Shown: piece after piece, positions 1 through 64,000 of the stretch
Numbering within the stretch: position 1 is the first letter of the stretch
Layout of the letters: each line of letters starts with the position of its first letter
Assembly (NCBI GenBank): GCA_963971285.1
Contig: OZ020248.1
Location: 5,146,001-5,210,000, forward strand
Direction: 5' to 3'
Length of the DNA: 64,000 nt
Origin: Astropecten irregularis
Lineage: Eukaryota > Echinodermata > Asteroidea > Paxillosida > Astropectinidae
The notes under the pieces: generated by a model
Told to the model about the DNA's origin: nothing
Database searches by the model: none
Seen by the model: the letters and a program-made list of their open reading frames with translations, nothing else
Translations under genes and position numbers: made by a program

Positions 1-957
1 ACACTCTCATGGAAGTTGAACCCTTGCTGTCAAGAATTTTATCAATATTTAAATTTTTCACTTCTTTCTTCCTCTTTTTTTTTCTGAATAAGAAACTGAA
101 AATTCTTTCCTCTTGTCAGGCTAATGATGGAATGTGAGCCTCTGCACAGAGGTTGAACAAGACATCACCTCAATCATAACCAGATCTAGAATCCATGTTT
201 TTATCTCATGAAACAAATTGATATGGATTTCTTTTTTGGTTTTTGACAACTCCTTCGTCCTTCCAAATCATCTCTGAAACAGCCAAAGCAAATAAGACAT
301 GACAATTGCATTTGTTTTTCTCCCAGTATTTGTCATTTTGTCTTTATGTGTTTTGTATGCTTGACATGTTTTGGCATGGTGTCACACAATTCATCATTGG
401 TTGGAAAGTTGTCGTTTTTATCTGTTTCCTTCTTCTATTTCACTCTTCCTCTGTTCTGTAAAATTCTGCACTTGGTCCTACACGATGGCACTGCTTATAA
501 GGGATTACCGCTTAGCAGAAAATTACTGCACTCTTTCAAAAAGCATGTTTCTGGGTAAACATGGTATGGGCTTTTACGAAATGGAGGCTCAGACTCCGTC
601 TCAGGCTCCGGCTCCATTTTCATGAATCCATTCTGACATAACGGGAATACAAAAAAGAGGCTTCGGGCAGCAGTTTGGAAGTAGATTCTCTGGTTTGAAA
701 AGGAAAATAGAGCTTCAGTTCCATATTTTCAGCATAATGGCATATGGATGTCAGATCTGGAACCCGAGCCGCCGTTTCGTAAACCCCATAAATTAGGTTT
801 GGGACAAATTGCATACATCCCGTAACTATAAAAGGCATTTGCTCTGTATTACAGGGGTAAGCACAGATTTTCCACTGCAAAACATTGTTGAAATTTAGTT
901 GAGACGGTTGAGGATTGGGGAGTTCTTTATTTGGCAGAGCCATCAAATTGGGCCCAG

Positions 958-1176
958 AGGCCAATTTCATGGAGCTGCTAAGCACAAAAATTTGCTTAGC
1001 ACAAAAATGTCTTGCCCAATAAAACAACCACCGTTAAAAACAACAGTCAACAGTCGAAGAACAATCACAAGTGATACACAACACATGAACATTTGGTTCT
1101 TAACCCTGTTTTGTATAAAGACAGAATTGTCATGTCAGCAAATTTTTGTGCTAAGCAGTGCCGTAGAATTGGCCCC
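958..1176. mobile_element. Short inverted-repeat MITE (CCAATTTCATGGAGC family)
   Basis: The left end reads GGCCAATTTCATGGAGCTGC followed by TAAGCACAAAAATTTGC. The right end reads the reverse complement (GCTAAGCAGTGCCGTAGAATTGGCCCC) with several mismatches. It is about 220 bp with no coding capacity. Related copies are at 11756 and 26143. Confidence 0.55.
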
Positions 1177-2258
1177 AGGTTATGAACAGTTACTGGTGTC
1201 ACAGTCAGCTGGCAACTGACCTGAAGTGCAGTAATACCTGTCATGAAATTTGAAGTAGCCTTGAATTGACCGAAGATTCTCGATTTTGTTTTTCTCTTCT
1301 ACAGCAGACAGGTATCTATCGGGGAGGCTACGCCCGCTACACTCCATACTAAACAGAACAAAAAACAAAAAAAAAGAACTTTTGCTGCCAATTTTAATTA
1401 TACGGAACTCTTCATGAACAACTCTTGTTTATTATTTAAAATATTAAAAAACAACAAAAAAATGTTGAACTGCCTGTAAATTGTACGACGGCATTTTATA
1501 GATGTGCTGCAACTACAGTCAGGAATTGCATTGACAATCTGCATAAAATTAGAAAGAGAGGACCAACTCAACTCATCCAGCAGGGGTTACCGGTCATTTC
1601 TTTCAACAATTGAGTAGTTAAGATGTTTATGCCAGGTACCAGTTGCAGTATTCGCGCTGGTACCCGGCTCTTTAGTGTGTTTGCGTTCACTACTTGCAAA
1701 ATAGCCTGTGTTCATGTGACTTCACACCGGTGACCGAGGATGCGAGATTCAGCAGGGGCGTATTCACCAACTGAAGTTCTCTGAGGGGAGCAGCTTACGG
1801 CTCTTGGTGATAGGGTCTCATGGTCCTTGCCATCCCCTAGACTTGACAGACGTCTTCCCAAGAAGGTCGCCGACAGAACACAAGACTCTTGGCTTGAAGA
1901 CTGCTTCAAAGGAAATGTGTATGCCAGTACAGATTGAGACTGAAATCAATTCTCATATTGCGTCAAGGTTTGGATTTCGAGCCTAAAATGATTGATGTTC
2001 AAGTTGAGAAATTGAAAGCAAGAACATCACAGGCAATATCGACTCATTAAAACCTACATTTAGCCTATTTGAATGACTCATTTCATTTTCTTTTGCCATC
2101 TGATACAATATGTCACTGTCAACGTGGTGTGTTTAAGCTTCAAACTCAAACAAAAAGAAGAAAAAAGCACCAAAACACTAAACAAATCACCATGTGTTTT
2201 GTTGTTAATTGTGGATTTATTTGCTCTCCAAGATGATTTTAACCCTAAGACATTTTAA

Positions 2259-2574
2259 AGGTAACATCGTACTTTGGTAGCACACCAAAACAGAAATCTT
2301 CTCAGATTTACCTATAATTTACAGGGATGCAGATGGTGATGGTAGAAACATACCATACATTTTTTTCTGCCTGAAATGCTGTAAAGACCCCTTAAAAACA
2401 GTTTATCTCATGGTGAGCTCAAAACTCATGTGAATAGATTTGAAAATGTGTTTTTCTCTGTTTTCTCAAAAAGTGGGCACTGTATGGGACTGGAAATTTT
2501 ACAGATGAATGTCACTGTATCTTTCTTGATATTTTTGCCCACAAATCTGCAAAAGCCACAGTATGAAGTTACCT
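2259..2574. mobile_element. TTAA-flanked MITE, copy 1 of 5
   Basis: The element lies between two TTAA tetranucleotides (2255-2258 and 2575-2578). Its termini read AGGTAACATCGTACTTTGG and the inverted CAGTATGAAGTTACCT. A TTAA target duplication is the hallmark of piggyBac-type transposition. The internal sequence (caaaacagaaat...cagatttac; aaaaagtgggcac; tgatatttttgccca) is shared with the copies at 25775, 27056, 34273 and 34879. Confidence 0.65.
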
Positions 2575-5379
2575 TTAACACTTTCTGTGTAACACTTTTG
2601 TGACCTACTTCACCAAGAAGGTTATTAGCCTCAAAGTTGACATCAGAGCGGAAGCTGTCAAGCATTGAATTTTATTCACCTTTCTTAAGGAAAATATGAT
2701 TAAGAAATGAAAAGAAGAAAAAAGCACAGACAATGGTCTGTTTTAAGAGCCAGTTTATACATTGGAATAGCCCTTGGTATTAGAACGTCATTCTCTTTGC
2801 TTCAACTTTCAAGCATATCATACCATCACCATAAATGTATTATAAATGTTTTAAAAACAGTGTCTTAAAGAAAAATAACACACAATAAGATAAAGGTAAT
2901 CCTATTCAACCCACAGGGATACCAGATGAACATTTTTATAATGACAGTAAAAATAAAACTATGCCTACCATCCAACTTCATACAAAAAAAAAATTATTTT
3001 GAGATAGAAAGAAAACGAGAAAAAAAAATTGTTGTGGAACAATATTATTCTTGACTTGAACAACGCGAGAGAAACGTAAATTTTCTTCCATGCAAGTTAG
3101 TCGAACGCAGGCTATAAATTCTTAGTATTTTTTCTTCTTTTTTTGTGTACATAAACTATACATGTAGTGATGCAGTTATCTAGATTCAAGATTTTAGTGG
3201 CAATACTTTGCTAATTGCTAGTTTTTATCTGTATTTTTCTCTGTCCTTTTTTTAATTTATTCGTTATTATTATTTTGGAGGTCTGAAAGGAGTTTGACAT
3301 GACACAGTTCTTGGCTCCATTGTGGACTTCTGCTTCTTCTTAAAAACAAACATTAAAGAACTCTTGCATGTAGTATTTTTTAGTAAATATTTGTTAAAGA
3401 TAGACCTTTATTTATTCTGATAAGTGTCAATCACGTGCTAAATGTGGTGCTATTATTTCAGGGTCGAGTATGAAGAAAACAAACAGAAATGTTTAGAGAA
3501 GTAAACAAGATTTTTTGAATGATTAGTATGACTCTCTGCAGAAAGGCTCCAATCAGGCCATTGAGATTCTTCATGAATATTCATTAACCTGATGCTATTG
3601 CCATTACGATTGGGTGACGGTAATAGCAATCTTGACTTTGATTGGTTGAGCAGAAATTCAAATTGTCAGCTTTGGCCAATCTGGTTGGAGACTGTGGCCA
3701 GATGCTGTTGTCTTATGTATGCACAAGTCCAAGCATATTAAGACATCTGCTTTAATAGCATCGAAGACATTTTGCATATGTCAAAGCTGCTATGGACTTT
3801 GAAACGCACGGCAGAAAATGTAGTCATATTATTAAAAAGAAAACAAAGATAAATAATTAAGACAAAACTGTGGTCATTAAATACTTTGATTGAAATTGTA
3901 CACCATCTCGGCTAAAACGCTTGCCCGTAAAAAAGATATTATGAAACTTGTATGAACCTGATATCAGGATTCTGTTTTTCTTCCGTCTTTTATCATTGTT
4001 ATTATTAAGATTTAAACTATTTATTTATTTCTGTATACAGACCATTTCTGCCCATATCCTTGTACAGTCTTAAAAGCTCCATTGATCTAGTTTTGTTTTT
4101 TCGGTTTTTTTGCAGTTATGTCTTTTAAATGGCACGGTATTACACTAAAATAAAAAAAAAAAATGTAAAAAAAAAAAAATTGGTAAAAAAAAAAATTTGA
4201 AAAAAAAATTGAGGCCCTTGTTAAAATGAGACATTTATATTTATTGTTCAATATATTGAATTTATTGAAACTTGTCTATTGTAGCCTGTATAGATGACGA
4301 CAAAACATTATTTGAGTGCAATGGTTTGCCCCCTCTGGCAATCCAATGGCCTAATGAAGTGTCTGTTTTTTAATGTTAGATGTTGATGGTGTTCTAAAAT
4401 CAAAAATGGTACATGTATAGAGAATCCATGTACTGTACAGTGTGCTATTAACTATGTGTGCTCCCAAACATGGGCGCCAGTATTACAGGTTGACAGTTGT
4501 TGTTTGGGTATTTTTTTTTTCATTTTCAGTTGAAATCGTCCCGTTTTGCCATAGGTTTAAAGTCGATCTGAGTTTTAAGAATAATTGTTTTGAATTTCTC
4601 GTATTTATTTTATCTGTATTGCCATCACTTTTTTTCTTCTCCAAAACAAATGCATATAGATTTGAGACAAGAACACTACATCAGATGAAGATGTACACTT
4701 TTTTCAGTAAAATTTGTTTATTTTCCTGAAATTTGTAGTTATTATTTTACTATTGAGTTCAAGTATAGTCTTGTTTGAACTTGTGTCTGACAATTGCACA
4801 TTCTTTTCAGAATTTGTTCGTTTAGTTGAAATATTTCTAATGTATGTAGCTCAGATTTGTTCTTTCGGTATCAGCAGTGAAAAAAAAACTCAAAAGTTTC
4901 ACATACTTTGTAAAAGTGGAATTTGGTATCTTTTTTGGGGGGCAAAACTGTTCAACAATTTAACCAGCAACCTGGTTGGAATGCCTTAACATCTGGCAAA
5001 CAAAACAGGTTGCTGTATGTGTTCTGATACATTTTTGACCAATCATGTCAGCTGTTGATGTGTTAGGGCCTTAAATGGGGTGTATCGTCGTTCCTCAGCA
5101 TCTTTTTTTTGGACAGCGCCACCTTGTGGTCCCAGTACAGTTAAAGTAGAAAACCTGCTTACAAGACTAATGCCGATGGGTGCATTAGGAACTGAGCCAG
5201 CACGACAATACACCCCCTTTAACTTGTGATTGGGCACTAAATGAAAACACTCAATATAAGAAGTATTCATAAAGAGAGTTAACATGAACTCTGTACAAGT
5301 GTCAATGTGTAGGTTGACATTGCAGAACAGGTTAAGACAGTAATTTCTTTGTCTTTTGGTATTTTTTTTAAGTGGTCCA

Positions 5380-5539
5380 GGGGCCGATTTCACAAAGCAC
5401 TAAGATTAATCTCAAGATGAGTTGTTCAGTATCACCATATTGATTTGTATTGTGACATCACACTTTGCTTAGCAATTAAGATGAATTCACGCTTAAGATC
5501 AATCTTAGATCAATCTCAATGCTTCGTGAAATCGACCCC
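5380..5539. mobile_element. Hairpin MITE (GGGGCCGATTTCACAAAGC type)
   Basis: About 160 bp with inverted ends: GGGGCCGATTTCACAAAGCA, then CTAAGATTAATCT, matches AATCTTAG...GCTTCGTGAAATCGACCCC on the other side. No coding capacity. A loose group with similar ends recurs at 11624, 35338, 37051, 50562 and 59509. Confidence 0.5.
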
Positions 5540-7540
5540 AGGTGCCCTGAAATTGTTACTTGTTAATAACAATGCATTCATGTGTGCTATAATATGACAA
5601 TCATTACGTAGTGCTTTACCCGTTGTGTCACGGTATGGTCTCTTTAAGCATATCTCAGTCAGTCACCAGATTTGTTGTTATTTATTTTTTAAGTGTTCTT
5701 CATGTCATCTCAGTGGGCCTTCGTGAGATTTTGGGTTTTTTGAGGGTGGGTGGAGACTGAATGCTGCTCAATTATATATGGCATGGGTGATGATGCCGGT
5801 ACAAAAACAATGGTAGCTGTAGGACTACGCAAAGACAAAATGTTCACTCTCTCTCGAAAACAAAAATGAAAACAAAAGGCATTGTTTGCCATTGTGAACA
5901 AAAACAGTCATAAATTGAACAGGACTTAACCTGTGAGGATTTTCTTGTACAGCAGCATTAACCGGGAACAAAAGGTAAAATATTTTTCTGAAGCGAAAGC
6001 CTTGATCTGTGTAGAGTAATCTTTGATAAAATGTCAACATTGTATGGTTATATAGGTTGTTTTTTCTTTCTACTTTTTCCCTCTTTCTTAAAAAAAAAAC
6101 AAAAAGAGAGGAAATAAAGAACAGTTTTATTAACTGTCTATTTTACGTTAAATGCCATTTTATGTCAATACGCCTCATAGAACAAATAGTTATGATATTA
6201 AACTTACTGGTATGAATACCTGTTTACATAATGGTTCCAAAACCATTTTTATATTACAGACTTTGTATTTTAGGAAAAACATTTTGCGTCGAGAACGATC
6301 CAACCGTTTTAATGAATTTTACTGAGAAAAGAAAAACCCAACAAATTTTTAACATAATGGCATTTTATAACATTTGAGTGGCCATTTTCATTTCACTTAG
6401 GAATTTTATCTGTCTAGGTGGAATAACTTGCTCCTTTTAATGAATCTGAATGAATATTGTTATGACTTACTTTGAGATAACAGAACAAAAGCCACTAGTT
6501 TAATACCCACAGTGTTATTCATAAACAGATATTTTTATTAGCAATTTTCTTCTGTTCACAAGCTTTAAACTAAAAAACTAGTGTTAACTTCTTAGTAGTG
6601 TTACAGCCATTTTTGTTCAAGTATTTGAAGAGGTAAAATGAGACTGCCATGAAGCTGTGTCAGTATTTAATGTAATACCTTTTTAATCTTTGGAAGAAAT
6701 AGCAGCAATTGTGAAAATGTTATTAAACAAAAATGGCAGACTTTCCTTTCGCGGGCTTGGCTGTAGAAATTAAGATATCGTGCTGAATTCTCACTCACTA
6801 ATTCTTACTGCCCAAACTAGTACTGCTTTTTCTCTAACAAAGGCTAATAACCTAAATCAAAATACCGAGCCCCAGGTCCCAGAAGTGATAGTTTATTCAA
6901 AAGTAATTTGATGATATTGAAAAATCTTTTTCTTTTTTTTCGGTTCTTTACTTTGAACGAGTTTCAGGGTGAAATTTGATTCATAGTATTTTACCCATGT
7001 TCGTTCTATGGCATCAAATGCATTGAATAAAATACACCGAGTCTAAAAATGTAGAAACTCTTGTTGATTTGATTCTCTTTTGTTGTGTTTTGTTGTTAGT
7101 TGTTTTGTTTTATGTATACTTTTTAATTTTAAAAATTAAAAAGTCCAAACTGATGAAATTTCCACGTAGAACCATAGACATAGTAGTTATGGGCGACCCA
7201 GTAAAAGAGGTGTAGTGGGTAGGAAAGCTGACCAGGGTGTCGGAGACCTCGGCTCGTATTCATAAAAACTAGCAGGTGCTTCCAAGTAAATACTTCTAGT
7301 AAGTACTTTTTTCTCTAAGTATTTAGCATAAGGTGAAGCTTATACTTGATTCCATATTCATAAAATGAGCATTTGGTACAGAATGCTAGACTTACAAACT
7401 TCAAGGTAATGCTTTGCGGTTTTGTGGTTAAGTACCTATTCAATTGCCAGTGGAATACAGATTGGTTTTATGTTATTACATGAACAATTTGAGAGAACAA
7501 ACCATTGTCAGAGGATAGCAACTGTTTGGCTCCGTGCAGG

Positions 7541-7755
7541 CGAACAGTTTGGGCAGATTTAGCCTTCAGAAAACAGGGGGGTTGGAAAGCAAAAAGTGTC
7601 ATTTCGATGAAATCAAGTCCTAAACTGAGTCGCAATCTGAAAAACTTATTGAGGGACGTGTCATGGCTAGAGCACATCAAATTCTTCGTTAACAGAACAG
7701 AATGTTTTTTGTCGAGATTTTTCTCCAATTATAGGGCATAAAACATGAAAACATT
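7541..7755 (+). repeat. Direct repeat flanking the minisatellite, left copy
   Basis: About 215 bp that recurs at 9487-9690 in the same orientation. Shared blocks include ATTTAGCCTTCAGAAAACAG, GAAATCAAGTCCTAAACTGA and CGAGATTTTTCTCCAATTAT. The two copies flank the exon at 7979-8139 and the G-rich minisatellite. Confidence 0.75.
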
Positions 7756-7811
7756 CATCAGATCTTGGCATGTCAATTGTACATAAATATTGTGATTGTT
7801 TTTTTTTCTCC

Positions 7812-7817
7812 AATAAA
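7812..7817 (+). promoter_or_regulatory. Candidate polyadenylation signal AATAAA
   Basis: A canonical AATAAA lies in a 3'-end-like context: a TGTACATA-like motif and a T-rich stretch precede it and a GT/T-rich stretch follows. If real, it ends a plus-strand transcript whose long 3' UTR fills the left part of the window. AATAAA is common by chance in AT-rich DNA, so this is only a candidate. Confidence 0.3.
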
Positions 7818-7978
7818 GAAATAATATTGGAATGAATTCATTTGTAACTGTGTTCTTATTTCAGTGCCTTGTTTCTTTGGAAAGAACAATATAATTGTCT
7901 GTTCTTTGTTTGGAGTCGTCAAATATTAAGTTATACTAACTCAAGTTTTGGATTCGTGCGTTTAACCAAGCTTTTGGA

Positions 7979-8139
7979 CTATTTTGGACTAAGTTCATCT
8001 GGGTATAAATTGGACTCATCGTTTTCTTCATCGGCGGTCTGGTACCCGTCCTTTTCGGCACTGCTCTCAATGATCTTCTGTAGTCTTTCCCTGGCTACGT
8101 CGGCCATGATCTGCCTCATGTCCGAATGCTCTGCCAACA
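7979..8139 (-). CDS. Unidentified gene, terminal coding exon (52 residues)
   Basis: I do not recognise this protein. The minus strand shows a textbook acceptor: a pyrimidine-rich tract ending TGTCTCCTAG immediately upstream of 8139. It is followed by an open frame that starts with two bases completing a split codon and then 52 codons before a TAG at 7979. The residues are LAEHSDMRQIMADVARER..., a predicted basic amphipathic helix, followed by an acidic tail (TADEENDESNLYPDELSPK). Codon use and composition look coding. Reading through the acceptor gives an ATG at 8188 with a hydrophobic, signal-peptide-like start, but that stretch is the pyrimidine tract of the intron, so I prefer the spliced model. 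Upstream exons would lie to the right on the minus strand and were not found. The G-rich minisatellite would then sit in the preceding intron. Confidence 0.5.
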
Positions 8140-8199
8140 CTAGGAGACAGAAAACAAGAGAACAGCCGATCAGAATTAGGCCTACCATATTACAATGAC

Positions 8200-9478
8200 A
8201 AACATACTGGGGGTACTACTCCATACTGGGGGTACTACTCCATACTGGGGGAACTACTCCCATACTTGGGGAACTACTCAATACTGGGAGAACTACTCCC
8301 ATACTTGGGGAAACGTACCATACTGGGGGAACTACAACACTGGGGGAACTACCGGGGGACAATACTTCATACTGGGGGAACTACTAGGGGGGCACTACTC
8401 CATACTGGGGGAACTACCGGGGGACACTACTTCATACTGGGGGAACTACTAGGGGGGGCACTACTCCATACTGGGGGAACTACCGGGGGACACTACTAGG
8501 GAGCACTACTCCATACTGGGGGAACTACCGGGGGGCACTACTTCAAACTGGGGGAACTACTGGGGGAACTACCTGGGGGCACTACTCCATACTGGGGGAA
8601 CTACTGGGGGAACCACCGGGGGGCACTACTTCATACTGGGGGAACTACCGGGGGGCACTACTTCAAACTGGGGGAACTACTGGGGGAACTACCTGGGGGC
8701 ACTACTCCATACTGGGGGAACTACTGGGGGAACCACCGGGGGGCACTACTTCATACTGGGGGAACTACCGGGGGCACTACTCCATACTGGGGGAACTACT
8801 GGGGGAACTACTGGGGGGGGGCACTACTTCATACTGGGGGAACAACTGGGGGAACTACCGGGGGCACTACTTCATACTGGGGGAACTACTAGGGGAACTA
8901 CCGGGGGCACTACTCCATACTGGGGGAACTACTTGGGGGCACTACTTCATATACTGGGGGAACTACTAGGGGGCACTACCCCATATTGGGGGAACTACCA
9001 TATTGGGGGCACTACTCCATATTGGGGGAACTACTAGGGGGCACTACTTCATATACTAGGGGAACTACTAGGGGGCACTACCCCATACTGGGGGAACTAC
9101 CATATTGGGGGCACTACCCCATACTGGGGGAACTACCATATTGGGGGCACTACTCCATACTCAGGGAACTACTAGGGGGCACTACTTCATATACTGGGGG
9201 AACTACTAGGGGGCACTACTCCATAGGCCCCCCTACTGGGGGAACTACTAGGGGGCACTACTTCATACTGGGGGAACTACTAGGGGGCACTACTCCATAC
9301 TGGGGGAACTACCATGCTGGGGGTACTTCCATATTGGGGAACTACCATGCTGGGGGTACTTCCATATTGGGGAACTACCATGCTGGGGGTACTTCCATAT
9401 TGGGGAACTACCATGCTGGGGGTACTTCCATATTGGGGAACTACCATAACTGGGGGAACTACCATAACTGGGGGAACA
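8200..9478 (+). repeat. G-rich minisatellite (ACTGGGGGAACTAC-type units)
   Basis: About 1.28 kb of imperfect tandem repeats built from ACTGGGGGAACTAC and GGGGGCACTACTCCATACTGG blocks, with higher-order variants. The 3' part (about 9304-9440) is a clean run of four 33-bp units (ACCATGCTGGGGGTACTTCC plus ATATTGGGGAACT). Runs of four to eight guanines recur every 8-20 bases on the plus strand. Open frames across it exist only because many units are multiples of three; they are not genes. Confidence 0.95.
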
Positions 9479-9486
9479 GATGAGTC

Positions 9487-9690
9487 CGAACAGTTAGGGC
9501 AGATTTAGCCTTCAGAAAACAGGGGGGGGGGGAGGTTGGAAAGCAAAAAGTGTAATTTTGATGAAATCAAGTCCTAAACTGAGTCGCAATCTGAAAAACT
9601 TATCGAGGGACGTGTTATTCTTCGTTTACAGAACAGAATATTTTTTTCGAGATTTTTCTCCAATTATAGGGCATCAAACATGAAAAAATT
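9487..9690 (+). repeat. Direct repeat flanking the minisatellite, right copy
   Basis: A diverged copy of 7541-7755 that begins within a few bases of the end of the minisatellite. It lacks about 18 bases present in the left copy (after GGGACGTGT) and has a longer G run near 9522. Confidence 0.75.
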
Positions 9691-9699
9691 CAAATCACA

Positions 9700-10800
9700 T
9701 GCAGGTATAAAAATGGTTTTAAAATGAACAGAATTTTAAAGGGTGCTCATTTTCGGTCTCCATTTATAATACTGATAGTTACTAATAATACATCGGTCTG
9801 CGCTAAACCTCGCAATTCCCTCTCTAGATCCGCCACTTGAACCATTCCACATCAGGCAGCATGTCAGATGAAGATGTGACGGGTAGCTAGCCAGTCCATA
9901 TTTTCTTCACCAAAATGATAAAAACGCATGAAGTACGATGGCCAATACAACTGCCTGACATTATAAACATTTGTTTTCCTCCCTGCACCTTCCACAAGTT
10001 CAATGTAGCCAGCCACGCCAAGCACAAGTAATCACAAAGACGTTCAAGCCTGGTCTGGAGCAAGCTTAGAATTTTCCAAGGATATGCTTGTAGTTTATAC
10101 TTAATACTACTCTTTATGAATATGTATAGGAGATGCTTCTACTTTTAGTATTTGCTCGATGTCTTGAAGGAGATACTTTTACCTGAAGCATATGCTTAAA
10201 AGTATAAGCAAATCCTTCCCTTTTTATGAATATGGTGCATGCTAAATACTTGAAAAGTGAAGTAAAAGCATATGCTACGTTTTATTAATACCAGCCATTG
10301 AGTCCGACCCTCGCTGGGAACTATGAAAGGATTGAGTCCATTCGGGACCCGAGTCCTGTGGAGAGCTGATGAGTCTCGCAGAGTGCCCTCCCCCTACTAG
10401 ATAAAATCAAATGTTCTGTTTTTCCCCTATACCCCCAAAATATTCAACTACCCCAAGTCGCAACCAGGATTCAAACTTGGGACATTGTGATCCAAAGTCA
10501 GAGAGTATATCCTCTATACCATCACGACTTTCTTAATGGGTAATGTTTTGAAGTAATATATGAACATTGACATTCGATAGAGGCAAAAATGACCAAGTAC
10601 AAACATGTAGCTCGGGAGTAATGCACCCTTGCAGCCTGTCAATCAAACTCTGCGCATTGACCAATTGGAGTCGTCATAGAAAACGCAATAAACCAAACAT
10701 TTTCAATTAAGTACAACTCTCAGTGCCTTCTAGTTTATTCAAAGATGGAAACAACATATTATTTGTTATAAATATATAAAAACGTGTACAGTTTTATCAC
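9700..10800. other. Non-coding stretch
   Basis: No exon or gene is recognised. At 10,060-10,290 there is a stretch of interrupted AAGTATAAGC/GCATATGCTT-like words, loosely similar to 7255-7440, that looks like an old inverted-repeat element. Its boundaries cannot be set by eye. Confidence 0.4.
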
Positions 10801-10804
10801 CCAA

Positions 10805-10928
10805 TGGGAGACTTTGGAGCTGAGTCTTCAACTTGGATAGAGCACAAGTGCACAACAACGTACGCATGCTCAGAGCAAGCATGAAATAGACTTCAGTATG
10901 CTGCGGCCAACGTCTCAAAAGTCTCCCA
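10805..10928. mobile_element. MITE with TGGGAGACTTT termini
   Basis: About 125 bp. It begins TGGGAGACTTTGGAGCTGAG and ends with the inverted AAAAGTCTCCCA. It is the uninterrupted relative of the elements at 50238 and 59185, which carry another MITE inside. Confidence 0.6.
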
Positions 10929-11623
10929 TTTTTAATTAGGAGTCTGCTGGGGTCCAAAAGTGGCAAAAAAAATTTGAACGGAGGCAGCCCCATACAGTCC
11001 AGCTGGATGTAAAATGAATTTTGTAACAGTATACAATGTATAAACGCTACCCTATTTGCTTATCCATAGTTGTTCAAACAAAACTGTGTGTGTATAAATT
11101 TATGAGGTAGATATAGCTCCTTATTTCTTTGGTTTGTTTTGCTTTTGTGGTATTTCACCACCTTTGCGATATTTTGACAAGAACATAAGTGGTACAAATC
11201 TTCACCTTCACAGTTCACTGAAACTGAAAATGTGTAACCTTATGTTTCTACCATCACCATCTTTATACCCTGTAAGGTATTGGTCAATCTGTGAAGATTT
11301 CTGTTTTGCAATGCTACCAAAATATGATAGTACCTTTAAAATGCACAGAACATACCAACTGGAATGGCAGTCATTGAGTGGATCAACTATTACGCGAAAC
11401 GGCCAGTGTGCCCATCAGAATCTTCGCACCATTTCTAACTTTTCTGAGTCACTCCCTGTACCAGACGTACTGCACATTTATGAAAATCAAGACCTGCCTT
11501 CCGTTTTTTAAATAATTTTTGAACAAATCAGAATTTAAAGCATGACCAAGCATGATGTAACAATAGGACCTTTATACAAGCTACTGCTCCTTGGTGATAT
11601 AAAGAATATAGGTCCTTCCACCC

Positions 11624-11692
11624 TGGGTCAATTTCACAAAGCCCAATGATCGATCGTAACTCAAGTTACTATGAGTTTTGTGAAATCGACCC
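11624..11692. repeat. Small hairpin repeat (GGGTCAATTTCACAAAGC)
   Basis: A 69-bp near-palindrome. GGGTCAATTTCACAAAGC on the left pairs with TTTTGTGAAATCGACCC on the right, with GATCGATCGTAACTCAAGTT between. It probably belongs to the same loose family as 5380-5539. Confidence 0.5.
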
Positions 11693-11755
11693 AAAGCATG
11701 TAATGGTGACAATGGGACGTGTACATGTACGGAAGAACTTCTAACTAAACATCCT

Positions 11756-11993
11756 GGGGCCAATTTCATAGAGCTGCTTCTAAGCTTCTTAAGCACAAAA
11801 AAAACTTGGTAAATAAAATCGGTATGCCAGCCAAAACTCCTTGTGAATGTTATGCTCAGGAAACAATGGCTGAATACAATTCAAAAGCAGTACACATCAC
11901 ATGAAAAATCGGTTGGTCATCCTGTTTGATCAAGGAAGATTTTTCATGCTTAAGCAAATTTTTGTGCTTAAGCAGCTCTATGAAATTGGCCCC
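11756..11993. mobile_element. Short inverted-repeat MITE (CCAATTTCATAGAGC family), best copy
   Basis: About 238 bp with near-perfect inverted ends: GGGGCCAATTTCATAGAGCT then GCTT, against AAGCAGCTCTATGAAATTGG then CCCC. The internal words (GCCAGCCAAAACTCCTTGTG, AATGTTATGCTCAG, CAATGGCTGAATACAA) also occur in the copy at 26143. Confidence 0.75.
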
Positions 11994-12419
11994 TGGGATC
12001 CACAGATATTATCCACTATAGCGATTGCTCGTTATAGTGATTTTCTGCCAGTTCTTCAGCATTCAGTATGTTTTGTAAGCAAACACTGGGAGCAAAGGAT
12101 GTTGATCGGTATAGCTGAATGTTAGGTACGGTGGTCTTCGTTACAGCAGCATTCCACTGCTTAGCCCTCCGGTACATTAGAATGTCATTAGTGTGTCATT
12201 TACCACTGGACTGTTGCATTTGATTCACGAGTCACAGACATCTGCAGGCCAGGGAAGGAGTGTAGGTAGTGACACTGTTCCAGATGTCCACTCCAAGATA
12301 GACAGGTTGCCAGGCACTTGAAAGAGGAAATTGAAAGAGGAAATTAAGTCCGGTCAGGACTTTTACACAAAGAGAAACACTGAAACAGTCAGTCAGTCTA
12401 ACTGAGCACTGCATACATG

Positions 12420-12530
12420 TAAGTTCTTTGAAAAGTGAACAAAGAAAAAACTTACTGGAGCGGGATTCGAACCAGCGACCCTCGGAATACCGTACCGGTG
12501 CTCTTACCAACTGAGGTACCCAGCCCTATA
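12420..12530 (-). mobile_element. tRNA-derived SINE
   Basis: Read on the minus strand, 12526 to 12453 forms a tRNA-like head. It has an A-box-like CTCAGTTGGTAAGAGC and an excellent B box, GGTTCGAATCC. It is followed by TTTTTTCTTTGTTCACTTTT. The same arrangement recurs at 33911 (+), 36592 (-), 51582 (-) and 60531 (-). A functional tRNA gene is unlikely because head and tail recur together as a dispersed repeat and the anticodon arm is degenerate. Confidence 0.6.
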
Positions 12531-12743
12531 TGTTGGTTGTGTCCCTATAGTCAATTATGTTCGTTCATTTGGCAGTCAGAAGCCATCAAACCACACACAT
12601 ACTGCTATATCACAGGGATCATTTCATCGATACTCGCAGCAATGCTGCAACATGATAAACAGCACATGGTTGATCGCCCAAAGAGGATGCGGCTTTTTAA
12701 TCGATTTTTTTTTATAACAATCCAAAACTCAATCAATAAAAAG

Positions 12744-12916
12744 CAGGTTTGCGGTGACACCAATCTCTTCTGTGAGAATGCGTGGTTTAAGAACCGATGG
12801 TGCTACCTCTCAAAGTTCCAAACAGTTCTGCTTTGTTCGTCTTCATATTAAGGAGGTGGTTCTTCTCAGAACCACTCATTCTCACAGAAGAGATTACATG
12901 GTGTCATCGCAAACCT
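12744..12916. mobile_element. Hairpin MITE (AGGTTTGCGGTGACACC)
   Basis: AGGTTTGCGGTGACACCAAT followed by CTCTTCTGTGAGAATG at the left pairs with CATTCTCACAGAAGAGATTA and GGTGTCATCGCAAACCT at the right. The element is 173 bp and non-coding. Confidence 0.7.
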
Positions 12917-13321
12917 ACCTTCTTTTAGTAATTCCACCGTGCATAGCTTCAAGTCCTATTAATCCAAAATTCCAAAATATTTATAAATTGACCACTTCAC
13001 AACGGTTGACGTTAAAATGCATTTCAAAAACTGAAAACAGTTCATACACTGTAGTGTCCGTACAGGTCTTTAAGCAAAAATAAAACTATCTTAGACCGAG
13101 CGATAGAATAGTCATTTTATAGGCTCTGCTTACAAAAATCCAGAAATTTTTCATGCGCAAATCTTATGGCATAGGCCTATCTGAAGAATTTTGCATTGGG
13201 GACTAATTTAGGGCACTGCATTTTTATGGTTGAAAACATGATTTGCTTTTAATATGATTTGGTGAAAACTAACTCCAGAAAAAAGAAATGGAAAGAATAT
13301 TCAACCCTACCTATCCATGAT

Positions 13322-15315
13322 CTAAACAGAATCATCTTCCTGGATCACAGAACTGGTAGACTGCTTTGCTGGCTCGCTGGATGGCTTGCATACTGGTCTT
13401 CTGTAAAGGGGGAAAATACAAGAAAACTGCACGGTTAGATCTGTCCCACGCCCATATATGAATAGACAGACACCTCTCCTTTGGCAAACAAAGAAACAGA
13501 AATGTTCAATGGAACTGAAGGGGCACACCGAGGAAACGGGGTGGGAGGGGGGGGGGGATTTTAGTAATAATGCTGGATTTTGTCTCTAATGATCCATTTT
13601 CAGATTAAATCAATGCTCAACCGTAAATACAGAAAGCTTGACTGCTTTTAAAAGCAACTTTTTTTTTCTCCTGAAGAAAGCAGAGAATCGCCACTTAATG
13701 CTAAGCAGCCTTCATTGCCTTGATGGAGTTTCTTCCCAAGAACTTGAGTGGCAGGAATAAGCACACATATTCTAAAACTGAAAAGAGCTAGTAGCGTTGG
13801 GGGGAGGGGGAGGGGGAGGGGGAGGGGGAGGGGGAGGGGGAGGGTGCTGATAAGATATGGGGAATGCAAATGATCCTACCTCTGATGCATATTCAGGTCG
13901 GTTTTCTGTGAAAAGGCCTTGCCACAAACATCGCAGGCGAAGGGCTTTTCTCCAGTATGGTCACCTCGCTGTGTAAAAGATTTACTAGCGTCGCATTGGA
14001 ATGGTTTCTCTCCTGTGTGAACCCTCAGGTGCCTAAACAATTCCCGTCTCCTGGAGAATGCCTTGTCGCAGAGTCCACAAGCAAATGGTTTCTTTCCTGA
14101 GTGAACCCTTTGGTGCCTCAACAATTCCCGTCTGCTGGAGAAAGCCTTGTCGCAGAGTCCACAACCAAATGGCTTCTCTTCTGAATGAACCCTTTGGTGC
14201 CTCAACAAATGTTGTCTCCTGAAGAAAGCCTTGTCGCAGAGTCTACAAGCAAATGGCTTCTCTCCTGTGTGAACCCTCTGGTGCCTCAACAAATTCCCTT
14301 TCGAGGATAAAACCTTGTCGCAGAGTCCACAAGCAAATGGTTTCTCTCCAGTGCGACATGGCTGGTGCCTCAACAAATTCCCTCTCGAGGAGAAAGCCTT
14401 GTCGCAGTGTCCACAAGCAAATGGCTTCTCTCTAGTGTGACACCTCTGGTGCCTCAACATATTCCCTCTCGTGGAGAAAGCCTTGTCGCAGAGTCCACAA
14501 TTTAACAGTTTCTCTCCAGTGTGACCTGTCTGGTGTCTATACAAATCCTCTCTGCTGGAGAATGCCTTGTCGCAGAGTCTACAAGCAAATGGCTTCGCTC
14601 CTGTGTGAATGGTCTGATGCGCCATCAAAGAGCTGTGATAGGAAAAGGTTTTGCCACAGGTGTTACACGCGATCAACTTTTTTTTAGTGTGGGTGATACG
14701 GTGCGCAACCAAGTAACGTTTCAATAAAAAGGTTTTGTCACAAATGTCACAAGAGAACGGCTTCTCTCCCGTGTGGGTGTTTAACAGGCTTTCATCTGTG
14801 TGGATGTTATGGTGCGCAGCCAAGTAACGTTTCAGTGAAAAGGTTTTGCCACAAATGTCGCAAGCGAACGGCTTCTCTCCAGTGTGGGTGCTATAGTGCA
14901 TGACCATTGAAAATTTCCGTGAAAAGGTTTTGCAACAAATGTTGCAAGCGAACGGCTTCTCTCCAGTGTGGGTCCTATGGTGCTCGGCCAAAATACTTTT
15001 GGATGAAAAGGTTCTGCCACAAATGTCACAAGCCAATGACTTCTCACTACTGTTGGCTTGTGAATGTCTGATAATATCACGTTTCTGGGAAGAAGCTTTG
15101 TAAAGACTGACAAAACCAACTGGTTCCTTTCCAGTACTAGCGGGATGCTCCATCAAGGAACTACTGCACGTGAAAGCTCCATTAGAAATGTCATCAGTGA
15201 ACGTCTTCTCTTCAGTCTTCTGATGTTGCATCAAAGAGGTCTCTTGCTTATCAGGATTGTTGCAGTAGTTGTCAGTATTTCCTTCTGTTTGGGCTACGAT
15301 CGCTGCTATTTCCAT
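13322..15315 (-). CDS. C2H2 zinc-finger protein, paralogue A (two-exon coding region)
   Basis: A probable nuclear DNA-binding regulator. The coding exon spans 15315-13880 and the last exon 13400-13322, about 504 residues in all. I chose the ATG at 15315 (MEIAAIVAQTEGN) because this start is conserved in the paralogues, whereas the frame upstream runs into a candidate acceptor (TTTGTTATAG) and has no ATG. Residues 1-50 form the acidic N-terminal module. Residues 50-90 (CSSSLMEH...[12 protein letters not shown]) look like decayed fingers. About 14 fingers follow from residue 95, with TGEKPF linkers. Finger 8 has lost its last His (HQPCR), finger 13 is internally deleted, and finger 3 has a long linker ([15 protein letters not shown]). 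The exon ends ...MHQ AG|GTAGG; the last exon follows TTTACAG, gives RRPVCKPSSEP...IQEDDSV-stop and keeps frame. The intron is 479 bp. No frameshift was seen. Confidence 0.85.
13799..13844. repeat. (GGGGGA)n simple repeat
   Basis: About seven copies of GGGGGA lie in the last intron of ZNF paralogue A, just downstream of the donor in the gene's own direction. Polymorphic length is likely. Confidence 0.9.
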
Positions 15316-15601
15316 TTCAGAAGAGTCCTCACAACTCACAACGTATGAAGTGCTATACAAAGGGCTGCTGCTATAACAAAAACAGCAAGACCTATTGAAA
15401 TTGTCAATTACACTGGTCACTCACTATGCAGTGATTTTAACACAAAAACTGGGAGTCACTGTAGTCAATTTTAACAGGTTCACCTAAAACTGAATAATGT
15501 GTATTTAGGAACATTTTACTGACCCAACCAGATAAGTCGTAGACTGTTTAGAATACCTTCAAGCCGGCAATTATGTGAGTTATTTTTCTGAAAAAGAATT
15601 A

Positions 15602-17592
15602 TTAAGCAGGGCTACTGACAGTACAGCCTTCATTGCCTCTATGGAGATTCTTCTCAAGAACTTGAGCAACAGGAATTAAAACACTTTTATGTAAATTCTG
15701 AAAGAGCTTGTAAGTATTGTTTGTGAAAAGTTCTTGCCACAAACGTCGCAGACGAAGGGCTTTTCTCAAGTTTGAACCAAAGTTATAGTCGAGACCTTTA
15801 TGTCCGAGACCGAGACCGAGACAAGCTCTTTCGAGGGGGAGACTGAGACCAGCCCTACCAAGACCGAGACGCTGGTAGGTCGAGAACGAGACCAAAACCT
15901 AAAAAAAAAGGTCTGGAGACGGTCTTGAGACCTCCAACACTGGTTTTAACCCATTGATGCCTTACCAGGTCAACTCGCTGTGTGACAGATTTACCACATG
16001 TGTCGCAGGGAATGGTTTCTCTCCAGTGTGAACCCTCAGGTGCCTAAATAATTCCCGTCTCCTGAGAAAGCCTTGTCGCAGAGTCCACAAGCAAATGGCT
16101 TCTCTCCTGTGTGAACCCTTTGGTGCCTCAACAAATCCCGTCTCCTGGAGAAAGCCTTGTCGCAGAGTCCACAAGCAAATGGCTTCTCTCCTGTGTGAAC
16201 CCTCTGGTGCCTCAACAAATCCCGTCTCCTGGAGAAAGCCTTGTAGCAGAGTCCACAAGCAAATGGCTTCTATCCTGTGTGAACCCTCTAGTGCCTCAAC
16301 AGTTCCCGTCTCCTGGAGAAAGCCTTGTAGCAGAGTCCACAAGCAAATGGCTTCTATCCTGTGTGACACCGCTGGTGCCTCAACATATTCCCTCACGAGG
16401 AGAAAGCCTTGTCGCAAAGTCAACTAGCAAACGGTTTCTCTCCTGTGTGAACCCTTTGGTGCTTAAGCAAAGCCTGTCTCCTGCAGTAAGCCTTGTTGCA
16501 GAGTCCACAAGCAAATGGCTTCTATCCTGTGTGAACCCGCTGGTGCCTCAACAAATTCTCTCTCGAGGAGAAAGCCTTGTTGCAGAGTCCACAAGCAAAT
16601 GGCTTCTCTCATGTGTGAACCAGCAGGTGCTTAAACAAAGCCAGTCTCCTGCAGAAAGCCTTGTTGCAGAGTCCACAAGCATATGGCTTCTTTCCTGTGT
16701 GAATGGTCTGATGCTCGTTCAAAGAGCGATGATTAGAATAGGATTTTCCACAAGTTTCACAAGTGAATGACTTCTCTTTTATAGTGTGGGTGATACGGTG
16801 CGCGACCAAGTAACGTTTCAGTGAAAAGGTTTTGCCACAAATGTCGCAAGGGAACGGCCTTTCTCCCGTTTCGGTTGTTAACAGACTTTCATCTGTGTGG
16901 ATGTTACGGTGCGCAACCAAGTAACGTTTCAGTGGAAAGGTTTTGCCACAAATGTTGCAAGCGAACGGCCTCTCTCCAGTGTGGGTGCTATTGTGCAACT
17001 CCAAGGAACTTTTGTGTGAAAAGGCTTTGCCACAAATGTCACAAGCAAACGGCCTCTCTCCAGTGTGGATGCGACGGTGTGTGACCAAGGAATTTTTGTG
17101 TGAAAAGGTTTTGCCACAAATGTCACAAGCAAACGGCCTCTTTCCAGTGTGGGTGCTACGGTGTGTGACCAAAGAACTTTTGTGTAGAAAGGTTTTGCCA
17201 CAAAAGTCACAAGCAAACAACCCCTCTCTAGTATGGATGCTAGAACAGTGCTTGGTAAAGTAACATTTCCGTGAAAAGGTTCTGCCACAAATGTCACAAG
17301 CCAATGACGTCTCACTACTGTTGGCTTGTGAATGTCTGATAATATCACGTTTCTGGGAAGAAGCTTTGTAAAGACTGACACAATCAACTGGTTCCCTTCC
17401 AAAATTAGCACTAGCGTGATGCTTCATCAAGAAACTGCTGCACCTGAAAGCTCTATCAGAAATGTCATCAGTGAACGTCTTCTCTTCAGTTTTCTGATGT
17501 TGCATCAAAGAGGTTCCTTGCTTTTTATCAGGATTGTCACAAAAGACGTCAGCATTTTCTTCTGTTTTGGGTGCAATCGCAGCTAGTTCCAT
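15602..17592 (-). pseudogene. C2H2 zinc-finger paralogue C, decayed 3' half
   Basis: The 5' part is open from the conserved ATG at 17592 (MELAAIAPKTEEN) to a stop at 16609, encoding 327 residues with eight fingers. The stop is a TGA where the linker should read GGA (HT-stop-EKPFAC). Beyond it, recognisable fingers continue leftward to about 15962. They carry further TAG codons in linkers (VHTG-stop-KPFAC, for example near 16273, 16358 and 16523), frame changes and a damaged finger near 16422. A last finger ([13 protein letters not shown]) survives at about 15720-15775, cut off by a GAGACC-rich insertion. A deletion next to that finger removes the usual splice donor, and no last exon follows. 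The truncated product might still be made. The fingers correspond closely to those of paralogue D, so C and D are recent sisters. Confidence 0.75.
15779..15942. mobile_element. Degenerate GAGACC/GAGTCC repeat insertion in ZNF C
   Basis: About 165 bp of imperfect GAGACC/GAGACG hexamers (AGACCGAGACCGAGACAAGC), with a CCAACACTG end on the right resembling the CAGTGxTG terminus of the element at 20783. It separates the last finger of paralogue C from the rest of the array. The left terminus is not clear. Confidence 0.55.
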
Positions 17593-17699
17593 TTCATAAG
17601 AGTTGCTACAACTCACAACAAAAATTATACAAAGGGCTGCTGCTATAACAAACACAGCAATATCCAAAGGAATTGTCAATTATACTGGTCACTCACTAC

Positions 17700-18003
17700 A
17701 TCTAGACATTTTAACACAAAAAATGGGAGCCAAGGATGATGCTTGCAGTACTCAAATGTCAAGTGAAAATGTTCTGCAACAAATGTTGCAAATGAACAGC
17801 ATCTCTCAAGTGTGAGTCCTATGGCACTGGGCCAAGTTACTTTTGCATGAAAAGGTTCTGCCACAAATGTCACAATCCAATGACTGGCTACTGTGGGCTT
17901 GTGAATGTCTGATACTATCACGTCTCTGGGAAGAAGCTTTTTCATGAGAGACACAATGAACTGTTCATTTCCAATATTAGCTCTATCGTGTCGCAGGGGA
18001 AGG
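17700..18003 (-). pseudogene. ZNF fragment fused to paralogue D
   Basis: Minus-strand remnants of a ZNF N-terminal region. A decayed SSQKRD(S/V)IRHSQAHSS-like stretch and first finger cover about 17,780-17,960; a relic of a second finger (CNICCRTFS-like, AACATTTGTTGCAGAACATT) lies near 17,775. They abut the 3' end of paralogue D at about 18,000 without a normal gene boundary. Stops and frame changes are frequent. It appears to be the junction of an old duplication. Confidence 0.55.
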
Positions 18004-19206
18004 GTTTCTCTCCAATGTAAAAGTTCAGGTGCCTAAACAAATCCCCTCTATAGGAGAATGCCTTGTCTCAGAGTCCACAAGCAAATGGCTTCTCTCCTGT
18101 GTGAACGGTCTGGTGCCTCAACAAATTCCATCTCGAGGAGAAAGCCTTGTCGCAGAGTCCACAAGCAAATGGCTTCTCTCCTGTGTGAACCCGCTGGTGG
18201 CTCAACAAATTCCCTCTCGAGGAGAAAGCCTTGTCGCAGAGTCCACAAGCAAATGGCTTCTCTCCTGTGTGAACCCTCAGGTGCTTAAACAAAGCCTTTC
18301 TCCAGGAGAAAACCTTGTCGCAGAGTCCACAAGCATATGGCTTCTTTCCTGTGTGAATGGTCTGATGCTCGTTCAAAGAGCGATGATTAGAATAGGATTT
18401 TCCACAAGTTTCACAAGTGAATGACTTTTCTTTTATAGTGTGGGTGATACGGTGCGCGACCAAGTAACGTTTCAGTGAAAAGGTTTTGCCACAAATGTCG
18501 CAAGGGAACGGCCTTTTTCCCGCTTCGGTTGTTAACAGACTTTCATCTGTGTGGATGTTACGGTGTGCAACCAAGTAATGTTTCAGTGAAAAGGTTTTGC
18601 CACAAATGTTGCAAGCGAACGGCCTCTCTCCAGTGTGGATGCTATGGTGCATGACCAATGAAGATTTCCGTGAAAAGGTTTTGCCACAAATGTCGCAAGC
18701 AGGCCTCTCTCCAGTGTGGATGCTACTGTGCATAACCAAGGAATTTTTGTGTGAATATGTTTTGCCACAAATGTCACAAGCAAACGGCCTCTTTCCAGTG
18801 TGGGTGCTACGGTGTGTGACCAAAGAACTTTTGTGTGGAAAGGTTTTGCCACAAAAGTCACAAGCAAACAACCCCTCTCTAGTATGGATGCTAGAACAGT
18901 GCTGGGTAAAGTAAAATTTCCGTGAAAAGGTTCTGCCACAAATGTCACAAGCCAACCTACTGTTGGCTTGTGAATGTCTGATAATATCACGTTTCTGGGA
19001 AGAAGCTTTGTAAAGACTGACACAATCAACTGGTTCCTTTCCAGTACTAGCGGGATGCTCCATCAAGGAACTACTGCACGTGAAAGTGAACGTCTTCTCT
19101 TCAGTCTTCTGATGTTGCATCAAAGAGGTCCCTTGCTTATCAGGATTGTTGCAGGAGTCAGCATATCCTTCTGTTTTGGCTACGATCGCTGCTACTGTAT
19201 GTCCAT
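18000..19206 (-). pseudogene. C2H2 zinc-finger paralogue D, broken at both ends
   Basis: The conserved start region is present (ATG at 19206), but a short insertion (ATACAG) brings in an in-frame TAG after four codons, and part of the N-terminal module is missing. A frame is open from the ATG at 19120 to 18068, giving ten complete fingers plus the start of an eleventh (PFACGL-stop). There TGC for the second zinc-ligand Cys has become TGA. Finger sequences continue left of the stop to about 18,000 and then join unrelated ZNF remnants. Fingers 1-7 nearly match those of paralogue C. The linker [15 protein letters not shown] after finger 5 is the same odd linker seen in A and C. It has no last exon. 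A truncated protein is possible but I would not rely on it. Confidence 0.7.
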
Positions 19207-19439
19207 TTCAGAAGAGTCGTCACAACTCACAACGTATGAAGTATTATACAAAGGGCTGCTGCTATAACATTAACAAGCACAGCAAGATCCATAGAAATTG
19301 TCAATTATACTGGTCGCTCACTATATAGCGATTTTAACACAGAAATTGGGAGCCAAGAATGATGATCGGTGCAGTAAAATGTTTAAAACAGCGGTGTCCG
19401 TTGGGAGTGTCATTCCACTGCAATGCCATTTCAATGTTT

Positions 19440-19656
19440 GGTAATTAGAAGATTGACTTCCTTGCTCTAACGACACAAATAACTTCAGGGCTTCATAGCA
19501 CAGACTCATTAGCGAGTCAACCATTCTTATGATGACAGTTCTGATTCACTTCCATGGCTGCTGAATTCTATCAATCATCATGGTTCCTGTTGATGCAAGA
19601 TTGAATGTCTGGACAGAGAGATCATCTAAATCGAGCTGACGGTCTTGCTATCACTC
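19440..19656 (-). other. Candidate 5' leader exon upstream of ZNF D
   Basis: The sequence after ATTTGTTTCAG at 19657 on the minus strand (AGTGATAGCAAGACCGTCAG...) is strongly conserved upstream of D, F and G, and in fused form upstream of B. It starts with an acceptor-like pyrimidine tract, has no long open frame and contains short ATGs. It is best read as a non-coding 5' exon. The donor end is uncertain. Confidence 0.35.
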
Positions 19657-19746
19657 TGAAACAAATTGAAACAGATTACAAAAAAATGATTTAGCATTGT
19701 TGACACAGAGATCCAAGACTGAGCAACATATTGGCAAACAACAGAC

Positions 19747-20422
19747 CCAGTAACTGGGGGCCAGCGCTGAATTCCCTTTTCTTTTCTTTTTTGGGGGGGG
19801 GGGGGGTCGACGGTTAGTCTAGCACCCAAGAAAATCCCATAGAATTCCATAGAAATTTTGCACACAGAAAAAAATTGTACTTCACGGTACTTGCGCTGAA
19901 AATGTCTGCAAATGATAACAAAGACATCACAATTTGGCTTGAAAATCACTCCATCTCTTCTCCGAATGTCAGGGATGAAATGCAGCATTTATTTCTGCTC
20001 ACAAATAACAATCATTCTGTGTGATATCACACGAAAATCCAAATGATCATTTCGGACTTTTTCGGAGCGTCCGCCATCTTGGTTGTCATGAGTGTGTGTG
20101 GCAGAGAACCACACAAAGATGGCGGATGCTCCAAAATGACTCGAAATGATCGTCTGGTTTTTCATCGAAAAAAAAAACAATTTTCATCACACAGAATGAT
20201 GGTGAGCACAATTAAAGACCTGCATTTCATCATTCACATTCGGAGACAATATTGAGTGCCGGTTTTTCAAGCCAATTTGTGATGTCTTTTTTTCATTTGG
20301 GGAAATTTTTCAGTGCAAGTACCATGATTTTTTTCTGTGTTCAAAATAATTAACTCTATTGAATTCTCTGGGGCAGTAGATTGACCATCGACCATGACCA
20401 GTGCCCCAGTTAGTGCTGGGCA
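19747..20422. mobile_element. Large palindromic MITE
   Basis: About 675 bp that folds on itself around position 20,093. Left-arm words CCCAGTAACTGGGG, CACACAGAAAAAAATTGTAC, GACATCACAATTTGGCTTGA and ATCATTCTGTGTGAT have inverted partners on the right (ATCACACAGAATGATGG, TCAAGCCAATTTGTGATGTC, CCATGATTTTTTTCTGTG, CCCCAGTTAGTGCTGGG). The arms have several mismatches and indels. There is no coding sequence. Confidence 0.7.
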
Positions 20423-20782
20423 AAATCGGGTAATTTCATATCCGGTTTATTTATGGATTGCAAAAAAAAAATCAGAATCAGGTTAACAGTTAACCTCACA
20501 TGCAACATGAGTGACATGTGCGATTTATGGTACATATATATACGTCTTCTTCAATATGATAAATTTTGCTTTTGGAATGCTTGTTACCACCATGTGTTAT
20601 TTCTTAGATTAAGTATTTAGATCAAGTACACAATGTTCCTTTTAGATCAAGTATGTGAAAAGCGTGTTTCTACTGCAACTGTAAAATGGACCGTTTACAC
20701 TTTTTGGGTTGTTGAGCATTGAGCCAAATGAAATGTTCACCCCCTTTTTTTTCATAAAAATTCCAGCACTAGTCCCAGTTAC

Positions 20783-21352
20783 CAGTGCTGTGTCCGAGTC
20801 CGGTCAGTCTGAGTCCGAGTCCAATAGCGCTCCGCACAAACGCTAAAAATAGCACCGGATCTCTGACAAACATTGCAACCACGCACGTGTGTGGGTGTGC
20901 CCGTCCATGTACACTACGCGTGTTAGACAATGTTTGTCTGACAGCCGGGGATTTTGTGACGTCAATAGTGCGGAGCGCTATTCAACCCCATTCCAGGAGG
21001 AGACCGAGTCCCAGACCAAGACCGAGACAACACACCCGAGTCCGAGTCCGTGGGTCAATTGCAAAAACGAGACTGCACAAGCATAACAGATGTATGAGGA
21101 TCAAGAAAAAAAATAATTCAGGCGAATTCACGATCAAGGAGTCACGGTAGGTGCTGCAATGTTTCACTAAAATTTCATCTATCAATTTTTGTTTTCAAAA
21201 CCCAAATTTGCTGGACTCGACCCCGAGTCATCAAGTCACAGAGCTCGAGTCTGAGATCAAGTCCAAGTCTTGAACCTTCGAGTCCGAGTCCGAGACCAAG
21301 TCCATCAAAATCGATCTCGAGTCCAAGACCGGACTCAAGTCTCACAGCACTG
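20783..21352. mobile_element. hAT-like non-autonomous element with GAGTCC-repeat arms
   Basis: The termini are CAGTGCTGTG and CACAGCACTG. The flanking 8-mers CCAGTTAC (20775-20782) and CCAGTTTC (21353-21360) match at 7 of 8 positions, which is the target-duplication size of hAT transposons. The arms are imperfect GAGTCC/GAGACC hexamer repeats in opposite orientation. A separate 160-bp MITE is nested at 20823-20982. No transposase frame is present. Confidence 0.7.
20823..20982. mobile_element. MITE with AATAGCGCTCCGCAC inverted ends, nested copy
   Basis: It has a perfect 15-bp inverted terminal repeat: AATAGCGCTCCGCAC at the left and GTGCGGAGCGCTATT at the right. A second inner pair is CTCTGACAAACATTG / CAATGTTTGTCTGAC. 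It lies inside the element at 20783-21352; a free-standing copy is at 35591-35734. Confidence 0.8.
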
Positions 21353-21399
21353 CCAGTTTCCATGGTTACTGGGTCTAAGGCTATTCTTTAAGCAAAACA

Positions 21400-22730
21400 A
21401 ATAGACCTTAATGTTGAAAGTGAGAAATGAACTGACTCTCAACATGCAACCAACCTTACATGGGGAAGAATTCCACTGACAGCCATCACTTGTGCACAAG
21501 CCTATGGGACCAACAGAGGGCGTTATGACAAAAATGGTCACCGCAGCATTCAAAGTGTATCATTGTACTTTGTACTTGTAAGTTGTAGGTCAAAACACAC
21601 TGAAATTCTCACTTTAATTCAGATATGCTACCCCAGGCCCAGTGTTATAAACCAGAGACTGAAGTTCATTATGACTTGCATCCAATTCTCTTGGTCGGAC
21701 ATCCTGGGTTTTTTTTGGTCACTGAACAATGTTTGACAATGTGGCTGGAGTGAAAACAAGCATCATGTACATAATGTAGCACTAGTTGTAGCACTAATTG
21801 ATCCCAGTCCCCATGTCAGACCTAGGTTACTATCAACACAACTAAGCCGGTCTAAACATGGAGCTAGGAAGAGAAGAAGTGAGAACCAAGGCACTTCAAT
21901 TGTGCAATGATCGTCGCCGCATTCATGCAAGTTGCAACCGCAGGCTTTGTGTAAAATAGTAGTTATTATGCAAATTTATCATTGCGGTAGTCTGGCTGGG
22001 AGCTGGCTTGACCGGCACAGTGGAAAGGTCTAATTTCCTTGCGCGTGGAATATACAAACGTAGTGGACTCAACATGGCCAAAATGAAAAACTGACCGGAC
22101 TTTTCATCAATTGGCCATAGCTGGCTATGCATTTGTCATATACATACATACATGTACAATATTTTCTGTCTGGACATTATCTACAATTTAGCCTGACTCC
22201 TCATCGTAGGAAATCTCGGGTCAAGCCGCATAATGAAAAATGAAATTACCCTTTTAAGCATAATTGGTTTTCGCTAAATGTCAAGAAAAGACGACAAATT
22301 GCCGTTAAATGCCAGATTTCGATGGACGAAGCACCGATCGAAAAAAATTTTTATTGCGCATCATTCGTTTTTGCCATGTAAGCATGCAGGGGCTTTCAGT
22401 ATCAACTGTGCTTGCCATTTATATTTGGTTCGTTTGTTTTGTTACTCCAATTTGCAATTTCAGTTATGAACATGATGAACCATTTTGGGGGTTAGGCCTA
22501 CCACTACCAGGGAATTTCGGCGACCATCATTATCATATGATCGACTGCGGTTGTGTTATGTAACAGGCATATGGCCGGCCGTAGTACTTTTCCAACAGGG
22601 CTTACTTATATTGGGCGATTAGTGATTGGATTAGTGATAGGTTGCACTTGCAGTTCGAACTCCTTCTCTTCCGGTTTCCTAGCCCGACCATGGTGATGGT
22701 CATGTAGCACAATCATTGATCAATGGCAAT
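21400..22730. other. Non-coding stretch
   Basis: No exon, RNA gene or clear repeat boundary is seen. A block at 21,475-21,640 (ACTGACAGCCATCACTTGTG, GGGACCAACAGAGGGCG) recurs at 29,915-30,070 and in diverged form at 47,870-47,960. It therefore belongs to the old duplicated flank of the ZNF genes. Confidence 0.45.
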
Positions 22731-22745
22731 GTGCTGTGTAGGGGC

Positions 22746-23107
22746 TCGCCCCACTAGTGTGGCACGAATTTTCGCTCAAGCCCCTCCATCCTTAGCCACA
22801 CGTCCAACCGCCCGATATACGGGGATATGTTCGGCTCTGGTGCGCACCCTCTTGTCATCACATTTCACACACTTTCTACATATACACAAATGTTCCTTAG
22901 TATCTCATCTTTCCAATGATATATTATTCGAATGATTTCAATCTTGTATTCATCTATTTTTCAGTCATTCACTGGTGCTACACCAGCGAGTTTAATGGCG
23001 CGGGTCGCGCACCAGAGCCGAACATATCCCCCGTATATCAGGCGGTTGGACGTGTGGCTAAGGATGGAGCGGCTTGAGCGAAAATTCGTGCCACACTAGT
23101 GGGGCTA
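22746..23107. mobile_element. Mutator-like MITE with about 105-bp terminal inverted repeats
   Basis: Perfect 9-bp direct repeats TGTAGGGGC lie at 22737-22745 and 23108-23116. The arms are long: the left starts TCGCCCCACTAGTGTGGCAC and the right ends GTGCCACACTAGTGGGGCTA, matching for about 105 bp with few changes. Long inverted arms plus a 9-bp duplication are typical of Mutator-like elements. The 150-bp centre has no coding frame. Confidence 0.8.
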
Positions 23108-23340
23108 TGTAGGGGCCATAGAGCTATATTAAAATTACTAGAGCGCTAGCTCCGTGTAGAAAGTGATGCCTGCTGGGCGCATCCATGTTTGTGCACAAAC
23201 CTATAGAAAGCCCAAAATTGTGTACGTTTTTTGTACGTTCATTTGCATACTGCGTTGTGTTCTATACGGGTGCGTCATCGAAGCCAAATACGCCCAAAAT
23301 CCGACGCACCCTCGGTAAATGCGCATTTCATTTAGGACCG

Positions 23341-24372
23341 TGTGCGCACACGGGTGCCAGTCAACTCGGTCCGTAACCAACTCGGTCCGAGTCAACTCGG
23401 TCCGTGACCAACTCGGTCCGTGACCAACTCGGTCCGAGACCAACTCGGTCCCTGGCCAACTCGGTCCGTGGCCAACTCGGTCCGAGGCCAACTCGGTCCG
23501 TGACCAACTCGGTCCGTGACCAACTCGGTCCGTGACCAACTCGGTCCCTATGGGAAAACGTACACAAACAAGAATCCATGCAGTTTGCTGCAGCAGTGTA
23601 CAACATGTAGGCTATTTGCATTAATGTTTTTAATGTCATCATAACATAATATGTTTTGCTTGTGGCTGAAACCGTGAAGAAATAAATTATGTCATATTAT
23701 GTTGATACCAAAATTATTTGATAAAATGGCACAATACAATTTTAATTAAAATATTAATTAAATTATACACGAAGTCAAATGCCTTATGAAAATGTGCTTT
23801 TTATGTTTAGAATTAATAAATCAATTAATGAATAATAATGATGATTGTTTTGTGTTTTTGTTTTTGATTTTTTAGCTTTGTTTTGATTAATCTGTGTATA
23901 TACATATAACATAATTTAACATAAGATTTATAATTGGCAGGTGTTTGGGAAGGCACGTCTTTTGAAGAAAGGGTTTTTTTTTTTTGTTTTTTTTACTTTT
24001 TGTCAGGCCCTGGGCAGCACGTGCCAATGTATTTTTCATTCTTTTAATGTTTTTAAGATAATAAATGAATAAATAAATAAATAGACCTAAATAAATAGTT
24101 TAATTCACGCAATTTGCGAGACTTCGTACTCGTTTTGCTGCAACAAAATTACCAGACGTTTTTGCGTGCATTTTCCCATAGGGACCGAGTTGGTCACGGA
24201 CCGAGTTGGCCACGGACCGAGTTGGTTACGGACCGAGTTGGTCTCGGACCGAGTTGGTTACAGACCGAGTTGGTCATGGACCGAGTTGGTTACGGACCGA
24301 GTTGGTCACGGACCGAGTTGACTCGGACCGAGTTGGTTACGGACCGAGTTGACCTGAAACCGCGCACACGCT
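23341..24372. mobile_element. Foldback-like element with tandem-repeat inverted arms
   Basis: The left arm (23359-23548) has 12 units of a 16-bp repeat, CCAACTCGGTCCGTGA. The right arm (24181-24353) has 11 units of the reverse complement, TCACGGACCGAGTTGG. Inside the arms the sequence TATGGGAAAACG is mirrored by CATTTTCCCATA, and CAGTTTGCTGCAGCA by TTTTGCTGCAACA. Outside, GTGCGCACACGGG is mirrored by CCGCGCACACGC. The 620-bp centre is AT-rich and non-coding. This is the architecture of foldback elements. The exact ends and target duplication are not resolved. Confidence 0.65.
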
Positions 24373-24600
24373 CTGCACTTCGGTCACGCAATGATTGCAA
24401 GCGTCATAAAGACGCGCTAGGTACCGTTCGTGCATACTTGAGCGTTGCATATACTGAGTACACTCTTCGAAAGGCATTCCAGTCAAATTGTTCTTGTTGC
24501 ACAGACACGCACACAAATTCAAAATGACTGCGCCCAGGATGGCTTCAAAACGTCTACTCACGGAAAACGCAGAGTTAGCGCTCTAACGTTAGTAATTTTA

Positions 24601-25255
24601 GGGCCTGTTTGTTTCGGACGAATCCTCGGATCCGGATCCCATTTTTCGGATCCACCTCCAATGCAGGGTACGCTAAAATGGGGATTGTAGCTTTACGGGT
24701 CCTAAAACTATAAAGGAAAGGAAACTTCTTTTTGAAAAGTAACTTACCTACATATACTTTGTTGGTCTTCTCCTCTATATTACCAAGGTTAATTTTTTGG
24801 AAAGAGGGCAGGGCTTTGATTTTTGAGGGAAATTATGGGGTAAAAACGGTAACCAAGATTGTAACATTTCACCGCTGCACGGACGGCCGCACACGAGAAT
24901 AGTCTGGTTTCCACTCTGACATTTTGAGGACTCTTGATATGTTGGGTCTGGGCACTAGACTAACCAGACCAGACAAAATGGCCTCACGCGTTCAGACGGC
25001 CTGTTTTAAAGTTTACAAGAAGCGCGTAAGAAAATTGAATTTTAACCCTGAAATGTTTAACAAATTTCTTCAATCTAGGCTTTTAAGGACCCAGGAACAT
25101 TTGCTGGAAGTCAAAAGTATCATTTTTGAGGAGTAGAAGTTAGTTCAGAGCCAAAAAAATCAATGTGTTTTGGGATCCCGTAAACCCACAATCGCCGCTA
25201 AAATGGGATCCGGATCCGAAGGATTCATGATCCTTTGCGTGAAACAAACAGGCCC
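24601..25255. mobile_element. GGGCCTGTTTGTTT MITE, host of a nested element
   Basis: The left end GGGCCTGTTTGTTTCGGACG and the right end TGAAACAAACAGGCCC are inverted. Both arms are rich in GGATCC and GATCCGG words. Removing the 517-bp insertion at 24680-25196 and one 8-bp target copy leaves an element of about 130 bp, similar to those at 50910 and 59859. Confidence 0.7.
24680..25196. mobile_element. hAT-like 516-bp MITE, nested copy
   Basis: It is flanked by a perfect 8-bp duplication GCTAAAAT (24672-24679 and 25197-25204). The termini GGGGATTGTAGCTTTACGGG and CCCGTAAACCCACAATCGCC are inverted with few mismatches. Copies of 516 bp with a different 8-bp duplication are at 48020 and 56965, which confirms the boundaries. 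No long frame. Confidence 0.85.
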
Positions 25256-25774
25256 TCAATATAGCTACTATGGTAGGGGCCTACTTTCATTCATTGTAAC
25301 GTTAGGCGTTAGCCTACTTGAGAATAAGTTAACTCTTGGAGGAAATAGCCCCTAACCCTTTTTCCGTAATGGCCATCAGTGGAATTCTTTCCGAATTATC
25401 TCCCCTCAATCATCTTTCCGTGAATAAATCAGCTGAAATGAACAGAAAACCCAGCAAATAAAGACTTATTCTTTCACAACTTACCGCCAACGAATTCGCC
25501 ATAATAACTGCATGTTCAACTCCAACACTAGGTGGCGCTATTTCGATCTGCGCTGCCGATTATTTTATGTGCTTATTAATATTTATTCCATTATTTGCAG
25601 GCTAGGGGGGGGGGACTTTTATTAGTATTTAACAGTTTCAAAGACAAAACCCAGTGTCGTTTTTTTTTAACATTAGCAGAGTTTTTGCACCCTGGAAGTC
25701 TTAATCATCTGCAGATTTAAGTGCAAAACATTAATTTGATTAATGTAATAATTAAATAATTAATTTTGAATTAA

Positions 25775-26126
25775 GTGTAGTATCATACTTTGGTAAGAAA
25801 CCAAAACATAAAATTAATGTTCACAGATTTACGTATAACTACTGGGTATGAAGATGGTGGTGGTAGAAACATACCTTTAAAATGTTTCCGCCTCAAATTG
25901 TGTATTTATCCAGAAATTACTAAAACGACTGAAAATCTTTTTGATTTTTTAAAAGATCAACAAAAAAGAGAAAAGACTTAAGAAATACTGTGGCTCTTTT
26001 TCACGGTTTCTCAAAAAGTGGGCACCGCTTGGGACTGAAATTGTCACAGATGACTGTTACTGTATCTGTCTTGATATTTTTGCCCATGAATCTGTATTTA
26101 TTTGATAAAAAGTAGGATATTACCGT
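25775..26126. mobile_element. TTAA-flanked MITE, copy 2
   Basis: Flanked by TTAA (25771-25774 and 26127-26130). It begins GTGTAGTATCATACTTTGG and ends GTAGGATATTACCG. Its interior shares CCAAAACA..., TTTTTGATTTTTTAAAAGAT and AAAAAGTGGGCACC with the other copies. Confidence 0.65.
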
Positions 26127-26142
26127 TTAATTTCAAAATAAA

Positions 26143-26366
26143 GGGTCGATTTCACAGAGCTCCATAAGCATCAAAAACCTTGGTAGATAAAATCAGTATG
26201 CCAGCCAAAACTCCTTGTGAATGTTATGCTCAGCAAACAATGGCTGAATACAAGTCAAAAGCAGTAAAAATCACATGCAAATTTGGTTAGTAATCCTGTT
26301 TGATCAAGGAAGACTGTTCATGCTTGAGCAAATTTTGTGCTTGAGCAGCTTTATGAAACTCAGCCC
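26143..26366. mobile_element. Short inverted-repeat MITE (TTTCACAGAGCTCC variant)
   Basis: The interior matches the element at 11756 closely (GCCAGCCAAAACTCCTTGTG, CAATGGCTGAATACAAG, CCTGTTTGATCAAGGAAGA). The ends (GGGTCGATTTCACAGAGC and GCTTTATGAAACTCAGCCC) are more diverged. Confidence 0.65.
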
Positions 26367-26459
26367 AGGATCTATATACATGTAGTCATTAGAATGATTC
26401 AAATAATGTGAATGATACTTATCAAGACTGATTTCTCTTCATTATCTCTTGAACATCCC

Positions 26460-26690
26460 ATAAGTCCAACTCGGACCACAAGTGGATTGGGTTTTCAGTC
26501 CCTACGTGATTCCGTGGGTTTTACCTAGAATATTACTCTGGGGTTTTCCTCCCACCTCTAAAACTGTATCTTCTTCTCATCATCTTTCCTTAAAAAGGTT
26601 TCATCAGGCTTTCGAGCTAAAGTGCCTAGAACGCTTATGAGGATTCCTTGGTGTCATTACCAGAAATAAATAATAATAATAATAATCGTC
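26460..26690 (+). mobile_element. SINE-like 3' region with (AAT)n tail
   Basis: Contains GGGTTTTCCTCCCACCTCTA, a word like the GGTTTTCCTCCC core found in the tRNA-type SINE at 52198-52358. It ends in a tandem AAT run at about 26,669-26,686. No tRNA head is recognised, so it may be 5'-truncated. Confidence 0.4.
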
Positions 26691-27055
26691 ATCTGCTATT
26701 CAACAAAACCAAAAAGAAACGAACAACCAAACAGAAACAAGCAATTACCACAAACAAACAGATGGACAAAACAAACAAAAAATGAGTAAACAGTTTCAAA
26801 GTGTCTGTCTCTAATCTCAATTCTCAAACTTTTTTTAATGACTTTCTTGCATATTAAAAATATTAAAAATTTCTCTCAGCAAATGCATTGTGAATATTAC
26901 ACTGTAAACATAAACAGGTGTATTGACAGGTGTAATCTAAAATCTTATTATTAATGATCGATCTTTCTTTGCAATTTTTGCCAGAAAGTATGTCAACAAA
27001 ATTGTATTATATTATATATAATTAACAGTTATGATCGATTATAGGGTAGTAAAAA

Positions 27056-27424
27056 AGGTACGTATCATACTTTGGTAAGAGACCAAAACAGAAATGTTCA
27101 CAGATTTACATATAACTTACAGGGTATGAAGATGGTGCCGGTAGAAAAATGCTTTTAAAATTGTTCCGCCTGAAATGGTGTATTTATCCAGAAATTACAT
27201 GTAGTAAAACAACGACCGAAAATCTTTTTGATCTTTTAAAAGATCAAAAATAATTTAAAAGAAAAGAAACTTAAGAAATACTGTGGACGTTTTTCGCTGT
27301 TTTCTCAAAAAGTGGGCAACGTATGGGACTGAAATTTTCACAGATTACTTTTACTGTATCTTCCTTGATATTTTTGCCCACGAATCTGTATTTCTTTGAC
27401 AAAAACCAAAGTATGATACTAACT
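27056..27424. mobile_element. TTAA-type MITE, copy 3
   Basis: Starts AGGTACGTATCATACTTTGG, ends CCAAAGTATGATACTAACT and is followed by TTAA (27425-27428). The left target site is degraded (AAAA). The interior has the AAAGATCAAAAA and AAAGTGGGCAACG words shared with its relatives. Confidence 0.65.
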
Positions 27425-27429
27425 TTAAG

Positions 27430-28190
27430 AGAAACTCAAAAACACTTTTATAAACATTCTAATCTTATGCTGGAAATGCTAGATTACTTTATTACCATTT
27501 GGTGGCTTATTTATTTCAGAATCACATAGGACCCTCACTTGAGATAAACTATTTTGCTTGAGTGGAAAAACCTGTTTCATTGTCTGTGACCAAGGGCTGA
27601 TTTCACCAAAATACTTTATGATGCATTGCAGCCCTACATACATTAGGATGGGTTAAACTTCATAACTCGAGTTATGATCGATTGTAGGGCTTGAGAGAAA
27701 CCCAGAAACACTTTTATATTAAACTTAATGTCGGTTAGATGCTTAAATAGTTGGGGTAGCCTCTGTTTGAAATTCAATGATCCTTGGAAGATCTTTTGAC
27801 CAAAGTATCATCTATATGCTATCAACCTTTCCTGTCTTGTTACCTGTACAATAAAAAATTGAAAATATAAAAATTTAAACTGCATTTTCGATCCCAGACA
27901 AGAATTCCACAGACGGCCAACAACGTTCATGTCAGCTACGCATGTTCAAGTTGGCAAATCATGTTCATGTTTTCCCCGTGAACATCTTTCAAATTTTACC
28001 TGGTTCACCTTGAATACTGGACAATGTGACTTTAAGAACATTTTACTGGCCAAAACTGATTTCTGTTTAAAATACTGTCAATCTGGCAATTTTGTTGGAG
28101 TAATTTTTCTGAAAAGAAATTATCAACCCGCAATTTGAATTTTTAAAATGTTCATTGTAACACAGAACTTCAGTCAAAAATACTTTCTGT
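27430..28190. other. Non-coding 3' flank of ZNF B
   Basis: No coding exon is seen. 27,590-27,710 resembles the GGGCTGATTTCACC hairpin family. 28,060-28,200 (TTTTCTGAAAAGAAATTAT, AAAATACTTTCTGTTTGTGT) is shared with 36,150-36,200 next to another ZNF relic, so it is part of an old duplication. Confidence 0.4.
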
Positions 28191-28195
28191 TTGTG

Positions 28196-28447
28196 TCATG
28201 AGGAAGCATTTTGTCTTTCGTGGATCATCTTATGTCTTGTCAAGGAGTTGTTGAATGACAAAGATTTGCCGCAGGTGTTACAAGTGAAAGGTTTCTCTCC
28301 ATTGTGAACTCGCTGGTGATTCACCAAGCTCCTACAAGAAGCAAATACTTTCGTGTAAATGCTACAGGCAAATGCCTTGACTCCAGTGTGGACTCGTTGA
28401 TGGACGGTCACACCGCTTCTCTGGGTAAATGCCTTTCCCACAAGCAA
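28196..28447 (-). pseudogene. Orphaned 3' fingers of paralogue B
   Basis: Three degenerate C2H2 fingers ([60 protein letters not shown]) end in ERQNASS-stop. They are cut off from the main frame of B by a TAG in the linker and a one-base shift (TGTGGGAAAGGCATTT). One Cys of the second finger is Tyr. A related relic lies at 36,180-36,390. Confidence 0.7.
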
Positions 28448-28454
28448 ATGGTTT

Positions 28455-29417
28455 CTATTTTGTGTGTCCCCTGACTCCCCTCATGTGCCTAAACAAATCC
28501 CCTCTCCTGGAGAAAGCCTTGTTGCAGAGTCCACAAGCAAATGGCTTCTCTCCTGTGTGATTAGTCTGGTGCGCGATCAAAGAGCGATGATGGACAAAGG
28601 ACTTTCCACAAGTTTCACAAGTGAACGACTTCTCGTTAGTGTGGGTGATGCGGTGCGCAACCAAGTAACGTTTCAGTATAAAGGTTTTGCCACAAATGTC
28701 ACAAGTAAACGGCTTTTCTGTAGTGTGGGAAGAGTGGGTGGTAAGGTGGTTTTCCATCGAATTTTTGTATAAAAAGGTCTTGCCACAAATGTAACAAGTG
28801 AATGGCCTCTCTCCGGTGTGGATCATAATGTGCTTGTCCAATTGACATTTTAGTGCAAATGTTTTGAAACAAATGTCACAAGCAAACGGCCTCTCTCCAG
28901 TGTGGGTGCTATTGTGCAATGCCAAAGAATTTTTGTGTGCATATGTTTTGCCACAAATGTCACAAGCAAACGGCCTCTCTCCAGTGTGGGTGCTAATGTG
29001 AAATGCCAAAGAATTTTTGTGTGGATATGTTTTGCCACAAATGTCACAAGCAAATAGACTCTCTCCAGTGTGGATGCGACGGTGCAAGACCAAGCTATCT
29101 TTGCGTGAAAAGGTTTTGCCACAAATGTCACAAGCCAATGACGTCTCACTACTGTGGGCTTGCGAATGTCTGATACTATCACGTTTCTGAGACGAAGCTT
29201 TGTCGTGACTGACACAATCAACTGGTTCCTTTCCAGTACTAGCGGGATGCTCCATCAAGGAACTACTGCACGTGAAAGCTCCATTAGAAATGTCATCAGT
29301 GAACGTCTTCTCTTCAGTCTTCTGATGTTGCATCAAAGAGGTCCCTTGCTTATCAGGATTGTCGCAGTAGTCGTCAGTATTTCCTTCTGTCTTGGGTACA
29401 ATCGCTGCTATTTCCAT
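28455..29417 (-). CDS. C2H2 zinc-finger protein, paralogue B (truncated)
   Basis: A frame of 320 residues from the conserved ATG at 29417 ([20 protein letters not shown]). Residues 1-50 are the N-terminal module and 50-95 the decayed-finger stretch ending SSQKRDSIRHSQAHSSE. Eight fingers follow with TGERPF/TGEKPF linkers. Finger 5 has an extended linker (HSSHTTEKPF), and the eighth ends irregularly (FRHMRGVRGHTK-stop), so it lacks a proper second His spacing. The stop is a TAG in the linker; more fingers lie beyond it in another frame. Immediately upstream of the ATG the candidate leader-exon sequence (GATGATCTCTCTGTCCAG) joins the coding exon with no intron, which suggests a deletion. The conserved last exon is absent. 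It may be a truncated but expressed gene or an early pseudogene. Confidence 0.65.
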   Translation of the reverse strand: MEIAAIVPKTEGNTDDYCDNPDKQGTSLMQHQKTEEKTFTDDISNGAFTCSSSLMEHPASTGKEPVDCVSHDKASSQKRDSIRHSQAHSSETSLACDICGKTFSRKDSLVLHRRIHTGESLFACDICGKTYPHKNSLAFHISTHTGERPFACDICGKTYAHKNSLALHNSTHTGERPFACDICFKTFALKCQLDKHIMIHTGERPFTCYICGKTFLYKNSMENHLTTHSSHTTEKPFTCDICGKTFILKRYLVAHRITHTNEKSFTCETCGKSFVHHRSLIAHQTNHTGEKPFACGLCNKAFSRRGDLFRHMRGVRGHTK

Positions 29418-30105
29418 TGCAGAAGAGTCGTTACAACTCTGGACAGAGAGATCATCTAAATCTAGCTGACAGTCTTGCTATCACTGGAGAAACATCTGAA
29501 ACAAATTTAAACAGATTACAGAAAATGATTTTATGTTGTTGTGAAACCAAGATCCAAGGGCAATATGCTAGCAATCAATACAACAGAATGAACTGATTAA
29601 TACTGCAACTCTCAACAGACTTTGCATGAATTTCAAATGATAAATTACAACAAACCGTTTTTAACTTCTGGACCATAAATGCTAGGAGGTGTATATATTT
29701 TGCTAGCATAGTCATTCTCCTGATTGGTTTATTCTCGATACGTCATGCGACTCATGCCGACCTTCTTTTGATTTATCATTTTTGAGGGAAATTATGGGGT
29801 CTGAAAAAAATCCTTGTGGACTAAAGCAAACTAAAAACGGAACTAATAACCCCTTTACTGGGTCTATGGTCTGGGTATCACCATGGAGGAAGACAAATTT
29901 CTTCAGAAAGGATCCACTGACAGCCATCACTTGTGCACAAACCTACGGGACCAACAGAGGGCGTTTGAGGAAAATGGCTACTGCTCCATTCGAAGTGTAT
30001 ACATGTAATTGTAGGTCAAAAAACCCTGAAAATCTCTCTTTTAGATAAGCTACACCAGTTTTCACACCTGAGATTGGATTTCATTATGACTTGCATCAAA
30101 TAAGT

Positions 30106-30261
30106 GGGGTTACCTCAGTTTAGTACACTCGGGGTAGCTGGTACGCAAACAGCTCCTACAGTAAACTAACTTACCTATTTATACAACTCAACTGGCATGA
30201 CTGGGTCTCACGTCTCGGTACCAGCTAACCTGAGGTGAGTGTACTAAACTGAGGTAACGCC
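30106..30261. mobile_element. hAT-like 156-bp MITE
   Basis: A perfect 8-bp duplication AAATAAGT lies at 30098-30105 and 30262-30269. The termini GGGGTTACCTCAGTTTAGTA and TACTAAACTGAGGTAACGCC are inverted, with one mismatch near the ends. Non-coding. Confidence 0.85.
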
Positions 30262-30693
30262 AAATAAGTTTACTCTTGGAGGAAATAACCCTGTTTCCGT
30301 CATGGCCATCAGTGGAATGCTTCCCATTTCTTCCTCCATGGTATCACATACAGTACACAGAATGGAGTCTAATCTCCAAGTATGCCAGGAATGCTGTATC
30401 ATTGGCATGTGACAGGGATACAGTCCTGCCAGTATTTCTGATGAACAAAATGGGGCGTAGTTTGTTTGTAGAACTCCCCCTAAAACGTTTTATAGAATTA
30501 AGAAATTAATCTCACCTCCTCAATCATCTCTCCGTGAATAAATCAGATTAAATTGACAGAAAAACCAGCAAATAAAGACTTATTCTTTCACAACTTGCCG
30601 CCAACAAATTACCCTTCACAAGCTGCATGTCCAACTTCAACACTTGGTGGCGCTATTTCGGACTGGAATTAGAGTCCCTTTATATGGAATGAG

Positions 30694-33502
30694 CAGCGGC
30701 GTAGCTACGGGGGGGCCTGGGGGGGCACGTGCCCCCCCACAAATTCGGCGTGCCCCCCCAGGTGCCCCCCCACAAAAAATCGTGGGTATAGAAGAAAAAA
30801 AAAGCGTTATCTGTAGGGTATGATAGCTATAAAGGAAATAAAAACAACTTAAAGGTGCAGGCTCGTCGATGCTCGACGGACAAAATTCGTGCCACGAAAA
30901 GTCACCTTTGCCCTTGCGGTTGCCAGCTCTTACAATCCCGGAGGGCGAGCGCCAGCTGGTCTAAAAATAACCCTGTACACGCGTATACACTATGCGTGCG
31001 TGCAGTATGCATTGTATTATATTGTACACGATTGATATTGCTGGACGACGCGATGGTTTATGAAGTGGACCCATCCATGCCTGTACATGTACATTGTACA
31101 TAATTATGTACGTAAACTACGTATAGGCCGTTGTGGTATCTGCCCTCGAATTGTCTGCGTTGTGGGATATTTCAGGGAGCAAGAAAAAATCACTCCGTTT
31201 GATAGATTTTAAAACAATTAATGAAATTTTCCATGCTGGCACGTCCACATTCCCGCAGTTTTTGTGAGAAAAAAATCGATTCTAATTTACCGATTGAAAT
31301 CAGACCTAAAAGTAACCAACCACCACCCAGTCGGTACAGCCATGGAGGGTACAGCCACCGCCAGAGAGCAGCAGTAACATATGGACAATGACGAATTGCA
31401 GGAACAATATCCCAAAGTATTCATTATAACCCGACTTGTATGAAAAAAAATACAGCATTGTGTAATTCATTGCAGACCTATATTTTATGTGATATAGGGA
31501 CTAATTTACCAAGTTTGAATTTCACTTTACTCGCATTATACGAGCCCCCACGTTGATATTTAGGCCTACGTCGTTATGGTCATTTTTGTAGAAAGTGAGG
31601 TTTATAATAATAGTATATTAGAAGATAAATACAAGCTGATACACAGATACAGAGACTTGAAACTGAAAGTCACTTCTCATAAAATGAACTGTTTTTTTTA
31701 CTGATAGCATTGAATATACAGTTCATGTACTGTAGTTGTGCACAGCACGCACTGTACATGTACATAATACACAAAACGAATGTCGCCTAGCGACTGTGGC
31801 GCTCTACGCGCACAGAGATTGGCCGAGCGCTGTGCGTATCTAGGTAAACAGTAAACAGTATCTAGGTAAACAGTACGCGCGATGGTCCAATCAGAGAGAT
31901 GTATTTGAATGACGCGGGCCCTGTCATGTCCGCGAACTTGACGAAGTGATTTCACTATGCACACAATGTTTTGTTTACAAAGTATTCTTCAGCGGATTGA
32001 TAGAAAGACGAGTCAAAGCTTGTTTCACTACACTGTATTACAATCATGTACATGTATATGGTACCAATTCACGTACACCTCACATAACCAGTTCAGCATG
32101 AATACGCGCCGTGACAAACGTCAGATTTTGAGAGATTTTCCTTAGGCCTAAAATTCGTAAAATAAGATAGAAACAAACCTCAAAGACGTTCTAGAAAACC
32201 TCCTTTTTACCTAATTTCCTTACATTTCTTTGACATAATTGTCAACATAGTAAATCGATCGTTGATACTTTTCCTATCCAAAAATGCAAAAATCGATGTT
32301 GGAGTAATTTTTGCCGATTCGGCAACTTCAGACGCCGATTACGCGATATCGACAAATTGGGGAATTCATTTCGCTCCATTCACGGTGTCACTTGTCATTC
32401 AAAACCCTGTGCATTCCATAAACCCCAGTAAAGTTCAAGACTTTGAGTTTTTGTGGAAAAACATCAGCATTAGTAAAATAATAGTAATTTATGTCAAACT
32501 CGCACATGTAACAGATTCCCCTATCATATGGGGTTGGGTTAGGCTCTGCCTACAGATCCGCGAAGGATTCCACGATGACAACTGTAAAAAAAATAATGCC
32601 TAATATTGTACTATTTGTACATGTACATGTATTATTATACACCCCGAGTGCATGTACGCAATGCTACACGTGTGTCACGTTAACAGGGGGTGTAACGAGC
32701 CTTCCTAGAACAGCATAACAACATCGATAAAGCTACAGAGGGCGCTATTGTAAAAGTTGCTCTATTTTTTGACGAGCCTGCGCCTTTAACAGCTTTAACT
32801 GTTCCAAAATGATATTTTTTACTTTCAGCAAATGTTCCTGAGTTCTTAAAACCCTATACAGTGAAGAAATCTGTGCAACATTTCAGTGTAAAAATGCAAT
32901 TTTCTTACGCGCTTACGGGAACTTCAAAACAGCCCATCTGCCATTTTGTCTGGTTTGGCTATAGTTAGTCTGGTCCCCAGATTGAATTTCTCCCGCTCAA
33001 GAGTGTTGGATTAAAAAGAAATAATGAAGTAATAATATAATGAATAAATTTATCGGAACAATTGCTTCCAAAATAAGGCTCAGATTGCACCAAAGAATAT
33101 CTAGAACCCCTGAGCTTCCACGGCCCTTAAGCGGGCCCTGGACCCCGGCCGCAAGTCCTTCGCGCTTATCCATGATTTTCCAGGGAGCGTGGAAATAAAA
33201 TGCACCAATTCAACAGCGACGGATGCGTTTCACGGCGATCAAAGCTAGCTAATTTTGTCTCCCCCCCCCTTTTTAAGCTCTTTTGGAGTCTTTCTGTTTC
33301 CCTTTTATTTTATTTTTTTTTCTGTTTTTTTTTTTGTTTTTTGGCTTGAAGAAAAGGCTGCCCCACGCCCGCTGGATCTGCCCCCCCCGCATTTCTCATA
33401 TTTTGCAAATCTCCAGTTTTGAAAAAATTCCGGGTGCCCCCCCACAAAATTCCAAGGCCCCCCCAGTGCCCCCCTGCTGAAAAAATCCTAGCTACGCCGC
33501 TG
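30694..33502. mobile_element. 2.8-kb hAT-like composite transposon, copy 1
   Basis: 2809 bp flanked by a perfect 8-bp duplication GGAATGAG (30686-30693 and 33503-33510). The inverted termini are CAGCGGCGTAGCTA and TAGCTACGCCGCTG, followed inward by G/C-run-rich subterminal DNA. No transposase is recognised, so it needs one supplied in trans. A second, TTAA-bounded element occupies 30853-32785. The whole unit recurs in opposite orientation at 38975-41784. Every translated frame compared between the two copies is identical, so transposition or conversion was recent. Confidence 0.9.
30853..32785. mobile_element. TTAA-bounded 1.93-kb element nested in the hAT-like transposon
   Basis: Flanked by TTAA (30849-30852 and 32786-32789). 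The ends AGGTGCAGGCTCGTC and GACGAGCCTGCGCCT are inverted with one mismatch. The interior has several short frames but nothing I recognise as a transposase. The length is the same (1933 bp) in the second copy at 39693-41625, so it was present before the composite duplicated. Confidence 0.75.
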
Positions 33503-33736
33503 GGAATGAGCCCTTTAAACTTTAAAGGGACTCTGTCTGCTGAATCTGGCGATGTGCATATAATTGCATTATTTTGCAGATGCACCTGTAAACTCAAAAC
33601 TGCTCATTTTAAAGACAGAACTCTCTCTTTTGCACCCTGGCAGTCATAATCATGTGCCAAGTAAAATGAAGTACATTAAATATTGGCACTCTGAAAACTC
33701 ATAACAACTTTAGAATTTTCAATCATCAACAAAGAT

Positions 33737-33865
33737 GGGTGCATTCGTTTAGCTCCCCCGGGTCAGCCCTTACTGGGAATGGTCATGTTTTACTGCACAA
33801 AACAAGCGAGAGAATGGGGACGAGGTTGACTGGTGTCGACCAGGGGGAGCTAAACGAATGCACCC
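33737..33865. mobile_element. MITE with GGGTGCATTCGTTTAGCT ends, copy 1
   Basis: About 129 bp. It starts GGGTGCATTCGTTTAGCTCC and ends GGAGCTAAACGAATGCACCC, a perfect 20-bp inverted repeat. Copies at 49029 and 57971 lie in the two tandem units. Confidence 0.8.
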
Positions 33866-33910
33866 TTTATAATTGACTATTGGGGTCGCAGCGCACAACC
33901 AACATATATA

Positions 33911-34012
33911 GGGCTGGACGGCTCAGTTGGTAGAGCGCCTCTACGGTATTCAGGATGTCGGCCATTCAATCCTGCTCCAGTCATTTTTACTTTGTTCACT
34001 TTTCAATGAAAT
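33911..34012 (+). mobile_element. tRNA-derived SINE
   Basis: The tRNA-like head has an A-box-like GGCTCAGTTGGTAGAGCGC and a decayed B box (GGCCATTCAATCC), then TCATTTTTACTTTGTTCACT followed by TTTCAATGAAATTTG. Same family as 12,420-12,530. Confidence 0.55.
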
Positions 34013-34272
34013 TTGCATTTTACTAATCAAGTTTCTTGAAAATGTATTCACAGAAAACAAGTGGAATTGGAAATGGCCTGTGCTGGATCTAAATAGTCAT
34101 TAGAATAATTCAAATAATGTGAATGATACTTATCAAGACTGATCTTTCTCCAGTATCTCTCCCAATACCTCTACCACATCCCATTCTTCCATCACCAGGG
34201 CTATTCAGTGGGGTTTTTGCCGCAAATCTCTTAGTAGAAGTAACCAGTTTTGGGGTCAAAATCTCTTTTTAA

Positions 34273-34629
34273 AGGTAGTATCATACTTTGGTTTTTATCA
34301 AAAAAATACATATTCATGGGCAAAAATATCAAGACAGATACAGTAACAGTCATCTGTGAAAATGTCAGTCCCATGCGTTGCCCACTTTTTGAAAAAACAG
34401 TGAAAAACAGTCACAGTATTTCTGAAGTGTTTTCTCTTTTATTTTTGATCTTTTAAAAGATCAAAAAGATTTTCAGTCGTTGTTTTACTAATTTCTGAAT
34501 AAATGCACCATTTCATGCGGAAACATTTTAATGGTATGTTTCTACCACCACCATCTTCATATCCTGTAAATTATATGTAAATCTGTGAATATTTCTGTTT
34601 TGGTTTCTTACCAAAGTATGATACTACCT
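34273..34629. mobile_element. TTAA-flanked MITE, copy 4
   Basis: TTAA duplications lie at 34269-34272 and 34630-34633. The termini AGGTAGTATCATACTTTGGT and ACCAAAGTATGATACTACCT are perfectly inverted over 20 bp. This is the best-preserved member with the copy at 34879. Confidence 0.85.
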
Positions 34630-34878
34630 TTAAGGCAATGGTCATGATCATGTTGCTATTTAGATTTCACCTTAATCTACTATTCAACAAAACCAAACAA
34701 ACAACAAAACAGAAACAAGCAATTACCACAAACAAACAGATGGACAAACAAGCACAAACAAAAAATGAGTACACAATCAGTTTCAAAATGTCTGTCTCTA
34801 CTTTTCCAATTTTTAATAACTTTATTGCATAGTGGAAATATTAAAACTTCTCTACAACAAATGCATTGTGAATATTAA

Positions 34879-35224
34879 AGGTAATATCATACTTTGGTTT
34901 TTATCAAAGAAAAACAGATCCATGGGCAAAAATATCAAGGAAAATGCAGTAACAGTCATCTGTGAACATTTCAGTCCCGTACGGTGCCCACTTTTTGAGA
35001 AAACAGTGAAAAACAGCCACAGTATTTCTCAAGTGTTTTCTCTTTTATTTTTGATCTTTTAAAAGATCAAAAAGATTTTTGGTCGTTGTTTTACTAAGTA
35101 CACCATTTCAGGTGGAAACATTTTATCGGTATGTTTCTACCACCACAATCTTCATACCCTGTACGTTATAGGTAAATCTGTGAACATTTCTGTTTTGGTT
35201 TCTTTCCAAAGTATGATACTACCT
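34879..35224. mobile_element. TTAA-flanked MITE, copy 5
   Basis: TTAA duplications lie at 34875-34878 and 35225-35228. It starts AGGTAATATCATACTTTGGT and ends CCAAAGTATGATACTACCT. It lies 245 bp from copy 4 in the same orientation and shares nearly all of its interior. Confidence 0.85.
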
Positions 35225-35337
35225 TTAATGAGCAATGAGTAGTTTGAAACAGTTCATTACTTGTACCGATGGAATGGTATAATATTCAAGATGGGCTGAA
35301 TTCTCCTTGTGTGCAATTGATGCAATCAAACTGACCT

Positions 35338-35467
35338 GGGGTTGATTTCATGGAGCCCTACGATAAAACGTTACAAAGAATAACCCATTGTACCCTACAT
35401 AGAGCTGCAATTCACCTACAAGTCCTACAATTGATAGTAAGTAACAATGAGTTTGGTGAAATCAACC
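35338..35467. repeat. Hairpin repeat (GGGTTGATTTCATGGAGCCC)
   Basis: Diverged inverted ends: GGGGTTGATTTCATGGAGCC against GTTTGGTGAAATCAACC. The interior TTACAAAGAATAACCCATTG and the GATTGATAGTAAGT-like words match 50,562-50,697. Confidence 0.5.
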
Positions 35468-35590
35468 TATGGTTACAGACAATGAGACAGGTTGCGACAT
35501 AAATTCCATTCAAGGAATACTGTTAAGAATACTTTCGTCCTCGGCAAACTTGAATAAATGAGTAATTTTTCTAAAAAACAAAACAAACCC

Positions 35591-35734
35591 AATAGCGCTC
35601 CACACTTGCGCTAAAAATAGCACCTGACCTCAGACAAACATTGCAATGCACACGTGCGTGTGTTTGGTCCATGTACACTACATGTGTGATCAATGTTTGT
35701 CTGACATCTGACGTCATTAGTGCGGAGCGCTATT
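35591..35734. mobile_element. MITE with AATAGCGCTCC ends, free-standing copy
   Basis: AATAGCGCTCCACAC at the left and GTGCGGAGCGCTATT at the right, 144 bp. The interior words TCAGACAAACATTGCAA and CAATGTTTGTCTGACAT match the nested copy at 20823-20982. Confidence 0.8.
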
Positions 35735-36179
35735 ATCACAGCCCTAGTCCAACGGGTCATCATTCTCTTAAAAAGACAATCAGTTTATTGGTCAAGTGTA
35801 TTAGACTAGATTGGTGCCAAATTTTGTCCCAAATTTCAGCCACTAATATTAGGGAAATTATAATTAAATTAAATATTCAAAAGTTGCGCTTATTCAACCA
35901 TTGGTCATGACGTCACTGGTCGTAATTCATAATATGCAAATGATATGCAAATGAGAGGCATGGCAAACTAGGTTTTTCGATGAGCACTCGTCGGTAGGCC
36001 TTACTTTTTCGCGGTGTTTTTTTTTTTTACATACAGAGGAAACAGTAGAGTATTGTCTTTCTTCCCTGTCTTTATTGACATAATATCTATAGAGATAAGC
36101 CTCAATTTTGGATTTCCCATCTTTGTTAGACAAGGGCTTTAATTAAATTCTTTAAAATTTCCAGCCAAAAATACTTTCT

Positions 36180-36390
36180 GTTTGTGTCATGAGGAAGCAT
36201 TTTGTCTTTCGTGGATCATCTTATGTCTTGTCAAGGAGTTGTTGAATGACAAAGATTTGCCGCAGGTGTTACAAGTGAGAGGTTTCTCTTCATTGTGAAC
36301 ACCATGAATGCCTTGGTTCCAGTGTGGACTTCTCTGGGTAAATGCCTTTGCCACAAGTGTCGCACATGAATGGTATCTCTCCTACGTACC
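36180..36390 (-). pseudogene. Orphan C2H2 finger relic
   Basis: A minus-strand relic paralogous to 28,190-28,450: [21 protein letters not shown] survives almost unchanged in its DNA (AACAACTCCTTGACAAGACA). The next fingers are reduced to fragments. It lacks a start, a frame and a last exon. It probably marks another old copy of a ZNF B-type gene. Confidence 0.6.
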
Positions 36391-36591
36391 TGGCCATTTC
36401 ACCACTCCACGATGGATGACGCTAATGCATAAAAATGTCCATATAAATGGGAAACAATTATTACAAGCATGCGCTGCAGTGTCTGTGCAAACGTTTTCAA
36501 GCAGTACTAAAACTAACAAATAAGCACAAGGGAAATTGGCTGGATTGGTTTCAAGACTTCAAGTCATTGAAAAGTGAACAAAGAAAAATTG

Positions 36592-36674
36592 ACTGGAAAG
36601 GTAATTATAAATTTGAACCAGTGATCACCGGAATACGGTCCAGGCACTCTACCAACAGTGCTATCCAGCCCTAT
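36592..36674 (-). mobile_element. tRNA-derived SINE (decayed head)
   Basis: Minus-strand tRNA-like head with a decayed B box (TTCAAATTTATAATT region) and A-box part CTGTTGGTAGAGTGCC. It is followed by TTTTTCTTTGTTCACTTTTC. Same family as 12,420 and 51,582. Confidence 0.5.
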
Positions 36675-37050
36675 AATCAAAGTGTCCCTAACAGCCTAAT
36701 ACCAGTCAATGTTCTCTGTTCATTTGAGGGTGTACATTTTTCTTTATCCACTCTTCAATGACTAGAAATAAAACTATTGGGACTGAAAGATATAAAAATC
36801 ATGGAATTTGCAATATAACAACAAATTATTGGCTTACGATCCAACATCTTTATACTTGTAGGACTAGTTTAGGGCACTGCAAATTTATAGTTTAAAACAT
36901 GTTGCTTTATTAACAACACTGGTTCTCACAAGAGCCCAATCTATCATGCACATAGGCAGCTGGAAAATAAGACATTCTGTTCAATTCACAAACATTGACA
37001 GAAATGTGAGTTGTTTGTCTTGCTATGTGGTCATATACTGGTGAAGTTCT

Positions 37051-37181
37051 GGGGCCATCACTATTTAAAACCTAAATCCATTGCTAAACGGAAAATCGAT
37101 CGCTACTTTGCATAGCAATTTTCCCTGAAGCGATGGATTTGGGCTTTAGCGATGATTGCAAAGCGTTAGTGAAATCGGCCC
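37051..37181. repeat. Hairpin repeat (GGGGCCATCACTATTT)
   Basis: An imperfect palindrome of 131 bp. AAATCCATTGCTAA on the left pairs with TTAGCG/CGATGGATTT words on the right, and the ends are GGGGCC and GGCCC. Non-coding. Confidence 0.4.
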
Positions 37182-37310
37182 TGCATGCATAGTTTCACAT
37201 GACTCCTAAATATTTTCCTAAAGGCAAATAATATCCGATAAGTCGATGACAAACTGACTCCTCCAGAAGAAAAGAAATGGAAAGAATATTCAACCCTACC
37301 TGTCCATGAT

Positions 37311-37389
37311 CTAAACAGACTCATCTTCCTGGATCACAGAACTGATAGACTGCTCTGGTGATAAGCTGGGTGGCTTGCATACTGGCCTT
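37311..37389 (-). CDS. Last coding exon of ZNF E/F
   Basis: 79 nt after an AG acceptor (TTTTACAG) at 37390-37391. It completes the split Arg codon and encodes [20 protein letters not shown] then EDESV and TAG. Three close copies occur at 13322, 52521 and 61474. The intron to the main exon is 947 bp here against about 535 bp in G and H, because a 376-bp TTAA MITE has entered it. The exon joins to 38337 in frame. Confidence 0.8.
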
Positions 37390-37766
37390 CTGTAAAATGA
37401 GAACATTCAAGAAAACTGCACAGTTAGATCTGTTAAAACCCGCATAGAAATAAAGACACTTCTCCTTTGGCAAAAGTTGGCAAACAGAGAAACGGAAATG
37501 TTTAATGGAACTTCAGTGAAGGGGTTCACATAGGTAATGGCCGACCGGGAAGGGGGGGGGGGGGGAGGGGAATATCATAGAGCAGTTTGTAATAATGCTG
37601 GATTTTTTCTTTAACGATAGATTTCCAGATTAAATCACTGCTCAACCATAAGAATGGAAAAGGTACGCTTAACTAACACTGATTGCTTCAAATCTTCTCT
37701 ATGACACAACAATGCAAATCAGCAAGTGCATGGAAGCAAATATGTGAAATCCTTTTCTTTAATTAA

Positions 37767-38142
37767 AGGGATTGCATACGTTTGGTAATTTGAGCCTATT
37801 GTTTGTTTCAAACCAATATAATTGTATATATATACCATAAAACTAACCTGTGAAAGTTTCAATTCAAAAGGTGGTAGCGTTTGTGAGATTTTGGCGACAA
37901 ACTAGAGCGGTTATTTCACGCCAGCTAACAGTTAGTCAATAGCTGAGAAGCGTTACGGCCATAACGCTTCTCAGATTCATAATTTTTGGAGATAAAAAGT
38001 GACATATTTTTCCATAACCGCGGTACTTCGAATTGAACGTTTCTCAATATGCATTATACTATCTACAGCAGCTGTACTTCTCACCAAGTAAGTTTTTATT
38101 GCCATAAATTTTCAGAGTCATTACCAAACGTATGCAATGCCT
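37767..38142. mobile_element. TTAA-flanked MITE in the last intron of ZNF E/F
   Basis: TTAA lies at 37763-37766 and 38143-38146. The termini AGGGATTGCATACGTTTGGT and ACCAAACGTATGCAATGCCT are inverted with one mismatch. It contains a second palindrome, GAAGCGTTACGGCCATAACG then CTTC. It is absent from the homologous introns of A, G and H. Confidence 0.85.
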
Positions 38143-38336
38143 TTAAGCAACTTTTTCCTGTTTTACGCAGACAATCATCGCTTACTGCTAAGCAGGGCTA
38201 CTGACAGTACAGCCTTCATTGCCTCTATGGAGATTCTTCTCAAGAACTTGAGCAACAGGAATTAATACACTTTTAAGTAGATTCTGAAAGAGCTTGTACA
38301 TGTAAGTATTGTTTGGGAGAATGAAAATGATCCTAC

Positions 38337-38974
38337 CTCTGATGCATATTCAGGTCGGTTTTCTGTGAAAAGAACTTGCCACAAACATCGCAGGCGAAGG
38401 GCTTTTCTCCAGTATGGACCCGTTGATGCCTAAACATATCCCGTCTCCTGGAGAATGCCTTGTCGCAGAATCCACAAGCAAATGGCTTTTCTCCTGTGTG
38501 AACAGTCTGGTGCTCATTCAAAGAGCCACGGTTAGAAAAAGATTTGCCACAAGTGTCGCAAGTGAGCGGGCTCTTTCTGGTGTGAGTGCTACGGTGCGCG
38601 ATCAAGTAACCTTTGCGTACATAGGTTTTGCCACAAATGTCACAAGCTAACGGGCTCTCTTTAGTGTGGGTGCTGCGGTGCTTGACCAAGACACATCTGT
38701 ATGAAAAAGTTTTGCCACAAATGTCACAAGCAAGCAGCCTCTCTGTGGTGTTGGTGCTATGGTGCTTGACCAAAGAACTTTTCTGTGAAAAGGCCTTGCC
38801 ACAAATGTCGCAGACGAAGGGCTTTTCTCCAGTATGGAGCCGTTGATGCCTTAACAAGTCACCTCGCTGTGTGAAAGATTTACCACATGTGTCGCAAGGG
38901 AATGGTTTCTCACCAGTGTGCAAGCTCTTGTGCTTTAACATATCCCGTCTCCTGGAGAATGCCTTGTCGCAGAG
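38337..38974 (-). pseudogene. ZNF E/F, 3' part of the main exon (seven complete fingers)
   Basis: This is the downstream half of a ZNF exon split by the transposon at 38975-41784. It resumes in the middle of a finger ([19 protein letters not shown]), has seven more fingers and ends ...[25 protein letters not shown] at the normal donor. One finger ends H-X3-N ([12 protein letters not shown]). Alone it has no start; the frame runs back into transposon sequence (...[11 protein letters not shown]). If the transposon and one copy of the 8-bp duplication are ignored, this half is in frame with 41785-45950. Confidence 0.8.
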
Positions 38975-41784
38975 CAGCGGCGTAGCTAGGATTTTTTCAG
39001 CAGGGGGGCACTGGGGGGGCCTTGGAATTTTGTGGGGGGGCACCCGGAATTTTTTCAAAACTGGAGATTTGCAAAATATGAGAAATGCGGGGGGGGCAGA
39101 TCCAGCGGGCGTGGGGCAGCCTTTTCTTCAAGCCAAAAAACAAAAAAAAAAACAGAAAAAAAAATAAAATAAAAGGGAAACAGAAAGACTCCAAAAGAGC
39201 TTAAAAAGGGGGGGGGGAGACAAAATTAGCTAGCTTTGATCGCCGTGAAACGCATCCGTCGCTGTTGAATTGGTGCATTTTATTTCCACGCTCCCTGGAA
39301 AATCATGGATAAGCGCGAAGGACTTGCGGCCGGGGTCCAGGGCCCGCTTAAGGGCCGTGGAAGCTCAGGGGTTCTAGATATTCTTTGGTGCAATCTGAGC
39401 CTTATTTTGGAAGCAATTGTTCCGATAAATTTATTCATTATATTATTACTTCATTATTTCTTTTTAATCCAACACTCTTGAGCGGGAGAAATTCAATCTG
39501 GGGACCAGACTAACTATAGCCAAACCAGACAAAATGGCAGATGGGCTGTTTTGAAGTTCCCGTAAGCGCGTAAGAAAATTGCATTTTTACACTGAAATGT
39601 TGCACAGATTTCTTCACTGTATAGGGTTTTAAGAACTCAGGAACATTTGCTGAAAGTAAAAAATATCATTTTGGAACAGTTAAAGCTGTTAAAGGCGCAG
39701 GCTCGTCAAAAAATAGAGCAACTTTTACAATAGCGCCCTCTGTAGCTTTATCGATGTTGTTATGCTGTTCTAGGAAGGCTCGTTACACCCCCTGTTAACG
39801 TGACACACGTGTAGCATTGCGTACATGCACTCGGGGTGTATAATAATACATGTACATGTACAAATAGTACAATATTAGGCATTATTTTTTTTACAGTTGT
39901 CATCGTGGAATCCTTCGCGGATCTGTAGGCAGAGCCTAACCCAACCCCATATGATAGGGGAATCTGTTACATGTGCGAGTTTGACATAAATTACTATTAT
40001 TTTACTAATGCTGATGTTTTTCCACAAAAACTCAAAGTCTTGAACTTTACTGGGGTTTATGGAATGCACAGGGTTTTGAATGACAAGTGACACCGTGAAT
40101 GGAGCGAAATGAATTCCCCAATTTGTCGATATCGCGTAATCGGCGTCTGAAGTTGCCGAATCGGCAAAAATTACTCCAACATCGATTTTTGCATTTTTGG
40201 ATAGGAAAAGTATCAACGATCGATTTACTATGTTGACAATTATGTCAAAGAAATGTAAGGAAATTAGGTAAAAAGGAGGTTTTCTAGAACGTCTTTGAGG
40301 TTTGTTTCTATCTTATTTTACGAATTTTAGGCCTAAGGAAAATCTCTCAAAATCTGACGTTTGTCACGGCGCGTATTCATGCTGAACTGGTTATGTGAGG
40401 TGTACGTGAATTGGTACCATATACATGTACATGATTGTAATACAGTGTAGTGAAACAAGCTTTGACTCGTCTTTCTATCAATCCGCTGAAGAATACTTTG
40501 TAAACAAAACATTGTGTGCATAGTGAAATCACTTCGTCAAGTTCGCGGACATGACAGGGCCCGCGTCATTCAAATACATCTCTCTGATTGGACCATCGCG
40601 CGTACTGTTTACCTAGATACTGTTTACTGTTTACCTAGATACGCACAGCGCTCGGCCAATCTCTGTGCGCGTAGAGCGCCACAGTCGCTAGGCGACATTC
40701 GTTTTGTGTATTATGTACATGTACAGTGCGTGCTGTGCACAACTACAGTACATGAACTGTATATTCAATGCTATCAGTAAAAAAAACAGTTCATTTTATG
40801 AGAAGTGACTTTCAGTTTCAAGTCTCTGTATCTGTGTATCAGCTTGTATTTATCTTCTAATATACTATTATTATAAACCTCACTTTCTACAAAAATGACC
40901 ATAACGACGTAGGCCTAAATATCAACGTGGGGGCTCGTATAATGCGAGTAAAGTGAAATTCAAACTTGGTAAATTAGTCCCTATATCACATAAAATATAG
41001 GTCTGCAATGAATTACACAATGCTGTATTTTTTTTCATACAAGTCGGGTTATAATGAATACTTTGGGATATTGTTCCTGCAATTCGTCATTGTCCATATG
41101 TTACTGCTGCTCTCTGGCGGTGGCTGTACCCTCCATGGCTGTACCGACTGGGTGGTGGTTGGTTACTTTTAGGTCTGATTTCAATCGGTAAATTAGAATC
41201 GATTTTTTTCTCACAAAAACTGCGGGAATGTGGACGTGCCAGCATGGAAAATTTCATTAATTGTTTTAAAATCTATCAAACGGAGTGATTTTTTCTTGCT
41301 CCCTGAAATATCCCACAACGCAGACAATTCGAGGGCAGATACCACAACGGCCTATACGTAGTTTACGTACATAATTATGTACAATGTACATGTACAGGCA
41401 TGGATGGGTCCACTTCATAAACCATCGCGTCGTCCAGCAATATCAATCGTGTACAATATAATACAATGCATACTGCACGCACGCATAGTGTATACGCGTG
41501 TACAGGGTTATTTTTAGACCAGCTGGCGCTCGCCCTCCGGGATTGTAAGAGCTGGCAACCGCAAGGGCAAAGGTGACTTTTCGTGGCACGAATTTTGTCC
41601 GTCGAGCATCGACGAGCCTGCACCTTTAAGTTGTTTTTATTTCCTTTATAGCTATCATACCCTACAGATAACGCTTTTTTTTTCTTCTATACCCACGATT
41701 TTTTGTGGGGGGGCACCTGGGGGGGCACGCCGAATTTGTGGGGGGGCACGTGCCCCCCCAGGCCCCCCCGTAGCTACGCCGCTG
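38975..41784. mobile_element. 2.8-kb hAT-like composite transposon, copy 2, inside ZNF E/F
   Basis: 2810 bp flanked by a perfect 8-bp duplication TCGCAGAG (38967-38974 and 41785-41792), which is part of the finger codons L-C-D. The ends are CAGCGGCGTAGCTA and TAGCTACGCCGCTG. It is the reverse-oriented twin of 30694-33502, one base longer. The nested TTAA element is at 39693-41625, again 1933 bp. No transposase. The intact duplication and the undamaged ZNF halves point to a recent insertion. Confidence 0.92.
39693..41625. mobile_element. TTAA-bounded element nested in copy 2
   Basis: TTAA lies at 39689-39692 and 41626-41629, with ends AGGCGCAGGCTCGTC and GACGAGCCTGCACCT. It corresponds base for base in length to 30853-32785. 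The short frames it holds (for example 40514-40780 and 39875-40216) are unchanged between copies but resemble no known protein. Confidence 0.75.
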
Positions 41785-41792
41785 TCGCAGAG

Positions 41793-43310
41793 TCCACAAG
41801 CAAATGGCTTCTCTCCTGTGTGAACGGTCTGGTGCTCATTCAAATAACTACGGCGAGAAAAAGATTTGCCACAAGTGTCACAAGCGAGCTCTCTCTCTCT
41901 AGTGTGAGTGCTACGGTGCGCAATCAAGGAACCTTTGTGTACATAGGTTTTGCCACAAATGTCACAAGCTAGCAGGCTCTGTTTATTGTGGGTCGTGTAG
42001 TGCTTGACTAAGGCACATCTGTATGAAAACGTTTTGCCACAAATATTGCAAGGAAGCAGCCTCTCTGTAGTGTTGGTGCTACGGTGCTTGACCAAAGATT
42101 TGTTGTGTGAAAAGGCCTTGCCACAAACGTCGCAGACGAAGGGCTTTTCTCGAGTATGGAGTCGTTGATGCTTTGCCAAGCTACCTCGCTCAGTGAAAGA
42201 TTTACCACATGTGTCGCAAGGGAATGGTTTCTCTCCAGTGTGAACCTTCTGGTGCCTAAACAAATCCCGTCTCCTGGAGAATGCCTTATTGCAGAGTCCA
42301 CAAGCAAATGGCTTCTCTCCTGTGTGAACAGTCCGGTGCTCGTTCAAAGAGCCTCGGTGAGAAAAAGATTTGCCGCAAGTGTCGCAAGCGAACGAGCGAG
42401 CTCTAGTGTGAGTGTTATGGTGCGCAATCAAGGAACCTTTGTGTACATAGGTTTTGCCACAAATGTCACAAGCTAGCGGGCTCTCTTCAGTGTGGGTGCT
42501 GCGGTGCTTGGCTAAGGCACATCTGTATGAAAAGGTTTTGCCACAAATATTGCAAGCAAGCAGCCTCTCTGTAGTGTTGGTGCTACGGTGCTTGACCAAA
42601 GATTTGTTGTGTGAAAAGGCCTTGCCACAAACGTCGCAGACAAAGGGCTTTTCTCGAGTATGGAGCTGTTGATGCTTTACCAAGCTACCTCGCTCCGTGA
42701 AAGATTTACCACATGTGTTGCAAGGGAATGGTTTCTCTCCAGTGTGAACCCTCTGGTGCCTAAACAAATCCCGTCTCCTGGAGAATGCCTTATCGCAGAG
42801 TCTACAAGCAAATGGCTTCTCTCCTGTGTGAACTGTCTGGTGCTCATTCAAAGAGCCACGGTGAGAAAAAGATTTGCTGCAAGTGTCGCAAGCGAACGAG
42901 CGAGCTCTAGTGTGAGTGTTACGGTGCGCAATCAAGGAGCCTTTGTGTACATAGGTTTTGCCACAAATGTCACAAGCTAGCGGGCTCTCTTCAGTGTGGG
43001 TGCTGCGGTGCTTGGCTAAGGCACATCTGTATGAAAAAGTTTTGCCACAAATATTGCAAGCAAGCAGCCTCTCTGTAGTGTTGGTGCTATGGTGCTTGAC
43101 CAAAGATTTGTTGTGTGAAAAGGCCTTGCCACAAACGTCGCAGACAAAGGGCTTTTCTCGAGTATGGAGCCGTTGATGCTTTACCAAGCTACCTCGCTCC
43201 GTGAAAGATTTACCACATGTGTCGCAAGGGAATGGTTTCTCTCCAGTGTGAACCCTCTGGTGCCTAAACAAATCCCGTCTCCTGGAGAATGCCTTATCGC
43301 AGAGTCTACA
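41793..43310 (-). repeat. 504-bp six-finger higher-order repeat
   Basis: Blocks of six 28-residue fingers repeat with a 504-bp period. The order of helix signatures is VHKGSLIA, SHRGSLNE, SRRRDLFR, TERGSLVK, SHNKSLVK and SYRCALAK. Three blocks are nearly identical; a fourth begins here and continues beyond the transposon at 38966-38337, followed by a diverged fifth. Confidence 0.93.
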
Positions 43311-43599
43311 AGCAAATGGCTTCTCTCCTGTGTGAACTGTCTGGTGCTCATTCAAAGAGCCACGGTGAGAAAAAGATTTGCCGCAAGTGTCGCAAGCGAA
43401 CGAGCGAGCTCTAGTGTGAGTGTTACGGTGCGCAATCAAGGAGCCTTTGTGTACATAGGTTTTGCCACAAATGTCACAAGCTAGCGGGCTCTCTTCAGTG
43501 TGGGTGCTGTGGTGCTTGACCAAGGATTTGTTGTTTGAAAAGATTTTGCCACAAATGTCACAAGTGAACGGGTTTTCAGTGGTCTTGGAACTGCTGCAC

Positions 43600-45950
43600 C
43601 TGAAAGCTCCATCAGAAATCTCATCAGTGAACGTCTTCTCTTCAGTCTTCTGATGTTGCATCAAAGGGGTCCCTTGCTTATCAGGATTGTGGCAGTAGTC
43701 GTCAGTATTTCCTTCTGTCTTGGGTACAATCGCTGCTATTTCCATTGCAGAAGCTCCATCAGAAATGTCATCAGCGAACATAATCTCTTCAGTCTTCTGA
43801 TGTTGCATCAAAGAGGTCCCTTGCTTATCAGGATTGTCGCAGTAGTCGTCAGTATTTCCTTCTGTCTTGGGTACAATCGCTGCTATTTCCATTGCAGAAG
43901 CTCCATCGAATATGTCATCAGCGAACATAATCTCTTTAGTCTTCCGATGTTGCATCAAAGAGGTCCCTTGCTTATCAGGATTGTCACAGTAGTCGTCAGC
44001 ATTTCCTTCTGTCTTGGGTACAATCGCTGCTATTTCCATTGCAGAAGCTCCATCGAATATGTCATCAGCGAACATAATCTCTTCAGTCTTCTGATGCTGC
44101 ATCAAAGACGTCCCTTGCTTATCAGAATTGTCGCAGTAGTCGTCAGTATTTCCTTCTGTCTTGGGTACAATCGCTGCTATTTCCATTGCAGAAGCTCCAT
44201 CGGAAATGTCATCAGCGAACATAATCTCTTCAGTCTTCTGATGTTGCATCAAAGAGGTCCCTTGCTTATCAGAATTGTCGCAGTAGTCGTCAGTATTTCC
44301 TTCTGTCTTGGGTACAATCGCTGCTATTTCTATTGCAGAAGCTCCATCGAATATGTCATCAGCAAACATAATCTCTTCAGTCTTCTGATGCTGCATCAAA
44401 GACGTCCCTTGCTTATCAGAATTGTCGCAGTAGTCGTCAGTATTTCCTTCTGTCTTGGGTACAATCGCTGCTATTTCTATTGCAGAAGCTCCATCGAATA
44501 TGTCATCAGCAAACATAATCTCTTCAGTCTTCTGATGCTGCATCAAAGACGTCCCTTGCTTATCAGAATTGTCGCAGTAGTCGTCAGTATTTCCTTCTGT
44601 CTTGGGTACAATCGCTGCTATTTCCGTTGCAGAAGCTCCATCGGAAATGTCATCAGCGAACATAATCTCCTCAGTCTTCTGATGCTGCATCAAAGACGTC
44701 CCTTGCTTATCAGAATTGTCGCAGTAGTCGTCAGTATTTCCTTCTGTCTTGGGTACAATCGCTGCTATTTCCGTTGCAGAAGCTCCATCGGAAATGTCAT
44801 CAGCGAACATAATCTCCTCAGTCTTCTGATGCTGCATCAAAGAGGTCCCTTGCTTATCAGAATTGTCGCAGTAGTCGTCAGTATTTCCTTCTGTCTTGGG
44901 TACAATCGCTGCTATTTCCATTGCAGAAGCTCCATCGGAAATGTCATCAGCGAACATAATCTCCTCAGTCTTCTGATGCTGCATCAAAGACGTCCCTTGC
45001 TTATCAGAATTGTCGCAGTAGTCGTCAGTATTTCCTTCTGTCTTGGGTACAATCGCTGCTATTTCCGTTGCAGAAGCTCCATCGGAAATGTCATCAGCGA
45101 ACATAATCTCTTCAGTCTTCTGATGCTGCATCAAAGAGGTCCCTTGCTTATCAGAATTGTCGCAGTAGTCGTCAGTATTTCCTTCTGTCTTGGGTACAAT
45201 CGCTGCTATTTCCGTTGCAGAAGCTCCATCAGAAATGTCATCAGCGAACATAATCTCCTCAGTCTTCTGATGCTGCATCAAAGAGGTCCCTTGCTTATCA
45301 GAATTGTCGCAGTAGTCGTCAGTATTTCCTTCTGTCTTGGGTACAATCGCTGCTATTTCCGTTGCAGAAGCTCCATCGGAAATGTCATCAGCGAACATAA
45401 TCTCCTCAGTCTTCTGATGCTGCATCAAAGACGTCCCTTGCTTATCAGAATTGTCGCAGTAGTCGTCAGTATTTCCTTCTGTCTTGGGTACAATCGCTGC
45501 TATTTCCATTGCAGAAGCTCCATCAGAAATGTCATCAGCGAACATAATCTCTTCAGTCTTCTGATGCTGCATCAAAGACGTCCCTTGCTTATCAGAATTG
45601 TCGCAGTAGTCGTCAGTATTTCCTTCTGTCTTGGGTACAATCGCTGCTATTTCTATTGCAGAAGCTCCATCGAATATGTCATCAGCGAACATAATCTCTT
45701 CAGTCTTCTGATGCTGCATCAAAGACGTCCCTTGCTTATCAGAATTGTCGCAGTAGTCGTCAGTATTTCCTTCTGTCTTGGGTACAATCGCTGCTATTTC
45801 CATTGCAGAAGCTCCATCGGAAATGTCATCAGCGAACATAATCTCTTCAGTCTTCTGATGTTGCATCAAAGAGGTCCCTTGCTTATCAGAATTGTCGCAG
45901 TAGTCGTCAGTATTTCCTTCTGTCTTGGGTACAATCGCTGTTATTTCCAT
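43600..45950 (-). repeat. 147-bp coding minisatellite, 16 copies
   Basis: Sixteen head-to-tail copies of a 147-bp unit (49 codons); the phase marker TCCATTGCAGAAGCTCCATC recurs at exactly 147-bp steps (for example 43741, 43888, 44035). Inner copies differ by only a few bases (Phe/Ser in DDI[S/F]DGA; Met/Ile/Thr at position 1). The outer copies at the finger side differ more (NPDK for NSDK, EEKTFTDEIS). Gene G has three copies; A, B and H have one. Confidence 0.97.
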
Positions 45951-46185
45951 TGCAGAAGAGTTGTCACAACGTATATAACATAACACAGAGTGTCGCTGCT
46001 ATAACAAACAAGTCGTCAATTATTATATAGTGGCCGTGAGTCGCGACGTTCGCTTCACAGCAAGTTTAAACCACAATGTTCAGCACACAAAAATTTGGAG
46101 ATGTTCGGTGTAGTCAAATATTTAAAACAGCAGTTTCCGTACTGCAATGCCATTTCAATGTTTGGTAATTAGAAGAGTTATTTAC

Positions 46186-46426
46186 TTGCGACACAAACGA
46201 CCTGCCTCACTCATGCTTTCCAGTTTCCACTGAAATATCAACAAATGTTGAAAAGGGCTTCTAACAGACTCAATTAGAGAGTCAACCATTCTTGTGGTGA
46301 CAGTTCAACTTCTGATTGACTTCCATGGCTGCTGAATTCTATCAATCATCATGGTTCCTGTTGATGCAAGGATGAATGTCCGGACAGAGAGATCATCTAA
46401 ATCTAGCTGACAGTCTTGCTATCACT
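46186..46426 (-). other. Candidate 5' leader exon of ZNF E/F
   Basis: On the minus strand the acceptor-like TTTGTTTCAG at 46436-46427 is followed by conserved sequence (AGTGATAGCAAGACTGTCAG...). It ends at a plausible donor, CGCAA|GTAAAT, near 46186. The frame has early stops, so it would be untranslated. The homologous position in the second tandem unit is about 55,100-55,340. No promoter is recognised. Confidence 0.3.
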
Positions 46427-46439
46427 CTGAAACAAATTT

Positions 46440-48011
46440 AAACAGATTACAAAATAAATTGATTTACCGTTATTGTGAGACAAAGATAAAAGAGCAATAT
46501 TCTGGCAAACATTACCACAGAATGAACTGATTTTTATGATAGCAGGCCTACTGCAACAAACCTTATTTCAAATGTAAAATACAACAAACTACTAGTAACA
46601 GTTACTTTTAGGGTACGATACCTATAAAGGGAATAAAAACAACAAGTATAGATTCTAGCCTTCTACTGTTCCAAAATGATATTTTGGACTTTCAGCAACT
46701 TTTCGTCGAGTCCTTAAAACCCCCAGATAGAAGAAATTTGTGCAATTTTGTTACGAGCTTGTTGCCAACTTGAAAACAGTCCGTCTGCCAAGTGCCATTT
46801 TGTCTGGTCTGGCTAGACTAGTTTAGTCTGGTACCTACAACCAACATATCAAAAGTCCACACAATGAGAGCAGAAACTAGACTATGTTCCCATCTTTCCC
46901 GTTTTTACCCCATGATTTCCCTTAAAAATCAAAGCCCTGCTCTCTTTCCACAAATTTAACCTTGCTAATATTCACTGCGTAATTGAAGAGGACACCACGA
47001 AAGTATGGTCAGTGTACCTGTTTTCGAGTTATCAAGTTTTTGAGGGTTGGCCTTCTATACGTCACTGGTAGCAACGTGCAGGCCTGTACTACACAACCAG
47101 TTGATTTGTTTTGTGTAGGCCCAAGGGCCTGTTTGTTTAATGCACAAGATCACGAATCCTACGGATCCCATTTTAGCATAGGACATGGATCCTCAAATCT
47201 GGGATCCTGTGTGTGTCTTTACAAAAAGTGTACCTATTTCGTTACCAATTACCATTTTAATTTCTGGAACAGGCTAAGTCATTTTCACTAATATTACAAA
47301 CACCAGAATATTTGTTAGTTATAAATTATCTCATGTAGAAATAAGTTGTGTCTCATTTCTCCATTTTTTTTTATCCGGTTAGGCAGTATTAAAGGTACAA
47401 TACATGATTGGTAAAGGTCACAGGACTGCACTCATACTTTGTCTGATCAAACATGTACATGAAATAATTATTACTAAACCTGTGAAAATTTGAGCTCAAT
47501 CACACATCTGGGTCACGAGAAAATAGCGAAAATCTGATGCAATTTTTCTTATAAAACATGAAGAATAGTTTACTTTATGTTTGCTCCAAAAATCGTTCGG
47601 ATGAACGATCTTTGGAAAAGACACTAAATCTTGATTTGCTTTAAAAACCCAGGAACTGATGAACCAAGATTTCCCATGGTGACTGTTTGCACTGTTTTCG
47701 AACTGTTGAGTCCATTTTCTGTCTCAAACTCAATTCTTTTTTTTGGAGGCCTTGCAAATCCTATATGCTCCCTTTAAGACAAAAGTTGTATTAAACCGAA
47801 CCAAGGCAAACAACGCAAAAGGCCTAGCCGTTTGTCTGTGGGACTTTCCCTTAAATTAAACGGTTGGAAAGAATTCCACTGATGACCATAATTTGTACAC
47901 AACTCTATGGAACCAACAGAGGGCGTTTGGAGCAAGATGGCTGCCACTATATTGGAAGTGTACAATTTCCAATGCTACCCAAGTTTTCCACACCTGAGAT
48001 TGAAGTTCATC
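46440..48011. other. Non-coding spacer, unit 1
   Basis: No exon is seen. 46,600-46,830 (TGTTCCAAAATGATATTTTG, TTTTGTCTGGTCTGGCTAGA) is related to the inside of the 2.8-kb transposon near 32,800-32,980. 47,147-47,215 is a partial GGGCCTGTTTGTTT element. 47,389-47,774 is bounded by TTAA-like sites but lacks matching ends. Confidence 0.45.
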
Positions 48012-48019
48012 ATAATTTG

Positions 48020-48535
48020 GGGGATTGTGGCTTGACGGGTCCTAAAACTATAAAGGAAAGGAAACTTCTTTTTGAAAAGTAACTTACCTACATATACTTT
48101 GTTGGTCTTCGCCTCTATATTACCAAGGTAAATTTTTTGGAAAGAGGGCAGGGCTTTGATTTTTGAGGGAAATTATGGGGTAAAAACGGTAACCAAGATT
48201 GTAACATTTCACCGCCGCAAGGACGGCCGCACACGAGAATAGTCTGGTTTCCACTCTGACATTTTGAGGACTCTTGATATGTTGGGTCTGGGCACTAGAC
48301 TAACCAGACCAGACAAAATGGCCTCACGCGATCAGACGGTCTGTTTTAATGTTTACAAGAAGCGCGTAAGAAAATTGAATTTTAACCCTGAAATGTTTAA
48401 CAAATTTCTTCAGTTAGGCTTTTAAGGACCCAGGAACATTTGCTGAAAGTCAAAAGTATCCTTTTTGAGGAGTAGAAGTTAGTTCAGAGCCAAAAAAATC
48501 AATGTGTTTTGGGATCCCGTCAACCCACAATCGCC
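48020..48535. mobile_element. hAT-like 516-bp MITE, unit 1 copy
   Basis: A perfect 8-bp duplication ATAATTTG lies at 48012-48019 and 48536-48543. The inverted ends are GGGGATTGTGGCTTGACGGG and CCCGTCAACCCACAATCGCC. Same family as 24680-25196. Confidence 0.88.
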
Positions 48536-49028
48536 ATAATTTGTATCCAATAAGTTAACTCTTGAAGGTATAATCCTTTTTCCGTCATGGTCATCAGTGG
48601 AATTCTTTCCCCACCCATATTTATTTAGCTTCTTCTGTTCCAAAATGAGATTTGTTAATGTTAAGTTAAAGCAAATTTATTCCATTCATGGGTCCTGTAA
48701 ACCCTAACGTTAACTAGGCCTAGGCCTAGTAGTAGTATTAAAAGTCTTAAGTAAAATGAACATATTTCGGCAATATTTCAGTGAAAGAAAACAACAGTTT
48801 CTTACCCAAATAAATACTGGAAATAAAATGGGTGACGTAAAAGACACTAATGCCCACCTTCAAATTAATACATCAGTGAAAATGAACAGAAAAACCAGCA
48901 AATAAAGACTTTACAATCACTGTCAGACTGCGCGTTAATACATTCGCCATATTAAACTAAGCATTAAACTGCGTGTCCAGCTCCAACACTTGGTGGCGCT
49001 ATTTTGGACTGGCAGCTGATATTATTTT

Positions 49029-49157
49029 GGGTGCATTCGTTTAGCTCTCCCGGGTCGACACCAGTCAAACTCGTACCTATTCTCTCGCTCGTTTTGTGCA
49101 GTACAGCACGACCATTCCGTGTAAGGGCTGACCCGTGTTAGCTAAACGAATGCACCC
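49029..49157. mobile_element. MITE with GGGTGCATTCGTTTAGCT ends, unit 1 copy
   Basis: Perfect 18-bp inverted ends (GGGTGCATTCGTTTAGCT / AGCTAAACGAATGCACCC), 129 bp. Matches 33737-33865 and 57971-58099. Confidence 0.8.
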
Positions 49158-49431
49158 TTTGCACCCTGACATAATGATGTGCAAAGTAAATATTGCAATA
49201 CATTAATAAGTGCTACTCATAAAAAATTGCAATCAAGAAAACTTATTCAGTCAAAAGGACCTTGGCTGAATTAGAATGATTCAAATAATGTGAATGATAC
49301 TTATCAAGACTGATTTCTCTCCAGTATCTCTCCCAATACCTCTTGAACATCCAAACCTTCCATCACCAGGCCTATTCAGGGGGGTCTTGGAAGTATGGCC
49401 AGTGCTTAGGACTGGGTCCATCTTTTCTTAA

Positions 49432-49806
49432 AGAGGATGTTCAACACTCAACAAATCTTGCTTTATTTGTTAGAACTATATTCATTAAATTACTTGACAT
49501 GAGAAAAAAATTATCTCACACTGAACACAGAAAGAGAGTCTTTTGATGATTTTTCTCTTAACATATGCTCAACCCTCAAGCTACCCCAAAATTGAAACTG
49601 TCTGAATTTCGCCAATGGGGGTAGCCGGGCAGACAAATCTGTGTGATTTTGTGAGGTCACATTATGGAGCCTTTTCATTAAAACAAAAGGCTCCGTAATG
49701 TAAAAAAAAAAATTAATATTTTTTTTCTCATGTCAACATGTCAAGTAATCTAATGATTATAGTTCTAACAAATAAAGTGAGGTTTGTTGAGTGTTGAACA
49801 TCCTCT
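49432..49806. mobile_element. TTAA-flanked MITE with about 85-bp inverted arms, unit 1 copy
   Basis: TTAA lies at 49428-49431 and 49807-49810. The arms start AGAGGATGTTCAACACTCAA and end TTGAGTGTTGAACATCCTCT, with further pairing through TTTGTTAGAACTATA and ACTTGACATGAGAAA. The centre contains GGAGCCTTTTCATTAAAACA then AAAGGCTCC, a smaller hairpin. Confidence 0.85.
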
Positions 49807-50237
49807 TTAAGGCAATGGCCTGTGTTCATGATCATGTTTTTATTTAGATTTTACCTTAATCTACTATTCAACAAAACCAAACAGAAATAAACGACCAAAC
49901 ACAAACAAGCAATTACCACAAACAAACAGATGGACAAACAAGCAAACAAACAACAAAATGAATACACAATCCGGTTTCAAAATGTCTGTCTTCCACTTTT
50001 TTAATGACTTTATTGCATAGTGGAAATATCAAAACTTCTCTACAACAAATGCGTTGTGAATATTACACTGTAAACATAAACAGGTGTATTGACAGGTGTA
50101 ATCTTATCGTCAAAGAGCATCTTTGCAATGAGCAAAGTTTAATGAGCAGTGAGCTGTTTGAAACAATTCATTACTTGCACTGATGGAATGGTATAATATT
50201 CAAGACGGCCAGAATTCTCCTTGTTTGCACTGTGCAA

Positions 50238-50540
50238 TGGGAGACTTTTGGAGAGTCGTTCTTGAGTCAACAGCGCACGCACGCGCAATACAACGCGCGC
50301 ATGCTCACAATTGCCCAAACATGGTTTGACTCAAGACTCTCCAAGGCTGCGTTCGAGCGGTTACTCCCGGTAACACGAGTGTGATGCGCGCACGATACTC
50401 TCTGGTGCAGGAGCATACTCCCCGACGCTGGAGAGTATACTCTCGCTGACCCGAGTGTCGTACTCCGGCCGTTCGAGAGTTCAGGAGTAAACTCGTGTTA
50501 ACACGAGTAGCTCGCTCGAACGCAGCCTAAAAGTCTCCCA
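50238..50540. mobile_element. MITE (TGGGAGACTTTTGGAGAG) hosting a second MITE, unit 1
   Basis: The outer ends TGGGAGACTTTTGGAGAGTC and GACTCTCC...AAGTCTCCCA are inverted. The inner element 50345-50527 starts GGCTGCGTTCGAGCGGTTAC and ends GCTCGAACGCAGCC. It is full of ACTCGTGTTA/TAACACGAGT and GAGTATACTC palindromes. The outer family occurs without the inner one at 10805. Confidence 0.75.
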
Positions 50541-50561
50541 TTGATGCAATCAAACTGATCT

Positions 50562-50697
50562 GGGGTCAATTTCACAGAGCCCATGCCATCGATCATTACA
50601 AAGAATAAGCCATATATTGTACCCTACGTAGGGCTGTAATGCATCATAAGTCCTATGATTGATAGTAAGTTACGATGAGTTTGGTGAAATCGACCCC
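50562..50697. repeat. Hairpin repeat (GGGGTCAATTTCACAGAGCC), unit 1
   Basis: The ends GGGGTCAATTTCACAGAGCC and GTTTGGTGAAATCGACCCC are inverted. Related to 35338-35467 and identical in layout to 59509-59642. Confidence 0.55.
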
Positions 50698-50756
50698 TAG
50701 TCACAGACAGTGAGACAGGTTTTGATATTTAAATTCCACTCAAGCAAAATAATTTA

Positions 50757-51400
50757 TCTCAAGTGTGGGTCCGGTGGTGATTCATCAATGAACTTATTGT
50801 AAGTTGGTTGAAAAGTCTGAAATAAATAAATAAACGACCAAATGATAAAGATGGTCATACAGCAAGTGCAGGGTACATTGTTGGACAATAATATTAGGGA
50901 GAAAACTTAGGGCCCATTTGTTTAACCTACAGGATCCCAGATCTGCGGATCCATGTCCTATGCAGGGTAAGCTAAAATGGTATCCGGACCAGTGGGATCC
51001 GGATCAGTATGATCCGATCCGTGATCTCGTGCGTTAAACAAACAGGCCCATAAATACTGGTAAGGCTATGCCATTGAAAAGCCCTGCCCACTGTGGCTAG
51101 ACCCAGGCTTACTGGCTCAAAAACCTTCCATTTGTTATCCCTGAACCTCAGTACCAAAGAGCTGCTTAAAATCGCAATAAAGCTTGAATTATGGATACTC
51201 TCCATGATCAACGTGGACTTAATCTGTCAATCATGTGATCCAGGTCACAGCAGGGGCTTGAAGTTGATAGTTCAAGGCTAGGGATTATAGAAACCCAAGA
51301 CCCAAGTAAAAAGCCCAGGCCTAGCTTGGCCTGGCTTTTCAGTGGCTGGGCCCAACAAGTGAATGGTCTCTCTCCTACGCGGCCATTTCTCCACATCATG
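50757..51400 (-). pseudogene. Scattered ZNF finger relics, unit 1
   Basis: Minus-strand finger scraps only: SLMNHHRTHT-like DNA at about 50,757-50,800 and a linker/finger fragment at about 51,355-51,420 (AGTGAATGGTCTCTCTCCTA). They correspond to the relic at 36,180-36,420. No usable frame. Confidence 0.45.
50910..51049. mobile_element. GGGCCCATTTGTTTAAC MITE, unit 1
   Basis: About 140 bp with inverted ends GGGCCCATTTGTTTAACCTA / GCGTTAAACAAACAGGCCC. The interior is dense in GGATCC, GATCCGG and ATGATCC. It is the short, uninterrupted relative of 24601-25255. Confidence 0.7.
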
Positions 51401-51581
51401 ATGGATGATGCTAATGCATAAAGATGTCAAAATAAACGGGAAACAGTTAATACAAGCATAATTAGCATATACTGTAGTGTCTGTGCAAATGTTATCAAGC
51501 AGTAATAAAACTAACAAATAAGCAAAATGGAAATTGGCTGGATTGATTTTTAAGTCATTGAAAAGTGAAAAAGAAAAATTG

Positions 51582-51645
51582 ACTGGAGGGGGATTCGAAC
51601 CAGCGACAGTGTGCCGGTACTCTACCAACAGTGCTATCCAGCCAT
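51582..51645 (-). mobile_element. tRNA-derived SINE, unit 1
   Basis: Minus strand: GGATAGCACTGTTGGTAGAG, then a good B box GGTTCGAATCC, then CAGTCAATTTTTCTTTTTCA. The head is shorter than a full tRNA. Identical layout at 60,531-60,595. Confidence 0.6.
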
Positions 51646-52197
51646 ATGTTTGAAGTGCCCCTAATACCAGTCAATTATCTTTGTTCATTTGGGGGTGTAA
51701 ATTTTTCTTTGTTCACTCTTCAATTACTAGAAATAAAACTATTGGGACTGAAAGATATAAAAATGCATGAAATTTTCCAAATACTGGTATGTCTCTAAAT
51801 TATTGACTTACAATCCAACATCTGAAGACTTTTATGGCTAGTTTAGGGCACTGCAAATTTATGGTTTAAAACACGTTGCTTTATAACAACAATATTGGTT
51901 CTCACAAGAGCCCAATCCATCATGCACACAAGAGCCCAATCCATCATGCACATAGGCAGCTGGAAAATAAGACATTCTGTTAACTTTGACAGAAATGTGA
52001 GGTTGTTTGTCTTTTTACATGTTTAATATTTTGGGAGGCTAATCATCTTTACCTGCAGCTGGGGTGCTAAATTGCAAAGGATGCGACTTCAACGTGATCG
52101 AGTTGCAGGCTTTCATGGGCGCCCCTTGGCTGCCAGCCACATCAACCCATATATGATCACGGAGTACAGCCTGAGATCGAAAGTGTTTAATTTTTGT

Positions 52198-52358
52198 GGA
52201 GGGAGGAAAACCAGTGAACCCGGAGAAAAACCCTCGTAGCATGGGAGAAGAACCAACGCACAACTCTACTCACATGATGACTGAGCCCGGAATCGAACCC
52301 GGGCCACATTGCTTTGGTGAGAGGCGAGTGCCTAACACAATTGTCACCTATGCCACCC
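52198..52358 (-). mobile_element. tRNA-type SINE with conserved core, unit 1
   Basis: Minus strand: the head GGTGGCATAGGTGACAATTG with a strong B box (GGGTTCGATTCC) is followed by a body with CGAGGGTTTTTCTCCGGGTT and GGTTTTCCTCCC. That core resembles the deeply conserved SINE domains described in marine metazoans (I think of the Nin type; from memory, unverified). The copy in unit 2 is at 61,151-61,311. Confidence 0.6.
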
Positions 52359-52520
52359 ATATACTGGTGACGTTCTGAGCCTACTAGCTCAGAGGAAGAT
52401 AAAAGGCATGGTTACGCATGACTCTCAATTCGGCAAGTAATATCAAGTACCCCCGGTAAACGACAAACTGACTCCAGAAAAAAGAAATGGAAAGAATATT
52501 CAACCGCACCTGTCCATGAT

Positions 52521-54864
52521 CTAAACAGAATCATCTTCCTGGATCACAGAACTGGTAGACTGCTCTGGTGATAAGCTGGGTGGCTTGCATACTGGCCTTC
52601 TGTAAAGGGGGAAATTCAAGAAAACTGCACGGTTAGATCTGTTAAAACCCGCAAAGAAATAAAGACACCTCTCCTTTGGCAAAAGTTGGCAAACAGAGAA
52701 ATGGAAATGTTCAATTGAAGGGGGGGGGGGAATTTCATGGAGCAGTTTGTAATAATGCTGATTTTTTCCTTTAATGATAGATTTTCAGATTAAATCCCTG
52801 CTCAACCTTCAACCATAAGTACAGAAAAACTATGCTTAACCGACACCAATTGCTTAAATGAAGTTAAAATCTTATCTATGACACAACAATGCAAATCACC
52901 AAATGCATGGAAGCAATATGTGAAATACGTTTTATCTGCTTTTCTTCAACTAAGCAATATTTTGTTTACTGCTAAGCAGGGCTACTGACAGACAGTGTAG
53001 TCTTCATTGCCTCTATGAAGTTTCTTCCGATGAAATTCGGCTCAGAAACTAATACACAGATTCTGAAAGAGCTACCAGTAGTCATGTTTGGGGAGGGTGG
53101 CTGGTATAATTTAGTGGAATGAAAATGATCCTACCTCTGATGCATATTCAGGACGAATTTCTGTGAAAACGACTTGCCACAAACGTCACAGACGAAGGGC
53201 TTTTCTCCAGTATGGACATATTGATGCCTTACCAAGTCACATCGTTGAGCGAAAGATTTACCACATGTGTCACAGGGGAACGGTTTCTCTCCAGTGTGAA
53301 AGCTCATGTGCCTAAACAAATCCCCTCTCCGTGAGAAAGCCTTGTCGCAGAGTCCACAAGCAAATGGCTTCTCTCCTGTGTGAACGGTCTGGTGCAATGT
53401 CAAACTACGTCTCTGGGAGAATGCCTTATCGCAGAGTCCACAAGCAAATGGCTTCTCTCCTGTGTGAACGGTTTGATGTAATGTCAAACTACGTCTCGAG
53501 GTGAAAGCCTTGTCGCAGAGTCCACAAGCAAATGGCTTCTCTCCTGTGTGAACGGTCTGGTGCAATGTCAAATTACATCTCTGGGAGAATGCTTTGTTGC
53601 AGAGTCTACAAGCATATGGCTTCTCTCCTGTGTGAACGGTCTGATGCAATTTCAAAGAGCCACGGTGAGAAAAAGATTTGCCACAAGTTTCACAAAGGAA
53701 TGGCTTCTCTCCAGTGTGGGTGCTACCATGCGAGACCAAGTAACTTTTCTGTGAAAAGGTTTTGCCACAGATGTCACAAGTGAACGGCTTCTCTCCAGTG
53801 TGGGTGGTAAGGTGCTTGGCCAGGGAATGCTTGTTTGAAAAGGTTTTGCCACAAATGTCACAAGAGAGCAGGCTCTCTCTAGTGTGAGTGCTACGGTGGT
53901 TTAACAAGGAACCTTTGTGTAAATAGGTTTTGCCACAAATGTCACAAGCTAATGGGCTCTCTTCAGTGTGGGTGCTGCGGTGCTTGACCAAGGCACATCT
54001 GCATGAAAAAGTTTTGCCACAAATGTTGCAAGCGAGCAGCCTCTCTGTAGTGTTGGTGCGACGGTGCTTGACAAAAGAACTTTTGCGTGCAAAGATTTTG
54101 CCACAAATGTCGCAAGTGATCGGGCTCTCTCTAGTGTGGATTTTAAGGTGCCTTAGCAAGGTACATCTGTGTGAAAAGCTTTTGCCACAAGTGTCACAAA
54201 TGAACAGCTTGTCTTTAGTGTGCGTGCTACTATGTGAAACCAAGTGACATTTGCGTGAAAACGTTTTGCCACAAATGTCACAAGCGAATGGCCTCTCTCC
54301 AGTGTGGATCGTATGGTGCCTGGCTAGGGAACTTTTGTATGAAAAGCTTTTGCCACAAATGTCACAAGCGAATGGCCTCTCTCCAGTGTGGATCGTATGG
54401 TGCTTGGCTAGGGAACTTTTGAGTGAAAACGTTTTGCCACAAATGTCACAAGCATACGACGTCTTCTCTTCGGTTTGTATTCTCTGATGTTGAATCAAAG
54501 AGGTCCCTTGCTTATCAGGATTGTCGTCAGCATATCCTTCTGTTTCGGGTACTATCGCTGCTATTTCCATTGCAGAAGCTCCATCGGAAATGTCATCAGC
54601 GAACATTATCTCTTCAGTCTTCTGATGTTGCATCAAAGAGGTCCCTTGCTTATCAGAATTGTCGCAGTAGTCGTCAGTATTTCCTTCTGTCTTGGGTACA
54701 ATCGCTGCTATTTCCATTGCAGAAGCTCCATCGGAAATGTCATCAGCGAACATAATCTCCTCAGTCTTCTGATGCTGCATCAAAGAGGTCCCTTGCTTAT
54801 CAGAATTGTCGCAGTAGTCGTCAGTATTTCCTTCTGTCTTGGGTACAATCGCTGTTATTTCCAT
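52521..54864 (-). CDS. C2H2 zinc-finger protein, paralogue G (two coding exons)
   Basis: The main coding exon is 54864-53135 and the last exon 52599-52521, about 602 residues. It starts at the conserved [16 protein letters not shown]; the frame above it to the acceptor near 54,913 has no ATG. Three N-terminal modules follow: two of the 49-residue form nearly identical to the first copies in E/F, and a shortened third ([20 protein letters not shown]). From about residue 140 there are 16 fingers, most with TGEKPF linkers. Finger 5 ends H-X3-N ([12 protein letters not shown]). The last finger ([18 protein letters not shown]) is split by the 535-bp intron and would be completed as C2HC by the Cys of RPVCKP. 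The 5' end matches E/F and the 3' end matches H, so it looks like an unequal-crossover fusion. Probably functional. Confidence 0.88.
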
Positions 54865-56964
54865 TGCAGAAGAGTTGTCACAACGTATATAACATAACAC
54901 AGAGTGTCGCTGCTATAACAAACAAGTCGTCAATTATTATATAGTGGCCGTGAGTCGCGACGTTCGCTTCACAGCAAGTTTAAACCACAATGTTCAGCAC
55001 ACAAAAATTTGGAGATGTTCGATGTAGTCAAATATTTAAAACAGCAGTTTCCGTACTGCAATGCCATTTCAATGTTTGGTAGTTAAAAGAGTTATTTACT
55101 TGCGACACAAACGACCTGCCTCACTCATGCTTTCCAGTTTCCACCGTAATATCAAAAAATGTTGAAAAGGGCTTCTAACAGATTCAATTAGCAAGCCAAC
55201 CATTCTTGTGGTGACAGTTCAACTTCTGATTCACTTCCATGGCTGCTGAATTCTATCAATCATCATGGTTCCTGTTGATGCAAGGATGAATGTCTGGACT
55301 GAGAGATCATCTAAATCTAGCTGACGGTCTTGCTATCACTCTGAAACAAATTGAAACAGATTACAAAATAAATTGATTTACCGTTATTGTGAGACAAAGA
55401 TAAAAGAGCAATATTCTGGCAAACATTACCACAGAATGAACTGATTTTTATGAGAGCAGGCCTACTGCAACAAACCTTATTTCAAATGTAAAATACAACA
55501 AACTACTAGTAACAGTTACTTTTAGGGTACGATACCTATAAAGGGAATAAAAACAACAAGTATAGATTCTAGCCTTCTACTGTTCCAAAATGATATTTTG
55601 GACTTTCAGCAACTTTTCGTCGAGTCCTTAAAACCCCCAGATAGAAGAAATTTGTGCAATTTTGTTACGAGCTTGTTGCCAACTTGAAAACAGTCCGTCT
55701 GCCAAGTGCCATTTTGTCTGGTCTGGCTAGACTAGTTTAGTCTGGTACCTACAACCAACATATCAAAAGTCCACACAATGAGAGCAGAAACTAGACTATG
55801 TTCCCATCTTTCCCGTTTTTACCCCATGATTTCCCTTAAAAATCAAAGCCCTGCTCTCTTTCCACAAATTTAACCTTGCTTATATTCACTGCGTAATTGA
55901 AGAGGACACCACGAAAGTATGGTCAGTGTACCTGTTTTCGAGTTATCAAGTTTTTGAGGGTTGGCCTTCTATACGTCACTGGTAGCAACGTGCAGGCCTG
56001 TACTAAACAACCAGTTGATTTGTTTTGTGTAGGCCCAAGGGCCTGTTTGTTTAATGCACAAGATCACGAATCCTACAGATCCCATTTTAGCATAGGACAT
56101 GGATCCTCAAATCTGGGATCCTGTGTGTGTCTTTACAAAAAGTGTACCTATTTCGTTACCAATTACCATTTTAATTTCTGGAACAGGCTAAGTCATTTTC
56201 ACTAATATTACAAACACCAGAATATTTTTTAGTTATAAATTATCTCATGTAGAAATAAGTTGTGTCTCATTTCTCCATTTTTTTTTATCCGGTTAGGCAG
56301 TATTAAAGGTACAATACATGATTGGTAAAGGTCACAGGACTGCACTCATACTTTGTCTGATCAAACATGTACATGAAATAATTATTAATAAACCTGTGAA
56401 AATTTGAGCTCAATCAGACATCTGGGTCACGAGAAAATAGCGAAAATCTGATGCGATTTTTCTTATAAAACATGAAGAATAGTTTACTTTATGTTTGCTC
56501 CAAAAATCGTTCGGATGAACGATCTTTGGAAAAGACACTAAATCTTGATTTGCTTTAAAAACCCAGGAACTGATGAACCAAGATTTCCCATGGTGACTGT
56601 TTGCACTGTTTTCGAACTGTTGAGTCCATTCTCTGTCTCAAACTCAATAATTTTTTTTGGAGGCCTTGCAAATCCTATATGCTCCCTTTAAGACAAAAGT
56701 TGTATTAAACCGAACCAAGGCAAACAACGCAAAAGGCCTAGCCGTTTGTCTGTGGGACTTTCCCTTAAAACGGTTAGAAAGAATTCCACTGATGACCATA
56801 ATTTGTACACAACTCTATGGAACCAACAGAGGGCGTTTGGAGCAAGATGGCTGCCACTATATTGGAAGTGTACAATTTATAGGTAAAAAAAACCCTGTAA
56901 AACTCACTTTTCAGATATGCTACCCAAGTTTTCCACACCTGAGATTGAAGTTCATCATAATTTG

Positions 56965-57480
56965 GGGGATTGTGGCTTGACGGGTCCTAAAACTATAAAG
57001 GAAAGGAAACTTCTATTTGAAAAGTAACTTACCTACATATACTTTGTTGGTCTCCTCCTCTATATTACCAAGGTTAATTTTTTGGAAAGAGGGCAGGGCT
57101 TTGATTTTTGAGGGAAATTATGGGGTAAAAACGGTAACCAAGATTGTTACATTTCACCGCCGCACGGACGGGCGCACACGAGAATAGTCTGGTTTCCACT
57201 CTGACATTTTGAGGACTCTTGATATGTTGGGTCTGGGCACTAGACTAACCAGACCAGACAAAATGGCCTCACGCGATCAGACGGTCTGTTTTAAAGTTTA
57301 CAAGAAGCGCGTAAGAAAATTGAATTTTAACCCTGAAATGTGTAACAAATTTCTTCAGTTAGGCTTTTAAGGACCCAGGAACATTTGCTGAAAGTCAAAA
57401 GTATCCTTTTTGAGGAGTAGAAGTTAGTTCAGAGCCAAAAAAATCAATGTGTTTTGGGATCCCGTCAACCCACAATCGCC
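56965..57480. mobile_element. hAT-like 516-bp MITE, unit 2 copy
   Basis: Same 8-bp duplication ATAATTTG (56957-56964 and 57481-57488) as the copy at 48020, so it was copied with the unit and not by transposition. Confidence 0.88.
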
Positions 57481-57970
57481 ATAATTTGTATCCAATAAGT
57501 TAACTCTTGAAGGTATAATCCTTTTTCCGTCATGGTCATCAGTGGAATTCTTTCCCCACCCATATTTATTTAGCTTCTTCTGTTCCAAAATGAGATTTGT
57601 TAATGTTAAGTTAAAGCAAATTTATTCCATTCATGGGTCCTGTAAACCCTAACGTTAACTAGGCCTAGTATTTAGTAAACATGGTAAAGTCTTAAGTAAA
57701 ATGAACATATTTCGGCAATATTTCAGTGAAAGAAAACAACAGTTTCTTACCCAAATAAATACTGGAAATAAAATGGGTGACGTAAAAGACACTAATGCCC
57801 ACCTTCAAATTAATACATCAGTGAAAATGAACAGAAAAACCAGCAAATAAAGACTTTACAATCACCGTCAGACTGCGCGTTACATTCGCCATATTAAACT
57901 AAGCATTAAACTGCGTGTCCAGCTCCAACACTTGGTGGCGCTATTTTGGACTGGCAGCTGATATTATTTT

Positions 57971-58099
57971 GGGTGCATTCGTTTAGCTCTCCCGGGTCGA
58001 CACCAGTCAAACTCGTACCTATTCTCTCGCTCGTTTTGTGCAGTACAGCACGACCATTTCCTGTAAGGGCTGACCCGTGTTAGCTAAACGAATGCACCC
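57971..58099. mobile_element. MITE with GGGTGCATTCGTTTAGCT ends, unit 2 copy
   Basis: Counterpart of 49029-49157 with the same flanks. Confidence 0.8.
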
Positions 58100-58387
58100 T
58101 TTGCACCCCCGTACCCTGACATAATGATGTGCAAAGTAAATATTGCAATACATTAATAAGTGCTACTCATAAAAAGTTGCAATCAAGAAAACTTATTCAG
58201 TCAAAAGGACCTTGGCTGAATTAGAATGATTCAAATAATGTGAATGATAATTATCAAGACTGATTTCTCTCCAGTATCTCTCCCAATACCTCTTGAACAT
58301 CCAAACCTTCCATCACCAGGCCTATTCAGGGGGGTCTTGGAAGTATGGCCAGCGCCAGTGCTTAGGACTGGGTCCATCTTTTCTTAA

Positions 58388-58753
58388 AGAGGATGTTCAA
58401 CACTCAACAAATCTTGCTTTATTTGTTAGAACTATATTCATTAAATTACTTGACATGAGAAAACAATTATCTCACACTGAACACAGAAAGAGAGTCTTTT
58501 GATGATTTTTCTCTTAACACCCTCAAGCTACCCCAAAATTGAAACTGTCTGAATTTCGCCAATGGGGGTAGCCGGGCAGACAAATCTGTGTGATTTTGTG
58601 AGGTCACATTATGGAGCCTTTTCATTAAAACAAAAGGCTCCGTAATGTAAAAAAAAAAATTAATATTTTTTTTCTCACGTCAACATGTCAAGTAATCTAA
58701 TGATTATAGTTCTAACAAATAAAGTGAGGTTTGTTGAGTGTTGAACATCCTCT
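58388..58753. mobile_element. TTAA-flanked MITE with long arms, unit 2 copy
   Basis: TTAA lies at 58384-58387 and 58754-58757. Counterpart of 49432-49806, shorter by nine bases. Confidence 0.85.
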
Positions 58754-59184
58754 TTAAGGCAATGGCCTGTGTTCATGATCATGTTTCTATTTAGATTTTA
58801 CCTTAATCTACTATTCAACAAAACCAAACAGAAATAAACGACCAAACACAAACAAGCAATTACCACAAACAAACAGATGGACAAACAAGCAAACAAACAA
58901 CAAAATGAATACACAATCAGGTTTCAAAATGTCTGTCTTCCACTTTTTTAATGACTTTATTGCATAGTGGAAATATCAAAACTTCTCTACAACAAATGCG
59001 TTGTGAATATTACACTGTAAACATAAACAGGTGTATTGACAGGTGTAATCTTATCGTAAATGAGCATCTTTGCAATGAGCAAAGTTTAATGAGCAGTGAG
59101 CTGTTTGAAACAATTCATTACTTGCACTGATGGAATGGTATAATATTCAAGATGGGCAGAATTCTCCTTGTTTGCACTGTGCAA

Positions 59185-59487
59185 TGGGAGACTTTTGGAG
59201 AGTCGTTCTTGAGTCAACAGCGCACGCACGCGCAATACAACGCGCGCATGCTCACAATTGCCCAAACATGGTTTGACTCAAGACTCTCCAAGGCTGCGTT
59301 CGAGCGGTTACTCCCGGTAACACGAGTGTGATGCGCGCACAATACTCTCTGGTGCAGGAGTATACTCCCCGACGCTGGAGAGTATACTCTCGCTGACCCG
59401 AGTGTCGTACTCCGGCCGTTCGAGAGTTCAGGAGTATACTCGTGTTAACACGATTAGCTCGCTCGAACGCAGCCTAAAAGTCTCCCA
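59185..59487. mobile_element. Nested MITE pair, unit 2 copy
   Basis: The outer element TGGGAGAC...GTCTCCCA contains the inner element 59292-59474 (GGCTGCGTTCGAGC...CGAACGCAGCC). Counterpart of 50238-50540. Confidence 0.75.
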
Positions 59488-59508
59488 TTGATGCAATCAA
59501 ACTGATCT

Positions 59509-59642
59509 GGGGTCAATTTCACAGAGCCCATGCCATCGATCATTACAAAGAATAAGCCATATTGTACCCTATGTAGGGCTGCAATGCATCATAAATCCTA
59601 TGATTGATAGTAAGTTACGATGAGTTTGGTGAAATCGACCCC
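59509..59642. repeat. Hairpin repeat, unit 2 copy
   Basis: Counterpart of 50562-50697. Confidence 0.5.
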
Positions 59643-59858
59643 TAGTCACAGACAGTGAGACAGGTTTTGATATTTAAATTCCACTCAAGCAAAATAATTT
59701 ATCTCAAGTGTGGGTCCGGTGGTGATTCATCAATGAACCTATTGTATTAAAGTTGGTTGAAAAGTCTGAAATAAATAAATAAACGACCAAATGATAAAGA
59801 TGGTCATACAGCAAGTGCAGGGTACATTGTTGGACAATAATATTAGGGAGAAAACTTA

Positions 59859-59998
59859 GGGCCCATTTGTTTAACCTACAGGATCCCAGATCTGCGGATC
59901 CATGTCCTATGCAGGGTAAGCTAAAATGGGATCCGGACCAGTGGGATCCGGATCAGTATGATCCGATCCGTGATCTTGTGCGTTAAACAAACAGGCCC
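59859..59998. mobile_element. GGGCCCATTTGTTTAAC MITE, unit 2 copy
   Basis: Counterpart of 50910-51049, with the same GGATCC-rich interior. Confidence 0.7.
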
Positions 59999-60530
59999 AT
60001 AAATACTGGTAAGGCTATGCCATTGAAAAGCCCTGCCCACTGTGGCTAGACCCAGGCTTACTGGCTCAAAAACCTTCCATTTGTTATCCCTGAACCTCAG
60101 TACCAAAGAGCTGCTTAAAATCGCAATGAAGCTTGAATTATGGATACTCTCCATGATCAATGTGGACTTAATCTGTCAATCATGTGATCCAGGTCACAGC
60201 AGGGGCTTGAAGTTGATAGTTCAAGGCTAGGGATTATAGAAACCCAAGACCCAAGTAAAAAGCCCAGGCCTAGCTTGGCCTGGCTTTTCAGTGGCTGGGC
60301 CCAACAAGTGAATGGTCTCTCTCCTACGCGGCCATTTCTCCACATCATGATGGATGATGCTAATGCATAAAAATGTCAAAATAAACGGGAAACAGTTAAT
60401 ACAAGCATAATTAGCATATACTGTAGTGTCTGTGCAAATGTTATCAAGCAGTAATAAAACTAACAAATAAGCAAAATGGAAATTGGCTGGATTGATTTTT
60501 AAGTCATTGAAAAGTGAAAAAGAAAAATTG

Positions 60531-60595
60531 ACTGGAGGGGGATTCGAACCAGCGACAGTGTGCCAGTACTCTACCAACAGTGCTATCCAGCCATA
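60531..60595 (-). mobile_element. tRNA-derived SINE, unit 2 copy
   Basis: Counterpart of 51582-51645; the B box GGTTCGAATCC is intact. Confidence 0.6.
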
Positions 60596-61150
60596 TGTTT
60601 GAAGTGCCCCTAATACCAGTCAATTATCTTTGTTCATTTGGGGGTGTAAATTTTTCTTTGTTCACTCTTCAATTACTAGAAATAAAACTATTGGGACTGA
60701 AAGATATAAAAATGCATGAAATTTTCCAAATACTGGTATGTCTCTAAATTATTGATTCAATCCAACATCTGAAGACTTTTACGGCTAGTTTAGGGCACTG
60801 CAAATTTATGGTTTAAAACACGTTGCTTTATAACAACAATATTGGTTCTCACAAGAGCCCAATCCATCATGCACACAAGAGCCCAATCCATCATGCACAT
60901 AGGCAGCTGGAAAATAAGACATTCTGTTAACTTTGACAGAAATGCGAGGTTGTTTGTCTTTTTACATGTTTAATATTTTGGGAGGCTAATCATCTTTACT
61001 TGCAGCTGGGGTGCTAAATTGCAAAGGATGCGACTTCAACGTGATCGAGTAGCACTAGCAGGCTTTCATGGGCGCCCCTTGGCTGCCAGCCACATCAACC
61101 CATATATGATCACGGAGTACAGCCTGAGATCGAAAGTGTTTAATTTTTGT

Positions 61151-61311
61151 GGAGGGAGGAAAACCAGTGAACCCGGAGAAAAACCCTCGTAGCATGGGAG
61201 AAGAACCAACGCACAACTCTACTCACATTATGACTGAGCCCGGAATCGAACCCGGGCCACATTGCTTTGGTGAGAGGCGAGTGCCTAACACAATTGTCAC
61301 CTATGCCACCC
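61151..61311 (-). mobile_element. tRNA-type SINE with conserved core, unit 2 copy
   Basis: Counterpart of 52198-52358. The B box GGGTTCGATTCC and the TTTTTCTCCGGGTT core are present. Confidence 0.6.
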
Positions 61312-61473
61312 ACATACTGGTGACGTTCTGAGCCTACTAGCTCAGAGGAAGATAAAAGGCATGGTTACGCATGACTCTCAAGTCGGCAAGTAATATCAAG
61401 TACCCCCGGTAAACGACAAACTGACTCCAGAAAAAAGAAATGGAAAGAATATTCAACCGTACCTGTCCATGAT

Positions 61474-63930
61474 CTAAACAGAATCATCTTCCTGGATCAC
61501 AGAACGTGTAGACTGCTCTGGTGATAAGCTGGGTGGCTTGCATACTGGCCTTCTGTAAAGGGGGAAATTCAAGAAAACTGCACGGTTAGATCTGTTACAA
61601 CCCGCAAAGAAATAAAGACACCTCTCCTTTGGCAAAAGTTGGCAAACAGAGAAATGGAAATGTTCAATTGAAGGGGGGGGGGGGGGAATTTCATGGAGCA
61701 GTTTGTAATAATGCTGATTTTTTCCTTTAATGATAGATTTTCAGATTAAATCCCTGCTCAACCCTCAACCATAAGTACAGAAAAACTATGCTTAACCGAC
61801 ACCAATTGCTTAAATGAAGTTAAAATCTTATCTATGACACAACAATGCAAATCATCAAATGCATGGAAGCAATATGTGAAATACGTTTTATCTTCTTTTC
61901 TTCAATTAAGCAATATTGTTTTTACTGCTAAGCAGGGCTACTGACAGTGTAGTCTTCATTGCCTCTATGAAGTTTCTTCCGAAGAAATTCAGCTCAGAAA
62001 TTAATACACAGATTCTGAAAGAGCTACCAGTAGTCATGTTTGGGGAGGGTGGCTGGTATAATTTAGTGGAATGAAAATGATCCTACCTCTGATGCATATT
62101 CAGGACGAATTTCTGTGAAAACGACTTGCCACAAACGTCACAGACGAAGGGCTTTTCTCCAGTATGGACATATTGATGCCTTACCAAGTCACATCGTTGA
62201 GCGAAAGATTTACCACATGTGTCGCAGGGGAACGGTTTCTCTCCAGTGTGAAAGCTCATGTGCCTAAACAAATCCCCTCTCCGTGAGAAAGCCTTGTCGC
62301 AGAGTCCACAAGCAAATGGCTTCTCTCCTGTGTGAACGGTCTGGTGCAATGTCAAACTACGTCTCTGGGAGAATGCCTTATCGCAGAGTCTACAAGCAAA
62401 TGGCTTCTCTCCTGAGTGAACAGTCTGATGCACGACCAAAGAGCCACGGTGAGAAAAAGATTTGCCACAAGTGTCACAAGCGAATGGCTTCTCTCCAGTG
62501 TGGGTGCTACCGTGCGAGACCAAGTAACGCTTCTGTGCAAAGGTTTTGCCACAGATGTCACAAGTGAACGGCTTCTCTCCAGTGTGGGTGGTAAGGTGCA
62601 TGGCCAGGGAATGTTTGTATGAAAAGGTTTTGCCACAAATGTCACAAGCGAGCAGGCTCTCTCTAGTGTGAGTGCTACGGTGCGTGAACAAGGAACCTTT
62701 GTGTAAATAGGTTTTGCCACAAATGTCACAAGCTAACAGGCTCTCTTCAGTGTGGGTGCTGCCGTGCTTGACCAAGGCACATCTGTATGAAAAGGTTTTG
62801 CCACAAATGTTGCAAGCGAGCAGCCTCTCTGTAGTGTTGGTGCGACGGTGCTTGACCAAAGAACTTTTGTGTGCAAAGATTTTGCCACAAATGTCGCAAG
62901 TGATCGGGCTCTCTCTAGTGTGGATTTCAAGGTGCTTGAGCAAGGTACATCTGTGTGAAAAGCTTTTGCCACACGTGTCACAAATGAACAACTTGTCTTT
63001 AGTGTGCGTGCTACTATGTGAAACCAAGTGACATTTTCGTGAAAAGGTTTTGCCACAAATGTCACAAGCGAATGGCCTCTCTCCAGTGTGGATCGTATGG
63101 TGCTTGGCTAGGGAACTTTTGTATGAAAAGCTTTTGCCACAAATGTCACAAGCATATGACCTCTCTCCAGTGTGGATGTTACTGTGCGTGACCAAGGAAC
63201 TTTTGTGTGGAAAGGTTTTGCCACAGATGTCGCAAGCGAACGGCCTCTCTCCAGTGTGCATCCTATGGTGCTTGACTAGGGAATGTTTGTATGAAAAGGT
63301 TTTGCCACAAATGTCACAAGCAAACAGCCTCTCTCCAGTGTGGGTGCTACGGTGCGTGACCAAGGAACTTTTGTGTGGAAAGGTTTTGCCACAAATGTCG
63401 CAAGTGAACACAAGGCTCTCTTCAGTGTGGCTGGTACGGTGCTTGACCATGGAACATCTGTATGAAAAAGTTTTGCCACAAATGTCGCAAACAACCGGCC
63501 CCTCTCTAGCGTTGGTCCTATGGTGCCTGTCCAAGGAACTTCTGTATAAAAAAGTTTTGCCACAAATGTTGCAAGTGATTGGGCTCTCTCTAGTGTGGAT
63601 GCCACAGTGCTTGACCAAGGTGCTTTTGTGTGAAAAAGTTTTGCCACAGACGTCACAAGCAAACATCTTCTCTTTAGTGTGGGTGCTACTGTGCATGACC
63701 AAGTGACTTTTGCGTGAAAAAGTTTTGCCACAAATGTCACAAGTGATCGGGCCCTCAGTGGTTTTGGAACTGCTGCACCTGAAAGCTCCATCAGAAATAT
63801 CATCAGCGAATGTCTTCTCTTCGGTTAGTATTCTCTGATGTTGCATCAAAGAGGTTCCTTGCTTATCAGGATTGTCGCAGTAGTCGTCAGTATTTCCTTC
63901 TGTCTTGGGTACAATAGCTGCTATTTCCAT
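61474..63930 (-). CDS. C2H2 zinc-finger protein, paralogue H (two coding exons)
   Basis: The main coding exon is 63930-62087 and the last exon 61552-61474, about 640 residues. The start is the conserved ATG ([20 protein letters not shown]). The frame continues upstream towards the window edge (63996) without another ATG, so any 5' leader exon lies outside. There is a single N-terminal module ending [20 protein letters not shown], then 20 fingers from about residue 63. Finger 3 ends H-X3-N (HHRTNAREG) and finger 11 likewise ([12 protein letters not shown]). The last finger is split by the 534-bp intron and completed by a Cys in RPVCKP. The last exon gives ...[18 protein letters not shown] and a stop. 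The C-terminal fingers match G almost exactly. No frameshift or internal stop is seen, so probably functional. Confidence 0.88.
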
Positions 63931-64000
63931 TGCATAAGAGTCGTTACAACTCACAACGTTTGAACAATTACCGTATACAAACACGTCAAGTTCCAAAGAA

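Follow-up and report, generated by a model that had tools for sequence, protein, structure and literature searches.

The 16 tandem units of 49 residues at the front of a zinc-finger gene of the starfish Astropecten irregularis are likely to be a coding minisatellite that grew out of the front end of the gene itself and that now forms a tolerated or mildly constrained acidic tail. Judged from its sequence, each unit is a short native N-terminus (~16 aa) followed by a decayed C2H2 finger and the first part of another, an identification based on finger-profile scores, on the genome matches of a 96-residue query, and on the gapless alignment of the copy in a neighboring gene, H, with a finger consensus.

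The window, i.e., the whole stretch of 64,000 nucleotides that was analyzed (C11:5146001-5210000 of an assembly of 475.7 Mb in 168 contigs), contains a zinc-finger gene cluster whose members, A, B, C, D, E/F, G, and H, are all encoded on the minus strand. The module is present in 16 copies in F, in three copies in G, the third of which is short and H-like, and in a single copy in A, B, D, and H, while C carries one damaged copy. The initial annotation had counted 16 copies for E/F, three for G, and one for A, B, and H; these counts stand, with the correction that the third copy of G is a unit of 38 residues resembling that of H, and the copies of D and C (the damaged one) had been missed. The module copies and related stretches are the following.

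15169..15315, minus strand: single module of gene A
17443..17592, minus strand: single module of gene B, with one extra codon
19085..19213, minus strand: damaged module of gene C, with a 5-base insertion directly after ATGGA that shifts the frame at the start codon
29271..29417, minus strand: single module of gene D
29130..29276, minus strand: decayed fingers 2-3 of gene D
43599..45950, minus strand: array of gene E/F, 16 in-frame units arranged head-to-tail, each 147 bp (49 aa) long and together 784 aa
43599..43745, minus strand: unit 16 of the array, the edge unit beside the fingers, with a single-copy-type end, EEKTFTDEISDGAFR
54457..54864, minus strand: gene G, two full amplified-type units (54718-54864 and 54571-54717) and a third, shorter, H-like unit
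63778..63930, minus strand: single module of gene H, with the full finger spacing kept
15637-15783, 17842-17988, 36217-36363, and 59590-59736, minus strand: remnants of fingers that lie outside the main frames

A and B contain stretches similar to the decayed fingers 2-3 of D, and inspection by eye shows such a stretch in C too. The fingers of C are still open despite the insertion after its ATG, and this gene may start further downstream or may be a pseudogene. The four finger remnants may be what is left of additional genes in the cluster. When the upstream regions of the cluster genes were aligned, a possible splice acceptor, TTTGTTATAG, was seen in A, B, F, and G, together with a six-base insertion in C, and was absent from D and H.

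The window has several other features. Two minisatellites with a 16-bp unit, CAACTCGGTCCGTGAC, at 23362-23547 (~11.7 copies) and 24182-24351 (~10.7 copies), are reverse complements of each other, lie ~630 bp apart, and are perhaps the ends of a mobile element. A nested minisatellite of ~1.3 kb on ACTGGGGGAACTAC-like units, with several frames open, occupies 8203-9477, and a tRNA-Gln (TTG) gene lies at 10455-10529 on the minus strand.

That a 147-bp coding unit is repeated 16 times in frame in E/F, as initially annotated, was confirmed. Tandem Repeats Finder reported positions 43604-45958 with a period of 147, 16.0 copies, 97% matches, and 0% indels, and the array lies in a single frame without stops (41655-45998, 1447 aa), in which the register of the start codon puts the units at 45950 down to 43599 of the minus strand. 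The first unit begins at 45950 with the probable start codon, an ATG that aligns with those of A, B, D, G, and H. An ATG at the unit start is kept in eight of the 16 units (1, 2, 4, 8, and 13-16), so that shorter products are conceivable, on a speculative footing.

Units 1-15 differ from one another at 0-11 of the 147 bases (mean 4.70, 3.2%), and unit 16, which adjoins the fingers, differs from them at 12-20 bases. The end of unit 16 is of the type found in the single-copy genes (EEKTFT..ISDGAFR), where units 1-15 read EIMFADDI(S/F)DGASA. Identical units are not adjacent (2 is identical to 13, and 7 to 9), and the variants at nine informative sites are shuffled among the units, both of which would be expected if units had been exchanged and converted. 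The array is hence what is called a coding minisatellite, with an in-frame tandem unit in the range of tens to hundreds of bases and reshuffled variants. Its amplification had been described as recent and continuing, which is only partly borne out; the mean divergence of the inner units, at 3.2%, exceeds the 1.28% that separates the two copies of the F/G segmental duplication described below.

Similarity to fingers was scored with an independent profile of 70 finger pairs taken from four places on other contigs, which were picked by a finger query and not by the module. With this profile, the module of H reached 20.0 bits, D 13.3, A 12.6, B 10.2, F unit 16 8.8, the third unit of G 8.1, and F unit 4 7.7, and for each of these seven modules none of 2000 shuffles scored as high. 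An earlier profile of 44 pairs (loci L054-L059) had given 27.4 bits for H and 18.0 for D, down to 11.9 for F unit 4, with no shuffle as high among 2000, except one for F unit 16; these values are biased upward, since the six loci had been fetched as weak matches of the module itself. The finger-homology result thus held on repetition with the 70-pair profile, at lower scores. With a profile of the cluster's own fingers, shuffles as high per 2000 numbered none for H, B, F unit 4, and the third unit of G, one each for D and A, and six for F unit 16, and two-unit queries were matched by eight (F units 15-16) and three (F units 4-5) of 1000 shuffles. At the DNA level, all seven module queries scored above all of 500 dinucleotide shuffles.

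Among the 49-mers of the window outside genes (n = 1959, stops read as X), two to four reached the score of a module with the 70-pair profile, all of them belonging to the top four, which by eye resemble finger remnants; two to nine did so with the 44-pair profile. The decayed fingers 2-3 of D scored 17.6 bits with the 70-pair profile (0 of 2000 shuffles as high), and those of A and B were equaled by three of 2000 shuffles each (0 of 2000 with the 44-pair profile).

The module of H aligned with the consensus of the finger profile without gaps; the alignment of F unit 4 to the biased 44-pair profile was poor, with a gap of 28 columns. By eye, the C18-x12-H31 spacing of a finger is kept in the units of A, D, H, and F. 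The first zinc ligand, a Cys, is replaced by Asp at residue 15 in A, B, D, F, and H (alignment positions by eye), the second Cys (C18) is kept except in the third unit of G, where it is lost, and the first His is kept. The second His is Leu in H and Gln in the third unit of G, its place in A, B, D, and F is within a gap of two residues, and the Cys pair of the next finger is Asp and Ser in H. A hand alignment had equated the Cys of the unit with the first Cys of a finger; this was ruled out, as the profile alignments place it on the second. The unit lacks the canonically spaced pairs of Cys and His that a working C2H2 finger has, and its similarity to fingers goes beyond composition, as expected of descent from one. 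The third unit of G (38 residues, with HQRIQTEEKTS) is joined directly, in finger phase, to the intact finger YACDICGK, so that a dead linker (TEEKTS) leads into an intact finger (YACDIC).

Pfam found no finger (E ≤ 1) in a single unit or in the 84-aa N-terminus of A, and the unit resembles a new domain because the decayed finger goes undetected in a single copy. The query with H gave a sub-threshold match to SAB (E 0.0029, 18.1 bits, cut-off 27), and the query with the array plus fingers gave two sub-threshold matches in the array, DUF3147 (E 0.097) and zf-C2H2_14 (E 0.43). None of the effector domains KRAB, SCAN, BTB, and ZAD was found at E ≤ 1 in the four queries. The unit had been taken for an effector-type domain; what it holds instead is homology to C2H2 fingers from about residue 16 onwards, with no known effector in Pfam.

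E and F, listed as ZNF E/F in the initial annotation, are in fact a single gene split by a 2.8-kb transposon.

38333..38974, minus strand: gene E, the 3' part of gene F past the transposon, with the remaining fingers up to the stop
38975..41784: hAT-like element of 2810 bp within a finger of E/F, with 14-bp terminal inverted repeats, CAGCGGCGTAGCTA, and an 8-bp target duplication, CTCTGCGA
30694..33502: second copy of the hAT-like element, in the opposite orientation, with target duplication GGAATGAG
41785..43598, minus strand: first 21 finger repeats of E/F, at a spacing of 28 aa, by a pattern that allows Asn as the last His

The two copies of the element are 99.96% identical (one gap and no mismatches in 2810 columns). 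The duplication of 8 bp of target sequence is the rule for hAT transposons, and it was found at both copies (CTCTGCGA and GGAATGAG). The element resembles hAT transposons in this duplication and in its short terminal inverted repeats and differs from them in that no long frame was seen in it, the longest listed one being 145 aa; it is probably non-autonomous.

Ahead of the cut, 21 fingers were counted when Asn was allowed as the last His and 18 under a stricter pattern. They form six-finger blocks of 504 bp (94.3% identity at an offset of 504), and the presence of such blocks in the fingers next to the unit array makes it appear that tail and fingers were both multiplied by recombination. The frame of E/F, once its flanks are joined at the empty site, is open over 1599 aa. 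In its present state it ends inside the element, so that the predicted protein consists of the 784-aa tail and the 21 finger repeats before the cut.

A transposon inside a finger, a neighbor (C) with a damaged start, and four finger remnants nearby are what would be expected of a decaying, non-functional locus, with drift in both array and fingers and a transposon that only completed the loss of the gene. We consider this rather unlikely, as the frame is open for 1447 aa up to the element and for 1599 aa when the flanks are joined, which leaves the cut as the sole lesion seen in the coding frame, and as seven of the 15 array variants are synonymous.

The description of the unit as acidic and N-terminal was borne out, with a net charge of -8 for unit 4 and of -122 for the array (174 acidic and 52 basic residues in 784 aa). 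A structure model of one unit had a pLDDT of 60.7, a low confidence that is based on only nine closely similar sequences and is hardly evidence of disorder. The pN/pS ratio was 0.18 within the array, pooled over pairs that are not independent, and 0.44, pooled, between paralogues. The distinct array variants comprise seven synonymous and eight replacement changes (P 0.07 against neutral), and none is a stop, which is expected by chance 65% of the time. These ratios and variant counts leave room for real constraint on the unit.

The first idea about the array was that of an acidic segment of the activation or condensate type, whose copy number tunes the recruitment of partners, i.e., a selected multivalent effector. 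The acidic unit is indeed kept in frame in several paralogues, and the array pN/pS of 0.18 is compatible with selection of this kind. In addition, the amplified units read IMFA where the single-copy units have KTFT or KTFA, a change that adds hydrophobic residues among acidic ones, and units 1 and 16 of F differ by 10 replacement and two synonymous changes, part of which is accounted for by the junction. However, 16 copies are present in only one gene, which is itself cut by a transposon that this idea left aside, Pfam finds no known effector domain, and most of the unit is a dead finger, which makes a selected multivalent effector clearly unlikely. A further version, in which dead fingers would have been recycled into a dose-tunable acidic effector through the gain from KTFT to IMFA, multiplication together with their own start codon, and graded tails from the eight of 16 starts, is very unlikely.

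A DNA search of the genome with the unit gave at least 24 matches, all within the window, and so did a protein search with a 57-aa module query (at least 24 matches at E ≤ 2.8e-9), which is a composite, so that its identities refer to the composite. Six weak matches of this query outside the window (E 1.7-3.0), with frames read to 260 aa, are C2H2 arrays, and distant module copies outside the cluster were ruled out on this ground. Residues 1-96 of D gave 115 matches. Of these, 24 are the module places of the cluster and one is a remnant; the other 90 (E 2.7e-6 to 0.0088) lie in finger arrays of the cluster (10) or elsewhere (80). Among these 90, 61 begin at residues 12-18 of the query and mostly run to ~96, i.e., over three finger lengths, and two begin before residue 12. 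The six loci that were read are all C2H2 arrays, many of the rest coincide with places found by the finger query, and a large part of the score of the 90 matches probably derives from residues 49-96.

That the module might be an unrelated N-terminal domain, like FiNZ or KRAB, with a likeness to fingers that arose by chance, is highly improbable and on these comparisons appears largely refuted. Its best ground is the very front of the module, as the first 18 residues of D obtained no score from the finger profiles and only two of the 90 outside matches begin before residue 12, to which can be added that a single unit is not called a finger by Pfam. The profile and DNA tests against shuffles contradict it, as do the 90 further matches, most of about three finger lengths, the in-phase passage from module to finger in G, and the full finger spacing in H.

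The mitochondrial contig of the assembly carries a COX1 that, read with the echinoderm code, has the expected conserved residues, and its ND1 and ND2 lie on the strand opposite to COX1, as in sea stars, which marks the genome as that of an echinoderm and probably of a sea star. Two further COX1-like sequences were also noted in the assembly. C25:9951047-9952018 (L062) is COX1-like with seven TGA codons, lies far inside a large contig, and is a probable nuclear copy of mitochondrial DNA; C131:32162-33484 (L060) is a COX1 match with a 552-aa frame free of internal stops, perhaps from a bacterial contig in the assembly.

An assembly artefact, with copy number inflated or units misassembled, is barely credible: the array was judged from the assembly alone, but it measures only 2.35 kb, which is short for long reads, its units carry distinct combinations of variants, and units of the amplified type are present in G as well.

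A coding minisatellite derived from the gene's own front end also agrees with the junctions. All 15 inner junctions of the array read GGAGCTTCTGCA, the sequence of its 5' flank is AACTCTTCTGCA, and that at the end of unit 16 is GGAGCTTTCAGG; as CTT is common to the flank and the end of unit 16, one founding duplication over a three-base match can explain all junctions. Amplified-type units are found in both F and G, and the MEITAIV variant in unit 1 is common to both, which points to an array of two or more units before the F/G duplication. This tandem segmental duplication has two copies, which differ at 96 of 7500 compared bases (1.28%; 25 alignment rows, with 88 gap columns set aside).

45869..53393: copy 1, with the start of F, the F-G spacer, and the 3' end of G
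54783..62345: copy 2, with the start of G, the G-H spacer, and the 3' end of H

From the array, its similarity to fingers, the common junction, the segmental duplication, and the transposon cut, all of them present in the window, we infer an order of events. In the ancestor of the cluster, the first fingers would have lost their zinc ligands and TGEKP linkers, and what remained would be the native N-terminus of ~16 aa and dead fingers, an acidic tail that is probably unfolded and without a canonical zinc site. A single tandem duplication, in the lineage leading to E/F, would then have linked a position shortly 5' of the start codon with one within dead finger 2; the founding unit, at 147 bp, would have been in frame and would have carried its own ATG. 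Unequal exchange and conversion could have raised the number of units to 16, much as fingers multiply in such genes, and the fingers of the same gene would have grown in six-finger blocks. A later exchange or duplication may have given G its N-terminus, and the 16-copy gene was interrupted, presumably afterwards, by the hAT-like element among its fingers. What most likely results is a DNA-binding protein with many fingers and a long acidic tail, and this tail would be tolerated or under mild constraint, probably near-neutral in its consequence, and not a selected multivalent effector.

This history suggests a simple route to a new N-terminal region in zinc-finger proteins, in which fingers that have died at the protein's front end turn into an acidic tail, and this tail is amplified by the same recombination as the fingers. 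It bears on the origin of lineage-specific N-terminal "domains" in clustered zinc-finger genes and corrects the effector-domain reading of the array, since a "domain" that Pfam does not see can be a decayed copy of its neighbor. Amplification of a dead finger together with a start codon was not found in the portions seen of the open literature on zinc-finger N-terminal repeats, degenerate fingers, and the echinoderm C2H2 expansion.

Degenerate fingers are known within zinc-finger clusters, for example, in the human KRAB-ZNF cluster at 8q24.3 (PMC2865497), where, in the part of that account consulted, fingers lacking ligands persist in otherwise intact proteins of a tandem cluster, as they do here. 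Those are individual degenerate fingers, whereas in E/F a dead finger and the start-codon region together make up a tandem unit of 16 copies. PRDM9 offers a coding minisatellite in a zinc-finger gene (PMC3890296), and both it and E/F have an in-frame tandem repeat with reshuffled variant units. The repeat of PRDM9 is a functional finger, while that of E/F lies at the N-terminus and has an incomplete set of zinc ligands. The FiNZ domain of cyprinid fishes, according to the passages seen of its description (PMC10547256), has 28 aa, lies on its own exon upstream of the finger exon, and occurs in 684 zebrafish genes; FiNZ-ZNF proteins resemble those of the present cluster in having a short acidic N-terminus with no similarity to known domains and in being encoded by clustered genes. 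Unlike FiNZ, the unit of E/F shares one frame with the fingers, would be of finger origin, is confined to one small cluster, and has been amplified.
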